DNA from: a virus
Reading direction: 5' to 3' (one strand)
IMG/VR virus record: IMGVR_UViG_3300031140_000050
Span: 1 to 21,609 of that record
DNA length: 21,609 nt
The notes under the pieces were generated by a model that saw only the letters and a list, made by a program, of their open reading frames with translations, was not told where the DNA came from and did no database searches. The translations under genes were made by a program, and so were the position numbers. Each line of letters opens with the position of its first letter. Position 1 is the stretch's first letter. Shown one piece after another: positions 1 through 21,609 of this stretch.

Positions 1-524
1 GCGTCAGATGCGGAAACGGTTCCAGCTGTTGTTATGTTACTATCAATATCTATTATACCGAATCCAGGTACAAGCGATCCAACTTCAAGATCACCAACTG
101 CGTTTATGCCAGTCTGAGATGTGTCAACACTGAATGTCGCATTTGAAAGTGTTAGTCCAGTACCAGCATCGTATGTTGTATCTACGTTATTCTCATCCGA
201 TGTTATTGTTATTGTATTTCCAGCACCATTAACGGTTATACCAGTTCCACCTTCAAACGTAACGGTCTCTGTTCCTCCACTACCATCGTTTGTTAATACC
301 ATAGACGGATCAGGACCAGTGGCTATTGACATTGTATACGTTGTATCGGTTCCACCTAGCGTTGACTGGTCAATTGCTTGGATATTACCATCCATGTCAA
401 TAACCAATACACTAGCTTCACTGTCAACTGCTTGTGACGTTTGTCCTATATTTATTCCTGCGGAGGCTGTTACAGTATTTAATACTGCATCACTGCCACT
501 GACTATTACTTTTTTCCACGCCAT
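1..524 (-). CDS. Fibre-like structural protein, 3' end outside window
   Basis: The reading frame starts with ATG at 522-524 and stays open to base 1, so only the first 174 residues are visible. It begins MAWKKVIVSGSDAVLN and continues with low-complexity Ser/Thr/Gly/Asn-rich beta-type sequence, including GGTDTTYTM, GGTGITVNGAGNTITI and NNVDTTYDAGTGLTLS, a pattern common in trimeric phage tail fibres. No enzymatic motif is visible. A good ribosome site (AAAGGAAA) lies about 8 nt before the ATG, and the preceding gene stops at 552, leaving a 27-nt gap. It is probably in the same operon as the three structural genes before it. The fibre role is inferred from composition and neighbours; the receptor-binding end, if any, is outside the window. 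Confidence 0.8.
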   Translation of the reverse strand, partial: MAWKKVIVSGSDAVLNTVTASAGINIGQTSQAVDSEASVLVIDMDGNIQAIDQSTLGGTDTTYTMSIATGPDPSMVLTNDGSGGTETVTFEGGTGITVNGAGNTITITSDENNVDTTYDAGTGLTLSNATFSVDTSQTGINAVGDLEVGSLVPGFGIIDIDSNITTAGTVSASD

Positions 525-551
525 TTTGTTGTTTCCTTTATATTATGTTAT

Positions 552-1703
552 TTAATATGTTTTTCCATTGAATTGACTTACCTGTTCTGGTAATATCGGT
601 GTTGGCAAATAATATCCGGCTGTTCCAGATACTGGTTGATATATGCCGGGTGGTGCTGGATATATTAATCCAGCGTCAGTGAATACATGTGATCCAGATG
701 ATACTGTGTGTGTTCCATATTGTGGCGCAGCGTTTGTGCCACTTGGCATATATATTGTAACAGCGTCGGTTGGGCCAGTTAGTAATATGTCACCACTAGC
801 ATATCTATTACAGCTTACCGATAAACTGGTCATTGATGAGCTAAATTGCATAATTCTGTGTGTTGGGAAAAAGTCATATATTGCATCCGGACCATCTCCA
901 AATGCCTTCATCTTAATATGATGTGCAACGTAGCTATAATCTACGCCAGTTAGTAATGATCCAGATCCAATAGGCACATTTAATAGTGATGCGGACGTTG
1001 GTGATCCACCGGATACAGTGTATATTTGATTAGCATCATATTGTGCTGGTGAATATTCTGATCCAGTATAATAGTTCAAGTGAATTGATTTGCTTTCATA
1101 GTTAGCTGTGAATGCGATGGTTTCCATTGGCAATGTATGCTCAACTAATCCAGCGTATCCAGTTCGTGGACTACCATCAACTGAATATACCATGCTTGTG
1201 CAATTTGTGGAAGAGTTGACAACAAATATAGATTGTAAATCCCCTATTATAGATGGGGATATTGTAAAGCTTGCTGTTGCAGCCACGGTTTCATCTTCAT
1301 CTATTTGCATAATGACATCAGGCCAAGTAGTATTATCAAAGAATGATGTACTTATTTGCAAATATCCTGCTGCTGATATTGATGATGATCCAGTTGCCAA
1401 CGATGCAGATACTAGATATTCATCCATACTGGATAAGAAGTCTGCATTTGGTATACCAGTATATGACAGACCACTGCCAGAATCATATATATAGAATCCT
1501 GCATCAAATGTGCCGTCTGTTGTCTTGGTTATAGTATCGCGATTGAACCACCCATTTGCATTTTTAGATGCTTTTGCACCATGTTGCAGTTTGCGTGGGA
1601 GTCTATGCTTAGGTCTAAACATTAGGTCATTGGATGAATCGGCAACAGAAGCTACCAACTCAGTCCATGATTTTATTTCCCATTTGTTTTTGTATTTTGC
1701 CAT
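552..1703 (-). CDS. Unknown structural protein, probably tail or fibre
   Basis: This is a 383-residue protein with an ATG start, a ribosome site AAGGAAAA about 5 nt upstream and a promoter-like motif 18 nt upstream. The first 60 residues are basic (PKHRLPRKLQHGAKASK); the rest is rich in Ser, Thr, Gly and Tyr with predicted beta character, for example FDAGFYIYDSGSGLSYTG and the Pro-rich end near PAPPGIYQPVSG. There is no signal peptide, membrane segment or catalytic motif. I do not recognise the family. Its place among fibre-type genes and its composition suggest a virion surface or tail component with a basic N-terminal attachment region, but this is inference. Confidence 0.75.
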   Translation of the reverse strand: MAKYKNKWEIKSWTELVASVADSSNDLMFRPKHRLPRKLQHGAKASKNANGWFNRDTITKTTDGTFDAGFYIYDSGSGLSYTGIPNADFLSSMDEYLVSASLATGSSSISAAGYLQISTSFFDNTTWPDVIMQIDEDETVAATASFTISPSIIGDLQSIFVVNSSTNCTSMVYSVDGSPRTGYAGLVEHTLPMETIAFTANYESKSIHLNYYTGSEYSPAQYDANQIYTVSGGSPTSASLLNVPIGSGSLLTGVDYSYVAHHIKMKAFGDGPDAIYDFFPTHRIMQFSSSMTSLSVSCNRYASGDILLTGPTDAVTIYMPSGTNAAPQYGTHTVSSGSHVFTDAGLIYPAPPGIYQPVSGTAGYYLPTPILPEQVSQFNGKTY

Positions 1704-1721
1704 TTGTTTTCCTTATTTGAT

Positions 1722-1733
1722 TATAAATATCAA
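1722..1733 (-). promoter_or_regulatory. Promoter-like motif before the 383-aa gene
   Basis: The coding strand reads TTGATATTTATA, an exact match to the motif repeated through the window. It ends 18 nt before the ATG at 1703. Its TGA is also the stop codon of the preceding gene (1730-1732). The promoter role is inferred from recurrence and position. Confidence 0.6.
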
Positions 1734-2347
1734 TATCCTAGGTAAAAATCACCAGATGCACTATAGAACATTCCACCTGCAACTACATCTGGTGTTTCAA
1801 AGAATTGCCCTAACATTGTTACACCTTGTAGATTTATCACAAATCGTGCTTCTTCGTCGTCATTTAGTTTTACGGCGAATAGTGGAGATGTTCCGTCTCC
1901 GTTTATTTGCATTGTTGATGTTGACATTATTGGGGCGAATAATGAACCTGATATTTGTAAATTAAATTGTGGGTCAACTATGTTGAGTCCAACATTTCCA
2001 TTTTCAGCTGTGCCAAAGGGTGAGGATATTATTGTTCTTGGCGCTGATGATCCAATTGGAAATGAAATATTGTCAGTTATATCAACTACATTTGAATTGA
2101 TAATATCTATGTTGACAGTGTTTACCTTCTCCGGCGATATATCAACGGACACATTAACATCAGTTGGCGCCAATATATTGTCAAACACCTGATCGACTAC
2201 GATAGTTGATCCGTCTAGCACATTGCTATCCGATACGACTATTACATTAGTTCCAAGCGTAATATCACTTATATCGAGGCTGTTTGCCGCAACATCTGAT
2301 ACTTCGATTGAATCATTGTTTTTCAGTATGTCTATAGAGTGCGCCAA
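1730..2347 (-). CDS. Small fibre-like structural protein with TTG start
   Basis: This 205-residue protein probably starts at TTG (2345-2347), with GAGG about 7 nt upstream; no closer in-frame ATG fits. The N-terminal half is made of Asp/Val/Ile/Asn-rich beta repeats (SLDISDITLGTNVIVV, VNVSVDIS, VNTVNIDIINSNVVDI). The C-terminal half contains FNLQISGSLFAPIMSTSTMQ and ends GGMFYSASGDFYLGY, an ending I associate with fibre proteins of marine phages. It lies in the same frame as the preceding gene, separated only by a TAG stop and one codon, so stop readthrough would join the two proteins. The function is unrecognised; a baseplate or fibre role is inferred. Confidence 0.7.
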   Translation of the reverse strand: MAHSIDILKNNDSIEVSDVAANSLDISDITLGTNVIVVSDSNVLDGSTIVVDQVFDNILAPTDVNVSVDISPEKVNTVNIDIINSNVVDITDNISFPIGSSAPRTIISSPFGTAENGNVGLNIVDPQFNLQISGSLFAPIMSTSTMQINGDGTSPLFAVKLNDDEEARFVINLQGVTMLGQFFETPDVVAGGMFYSASGDFYLGY

Positions 2348-2350
2348 GAG

Positions 2351-2719
2351 CTACCTCGTTACCTGCTTTGAAAGTCTAATAGATCCTTGTAGCAACCGCG
2401 TTACCGTTCCTTCATCATCTTCTAATTCGATGTCATATACCGCAGTATCGAATATATAGTTTGTTGTTGCTGCAGCCTCAATTCGGAGTCCTATTGTTCC
2501 GCTTGCTGTAGTCTCTGGTGTTGCTAATATTGTTAGTCCACCATCCGATGCTGTTGAAAATGTATCAATGGTTGATCCATCAGATATAGATTCACGTATA
2601 TGCATTCGCACGTCGTATCCAGTTAGAGGAATAACGGTGTTCAGCTTATCCTTATATGTGAATTGCTTAACAACGGTTGTTCCCTGTTCTATTGTAAAAT
2701 TATATATTCCAGCTGACAT
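2351..2719 (-). CDS. BppU-N-like small tail/baseplate protein
   Basis: This 122-residue protein has a clear ribosome site (AGGAGAA, 5 nt before the ATG). It opens with IYNFTIEQGTTVVKQFTYKD, followed by PLTGYDVRMHIRES and DIELEDDEGTVTRLLQGSIR. This is the layout of a small beta-sandwich domain often found next to phage tail-fibre genes and resembling the N-terminal domain of BppU-type baseplate proteins: an alternating-strand start, an LTGY...M.IR turn and a final GT+TRLLQG strand. It would act as an adaptor between tail and fibres. The family resemblance is from memory and moderate. It ends with TAG in frame with the next gene. Confidence 0.7.
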   Translation of the reverse strand: MSAGIYNFTIEQGTTVVKQFTYKDKLNTVIPLTGYDVRMHIRESISDGSTIDTFSTASDGGLTILATPETTASGTIGLRIEAAATTNYIFDTAVYDIELEDDEGTVTRLLQGSIRLSKQVTR

Positions 2720-2741
2720 TAGTTCTCCTGATGTTGTTTAT

Positions 2742-2753
2742 TATAAGTATCAA
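2742..2753 (-). promoter_or_regulatory. Promoter-like motif before the 122-aa gene
   Basis: The coding strand reads TTGATACTTATA, differing from the consensus at one position (C for T). It ends 22 nt before the ATG at 2719 and lies in the 49-nt gap after phoH. Confidence 0.6.
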
Positions 2754-2768
2754 CAGCCACGACCATAT

Positions 2769-3443
2769 TTATTTTTTATGGTTCTTGTCATAGTGTGGCA
2801 AGATTTCGTCTAATATTGGGTGACGGTGGTTTTCTAATAACTGAATTAGATTTAGACGTTCAATTGTTGAAATTGATGATAGGAAATTTAAGCCGGTATC
2901 ACTACGATGCTTCAAGTCAGTTTGATCTGTATCTCCACAGAATAGCATCTTTGATCCTATACCTATTCTTTGTAATATCATCAATGTTTGATCATGTTCC
3001 AAATTCTGACATTCATCAATTATTACAACTGAATTTGTGAATGTTCTACCACGCATATATGATACTGGAACTATCTCAATTTGATCATTACTTATCAATT
3101 GGTCAATTCGTTCTCTACGTAGTAATTGATACATGTTACTATATATAGGCGCAACCCAAGGACCCATTTTTTCTTCTAATTTTCCAGGTAGATAACCTAG
3201 ATCCTCTTTTGAAATTGTTGGTCGAGTAATAACGATCCTATTGACCTGTCGGTCTAATACCATTTGCAGTGCTATTTGGCATGCTAATAATGTTTTACCA
3301 CTACCTGCTTTTCCCAATATTACGGCTATGTCCGATTCAAGAATCGTCGCCTTAGCTTTTTTCTGCTCTTCATTTAACGATAATAAAAATCTATAACCTT
3401 TTTTGTTATTCTTTTTACCAGTCTTTGTAAAATCACATGTCAT
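2769..3443 (-). CDS. phoH: PhoH-like P-loop ATPase
   Basis: This 224-residue protein is a PhoH-family ATPase. Visible motifs are Walker A GKAGSGKT (residues 44-51), the RP of VITRPT (about 71-76), RGRTF (131-135), Walker B VVIIDECQN (139-147) and the sensor-like GDTDQ (170-174). PhoH proteins are related to the helicase domain of superfamily 1; the name comes from the phosphate regulon, but in phages the gene is common without a proven phosphate link and RNA-related roles have been suggested. It is close to the PhoH core length and has no added RNase or KH domain. It has its own promoter-like motif and lies just after the capsid-gene terminator, so it is likely transcribed separately. Ribosome site AAAGGAGA. 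Confidence 0.93.
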   Translation of the reverse strand: MTCDFTKTGKKNNKKGYRFLLSLNEEQKKAKATILESDIAVILGKAGSGKTLLACQIALQMVLDRQVNRIVITRPTISKEDLGYLPGKLEEKMGPWVAPIYSNMYQLLRRERIDQLISNDQIEIVPVSYMRGRTFTNSVVIIDECQNLEHDQTLMILQRIGIGSKMLFCGDTDQTDLKHRSDTGLNFLSSISTIERLNLIQLLENHRHPILDEILPHYDKNHKK

Positions 3444-3463
3444 ATATTATCTCCTTTATTACC

Positions 3464-3475
3464 TATAAATATACA
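3464..3475 (-). promoter_or_regulatory. Promoter-like motif before phoH
   Basis: The coding strand reads TGTATATTTATA, matching the TATTTATA core but with weaker upstream bases. It ends 20 nt before the phoH ATG and directly follows the terminator of the capsid gene, as expected for a restart of transcription. Confidence 0.55.
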
Positions 3476-3481
3476 CTAGAC

Positions 3482-3509
3482 AAAAAAAGAGACCTATTCC
3501 TAGGTCTCT
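3482..3509 (-). terminator. Rho-independent terminator after the capsid gene
   Basis: A perfect 9-bp stem (AGAGACCTA at 3488-3496 with TAGGTCTCT at 3501-3509) and a 4-nt loop is followed on the coding strand by seven T residues (3482-3488). It lies about 30 nt after the capsid stop codon at 3542. This is the clearest terminator in the window. Confidence 0.93.
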
Positions 3510-3541
3510 CTTAATAAATATATAGTATTAGTATACTACAA

Positions 3542-5032
3542 TTACGCTGTTGTTACTGCGCCAATCGAACTTACGTTCGTAGCTGGAACAGTTACTACAC
3601 CATAGTAATCCTTACGAACTACTTTCTTAGCGTAACGTGTCATTACACCTTTTCTTGGCGTAAAGTTGGTTGGATCATAAACCAGTGGAGTCATAATTAA
3701 TGGAATATATGGCGCAAATACTGCTCCAGTTTCCAAGAATTGATTACCTCTGAATCCAACTAAGATATCATCACCAGTCCAATACGGGTTTTTGTAAACC
3801 GTCCATCTGTTTCTAAGTGCACCAACTGCGGTTACACCCATTGCAAATTTCTCTGATGTACCATCTGTATCAACTGAGTATCCTGGGATAGCTTCTAAAT
3901 ATGTTGCAACTTTCGGAGAACATACCATGAAGTTAGCACCACCACGCATAGTTGATTGATGTATAACATTAGACATATTTTGTAGCGTTCCACCTAACGT
4001 AGCTAGTTGGTCAGATTGAACCATACCACCTGAGATAGTTGGGAATGTGTGTGTTGCCGAAAATGCAGCAGCACCTTTTAACATTGCTAATATTTCCATA
4101 TCAATTTCCATTGAGATGTATTCAGAAAGCATTGATGTTAATTCAGCTTCTGCATCAATTGAATGATACGCATTCAAATCTTGTGCAAATTCTGGAGACC
4201 ATTTAACCTTTAGTTTACGTGTTTTCGCAACCAAAGCCTCTTGTTCTAGTTTAACTTCAATTTCTGGAATTTCAAGATCTACACCTTTACCATCCGCAGT
4301 TCCACCCATTTCAATTCCGACTTTGTCTTCAAAATCACCACGTAAATGTGCTGTTGCAGTATTTGCGTAATAATGAATATTACCTATAGCTCCAGCTATC
4401 ATACCATCAAACGTAGCAACGTTTCCTGTTGTAATTGATTTTACCGGATAATGTACAGAATTAGATACAAAATAGAATGATTTTGCTAAATCTAAATCTG
4501 CGTCAGCTAATGCGATAGTCGATGCAGATGATACTAATGTTACTTCAGCAGATACCTTTTTACCTAACGAGTAACCAGCAGATTCACCACGTACTTCACC
4601 ATATAATGCAGAAGCAGTATTTGCAGCACCTTTTTTGTCAGAATTACCAAACAAAGAATCGTCTTTAGTATTCTTACCTTTAGTTGTTCCGTATTTGAAA
4701 TCCATCCAGAAAACTAAACCAGAAGGCAAGTTCATTGGTTGTACAGATACAAATTCTTTTGCAGAAATTTCACCGAAAATTCTACGAACTAATGGTAATG
4801 CAACACCGTTCCAGTCTTCAGCTTGTCCACCAGCATTGATACTATTTGATTCTGAAATTAATTGTTTTGCTTGGTTTTCTAAAAGGATAGCAGTATTATG
4901 TTTGTTATAATCTGTATCGATTCCTTCTAGTAATCCAGTTGCTTCCCACTTTGTAACAAGACTCTTAGTCTCGTTTCTTTGTGCTCTAAATTGAGCTTGT
5001 GAGTCATTTAATAAGTCATTAATTTGTGACAT
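3542..5032 (-). CDS. 23: Major capsid protein (gp23-like)
   Basis: This 496-residue protein matches T4 gp23 (521 residues) in length and sequence. Key stretches are an N-terminal helical propeptide (about 1-61), LPLVRRIFGEISAKEFVSVQ, LPSGLVFWMDFKYG, and the C-terminal APYIPLIMTPLVYDPTNF. T4 gp23 loses its first 65 residues when gp21 cuts after Glu in an (I/L)xE motif; here LISE ending at residue 61 is the natural candidate site. The product forms the HK97-fold hexamers of the head. The ribosome site is strong (AGGAGAA) and lies in the short gap after the scaffold gene, so the two are probably co-transcribed. A strong terminator follows. No separate gp24-like vertex gene is seen in the window. 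Confidence 0.97.
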   Translation of the reverse strand: MSQINDLLNDSQAQFRAQRNETKSLVTKWEATGLLEGIDTDYNKHNTAILLENQAKQLISESNSINAGGQAEDWNGVALPLVRRIFGEISAKEFVSVQPMNLPSGLVFWMDFKYGTTKGKNTKDDSLFGNSDKKGAANTASALYGEVRGESAGYSLGKKVSAEVTLVSSASTIALADADLDLAKSFYFVSNSVHYPVKSITTGNVATFDGMIAGAIGNIHYYANTATAHLRGDFEDKVGIEMGGTADGKGVDLEIPEIEVKLEQEALVAKTRKLKVKWSPEFAQDLNAYHSIDAEAELTSMLSEYISMEIDMEILAMLKGAAAFSATHTFPTISGGMVQSDQLATLGGTLQNMSNVIHQSTMRGGANFMVCSPKVATYLEAIPGYSVDTDGTSEKFAMGVTAVGALRNRWTVYKNPYWTGDDILVGFRGNQFLETGAVFAPYIPLIMTPLVYDPTNFTPRKGVMTRYAKKVVRKDYYGVVTVPATNVSSIGAVTTA

Positions 5033-5059
5033 TATTTTCTCCTAATCTTCTAATTGTTT

Positions 5060-5875
5060 TTATTTTAAACCAGCCAGTCTTTGCATTCTAGATGAAAAGT
5101 GATTGGCTTCAACGATTACGTCCTTAGACGGTTTAGTTGACTTTGTTGCTTTAGATGCGAATCCTTCAGCTACACGTTGTTTTTTTGGAGAATATCCAGT
5201 TAATGATTCAGCTAATGTTGAATACACTAATTTTACTTCGCGTACTGAGTTTGCTCTGTCGAACGTTTCAATTACATTCATCTTTTGAGATTCAGATAAA
5301 TTGAACGATCTAAACAATTTGTTTGAGAACAACAGTTTTGAATTCAATAAATTAACTTCGTTGATTGTATCTTTCAAGGTTTGGATTGTCTTGTAAGCTT
5401 CCTCTAAGTCATTATTTTCTTCTACTGCTTCTTCTTCGTCTGCATCTTCTTGTAACGATTTGATGATTTCGTCTAAATCAATTTCTTCTTCTTCTTCAGC
5501 TTCAGGTTCTGCTGCTTCGTTTGTTTGACTTTCGTCTAACTCTTCTTCAGCTTCTTCTTCGTCTTCCAATTCTTTGATGATTGATTCTAACTCTAATGCT
5601 TCTTCATCCTCATCTTCAACAGCCTCTACTACCTCATCTTCTGCAGATTCTTCGTCTTCATTATCTTCTTCAGCTTCTGCGTCTTCAACTATGTTGATTT
5701 CGTCAAGCTCTGAATCGTCTAAATCGTCTTCCATATCTTCAGCTATTTTTTGTGATAGCATAGATTGAAGTTTCGGTGTGAAAGCTTCCTCTAATGCAAT
5801 TTTAGCGTTAGCTATCGCGGTTTCACGCACAGCTTTAGCGTCAGCAATTGCTTCTTTTAACAAGTCTTTTGACAT
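5060..5875 (-). CDS. 22: Prohead core scaffold protein (gp22-like)
   Basis: The start is placed at ATG 5873-5875 (MSKDLLKEAI) because AAGGAGAAA lies 5 nt upstream; a longer version would need a TTG start at 5926. The 271-residue product matches T4 gp22 (269) in length and in gene order before the capsid gene. It has an N-terminal helix, a very long Glu/Asp-rich coiled middle (about 45-170), and a C-terminal end with SSRMQRLAGLK, typical of gp22 relatives. The scaffold is degraded by the prohead protease during maturation; SQKIAE ending near residue 46 fits the (I/L)xE cutting rule. The acidity is normal for this family, and the GAA/GAC runs create Ser-rich false frames on the other strand. 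Confidence 0.92.
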   Translation of the reverse strand: MSKDLLKEAIADAKAVRETAIANAKIALEEAFTPKLQSMLSQKIAEDMEDDLDDSELDEINIVEDAEAEEDNEDEESAEDEVVEAVEDEDEEALELESIIKELEDEEEAEEELDESQTNEAAEPEAEEEEEIDLDEIIKSLQEDADEEEAVEENNDLEEAYKTIQTLKDTINEVNLLNSKLLFSNKLFRSFNLSESQKMNVIETFDRANSVREVKLVYSTLAESLTGYSPKKQRVAEGFASKATKSTKPSKDVIVEANHFSSRMQRLAGLK

Positions 5876-5907
5876 TGTTTTCTCCTTAAATATTTTGTTT
5901 GGAAATA

Positions 5908-5923
5908 GGGTTATTATGAACCC
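5908..5923 (-). promoter_or_regulatory. Small hairpin in the scaffold-gene leader
   Basis: GGGTT (5908-5912) and AACCC (5919-5923) form a 5-bp stem with a 6-nt loop. It lies in a leader of about 110 nt between the promoter-like motif at 5989 and the scaffold ATG at 5875, the longest leader in the window. There is no T-run after it, so it is not a good terminator. A role in mRNA stability is only a guess. Confidence 0.3.
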
Positions 5924-5988
5924 CAATAGAAATTATAATGTAGCAGGTGTATTATATATAAGATGATACATTTTTGTGCTATTCATTT

Positions 5989-6000
5989 TATAAGTATCAT
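5989..6000 (-). promoter_or_regulatory. Promoter-like motif for the scaffold-capsid operon
   Basis: The coding strand reads ATGATACTTATA, keeping the GATA(C/T)TTATA core. It lies after the bS21 terminator and 113 nt before the scaffold start, so it probably drives genes 22 and 23 together. A second AT-rich TATAAT-like stretch lies near 5951-5956. Confidence 0.5.
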
Positions 6001-6011
6001 TGCCTTTCGCC

Positions 6012-6043
6012 AAAAACAACAATAGGGGGATGATTAGTCCCCC
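6012..6043 (-). terminator. Terminator-like hairpin after bS21
   Basis: GGGGGA (6025-6030) and TCCCCC (6038-6043) form a 6-bp, very GC-rich stem with a 7-nt loop. The coding strand then reads TATTGTTGTTTTTGG, a T-rich but interrupted tail. It lies 27 nt after the bS21 stop. It is the only run of five G or C residues in this AT-rich region, which supports a real function. Confidence 0.75.
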
Positions 6044-6069
6044 ATGTTAAATATAGTATGTATATATTA

Positions 6070-6405
6070 TTACATTGCCTGGCCGTCAACAATTGTTGTC
6101 CAGCATTCAGTGTCATTCTCAGTTTCTCTAAACTTTTTCAGCCTCATAAACTCAGCACGAACTGCGTCTTTTTTCTTTTTTCGTCTTGCAACAGCTGGTT
6201 TTGTATATTCCATTCTGTCCTTGAATTCAGTTAAGATTTCTGATTCTTTAACCTGTCTCTTGAATATTTTAAGAGCTTTTTCCAAATCTCCAGTAGTTGG
6301 TCCTGGTACATTTACTCCATTTGGAATTCCTGGAATAATGAAGTCAGTTTTTTTTCTACTTGTCTTGTTTGAATTTTCACGATAATTACTTTGGTACTTT
6401 GGCAT
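6070..6405 (-). CDS. rpsU: Phage-encoded ribosomal protein bS21 homologue
   Basis: This 111-residue basic protein contains a full bS21-like core at about residues 37-95: GDLEKALKIFKRQVKESEIL, then TEFKDRMEYTKPAVARRKKK and AVRAEFMRLKKF. It matches the bacterial bS21 pattern of a helix with A+++FKR, an acidic/basic turn, and (R/E)xYxKPxxxRxxKxxxA. bS21 binds the small ribosomal subunit near the anti-Shine-Dalgarno end of 16S rRNA, and phage copies are known from pelagiphages and other large phages. This copy has an added 36-residue N-terminal part and a short C-terminal tail (TECWTTIVDGQAM). The ribosome site is weak (AGGA). It is flanked by terminators on both sides, so it has its own transcript; a possible AT-rich promoter (AATATAAAATAATAA) lies at about 6424-6438. 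Confidence 0.85.
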   Translation of the reverse strand: MPKYQSNYRENSNKTSRKKTDFIIPGIPNGVNVPGPTTGDLEKALKIFKRQVKESEILTEFKDRMEYTKPAVARRKKKKDAVRAEFMRLKKFRETENDTECWTTIVDGQAM

Positions 6406-6452
6406 GCTTGTCCTAGTTTAGGTGGTTATTATTTTATATTGTTAAATATAAC

Positions 6453-6485
6453 AAAAAAAGATGACATAGAAAAATCTGTGCCATC
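6453..6485 (-). terminator. Rho-independent terminator after the 149-aa gene
   Basis: An 11-bp stem with one mismatch and one G-T pair (GATGACATAGA at 6460-6470 with TCTGTGCCATC at 6475-6485) and a 4-nt loop is followed on the coding strand by seven T residues (6453-6459). It lies 41 nt after the stop at 6527 and separates the protease unit from bS21. Confidence 0.9.
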
Positions 6486-6526
6486 TTTTATTATATAAAT
6501 GTTGTTAATTATTTCAAGTAGACTGG

Positions 6527-6976
6527 TTAGTCTCCTATGTAGTTATCCAATACATCTTCAACAGCTTGCCAAGCTTTAGCAAATTTACGTGTTAATCCCT
6601 TGTCCTGCTTAGATATAATCTTATACATGTTACCCATTGCTGTGTGGTATTTGTTGTAGTTGGAATCAAATTCTGACGATTCATTTAACGTTGGTTCGGA
6701 GCTTTCCTTTAATTTTTTGCCCCAACCTTTGCCATATGTCTTAATCATTTCAGCATCGCTGTTCAGCTTAACCTTGCCATTCGATTCAACCTTATGCTTA
6801 CCATTACCATCTAATCCTAAATGAACATCGCCATTTGGTAGTTTAGCCGGTCCCTTTTGTTTCCAATTGAACCCAGTTGATTTTATGGTGGATCCACTCT
6901 TTGGATCGCTTCCAGCAAAGTTGTCAGCTTCAGCTATTGTAGTCTTGATCAATTGTATTAATTCAGTTTTTTTCAT
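6527..6976 (-). CDS. Unknown small protein, possible internal head protein
   Basis: This 149-residue protein sits between the protease gene and bS21. It starts MKKTELIQLIKTTIAEADNF, a short helix ending in IAE at residues 14-16, which fits the (I/L)xE rule of T4-type prohead protease and resembles capsid-targeting peptides. The middle is Gly/Lys/Asp-rich (GFNWKQKGPAKLPNGDVHLG, NGKHKVESNGKVKLN); the end is helical (RKFAKAWQAVEDVLDNYIGD). No known domain is recognised. It starts 15 nt after the protease stop with a weak ribosome site (GGAA), and a strong terminator follows, so it closes the transcription unit. A packaged core protein is a plausible guess, not shown. Confidence 0.75.
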   Translation of the reverse strand: MKKTELIQLIKTTIAEADNFAGSDPKSGSTIKSTGFNWKQKGPAKLPNGDVHLGLDGNGKHKVESNGKVKLNSDAEMIKTYGKGWGKKLKESSEPTLNESSEFDSNYNKYHTAMGNMYKIISKQDKGLTRKFAKAWQAVEDVLDNYIGD

Positions 6977-6991
6977 AGCTAATTCCGTATA

Positions 6992-7633
6992 TTACTTTTT
7001 TCGATTTGGTAATGCGCATTTACATGTTAAATCGCATAGCATATCGTTTATTATATTGTGAATGTTTACATATTTACTGGCTGGCATACTATTTGATACT
7101 GATTCATTTACACCAGCTGGATGCATAAATGCTCCATGTGTTGATGGATTGGATACGAAATCCCAACAAACTAATTCAAAATCGTCTTGTACTTCAACAG
7201 TTCCATTTTCTCTAATTTCTTTAACCGATCCTAACCCACGTGATGATATACCTAGCTTGATTCCAGCTTTAAGGAGTTCCTTCAATATGTTTCCAGATGG
7301 CGTTCCAAGTATTTCTACCTCTCCAACAACATCATCGCCTTTCCACCATACCTTTCTAATATTGTGCGATACATTAGATAGATTGACAACACTTGATTCT
7401 GGATGATCTAATTCACCTAATGCTCTATTTTCAGCGATAAATGTATCTGAATACTTTGTCACCTCGCGCATTAATATTTCTCTAGGATAAACTCGACCGT
7501 TTTGGTTTTTTGCACCTGAACGTTGTAATACGCCAGTTACTATTACTCTACCGTTATTATTTTTTTCTGATTCAGATATTAATTCTGGACTGATTTCGAA
7601 TAGACTATAGTCTACTAAAAGCTGCTTTGACAT
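6992..7633 (-). CDS. 21: Prohead core protease (gp21-like)
   Basis: This 213-residue protein equals T4 gp21 (212) in length. Conserved blocks are GVLQRSGAKNQNGRVYPREI, GELDHPESS with the likely catalytic His77, LGISSRGLGSV with the catalytic Ser at 130-131, and DFVSNPSTHGAF, which holds the third acidic residue. The family is a serine protease that cuts head proteins after (I/L)xE during maturation and removes scaffold. Its ATG overlaps the stop of the preceding gene in TAATG, and the site TAGGAGA lies inside that gene, so translation is coupled. Likely substrates in the window are the capsid propeptide, the scaffold and perhaps the proteins with N-terminal IAE or LNE motifs. Confidence 0.94.
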   Translation of the reverse strand: MSKQLLVDYSLFEISPELISESEKNNNGRVIVTGVLQRSGAKNQNGRVYPREILMREVTKYSDTFIAENRALGELDHPESSVVNLSNVSHNIRKVWWKGDDVVGEVEILGTPSGNILKELLKAGIKLGISSRGLGSVKEIRENGTVEVQDDFELVCWDFVSNPSTHGAFMHPAGVNESVSNSMPASKYVNIHNIINDMLCDLTCKCALPNRKK

Positions 7634-8058
7634 TAAAATCTCCTAAGTTTTTCAGATATTCGTAACATTTTTTCTGATACTTTGCTAAGATTAGCTTTAG
7701 TGCTCTTCCAATATGTGTTTGAATCCACTCCAGCTTCTTGTTTTAGCTTTGAGTTTTGATTAACGATTTGTTCAATATAAAATAGTTTACTGTTGATCTC
7801 TTTAATTGATCTATTGACCTTTTGCTGTTGCGATGATGTATCGTCACGCTTATAGTCTCTATATGTAGCTTCGCCTAAATGCATTTCCTTAGACAGTGCC
7901 ATAAATGAAGATTCAGTTTTACGTTTTGTTTTTTTCTTAAACGCCTTTGGAGTGTTGAATGCTTCTCCACCACCAGTTGCGTTTTCTTCGTCGATGTCCA
8001 TGTCTTCGTTGCTCTGTGCATCTTCAAACATTTCGTCTAAATCATCAGCTAATGACAT
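7633..8058 (-). CDS. Unknown helical head-region protein
   Basis: This 141-residue protein has an acidic start (LADDLDEMFEDAQSNEDMDI), a basic centre (KAFKKKTKRKTES) and a long helical second half (VNRSIKEINSKLFYIEQIVN to the end). It lies where T4 has small core genes 67 and 68, between portal and protease, but I see no clear sequence match to either. It overlaps the previous gene by 14 nt and the protease start by 1 nt. A core or assembly role is inferred from position and charge. Confidence 0.8.
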   Translation of the reverse strand: MSLADDLDEMFEDAQSNEDMDIDEENATGGGEAFNTPKAFKKKTKRKTESSFMALSKEMHLGEATYRDYKRDDTSSQQQKVNRSIKEINSKLFYIEQIVNQNSKLKQEAGVDSNTYWKSTKANLSKVSEKMLRISEKLRRF

Positions 8059-8881
8059 TGTTCAATTCTCCAATTAGATCGTAAGCGCGCATAACTGATA
8101 TAATATACTTATCTTTTAGCGTCTTTACGTTTTTGATTTCAGTCAATTGAGCACATACTTCAGAAAGTTTAATCTGAACAATATCATCGTCTATCTTATT
8201 AGATAGTTTGCTTATTGTTCGGACTGTCTTATTTATTTCAACATGTAAGTATTGCTTTAATGTGTCGGTATTCGATATATTGTTTATATATTCACGAAGT
8301 AATGACTTTTGATCGGTTGACAAATTACCGCCCCATTTCTCATTGAATTTCTCAATAAGTATTCTATATGAAAGCAGACGAATGTCTTTGTCTTGCTCCT
8401 GATATAGTGAGTGAGCTTCACTAATTTGTGTCTTGGATCTATTTGTGATTGTTTCAACCAAGTTGTATCGATATCGTATCTTCTTAGATGGAGTCGTTCC
8501 CTCGAATAGACAGTATATTGATGCATTGTTTGCGTAATTTGTTATTTTTTGACTGAAGAATGCTTCGATTGAATAATGCTTTCGAATTTCCTTTATTAAA
8601 TTATATTTCTGCCTGCGTATTGACGACATGTTTAGTCGAGATTGTTCCAATATCACTGCGTCTATAAATTTATTTGCCTTTGTGTCGGTATTGAATTTTT
8701 CACGTAACAGCGTTTGATATAATCCCAACTCGCGTGTTAACGATGTGTTTTTCTTGAAAAATTCCCTAATGACTCCGGTTGCAGGAGAATTATCAATTCC
8801 CTGTAAAGTGTCATTGGTCACTTGACGAACAAGCAATTCGAATATTATTCCGGTATTTTTGTATTTTGAATGTTTAGCCAT
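8045..8881 (-). CDS. Conserved unknown protein between portal and protease
   Basis: This 278-residue, mostly helical, basic protein starts MAKHSKYKNTGIIFELLVRQ and includes FFKKNTSLTRELGLYQTLLR and IRLLSYRILIEKFNEKWGG. It has no signal peptide, membrane segment or known catalytic motif. From memory, proteins with a similar start (KYKNTGIIFELLVRQ) occur at this place in other marine T4-like phages, but no function is known to me. It has its own promoter-like motif 25 nt upstream and a modest ribosome site (TTAGGA). Its end overlaps the next gene by 14 nt, indicating coupled translation. A head-assembly role is inferred from position. Confidence 0.82.
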   Translation of the reverse strand: MAKHSKYKNTGIIFELLVRQVTNDTLQGIDNSPATGVIREFFKKNTSLTRELGLYQTLLREKFNTDTKANKFIDAVILEQSRLNMSSIRRQKYNLIKEIRKHYSIEAFFSQKITNYANNASIYCLFEGTTPSKKIRYRYNLVETITNRSKTQISEAHSLYQEQDKDIRLLSYRILIEKFNEKWGGNLSTDQKSLLREYINNISNTDTLKQYLHVEINKTVRTISKLSNKIDDDIVQIKLSEVCAQLTEIKNVKTLKDKYIISVMRAYDLIGELNNVIS

Positions 8882-8897
8882 TTCTGTGTCCTAACAC

Positions 8898-8930
8898 TTA
8901 GTTTAATATAAATATCAATTTATAAACTAA
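8898..8930 (-). promoter_or_regulatory. Hairpin containing the promoter-like motif
   Basis: This AT-rich inverted repeat has TATAAAT (8907-8913) pairing with ATTTATA (8918-8924) around ATCA, extended by TTAGTT (8898-8903) with AACTAA (8925-8930) after a 3-nt bulge. It covers the portal stop codon and the promoter-like motif. No T-run follows, so a terminator is unlikely. Confidence 0.45.
8907..8918 (-). promoter_or_regulatory. Promoter-like motif before the 278-aa gene
   Basis: The coding strand reads TTGATATTTATA, an exact consensus match. It ends 25 nt before the ATG at 8881, in the 45-nt gap after the portal gene. Confidence 0.6.
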
Positions 8931-10819
8931 ATTCCATCTTCAATTATGTTATTCTCATTCAATAATGATGATTTGTCAACTTTATGCATTGTTTTAAATA
9001 GGTTCTTAACCATTGCCTGCTTATCTTCACTGGTCATTCTTCTATTGTTTTTGTTATTTTTCAACTTACGGTTTCTACTTCTATCTTCCTTACCAATTGT
9101 GTCTCTACCTCTAGCTGCTTTTTGTGAACCATAGTGAACAGGTTCCTTTGGACGGCCTGCGCCTGGCTTATTTTCAGATACGTCATCTGCATCATCAGAT
9201 TCTTTGTCATAGAAGTCAACTGGTTGGGCTGGTTCTTCTTCAGCATTCGAATCCTGATTATATGCCTGACCATCTTGATCAACTTGCTGAGACATTGCAC
9301 CCTGTTGAAGTGCCCAGTCTGTTGCAACTGCTTCACCAGATTCAGCTGGATCATTACCACTTTCCAATTCATTATGTCTAAACAATCGTTTTCTGTCTGA
9401 TAATACTTTGGCTTGTTCTTTTGCAAGATCAGCGTCATTTAATCCAAATACATTTTCATATATCCAATCTTCAGATAGCATTTTTAGATCTTTAATGCTT
9501 GATGCCAAATTAACCTTGGAATCCCATAGTTCGAGTTTTTCTTGTTCGTGTATTGTTGATGCACTAGTCAATGATAAACTAAAGTCTACAAGTTCTTGTT
9601 CTGTGAATCCCTGTGAGTATAAATGAACCATTGCAATTTTAGTTAATTCTGATACAAATATGCGTTGTACACGTTCTATTGTTCTAGCAAATCTAACGTC
9701 TTGTGCAGCTAGTGTTGCCTTATCACCAACGCCTTCTTCGTATCCTAAAAATGCCTTAGGTATCTTTAATGCTGCGAACATTCTATGCTTAAGATATTCA
9801 ATGTCATCTATACCAGTCCAATCCATTCCGCTCATTGTGTCTATTTCTGTTCCAGATTGACCACCTCTAACCGGTAAATAAACGTCCTCTAACATGTTTT
9901 GCATATTAAATTTCAAGTTGTATTGTCCAGTTTGTGGATCTAGATACGGAGTTTTCTTCATATTTTGCATAACTCTCTGCATATATGTGTCTACTTCAGC
10001 TGGTGGAATATTACCAATATCAATTTTATAAATACGTTTTTCTGGGGCTCTCATGATTCTGTGGATCATCATTGCATCTTCCATTAACGTTAATTGCTTA
10101 AATACTTTCCTAGCTGGTTCAACCATTGATTTACCGTATGGTAGGAAATTCATATCATTCAATAGTCTAAAGTGAGCTATTTCATAATTATTATATTCTT
10201 TCTTTGTTGCAGCAATACCACCAGCTAATTGTCCTGCCATAGTTGGATCATGGGTGAATTTTACCTCTTCCTCATTATCTGGATTGGTACCTTCTTCTCT
10301 GAACATTTCATATGACGACAGTGGTGTAACATTGGTGACACCTAATGTTTCAGTTATGTCCATCTTTAAATATAGATCACCATATTTGCACATGTTTCTT
10401 ATCCATGGCCATATATTAAATTCAATGTTTAGTACATCATAAAATAGATTGTTTAATACACGTTCAACCTTTTCATTACTAGATGTTATGGTAAGTACAT
10501 CACCATATTCATTTTTCAATGTTGATTCGTCTGCGTATACATCCAATGCTGAAGATATAATTGAATCTTCATCCATTATTTCGTAGTCAGTATATAGGTT
10601 CAATCTTAGTGTGTGGAAATTGGCTTGTTGATTATATCCAACTGCCTTTGATGACTGATATATTCTATTATATCTATCGATCATTCTATTTGTTGATAGC
10701 TTCGTGTTTGACTGTGCCTTGTGCACATCAGCAACTTTTAGTCCATTTTCGGTTTTCCGAATAATGGTACCAGTTGAAAATAATGTTGTTAGACGTCCAA
10801 AAAATGTCTTATCTGTCAT
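8927..10819 (-). CDS. 20: Portal vertex protein (gp20-like)
   Basis: This 630-residue protein matches T4 gp20. Typical blocks are YTDYEIMDEDSIISSALDVY, ADESTLKNEYGDVLTI, WPWIRNMCKYGDLYLKMDI, the central FLPYGKSMVEPARKVFKQL, MRAPEKRIYKIDIGNIPPAE and LKIPKAFLGYEEGVGDKATL. It forms the dodecameric ring at one head vertex through which DNA is packaged and leaves. It is about 100 residues longer than T4 gp20 (524); the extra part is a hydrophilic C-terminal tail from about residue 500, acidic and Gln-rich first, then basic (NRKLKNNKNNRR). It starts 11 nt after the terminase gene with AAGGAA upstream, so the two are probably one transcript. T4 genes 18 and 19, which normally lie between them, are absent here. 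Confidence 0.96.
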   Translation of the reverse strand: MTDKTFFGRLTTLFSTGTIIRKTENGLKVADVHKAQSNTKLSTNRMIDRYNRIYQSSKAVGYNQQANFHTLRLNLYTDYEIMDEDSIISSALDVYADESTLKNEYGDVLTITSSNEKVERVLNNLFYDVLNIEFNIWPWIRNMCKYGDLYLKMDITETLGVTNVTPLSSYEMFREEGTNPDNEEEVKFTHDPTMAGQLAGGIAATKKEYNNYEIAHFRLLNDMNFLPYGKSMVEPARKVFKQLTLMEDAMMIHRIMRAPEKRIYKIDIGNIPPAEVDTYMQRVMQNMKKTPYLDPQTGQYNLKFNMQNMLEDVYLPVRGGQSGTEIDTMSGMDWTGIDDIEYLKHRMFAALKIPKAFLGYEEGVGDKATLAAQDVRFARTIERVQRIFVSELTKIAMVHLYSQGFTEQELVDFSLSLTSASTIHEQEKLELWDSKVNLASSIKDLKMLSEDWIYENVFGLNDADLAKEQAKVLSDRKRLFRHNELESGNDPAESGEAVATDWALQQGAMSQQVDQDGQAYNQDSNAEEEPAQPVDFYDKESDDADDVSENKPGAGRPKEPVHYGSQKAARGRDTIGKEDRSRNRKLKNNKNNRRMTSEDKQAMVKNLFKTMHKVDKSSLLNENNIIEDGI

Positions 10820-10830
10820 TGTCTATTCCT

Positions 10831-12405
10831 TTATATTAACCATGTTAAATCTTCTTCTGTATCGCCAGTCTGCATTTTCCATGGATTATTTGCTAAGGTG
10901 TTATTGCTATTATAAGCGCCTTGTGCCGTTCCCATGTTATTCAATGCAAGTTTGTTCAATGCTAAACCTTCGCCGTATAACTTTAATGCGTGATCCCTAA
11001 CATACATTCCAATTGAAAATGCCATTGTTAAATCGTCATTATATCCACGTTGCGCTTCAGCTCTATGGCCTAACCATATGAATACAAACAGTTCCTCAAT
11101 CAATCGCTTTGACCTTACAATACATGTTTTTTCTCTAAAATAAATATCAAGTTTCGATATCAAAAGTGGTCGGGTCCTAGAAGATGTAGTAAATCCAGGT
11201 GTCATATTTTCCCTATTCTTGAGGTCATATCCTTTACTTAACTGTGTTGCTGCATCGTGAACTCCTTCGTGCTTATACGTATAATATAAGTTACGATAAT
11301 TTCTATCAACGGCTGGTTGAATGGCTGCCCATCCAATGTTTGCGTTCTCAATCACAAGTAGCGCTTCATTGTATTCAGTTGCAACATTTACAAGCATGTT
11401 ACCAAACTCTTTTGTGTTGATCTGTCCTCGATATTCTGCAACCTGAGTCATTGTAGATGTTTCCAATACATGGAACGTGGAGTAATCTGAGCTATCCCCT
11501 CGTGCAACATCGGCTACTACCATATATGTCTTATTGTAATCCACATACTCCCAGATCCAATATTCTTGCTCCATCCCACGTTTTTCTATTGGTTCCTGCA
11601 CCATGTTATCCATGTACCATTGTAATAGATCTCCTGGAATAACAGTGTTACCAGATGATATGAAGTCACAATCGCATTCCTGCGCTGCCATTTTCTTACC
11701 AAGTAGAGAATCTTGCTTATCTCGCCAATCTTGATGTCGATCAGGATGTCTAGACCAGTGTAATCTAACTGGAAAGAATTCTCCAACCTGTTGTTCTGCG
11801 TCTACCCATGTTTTATGAAATACGTTACCTGTTCCGTTTGGTGTAGATAGCATAATAGCTCTACCACCAGTTGCTAATGTTTGCTGTGCTGATGTCCATA
11901 TCTCAGGTAGTTTATCAATAAATGCTGCTTCATCGATTACCAGTAATGATAGCGCTTCAGATCTTGCTGCATCTGGTGCACTCGATACGGCTTTAATATG
12001 TGATCCATTCTTGAACCTAAGTGATAGTCTATTGTCTTCGGATGTTCCAACTCTAAGCCAGGTTGGCAACAAATCATGCATTACCCTTACCTTCGTTACT
12101 AAATTTTTTGCTGTTTCTTGCTTTATTGCAATAACTAATACGTTGAAATCCTCTCTAAATACCATTGACCACAATGAATATCCCGCAGTAAGTGTTGATA
12201 TGCCGAGTTGTCTAGATTTTAGAATTATTGTATAGTTGTTTTCATTGAAACTATCCAGTAAATCCTCTTGGAAGTCGTATAAATTGAATTTTATCTTTCC
12301 ACGTGTTGGATGCTGGATGAAACAATATTTCTTCATGAAATATATTGGATCCTTCGAGCAACGTAGATATTCTTCTGCTAATGCCTGTTTTACTGATTTT
12401 GCCAT
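10831..12405 (-). CDS. 17: Large terminase subunit (gp17-like)
   Basis: This 524-residue packaging motor has both domains. ATPase: Walker A variant KSRQLGIST (63-71), Walker B LLVIDEA (154-160) and coupling motif STPNGTGN (187-194). Nuclease (RNase H fold): VVADVARGDSSDYSTF with Asp299, LVIENANIG with Glu353, and GYNDDLTMAFSI with Asp457/458. All catalytic residues expected for a headful-packaging T4-type terminase are present. It is shorter than T4 gp17 (610), mainly at the ends. It binds the portal and cuts concatemeric DNA. The ribosome site is weak (TAGG). A promoter-like motif lies 40 nt upstream, inside the end of the preceding gene. No small terminase (gp16) was recognised in the window. 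Confidence 0.97.
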   Translation of the reverse strand: MAKSVKQALAEEYLRCSKDPIYFMKKYCFIQHPTRGKIKFNLYDFQEDLLDSFNENNYTIILKSRQLGISTLTAGYSLWSMVFREDFNVLVIAIKQETAKNLVTKVRVMHDLLPTWLRVGTSEDNRLSLRFKNGSHIKAVSSAPDAARSEALSLLVIDEAAFIDKLPEIWTSAQQTLATGGRAIMLSTPNGTGNVFHKTWVDAEQQVGEFFPVRLHWSRHPDRHQDWRDKQDSLLGKKMAAQECDCDFISSGNTVIPGDLLQWYMDNMVQEPIEKRGMEQEYWIWEYVDYNKTYMVVADVARGDSSDYSTFHVLETSTMTQVAEYRGQINTKEFGNMLVNVATEYNEALLVIENANIGWAAIQPAVDRNYRNLYYTYKHEGVHDAATQLSKGYDLKNRENMTPGFTTSSRTRPLLISKLDIYFREKTCIVRSKRLIEELFVFIWLGHRAEAQRGYNDDLTMAFSIGMYVRDHALKLYGEGLALNKLALNNMGTAQGAYNSNNTLANNPWKMQTGDTEEDLTWLI

Positions 12406-12412
12406 AATGTGC

Positions 12413-12793
12413 CTACTTTGGTAATGAATAGTCTATTGATCTAACTATAAATATCGTTGTGAATGATCCAACAACAAACCCGACCCATGGCTTATTGTAC
12501 CATTTATCTATCTGATTCAGTCTGTCATTGTATATGCTTATCTGGTCTAGATATAATTGTATTTCTTGGTTTTTGAAGCCGATTATCGTGCTATCATGCA
12601 TTGATAACTGATTATAATGGGATATCTGAGTGCGCAATAGGATGATCAACCTATCATTGATTGAATCCTGCTCAACCAATACATCCATAGCTGATATTAT
12701 GTTGTCGATTTCGATTTGTGGAATGCGGAGTGTGTCTTGTGCAGTTGCAACTATTGGCATCATAGCCAATAACACAATCAATATACATCGCAT
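12413..12793 (-). CDS. Exported coiled-coil protein with C-terminal membrane anchor
   Basis: This 126-residue protein starts with a good signal peptide (MRCILIVLLAMMPIVATA, cut expected before QD), followed by a helical, Gln/Asp/Ile-rich periplasmic part (about 20-100) and a C-terminal membrane segment WVGFVVGSFTTIFIVRSI (about 103-120). No lipobox cysteine is present, so it is not a standard unimolecular spanin, though the topology is similar. The -ATA/QD cleavage pattern is frequent in Bacteroidetes. Its ATG overlaps the previous stop (TAATG), and no Shine-Dalgarno is visible, so translation is probably coupled. A lysis or envelope role is inferred from topology and neighbours; no endolysin is seen nearby. 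Confidence 0.8.
   Translation of the reverse strand: MRCILIVLLAMMPIVATAQDTLRIPQIEIDNIISAMDVLVEQDSINDRLIILLRTQISHYNQLSMHDSTIIGFKNQEIQLYLDQISIYNDRLNQIDKWYNKPWVGFVVGSFTTIFIVRSIDYSLPK
12446..12457 (-). promoter_or_regulatory. Promoter-like motif before the terminase gene
   Basis: The coding strand reads AACGATATTTATA here, keeping the GATATTTATA core. It ends 40 nt before the terminase ATG and lies within the last codons of the preceding gene. Confidence 0.5.
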
Positions 12794-13080
12794 TATTTTT
12801 TACTATATTTTGTTTTAAATGATTTTGCAGTTTTTCTAGCTGATGCAGTTGACTGCTTTGATTTTGATATATTAGCTATGTCGGCTTCCGCTTTCTTTAT
12901 TTTGAACTTTGCAGCTTTTTTCTTCTCAGTAGTATACTTGACCTTATTATGTACATCGTGAATAGTGTTAACATTCTTGTCAAGTCGTTTTTTTGTATCG
13001 TTCTGCTTCTTTGTTCGTATTATCATTAGTCCAATGCAAAAACCTATTGCTGATGCTAATATTGTATATAATCGTTTCAT
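12793..13080 (-). CDS. Small Lys-rich protein with N-terminal membrane anchor
   Basis: This 95-residue protein has one N-terminal membrane segment (LYTILASAIGFCIGLMII, residues 4-21) followed by a very Lys/Ala-rich, helical tail (KKKAAKFKIKKAEADIANIS) ending in KTKYSKK. The layout, an inner-membrane anchor with a long charged helix, resembles inner-membrane spanins but also many small phage membrane proteins. CGGAGA lies 8 nt upstream, inside the end of the 43-aa gene, and its stop overlaps the next start. The function is not recognised; a lysis-cassette role is a guess. Confidence 0.75.
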   Translation of the reverse strand: MKRLYTILASAIGFCIGLMIIRTKKQNDTKKRLDKNVNTIHDVHNKVKYTTEKKKAAKFKIKKAEADIANISKSKQSTASARKTAKSFKTKYSKK

Positions 13081-13084
13081 GTAA

Positions 13085-13216
13085 CTATCTCCGTTTATTT
13101 TTGTTTGCCGTATTTAGTTGGCGGTATAACCAATTTTTGATTGTATGTTTTTCGTGGAATAACACATATAATATCCCACCAACTACAATTGATATTATAT
13201 AACAATGTAATTCCAT
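13085..13216 (-). CDS. 43-aa membrane protein, short ORF
   Basis: A small ATG-to-TAG frame of 43 codons starts one base after the stop of the preceding gene and ends just before the next ATG. It encodes a single N-terminal hydrophobic segment (YIISIVVGGILYVLF, residues 6-20) followed by a basic tail (RQLNTANKNKRR). It fills an otherwise unexplained 134-nt gap, and its last codons contain the ribosome site of the next gene. Size and topology suit a holin-like or other small membrane protein, but no family is recognised. Confidence 0.6.
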   Translation of the reverse strand: MELHCYIISIVVGGILYVLFHEKHTIKNWLYRQLNTANKNKRR

Positions 13217-13217
13217 G

Positions 13218-13583
13218 TTAATAGAATAGCATCTTTATAATTAAACCAATTATAGCAGAATATATTATCCACAGCGCTCTACTTACGGAATTTTTCCATG
13301 TTAGTACGCTTTCCAGCTTCACAAGCTGCTTGTCATAGTCAGACTGCTTATCGTCGGCTTCATATCTAAAGTCCGTATTTTTGTTCACCTTAACAACTAT
13401 TCCGTTTTCTGGATCGAGTATCTTTAGTTTTATATCAGATATATCAGATTTCATATCCAGCTGATGTTGCTGCATGTCAACCAATGCTTTTTCTATTCTA
13501 ACAATATTGCCATTTGGTAGATTCTGGCGTAATTGTGATAGTTCAGCTATCATATCTTCTATTAATTCTTTTTGTGTTGCCAT
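13218..13583 (-). CDS. XhlA-like tail-anchored membrane protein
   Basis: This 121-residue protein has an amphipathic, coiled N-terminal region (QKELIEDMIAELSQLRQNLP; MQQHQLDMKSDISDIKLKIL) and one C-terminal membrane segment (about 103-120, ALWIIYSAIIGLIIKMLF). This matches the general layout of XhlA-type haemolysin/holin accessory proteins. It heads a run of four small membrane proteins. The upstream ribosome site is poor. The family resemblance is one of architecture, not a firm sequence match. Confidence 0.72.
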   Translation of the reverse strand: MATQKELIEDMIAELSQLRQNLPNGNIVRIEKALVDMQQHQLDMKSDISDIKLKILDPENGIVVKVNKNTDFRYEADDKQSDYDKQLVKLESVLTWKNSVSRALWIIYSAIIGLIIKMLFY

Positions 13584-13591
13584 GTTAAGTT

Positions 13592-14167
13592 TTACCCAGT
13601 TATATTAGTCAGTTTTAATTTTTCGTTTTCAATGTATACATCAAATTCAGCTAGCAATTCGTCGTCGGATTTTCCACCTGACCAATCTTCAATGTCTCCA
13701 GCTTCTGATATTTGCGTCTTTGATCCACGTGTTTCTAGCCAGTCTTTAAATTCTGCCCTAGACTTGTGTAGCCATCCTTCAAAATTTCTATTTATTTGAC
13801 TGTTTTGCCATGCATCATATGTGCCATTTGATCGCATTTCCATTTCAGCATCAGTTTGACAGTGCAGACAATGTTTAAATCGCTTATACATGTATTTGTG
13901 CTGATCAGCTAGCATTCTACTGTCGCATTTTGGACAATGTAATGGTATCTTTGCCATTGCTCTAGCCTTATCCAATTTTGTAACGGTCTGTTTTATTCCG
14001 TTTTTGATTGTCCAAGTTTTACCATTGTTTTCCCAAACGTCACCTTCAATGTGTTTAGCCATTGATTCTTTGGTGTAGCCTGATCTAATTTGAGTTTTGT
14101 TAGTGTAGTCGCCTGTCACTAAATTTCTCATTCGTTGTACTTTGCTTTTTGATATATGCTTCTTCAT
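13592..14167 (-). CDS. Zinc-ribbon protein of unknown role
   Basis: The start is placed at ATG 14165-14167 (MKKHISKSKV); a longer frame would need TTG at 14221 and would overlap the upstream gene. The 191-residue product has a basic N-terminus, a conserved-looking block GDVWENNGKTWTIKNGIKQT, and a zinc site made of CPKC (78-81) and CLHC (100-103), an 18-residue gap apart. From memory, similar sequences (W-E-x-x-GKTWTIKNGIKQT followed by a zinc ribbon) occur in other T4-like phages as proteins of unknown function. The C-terminal third is acidic. Nucleic-acid binding is a reasonable inference from the zinc ribbon. It follows the NMNAT-ligase gene by 7 nt. Confidence 0.82.
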   Translation of the reverse strand: MKKHISKSKVQRMRNLVTGDYTNKTQIRSGYTKESMAKHIEGDVWENNGKTWTIKNGIKQTVTKLDKARAMAKIPLHCPKCDSRMLADQHKYMYKRFKHCLHCQTDAEMEMRSNGTYDAWQNSQINRNFEGWLHKSRAEFKDWLETRGSKTQISEAGDIEDWSGGKSDDELLAEFDVYIENEKLKLTNITG

Positions 14168-14174
14168 TGTAACT

Positions 14175-16454
14175 CTATTTATTATATTTAAACAATCCCA
14201 ATATTTGATTGATCGGAGCAAATGCGCCTGTTAATTTATATGTGTTGTTTTTATATACGAAGACTATTCCTTCGTTTGAAACTATTTTATCCATACCACC
14301 AAGTGATTGTAGTCGTTCTAATTCTAATTTTAACTTGGCTATTTGTACATCATCGCCTTTTTTCATAATATCAGCTATTGCTGATTTTAATTCCTTTTGC
14401 ATATCTCTTGCTGCCGAACGAGGATCTACGGCTAATACCGATTGCATATTGTATAATACCTCGGCACCCAATCCTAAGAATATCTCTTCGAATTTTCTAT
14501 TGTTGTTCTTAGCTATTTTTTTATGATCTTTTTTATCAATCTGTTTAGCCCAAGCAATTAACTTTTCATCTACCAATGTTTTCTTGTCTAGTCTAAACGA
14601 TTTTTCACCAAAGGCCCATCGTTTAGTCAATCCCATTAATTTGTCTTTGTCAAGTGTTTCGGGTGCATTTTCATTAATAAATTTTGTCCACCAACGCTGA
14701 TGATATTCTGCTAAACCGTCGCTATCTTTGAGACCAAATTCTGATTGTAGTTTAGTTATCATGCCATAGTATTTAGATTGCGAAACTTTGAAACTCTTTG
14801 ATTGAGGTAACACGGTGATAGGTGGTCCCTTTATTGTATATTTATCTTGCACATGTCCGTTTATATCTTCTATCATTTTAGCTAGTTTACCAGCAGCAGG
14901 TTGATTGCCTGATGTAGGATTACCTGACATGTCATATGTGGTTGTATTGTGGAATATAAGTAAAGCTTGACCATACGGAATAACATTTGTACTTCCTGGC
15001 CATATTACTTCTAGGTTCATGAATGTTTCACCATCAGCAAAGATTGATATTCTTTGTTTTTTCGATAACTTGCCTAATGCCGTTTCTAGATCCTTCATTG
15101 CAAAATTAAAACCATCGGATAATTCTCCTCTACCTGCCATCCAAGATTTAACTCCAGATAAATTCATTGCATTTTCACCCTTATCTTTTAAGTGTCCTTT
15201 ATTTCTAGCTGCAATGAGTCCTCCTTTTTCTTTCCAAGATATAGCTAATGCTTGTCCATCTGTCTTTTCACGTGTTAATTTGAGCTGACCTTTAAGTGCG
15301 TCTTTTACAATTTTTTTGAGATCTGAAAATGTTAGATTCATCTTTATATCGAATGGATGATTCATATGACCCCAAGCTCCGCCTTCTAATAGTAGCCCTT
15401 CGGTTAAAGCTTCTCCTGGTTTCTGCTTCTTCATTGGTTCTTGCTTGGAAGATGATATAGATGCGTCTGCATCCATAAAGCTTAAGAATTCGTATCCAGC
15501 AACGGTCGCTATATGCTTAGACCATTTTGTCCATCTGGTATATGCAACTCTTCCTTTTTTATCTTTAAGTAGATTTGTTCCACCATATTCGCCTGGTACA
15601 CCTATTGGAAAATAAGATACAGCTCCTGTTGGTCCTCCTGAGAAATCCTTTTTGAATTCTGTATCATGTTGAAAGAATTCGTCTTCTCCACTTATATAAT
15701 TAAGTACTTCCCAACCTAAATCTCTTGCGGATTTTTTGCCGAATTTCTTCCAAGATTTCTGATTTCCCCAATATCCCCTAGGTCCATCGTCAACAGAATC
15801 TCCCATGTGGGTTGCGTTTTCCTTAAGTAAATCTGGAATGCTAAAATGGGTGCAGAATCTTTCGACTAAATCCTTTGCGTCGATTAACTTAGATGTTATT
15901 AAATCATATGCAGCTTGGTCAAATTTTCCATATATTTTTTTAAAATTTTTCTTACGTTTAATTGGATCTAGATCTGATAACATGTTTCTAACATCTGTTC
16001 CACTTAATGTAGATAATCTAGGTAATCCATAAACATATCCAGCATCAACATGTCCCTGCGTCATGTCTGCATTGTAGGGTGAGTAATACTTACCACCTAG
16101 TCTTCCTGCGTCTTTTTGTCCTACTGCTGTAATGTACCGTGTATCTTTGTTGAACTTAGATAATATCTCCTTTGGATTGTATGGATTTTTAACTTCTACA
16201 ATTCTAGTGGAATTTATACCGAACATTTTAGATATTATACTTTGCTTTTCTTTAAAGTTCATTGGAGATTTTGGCATTTGAACTTTGTTAGATGTACATA
16301 TATAAACGTTATTCTTTCCAAATTTGTCTACTAAATGTTTGTAGTTCTTATAATGCCCAGAATGAAACGGTTGGAATCTGCCTGCATATACTACAACAAG
16401 CTCATCTTTACTTTCATTGATAAACGATTCAGCTATCCAATTACCTAATTTCAT
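14175..16454 (-). CDS. NMNAT-type nucleotidylyltransferase fused to ligase-type nucleotidyltransferase
   Basis: This 759-residue protein has two recognisable parts. Residues about 18-190 form a nucleotidylyltransferase of the NMNAT/cytidylyltransferase class: GRFQPFHSGH (25-34) holds the HxGH site, and LSTLSGTDVRNML (147-159) fits the C-terminal ISSTxxR-like motif. Residues about 355-759 look like the covalent nucleotidyltransferase fold of RNA/DNA ligases: KTDG (397-400) as motif I with the adenylated Lys397, AARNKG (415-420), FADGETFMNLEV (472-483) as motif III-like, and EGIVF (728-732) with YKLTG (739-743) as motifs IV and V. The long stretch between motifs III and IV is unusual. The N-terminus contains WIAE and FINE, fitting prohead-protease sites. 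It overlaps the kinase gene as ATGA. Substrates are unknown; the ligase assignment rests on motifs only. Confidence 0.85.
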   Translation of the reverse strand: MKLGNWIAESFINESKDELVVVYAGRFQPFHSGHYKNYKHLVDKFGKNNVYICTSNKVQMPKSPMNFKEKQSIISKMFGINSTRIVEVKNPYNPKEILSKFNKDTRYITAVGQKDAGRLGGKYYSPYNADMTQGHVDAGYVYGLPRLSTLSGTDVRNMLSDLDPIKRKKNFKKIYGKFDQAAYDLITSKLIDAKDLVERFCTHFSIPDLLKENATHMGDSVDDGPRGYWGNQKSWKKFGKKSARDLGWEVLNYISGEDEFFQHDTEFKKDFSGGPTGAVSYFPIGVPGEYGGTNLLKDKKGRVAYTRWTKWSKHIATVAGYEFLSFMDADASISSSKQEPMKKQKPGEALTEGLLLEGGAWGHMNHPFDIKMNLTFSDLKKIVKDALKGQLKLTREKTDGQALAISWKEKGGLIAARNKGHLKDKGENAMNLSGVKSWMAGRGELSDGFNFAMKDLETALGKLSKKQRISIFADGETFMNLEVIWPGSTNVIPYGQALLIFHNTTTYDMSGNPTSGNQPAAGKLAKMIEDINGHVQDKYTIKGPPITVLPQSKSFKVSQSKYYGMITKLQSEFGLKDSDGLAEYHQRWWTKFINENAPETLDKDKLMGLTKRWAFGEKSFRLDKKTLVDEKLIAWAKQIDKKDHKKIAKNNNRKFEEIFLGLGAEVLYNMQSVLAVDPRSAARDMQKELKSAIADIMKKGDDVQIAKLKLELERLQSLGGMDKIVSNEGIVFVYKNNTYKLTGAFAPINQILGLFKYNK

Positions 16455-17155
16455 TTTGTGTTCCTTAATTCTAGTTCAGCGTCTATCCAACTCTGTGCTA
16501 TTTTATTTTGTATTGGGCGACGAACAAATTTAGACGCTGTTTGCTTGATTGATTTTGAGAAGTCAGCTTTAACTGAATTGTCTATGCTAATGAAGTTTTT
16601 GTCACCAAATAATGTTTTATATTTTTTTAGATTTGCTTGGCATTCTTTCCATGATCTGTTTACCAATTCTACTGGTACCCGTCTTGGTCTAGATTCGTTT
16701 CTAGATAATGCAACTTCTAGTGTGGTATTTATGAATGTCATATAACAGTCGTAGCCTTGCTTTTTCAACATTTTTACCTGGGCAGCGATCTTATTGTAGT
16801 CTTTACCTGTACCGTCTATCAATAAGCCAAGTTTGCCATTCAAATAATGCTTGAGTCTAGAACTAGTTATTGATTTTGCTGATTTGCGTATTTGTTGGGA
16901 TTTGGCATATTCTTTAGCACTTAATTTTGTCATATCAAGGTCAATATTATGTTTTGCCATGATTAGCTCAAATGCTGAGTCTGAATTTACTCCCTTTAGT
17001 CCGTCGCTTGATACGGTTGGAGTTGATTCCGGCATACCGAATAATGAATTTGCTGCGAAGGATTTGCCTGAGCCTGGACCACCTGACATAAAAACTGCCT
17101 TAAATATTCCTGGATCATATGTGCCTTCATTCAATAAATCTATCATCTTTATCAT
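16451..17155 (-). CDS. P-loop kinase (zeta-toxin/polynucleotide-kinase type)
   Basis: This protein has up to 234 residues. It shows Walker A GGPGSGKS (25-32), SSDGLKGVNSDSAFE (49-63), a Walker B-like LLIDGTG (111-117) and an Arg-rich lid SRNESRPRRVP (151-161), as in zeta-toxin-like and polynucleotide-kinase-like P-loop kinases. Related kinases occur in marine T4-like phages. There is no antitoxin gene, so a toxin role is not supported. Its stop overlaps the NMNAT-ligase start (ATGA), so the two are translated together and may share a pathway such as nucleic-acid end repair. The promoter-like motif ends only 4 nt before ATG 17155, so the real start may be the ATG three codons later (17144-17146). 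The beginning, MIDLLNEG, carries an LNE motif. Confidence 0.85.
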   Translation of the reverse strand: MIKMIDLLNEGTYDPGIFKAVFMSGGPGSGKSFAANSLFGMPESTPTVSSDGLKGVNSDSAFELIMAKHNIDLDMTKLSAKEYAKSQQIRKSAKSITSSRLKHYLNGKLGLLIDGTGKDYNKIAAQVKMLKKQGYDCYMTFINTTLEVALSRNESRPRRVPVELVNRSWKECQANLKKYKTLFGDKNFISIDNSVKADFSKSIKQTASKFVRRPIQNKIAQSWIDAELELRNTK

Positions 17156-17159
17156 ATAA

Positions 17160-17171
17160 TATAAATATCAA
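17160..17171 (-). promoter_or_regulatory. Promoter-like motif before the kinase gene
   Basis: The coding strand reads TTGATATTTATA, an exact consensus match, ending only 4 nt before the first possible ATG. If it is a promoter, the transcript would have almost no leader. Confidence 0.55.
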
Positions 17172-17202
17172 TGTAATAGTTTAATGTATCAGCTATGTGA
17201 AC

Positions 17203-17406
17203 CTATATGTAATCGGATTGGTCCGTGAAGTGGCCATTTGTACAATAATACACATCAGAGAATTCACCTATTTCTGAATCTGTTAGATTGTGATCATCTA
17301 TGATTTTTATCAATGTGTCGTCAGTTCGTATAAGTCTATAATCTGACTCTGTGCATATGTACTTAGCACTTATTATATTATTAGCATTACATTCTATGCA
17401 ATCCAT
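17203..17406 (-). CDS. Small CxxC protein, unknown
   Basis: This 67-residue acidic protein starts MDCIECNANNIISAKYICTE and ends with DVYYCTNGHFTDQSDYI. The CxxC at residues 3-6 and the later Cys/His (CTNGH) could form a small zinc site, but spacing is not typical enough to name a family. It has the strongest ribosome site in the window (GGAGGT, 5 nt before ATG), and starts just before the stop of the MAM gene's end, a 1-nt gap. The function is unknown. Confidence 0.7.
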   Translation of the reverse strand: MDCIECNANNIISAKYICTESDYRLIRTDDTLIKIIDDHNLTDSEIGEFSDVYYCTNGHFTDQSDYI

Positions 17407-17407
17407 A

Positions 17408-18223
17408 TTAACCTCCAGTAATTGTTATGTTGTCTAGACATATATCGCCCTTATATGTTGTTCCAGATTTTGCGAAGAACCATACGTATACGCCAGCTGC
17501 ATTGCCTGCAATATTGTTCAAGTCAATTTCAGCTTTTCTCCAATATCCTTGTGTAGATGTACTGGTATGTCCTGAAGTCTGCTGCTGGCCTGTTATCCGA
17601 TCTGATGTCGTGGTAGCTGTCCCAGTGTTATTTGTCCAATGTAATATGTCACATCCGCCACCAGTATCAGAAGTAAATCCAAATCCAGAATAAGATTCTA
17701 CGGAACTATCTGCGCTGGTTGCACTATCTGTAATTGCTACACCCAATGATCCTATATTCGCACCATACATATGATACCAGAATTCCAACTTTAAGGTGCT
17801 ATTTGCTGCGGCCGAAGATAGGTCTATCTCAGGAGTTCGCAATACAAATCGCTTATTATATTGGCCAGATGTTTCAGTATATATATATTTACTGGCAGCA
17901 GTTGTTGCTCCAGTTGTTAGTGATTCGTTCATACCGTATTTAGGCCCAGTATTAGATGACGGAGTTGTTCCACCTTCAATATCCCATTTCCGAGTTGAAG
18001 TCGTTGAACCATAGATTGTCGCAGCAATATTATTCAACCAACCTGTTGGTGATACTCCATAGCCTTCGGATATGGCATTAAAGTTTTCCGATAGTAACGT
18101 TGCGCTTGATGCAGCTGGAATTGCTATTGCCGTCATATAGTATATGGAAGCTTTTGCTACACCAGATACTTTTGCAATAGTAGATATAGGGACGGCTGAT
18201 ACTTTCGCTATAAACGCTGGCAT
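17408..18223 (-). CDS. MAM-domain adhesin-like virion protein
   Basis: This 271-residue protein has an N-terminal repeat-like piece (AKVSAVPISTIAKVSGVAKA, residues 6-25) and then one MAM-type jelly-roll domain (about 46-269). MAM hallmarks are W80 followed by GGTTPSSNTGP, YIYTETS (113-119), LRTPEIDL (128-135), FWYHMYG (148-154), the late W228, and GDICLDNITI (259-268). MAM domains mediate adhesion in animal proteins and also occur in bacterial surface proteins. Here, after two fibre genes and with a TAATG overlap to the preceding one, it is probably a receptor- or glycan-binding part of the virion. No signal peptide or enzyme motif is seen. The domain call is strong; the role is inferred. Confidence 0.87.
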   Translation of the reverse strand: MPAFIAKVSAVPISTIAKVSGVAKASIYYMTAIAIPAASSATLLSENFNAISEGYGVSPTGWLNNIAATIYGSTTSTRKWDIEGGTTPSSNTGPKYGMNESLTTGATTAASKYIYTETSGQYNKRFVLRTPEIDLSSAAANSTLKLEFWYHMYGANIGSLGVAITDSATSADSSVESYSGFGFTSDTGGGCDILHWTNNTGTATTTSDRITGQQQTSGHTSTSTQGYWRKAEIDLNNIAGNAAGVYVWFFAKSGTTYKGDICLDNITITGG

Positions 18224-20004
18224 TATGCTATCTCAATCCAAGTGTTATCAGGGCTAAAATATATTGGTGCAGTTGTACCTGTGCTATAACCAATTATTCT
18301 AACGACATCCCCGGTTGCAGTTGGTTTAGTTTTTGATAGTCCACCGGCTGTTGTGCTTAAGTATATAGGGACTCCGGGTTCGCCAGCTGGATTTGACGTT
18401 GGATGGATGAGACCGCTAACCAGCATACCATCAGCTAATGCACTTGTTCCTACGGCCATTCCTAACATTGTTGTTCCATAGTTGACTGTTGCTGATGCAG
18501 CATGCCATGTGCCAGAACCCTTTAGATAGTATATTCCGCCAGCTACTGTTGAACCAGTTGCGGTGTATATCACATTTCCTTGTGCGGGTCGATATGTTGC
18601 GTGCAGTGAAGTTGGAAGTAACACAGTTTGATCAACATCTAGGTTATTACCAATAATTGTGTCAGTGAATACTGCAAGGTCATTAAACGTTGCACGACCA
18701 TTGAAAGTTGACCTCCCTTCAGTAGTAACATCACCATTATTATTTATCGTCATTCGGACTGTATTATCTGTGCCAAACTGAATATCATTTGTTGTACTAC
18801 CACTAATACCTATCAATAATGCGTTGGCAGTTGTACCAGAATATGGTAAATCATTTGGAGCATCACCAGCGTCACCAACATGGCCAATATAACTACCAAT
18901 TCCACCACCATCTTGACTAAGTTTTATATATGAATTCTTGGATTCATCATCATTATTTGGATCAGCTGCTATTGTTAATGATGCATTGCCGGTTGTTGTT
19001 GATACCACCAAGTTACCAGCTATTGTTTGATTTCCACTAGCTAATGCTGTTGCAGTTCCAGCGTTACCAGTAATCGACGTTTGATCGCCTGTATTTGTTC
19101 CACTTAAATTTGAACCAGCTAATGTACCACTTGCACTTACGTGGCCAGAAGCTGTTACGTCACCATTCATAGTTATCGGATTTGCAGATTTACCTATCCG
19201 TATTGGCGTATTATTTTCATAACCTAAAGTCATAGCGGCAGCAGTATACATCCCAACTGGATGACCCTCAGAATAAAATCTGTCGGCAGATATATCGCCA
19301 CTTGCACTTACATGACCAGAAGCTGTTATATCGCTTAACGAATTTATGCCGCCATACACTTTTAAACCTAGTCCTGCACTACTAGATATTATAGTTTCAT
19401 TATCAGGTATCAGTGATAGGTCTTGATTTGCATATATTTCTAAGTCATCTGGCGTATCCGAATTAACCCCTATGTATGAGTTGGATGATCCTTCATGAAA
19501 AAGGACTCTATTGCTATTCATATTGAAATTGGACAATACATCTATTGTTGCTACTGGCGAATATATCTTTGGATTAGTAGAAGTCCATGTACTACCACCC
19601 CTAAGTTCTATTCCCCTAGCTGATGGTCCTACGAATAACGAACCTGTGTTGAGACTGTCTCCAATAGATAATCCCTTAAGGACTATTGAATCTAAAGAAT
19701 GCACAACGCCACTCGCGCTTATATTGCCAGAGGCTGTTATATTTCCAGTAAACGTATGCTCGTCTGATACTGAATCTCCGAATGCTGTAGATCCTGAGCT
19801 AAATGAAGTTGTCATGTGTGTTACTGATGATGATATAATATAGTTTTCTGCTGTCAATGTTTCGACTGCAAAATTACTAGATACGCTCGAACCAGAACCA
19901 TAGTATAACTTACCAGAATCTAAGTTTATTGCTAACTCGCCTTCTTCTAAGCTTGATGGAACGGAATTACCAGTTCCCCTTTTTATTCGTATTGTCTGTG
20001 ACAT
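18223..20004 (-). CDS. Tail-fibre protein with ASG repeats
   Basis: This 593-residue protein begins with a widespread phage-fibre start: IRIKRGTGNSVPSSLEEGEL, then AINLDSGKLYYGSG. After this come beta-helical stretches with three copies of a short repeat: NITASGNISASG (88-99), DITASGHVSASG (225-236) and DVTASGHVSASG (282-293), and the motif SGTNTGDQTSITGNAGTATA. The last 130 residues form a different globular-looking domain (NVIYTATGSTVAGGIYYLKG, then GEPGVPIYLSTTAGGL, ending PIYFSPDNTWIEIA). No intramolecular chaperone end (Ser protease type) is visible. The role, a trimeric fibre or part of one, is inferred from these patterns. The ribosome site is AAGGAAA, with a promoter-like motif 16 nt before the ATG. 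Confidence 0.88.
   Translation of the reverse strand: MSQTIRIKRGTGNSVPSSLEEGELAINLDSGKLYYGSGSSVSSNFAVETLTAENYIISSSVTHMTTSFSSGSTAFGDSVSDEHTFTGNITASGNISASGVVHSLDSIVLKGLSIGDSLNTGSLFVGPSARGIELRGGSTWTSTNPKIYSPVATIDVLSNFNMNSNRVLFHEGSSNSYIGVNSDTPDDLEIYANQDLSLIPDNETIISSSAGLGLKVYGGINSLSDITASGHVSASGDISADRFYSEGHPVGMYTAAAMTLGYENNTPIRIGKSANPITMNGDVTASGHVSASGTLAGSNLSGTNTGDQTSITGNAGTATALASGNQTIAGNLVVSTTTGNASLTIAADPNNDDESKNSYIKLSQDGGGIGSYIGHVGDAGDAPNDLPYSGTTANALLIGISGSTTNDIQFGTDNTVRMTINNNGDVTTEGRSTFNGRATFNDLAVFTDTIIGNNLDVDQTVLLPTSLHATYRPAQGNVIYTATGSTVAGGIYYLKGSGTWHAASATVNYGTTMLGMAVGTSALADGMLVSGLIHPTSNPAGEPGVPIYLSTTAGGLSKTKPTATGDVVRIIGYSTGTTAPIYFSPDNTWIEIA
19132..19746 (-). repeat. Short coding repeats in fibre genes
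   Basis: Imperfect copies of about 36 bp encode x-(I/V)TASG(H/N)(V/I)SASG. Three lie here (about 19132-19170, 19299-19335 and 19709-19746). Two more are in the next fibre gene (about 20111-20146 and 21040-21078). Differences are mainly at third codon positions, so selection acts on the protein. They could also allow recombination between fibre genes. Confidence 0.75.
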
Positions 20005-20020
20005 ATTGTGTTTCCTTATG

Positions 20021-20032
20021 TATAAATATCAA
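20021..20032 (-). promoter_or_regulatory. Promoter-like motif before the 593-aa fibre gene
   Basis: The coding strand reads TTGATATTTATA, an exact consensus match in the 33-nt gap between the two fibre genes, ending 16 nt before the ATG at 20004. Confidence 0.6.
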
Positions 20033-20037
20033 CGTTA

Positions 20038-21609
20038 TTAGAATGTTCCACCATCTATTGTGCCATCCATGTCAGTCAAGCTACCAATGTAACTAGTTGC
20101 CGTTATTGTTCCACTTGCGCTTACGTTACCAGACGCTGTTATATGTGTATCTACCTTTAAATTGCCGTATACTCTAGTCTCCATACTTTCACTGACGGAG
20201 AATAGTCGATTACCGTAACCAACTGCGCCACTATTACTTTCAATCACAAACTTAGCTGCGGGCTTTTGATCATCTGCATCCAATAATATTGCGAAACTTC
20301 CAGACCCCTTCTGCGTTATTGACCCCATTACTTCGTCTGGATCAGATAGTACTGCTGATTCTGCCCTAAGTATAGTTGATCTACTACCAGCTGTAGCATT
20401 AACAGCTACGAATCCCTGAGTCTGAGTTCCTATTTGTACAGATGAGGCTGCGCCAAATGCACCCATGTTGACTTCTTTTACTCTAATTTTTTTGTAATCA
20501 CTACCTGATATAAATTGTACGTCGCCACTTGTATTATCAATACCCATTCTAGCATGCTCTACTGCATCGGATCCTGAATCATCGGCTGATGCACTATAGA
20601 ATATAATTGAACCAGTTGAAACGTGAATGTGTCTAAATGGGAATCGCTTGCTACCCAATGAATGGTATTCTGGTCTATCCGGAATCACATCTCCACCAAC
20701 TATTGTTGCTCCATTCCTAACGTATAATGAATAATGAGCTTCACCGGGTCCCTTGAAGAACGTCTCAAGCTTACCATCATTATACGTTTGCTTTTCAGAT
20801 CCAGATATACCAATTATTGCAGGTCCAGACTTCAAATTACCCTCTATTGCATGGTTATCAGTTGTTGCATTTCCGAACGAAGTGTTACCAGTTGATGTTA
20901 TGGTTGCAAAAGTTGCATTTGTGTTGGTTGTTGCCTTTGTATTGATATTTGTTTGCAATATTGAGCTAGATGCATTTAATTGTGCGTTAGTGGAATAGGC
21001 TGTTAAGTCTTGATCTCCACTATTATGCCCTATTATATTGGATGCGCTGATATGTCCGCTTGCACTAACCGTTGTTACATTTGTTATTGCATTACTTGCC
21101 ATATCTAAAGTCTGCGTTGCAGTATGGTCGCCTAGATCATCTGCTCCAGCGATAGCCGTTGAAAGAGAAGCCGAAACATCAGCAAATCCACCTAAAGAGA
21201 ATGTGCTAGTTACTTCTAAGCTACCAGTTATAACTGCATCTCCAGTATATGGAAAACCTGCGCCTGATCCTCCAGTGATTCCCTGATATGCAGATGCGCT
21301 TAGTGTACCTGCTATTTCGAAGTCGCCTATCAATTTTAGTGGTGATGTTATTGTTTGTATTGCACCAGCAGAACTCAAAGAGAATTTATCCGGATCTATA
21401 TAATTGTACGTTAGAGGGTAGTATGTTACCAATCCCCTAGAGGCGTTACGATCTTCCTTCACATATGTACCAGCGAACTGTTTTTTCGGATAATAGACAT
21501 CGTAAGTAGCATTATTTGATTGTGAAGGGTAGTTTTGGAACCAGACAGTATCTCCTGATGATGATACTACATATTTTACGCCATATACACTGTGTGATGC
21601 ATAAGTTGT
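20038..21609 (-). CDS. Fibre protein, 5' end outside window
   Basis: The frame is open to the window edge; a GTG at 21460-21462 is only an internal codon, since the sequence upstream codes without stops (including VSSSGDTVWFQNYPSQSNN and YDVYYPKKQFAGTY). At least 523 residues are present. It holds the same repeat type as the next fibre gene (SASGHISAS; HITASGNVSASG near the C-terminus), NTSFGNATTDNHAIEGNLKS, and a block YHSLGSKRFPFRHIHVSTGS, typical of marine phage fibre or virion-surface proteins. The C-terminus ends SLTDMDGTIDGGTF. It is a fibre or long virion-surface protein by composition and neighbours. The N-terminal attachment region is not visible. Confidence 0.85.
   Translation of the reverse strand, partial: TTYASHSVYGVKYVVSSSGDTVWFQNYPSQSNNATYDVYYPKKQFAGTYVKEDRNASRGLVTYYPLTYNYIDPDKFSLSSAGAIQTITSPLKLIGDFEIAGTLSASAYQGITGGSGAGFPYTGDAVITGSLEVTSTFSLGGFADVSASLSTAIAGADDLGDHTATQTLDMASNAITNVTTVSASGHISASNIIGHNSGDQDLTAYSTNAQLNASSSILQTNINTKATTNTNATFATITSTGNTSFGNATTDNHAIEGNLKSGPAIIGISGSEKQTYNDGKLETFFKGPGEAHYSLYVRNGATIVGGDVIPDRPEYHSLGSKRFPFRHIHVSTGSIIFYSASADDSGSDAVEHARMGIDNTSGDVQFISGSDYKKIRVKEVNMGAFGAASSVQIGTQTQGFVAVNATAGSRSTILRAESAVLSDPDEVMGSITQKGSGSFAILLDADDQKPAAKFVIESNSGAVGYGNRLFSVSESMETRVYGNLKVDTHITASGNVSASGTITATSYIGSLTDMDGTIDGGTF

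Follow-up and report, generated by a model that had tools for sequence, protein, structure and literature searches.

A predicted head-packaged enzyme polyprotein with an RNA-ligase-type domain, encoded among the head genes of a T4-type phage

We propose that a P-loop kinase and an adjoining NMNAT-ligase fusion, encoded on a 21,609-nt stretch of viral DNA (IMG/VR record IMGVR_UViG_3300031140_000050; hereafter the window), form a head-packaged polyprotein system that is cut by the prohead protease, injected, and used for RNA repair and perhaps also NAD supply. We put the probability of this reading at about 60%. An earlier sequence-only reading had described the pair as two genes overlapping by ATGA, and both the open reading frames and the overlap can be read directly from the sequence. 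The T4-type leaders, the motifs at the domain borders and the head-gene setting now recast what read as a gene pair as a polyprotein that would be packaged and processed. We infer, with good support, that both proteins are packaged in the head; cleavage of propeptides and linkers, injection and RNA repair are predicted from sequence and by analogy.

Specifically, a capsid-targeting propeptide of the T4 type on each nascent protein would bring it into the core of the prohead. A gp21-family protease cutting after [LI]xE would remove the propeptides after E9 and E14 in the fusion and after E10 in the kinase, and would sever the linkers of the fusion after E212 and E352/E357, so that the NMNAT-type transferase, the middle domain and the RNA-ligase-type enzyme come apart. 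The freed enzymes would leave the head with the DNA and be active at once in the host, where kinase and ligase could mend tRNAs or other RNAs cut by host ribonuclease defences, with CCA-adding and Pol-beta transferases assisting in relatives, and where the NMNAT domain may provide NAD.

Table 1. Features of the window discussed in the text. A slash marks a predicted cut.
Feature	Position	Strand	Evidence
Major capsid protein gp23	3542..5032	-	Pfam Gp23 2.3e-76
Probable scaffold, begins MSKDLLKE/A	5060..5926	-	sequence and position
Prohead protease, T4 gp21 family, predicted processing enzyme	6992..7633	-	Pfam Peptidase_S77 4.9e-31
Fusion gene, 759 aa	14175..16454	-	
Ligase-type nucleotidyltransferase domain, residues 358-759	14178..15383	-	alignments, AlphaFold2, Foldseek and VIA rankings
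Motif V YKLTG, residues 739-743	14226..14240	-	K740, T742, G743 invariant
Motif IV EGIVF, residues 728-732	14259..14273	-	E728, G729, F732 invariant
Helical insertion, residues 518-723, between motifs IIIa and IV	14286..14903	-	model secondary structure
Motif III-like block, residues 480-488 with E482	14991..15017	-	E482 invariant
AARNKG block, residues 415-420	15195..15212	-	A415, A416, R417, N418 invariant 29/29
Motif I KTDG, K397 predicted adenylated lysine	15255..15266	-	invariant 29/29
Junction 2, residues 350-357 LTE/GLLLE/, double prohead-protease motif just before ligase	15384..15407	-	window counts
Middle domain (DDGP domain), residues 213-349	15408..15818	-	alignment, modelling
Junction 1, residues 209-212 LLKE/N, predicted prohead-protease site, NMNAT/middle border	15819..15830	-	alignment
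NMNAT / HxGH nucleotidylyltransferase domain, residues 16-200	15855..16409	-	Pfam, Foldseek, alignment
Fusion residues 1-14 MKLGNWIAE/SFINE/, predicted capsid-targeting propeptide, two prohead-protease motifs	16413..16454	-	T4 IP comparison
P-loop kinase, 234 aa	16451..17155	-	Pfam, PHROG, alignment, profile comparison
Walker A GGPGSGKS of kinase	17060..17083	-	kinase alignment
Kinase residues 1-10 MIKMIDLLNE/, predicted capsid-targeting propeptide	17126..17155	-	kinase alignment, pattern test

The starts of the two proteins, MKLGNWIAE/S for the fusion and MIKMIDLLNE/G for the kinase, are both like those of T4 internal head proteins: IPIII and IPII, whose sequences we read for comparison, begin MKTYQEFIAE/A. 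According to passages of PMC9026906, PMC3012670 and PMC12373910, T4 IPI-IPIII and Alt carry a capsid-targeting sequence (CTS), are cut by gp21 and are injected; the specificity of gp21 for [LI]xE and the function of the CTS are taken from the same passages. The window proteins share with them a short N-terminal propeptide ending in LxE, a gp21-family protease in the same cluster, and a likely injected, anti-defence role as those passages describe it. Both genes lie within a head-gene cluster that includes this protease, which occurs in the same genome as the T4-type leaders; it also matches the PHROG head maturation protease family (1.7e-56) and bears its own LISE/S near the N-terminus. The N-terminal region of gp23 holds LLE/G, LLE/N and LISE/S. 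Between these two genes, the product of 5060..5926 had neither a Pfam nor a PHROG match and is probably a scaffold, gp22-like in place and acidity only.

The HxGH NMNAT-type domain and the P-loop kinase named by the sequence-only reading were both upheld. The former matches Pfam CTP_transf_like at 7.7e-5, over the family cut-off, and its best Foldseek match is the NMN adenylyltransferase 2r5w (E 1.3e-5). Its signatures are HSGH and SGTDVR (HxGH and SxTxxR-type), and H34, S151, G152, T153 and R156 are invariant in 21/21 aligned rows. Against a viral-structure library there were 14 matches with E of 0.001 or lower; those ranked highest were relatives that are nameless or carry the annotation cytidyltransferase-like, and the matches gave no function. 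The middle domain is not confidently folded in the predicted model (pLDDT < 50 across most of it); in one relative (L106) a kinase is fused behind it. The kinase matches Pfam Zeta_toxin (2.6e-10) and AAA_33 (3.6e-10) and the PHROG 'polynucleotide kinase' (1.8e-7), and profile comparison ranks L-seryl-tRNA(Sec) kinase first (7.4e-8), zeta toxin next (7.3e-6) and then T4 polynucleotide kinase (3.5e-5). Only P-loop kinase families were matched by its 234 residues. Because no phosphatase domain was found, it is not a bifunctional enzyme of the T4 Pnkp kind, and we dropped that name for it: it resembles T4 Pnkp in its P-loop kinase with Walker A and in its PHROG and PDB profile links, whereas it has no HAD phosphatase and lies nearer to PSTK and zeta by profile score. 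The comparison with the T4 RNA repair pair stands in part. The Pnkp-like bifunctional enzyme is not supported, and RNA repair is the likelier theme because relatives add CCA-adding modules (CCA/PcnB in L028, L053 and L085) and a Pol-beta transferase module (L011, with S-CREM2 gp156 as homologue, E 1e-36).

The same domains could instead be packaged chiefly for NAD supply, with the NMNAT making NAD, the kinase making NMN in the manner of a nicotinamide riboside kinase, NAD-depleting defences being countered, and the ligase secondary or NAD-consuming. The NMNAT fold match fits such a role, cyanophage papers prefer NAD synthesis for virion NMNATs, and a jumbo-phage review lists an NMNAT fused to a P-loop kinase. 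However, no NadR or NR kinase appears among the 39 kinase profile matches listed (PSTK, zeta, PNK, adenylate kinases), and the modules gained by relatives are RNA-directed. The first His of HxGH is kept in 18/21 relatives, the other 3/21 having GxHH in place of the whole motif, and it is the ligase, not the NMNAT, that survives in stand-alone forms. We consider it unlikely that NAD supply is the main purpose.

A different objection is that these are ordinary late cytoplasmic enzymes, neither packaged nor cut, in which LxE ends and linkers arise by chance or as helical caps. The motif has three residues and is weak: of the 162 ORFs of the same species, 37 have plain N-terminal LxE, as do 13% of interior windows, so stricter tests were used. 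The 147-kb record of this species has a CTS-like pattern, which was defined after inspecting the list of N-terminal LxE ORFs, in 9/162 ORFs, compared with a mean of 0.86 and a maximum of 5 in 2000 shuffles. The sites are also conserved. E10 occurs in 6/6 aligned kinases, with strict [LI]xE in 5/6; N-terminal [LI]xE occurs in 19/19 fusion and ligase representatives; E212 at junction 1 is present in 21/21 rows, with [LI] two residues earlier in 20/21; [LI]xE is found in the middle of the linker in 12/12 representatives whose linker could be located; and at junction 2 it is found in 56/58 distinct pre-ligase windows versus 0.09 of random windows.

We then compared counts with two expectations, the stricter being a local-composition control, in 19 representatives obtained by thinning a 58-protein set at 85% identity. 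[LI]xE is enriched before the ligase (28 found, 2.0 expected, local-composition control 11.9), at the N-terminus (36, 3.4 and 11.7) and in the mid linker (21, 1.9 and 7.9), and depleted inside the ligase (37, 67.0 and 63.5) and inside the NMNAT domain (5, 15.8 and 9.2). Inside the ligase E.[LI] and [LI]E. lie above expectation, at 125 and 101 versus 63.5. The stand-alone ligases L015 and L080 count the same sites under both N-terminal and pre-ligase. The 58-protein set leaves out one protein cut at its 5' end (L012), three duplicates (L002, L004, L007) and 32/80 loci whose ORFs are open at the contig start. The upstream-window count used the ligase pattern GGA.GH and so omitted L013, L014 and L015, of which the last two carry the site; L006, like L013, has none directly before the ligase. 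Four further [LI]xE lie within domains of the window fusion, E87 and E198 in the NMNAT and E583 and E595 in the ligase, so a cut cannot be read from the motif by itself. Nevertheless, the enrichment at borders with depletion inside the ligase, the detection in virions of homologues sharing the N-terminus, the position of the genes in the late head cluster, and the jumbo-phage NMNAT-Nudix enzyme CBB_113, a single control without an LxE leader, together make purely cytoplasmic enzymes rather improbable.

The sites persist as the proteins are split, fused and rebuilt. Stand-alone ligases (L015, L052, L080, L091, L096) begin with the same LxE element, which the fused relatives L032 and L092 keep internally; a 401-aa ligase (L047) has LLE only, with no longer propeptide. 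The pre-ligase [LI]xE occurs behind KOW-like modules in 21/26 distinct windows and behind CCA modules in 5/5, and the remaining cases are few or uninformative (Zn-ribbon 3/6, GNAT 1/1, HD 3/3, ParB-like 2/3, one more 0/2). Long relatives reach 1848 aa, with CCA, HD, GNAT and other modules, and Microcystis phage Mel-JY01 is a relative with the fused gene (WWT39297), for which a cut is predicted after E238, immediately ahead of GGLGGHM. Pfam searches of the window protein and, at E 0.01, of six long relatives showed no family of peptidases. We lean, by a little, toward a broader view in which aquatic T4-type phages share a Gag-Pol-like packaged cassette with fixed sites and leaders and exchangeable modules. 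The prohead protease would take it apart within the capsid, and the virion would bring in an RNA-repair kit ahead of all phage gene expression, headed by ligases of a family not described before and marked by the helical insertion.

The ligase-type domain itself was modelled with AlphaFold2 at a mean pLDDT of 85.9. The motifs KTDG, AARNKG, III-like, EGIVF and YKLTG, all picked out earlier from the letters, proved real and conserved, with key residues invariant in 29/29 rows. E396, K397, T398, D399 and G400 are all invariant there, and the KTDG lysine, whose conservation had been put forward as a check, thus holds in the aligned relatives. A 9-row alignment with three more divergent proteins, overlapping in membership with the 29-row one, kept the same invariants minus T398 and A415; L037, L058, L060 and L094, truncated at the ligase start, yielded no ligase entry. 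The other check, a fold search, places ligases nearest with middling scores: Foldseek against PDB gives ligases in rows 1-27 and RNA/tRNA ligases in rows 1-17 (best E 4.5e-3, none at E 0.001 or better), and the VIA ranking gives ligases in its first 44 rows and RNA/tRNA ligases in its first 23 (best Z 7.4). Neither check refuted the earlier reading. Residues 358-759 of the window protein match no Pfam family, nine members gave scattered weak matches (best E 0.014), and the best PDB profile match (E 0.046) is not a ligase. The core fold ranks nearest to T4 RNA ligases 1 and 2, fungal tRNA ligase and Naegleria RNA ligase, and shares with them motifs I, III, IV and part of V, whereas a profile search found no sequence similarity to these enzymes. 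The domain also differs from them in a 206-residue insertion, a nearly all-helical block in the model (about 518-723), which bears out the suggestion of a distinct ligase group, and in motif V. Classical ligases have KxK in motif V; here it is KxT, with the first lysine and the EGxxF of motif IV invariant. At least 584 places in IMG/VR encode members of the family.

The KxT motif, the unusual insertion, and the DNA ligases and capping enzymes that also appear in both rankings would suit another nucleotidyltransferase, acting in DNA ligation, nucleic-acid capping or protein modification. The RNA/tRNA ligases at the head of both rankings and the accompanying CCA-adding, Pol-beta and kinase modules make this very improbable. 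That the proteins are packaged mainly as core or scaffold-like parts, the enzymes idle in the next host, has a parallel in the T4 core proteins, which in passages of the T4 papers likewise carry LxE sites and are cut, but catalytic residues invariant in 29/29 and enzyme modules exchanged while the sites are retained make this very improbable as well.

The known phage RNA repair enzymes, T4 Pnkp and RNA ligase, are made after infection, and RNA-cleaving defences act early. If the packaged-polyprotein reading is true, a head that brings its own repair enzymes would close this gap, and phages would have a new mode of head loading, in which a prohead protease frees several enzymes from a single packaged chain. 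It would also make LxE at the N-terminus and borders a simple rule by which uncultured phages can be searched for proteins that they inject, and would account for the recurrent NMNAT-like and transferase proteins in cyanophage virion proteomics.

T4 internal proteins are single units that shed a terminal propeptide, whereas the window fusion is an enzyme string that has the motif at its inner borders too; a ligase, an NMNAT and, in relatives, a CCA-adding enzyme are also different enzymes from theirs. A second comparison is with the polyvalent proteins, in which, as passages of PMC5512222 (Iyer et al. 2017) describe, unrelated enzyme domains share one chain that is predicted to accompany the DNA into the host. 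Like them, the window protein joins at least two disparate domains (NMNAT, middle and ligase), and its family, like theirs, has rearranged modules that include Pol-beta, ParB-like and GNAT. In those passages the proposed agents of processing are zincin-like peptidases embedded in the chain, a common theme but not a strict requirement, whereas here a prohead protease is predicted to act in trans; capsid-targeting leaders are likewise a feature of the window, unlike the polyvalent proteins as described there, and RNA ligases are mentioned there only as not associating with 2H domains. Among the papers listed by searches of open PubMed Central, preprints excluded, we recognised none on an enzyme polyprotein that contains an RNA ligase and is cut by a prohead protease, which does not prove that none exists.

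Virion mass spectrometry of T4-like cyanophages reported S-CREM2 gp154 and gp156 and S-SCSM1 ORF91 in particles, with the authors' caution that detected proteins may be carry-over. The NMNAT-like gp154 and ORF91 start MKNFSSFLTE/A and MKSFLQFLKE/A; they resemble the window protein in HxGH transferase and T4-like leader but are not fused to a ligase, and the window-family NMNAT alignment is distant from the S-ShM2 homologue (hhalign E 6.7e-5, probability 64). In Atu_ph07, AUZ94865 would be CDS 53 if accessions are sequential, within the CDS 31-76 cluster that holds 29 virion proteins; an ART domain in it was suggested by eye only and not reported by Pfam. The DUF6267 KxDG protein of Pelagibacter phage HTVC008M was considered as a homologue of the window ligase and rejected (hhalign probability about 1%; KxDG...EGYV by eye only). 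In its operon (AGE60460-AGE60464) the KxDG gene has as neighbours genes for a KOW-like protein, a kinase and an NMNAT-like protein, the functions being on separate genes, unlike in the window, and most of the encoded proteins have LxE near the N-terminus.

The 21.6-kb IMG/VR virus contig carries a T4-type head cluster on its minus strand, in which family searches identified a terminase, a gp20-type portal, a gp21-type prohead protease (Peptidase_S77 in Pfam, 4.9e-31) and gp23. The ATGA overlap of the kinase and fusion genes, noted in the sequence-only reading, is there to be read in the sequence, and this species is also represented by a 147-kb record, which holds an identical pair. The fusion protein begins MKLGNWIAE|SFINE|S and the kinase MIKMIDLLNE|G (bars mark predicted prohead-protease cuts), and both leaders resemble the T4 IPII and IPIII propeptide MKTYQEFIAE|A. 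According to the passages cited for T4, capsid-targeting sequences draw proteins into the prohead core, gp21 cuts these sequences after L/I-x-E, and ejection delivers the targeted head proteins into the host (PMC9026906, PMC3012670, PMC12373910).

Coordinates of the genes and regions discussed
Feature	Record	Position	Strand	Remark
Kinase	window	16451-17155	minus	upstream of terminase
Fusion protein	window	14175-16454	minus	upstream of terminase
Ribosomal protein S21 domain	window	6070-6405	minus	Pfam 5.2e-13; head cluster, between protease and scaffold
149-aa head-cluster protein	window	6527-6976	minus	N-terminus MKKTELIQLIKTTIAE|A
Small CxxC...CxxC protein	window	13592-14221	minus	directly downstream of ligase
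MAM-domain protein	window	17408-18223	minus	Pfam 1.1e-12
Protein with sub-threshold Mtd_N match	window	18223-20004	minus	match at N-terminus
Leader-bearing ORFs	L016-L017, G001	13830-14339, 14390-14779, 15737-16117, 20784-21092		
Leader-bearing ORF	L018, G001	50087-51790		HNH-like by eye
DUF6267	S-ShM2 (L112)	1339-2259		
DUF6267	HTVC008M (L107)	7245-8477		
Adjacent proteins with leader-like N-termini	Atu_ph07 (L109)	5986-10590		one fused to kinase

In the 147-kb record a plain N-terminal LxE is mildly enriched (37/162 ORFs vs 13% of interior windows). A stricter T4-like leader pattern, defined only after the list of plain N-terminal LxE ORFs was known, fits 9/162 ORFs, where 2000 shuffles give 0.86 on average and 5 at most, and 1/798 internal methionines; the nine include the fusion protein, the kinase and the probable scaffold. 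Five more ORFs of the same species with a T4-like leader (e.g. MIKLRNILNE|GG, MIKLTNIIAE|AS, MKLKKILSE|HA) are candidate injected head proteins as well.

In relatives the same motif, [LI]xE, is also found at the borders between domains. We counted it in 58 proteins with complete 5' ends, thinned to 19 representatives at 85% ligase identity, taking the expectation first from each protein's own composition. It is abundant in N-terminal residues 3-22 (36 found vs 3.4 expected), in the linker preceding the middle domain (21 vs 1.9) and in the 12 residues preceding the ligase (28 vs 2.0), and fewer than expected lie inside the ligase (37 vs 67.0) and the NMNAT domain (5 vs 15.8). A local-composition control, whose expectation already includes the motif itself, gives a smaller contrast with unchanged sign in all five regions (36/11.7, 21/7.9, 28/11.9, 37/63.5 and 5/9.2, in the same order). 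Within the ligase no shortage is seen for E.[LI], the mirror motif (125), or for [LI]E. (101). All 19 representatives have the N-terminal motif, as do the mid-linkers of all 12 in which that linker could be located; the pre-ligase motif is a doublet in 13/19, and glutamate directly precedes GGAxGH in 17/19, the exceptions being L006 and L013. A count by module that keeps truncated ORFs and takes each distinct upstream window finds [LI]xE before the ligase in 56/58 (random 0.09), before the KOW-like module in 21/26 (0.10) and before the CCA-adding module in 5/5 (0.19); the remaining cases are small or uninformative (Zn-ribbon 3/6, GNAT 1/1, HD 3/3, ParB-like 2/3, an unnamed module 0/2). Four further LxE lie within domains of the window fusion protein, so cutting at the predicted places would have to depend on context; few determinants beyond the motif are known for T4 gp21, according to the passages cited from PMC9026906.

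The element held internally by the fusions stands at the start of the stand-alone ligases: LR756500 starts MKFLKSYEEFLNE|NLILE|GGSYGHL, and four from IMG/VR (L052, L080, L091, L096) start, e.g., MIRLKKLLSE|VLLNE|GGAYGHM. The fused L032 has MIRLKKLLNE|VLLTE|GG inside its chain and the 5'-truncated L092 has MIRLKKILKE|VLLKE|GG; because these internal leaders retain the initiator methionine, we read both sequences as joined genes with the leader kept. The 401-aa form L047 has MLLE only, and L106 joins the middle domain to a kinase at LTE|A. Ligase-bearing relatives range from 401 to 1848 aa, with inserted CCA-adding/PcnB modules (PolyA_pol 2.9e-29 in L085, 4.6e-27 in L053, 4.8e-31 in L028), HD and GNAT domains, and a Pol-beta transferase in L011. 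The ligase is encoded at at least 584 IMG/VR places, 80 of them examined, and the full fusion query matches 3/50,697 phage records.

Homologues have been reported from virions. The cited passages report three unique peptides of cytidylyltransferase gp154 and six of gp156 for S-CREM2 (PMC10665884), and the NMNAT QFG06348.1 for S-SCSM1 (PMC9602691); the authors of both studies consider carry-over into the samples possible (PMC9602691 for S-SCSM1). The N-termini are MKNFSSFLTE|A (gp154) and MKSFLQFLKE|A (QFG06348.1), and gp156 is homologous to the module inserted in L011 (30% identity, E 1e-36). As a single control, the jumbo-phage NMNAT-Nudix enzyme CBB_113 has no such leader, its fold starting at the N-terminus.

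The ligase motifs proposed from sequence proved real, K397 and other core residues being invariant in 29/29 aligned relatives. The ligase part matches no Pfam family and has no convincing PDB sequence match. With its AlphaFold2 model (pLDDT 85.9) RNA/tRNA ligases rank first: RNA or DNA ligases fill rows 1-27 in Foldseek (best 4.5e-3, none reaching E 0.001) and the first 44 rows in VIA (top Z score 7.4, with 182 residues aligned at 4.2 A, middling according to the tool's note). We take fold ranking and invariant motifs together as good evidence that the C-terminal domain is a ligase-type nucleotidyltransferase. The long insertion also stands, as a helical segment in the model (residues 518-723). 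Residues 16-200 model as NMNAT (best E 1.3e-5 in the structure search), with the first histidine of HxGH changed in 3/21 relatives; the middle domain gave no confident predicted fold.

We propose that the leaders would target the fusion protein and kinase to the prohead core, where the S77 protease would cut both; DNA would be packaged around the freed enzymes, which would then be ejected and act immediately in the new host. Polyvalent proteins (PMC5512222, in the part cited) and injected T4 internal proteins are already known kinds; searches of an open-access paper library turned up no account of a polyprotein of enzymes that bears T4-type leaders and is cut by the prohead protease at internal borders, nor of this ligase family. 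Of the two roles suggested by the sequence-only reading, we favour RNA repair, because ligase and kinase are constant company here and relatives add CCA-adding and Pol-beta transferases. Such transferases are grouped with RNA ligases and kinases in jumbo-phage tRNA-repair sets, as described in the cited part of a review (PMC7824862). The kinase matches profiles of PSTK (an RNA-directed kinase), zeta toxin and T4 polynucleotide kinase, in that order. The main rival is NAD supply by the NMNAT domain, which could coexist with RNA repair.

HTVC008M encodes similar parts unfused, with a KxDG protein (DUF6267), a KOW-like protein, a kinase and an NMNAT-like protein as neighbours; sequence comparison found no homology of the KxDG protein with the window ligase. 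In S-ShM2 and HTVC008M, DUF6267 shows KWDG, HEGFV/PEGYV and KLV motifs by eye, and from these sequences may be a ligase-type nucleotidyltransferase family adjoining an NMNAT gene. The adjacent proteins of Agrobacterium phage Atu_ph07 (N-termini MRWEQLxE and MKWNDLNE) have repeated sequence features that by eye look ART-like, an ART domain not being reported by Pfam; they look like another leader-tagged injected set.

The 149-aa protein of the window has no convincing family match and is a possible further head-internal protein. Microcystis phage Mel-JY01 has an RpsU gene at the place equivalent to the S21-domain gene. The MAM-domain and Mtd_N-like products are probably encoded by tail-fibre or adhesin genes. 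In L010 and L106 the ligase is followed by small proteins similar to the CxxC...CxxC protein (VQRMRNLV...GY...EGD.WE); L005, L006 and L014 have ones at this place that look related.
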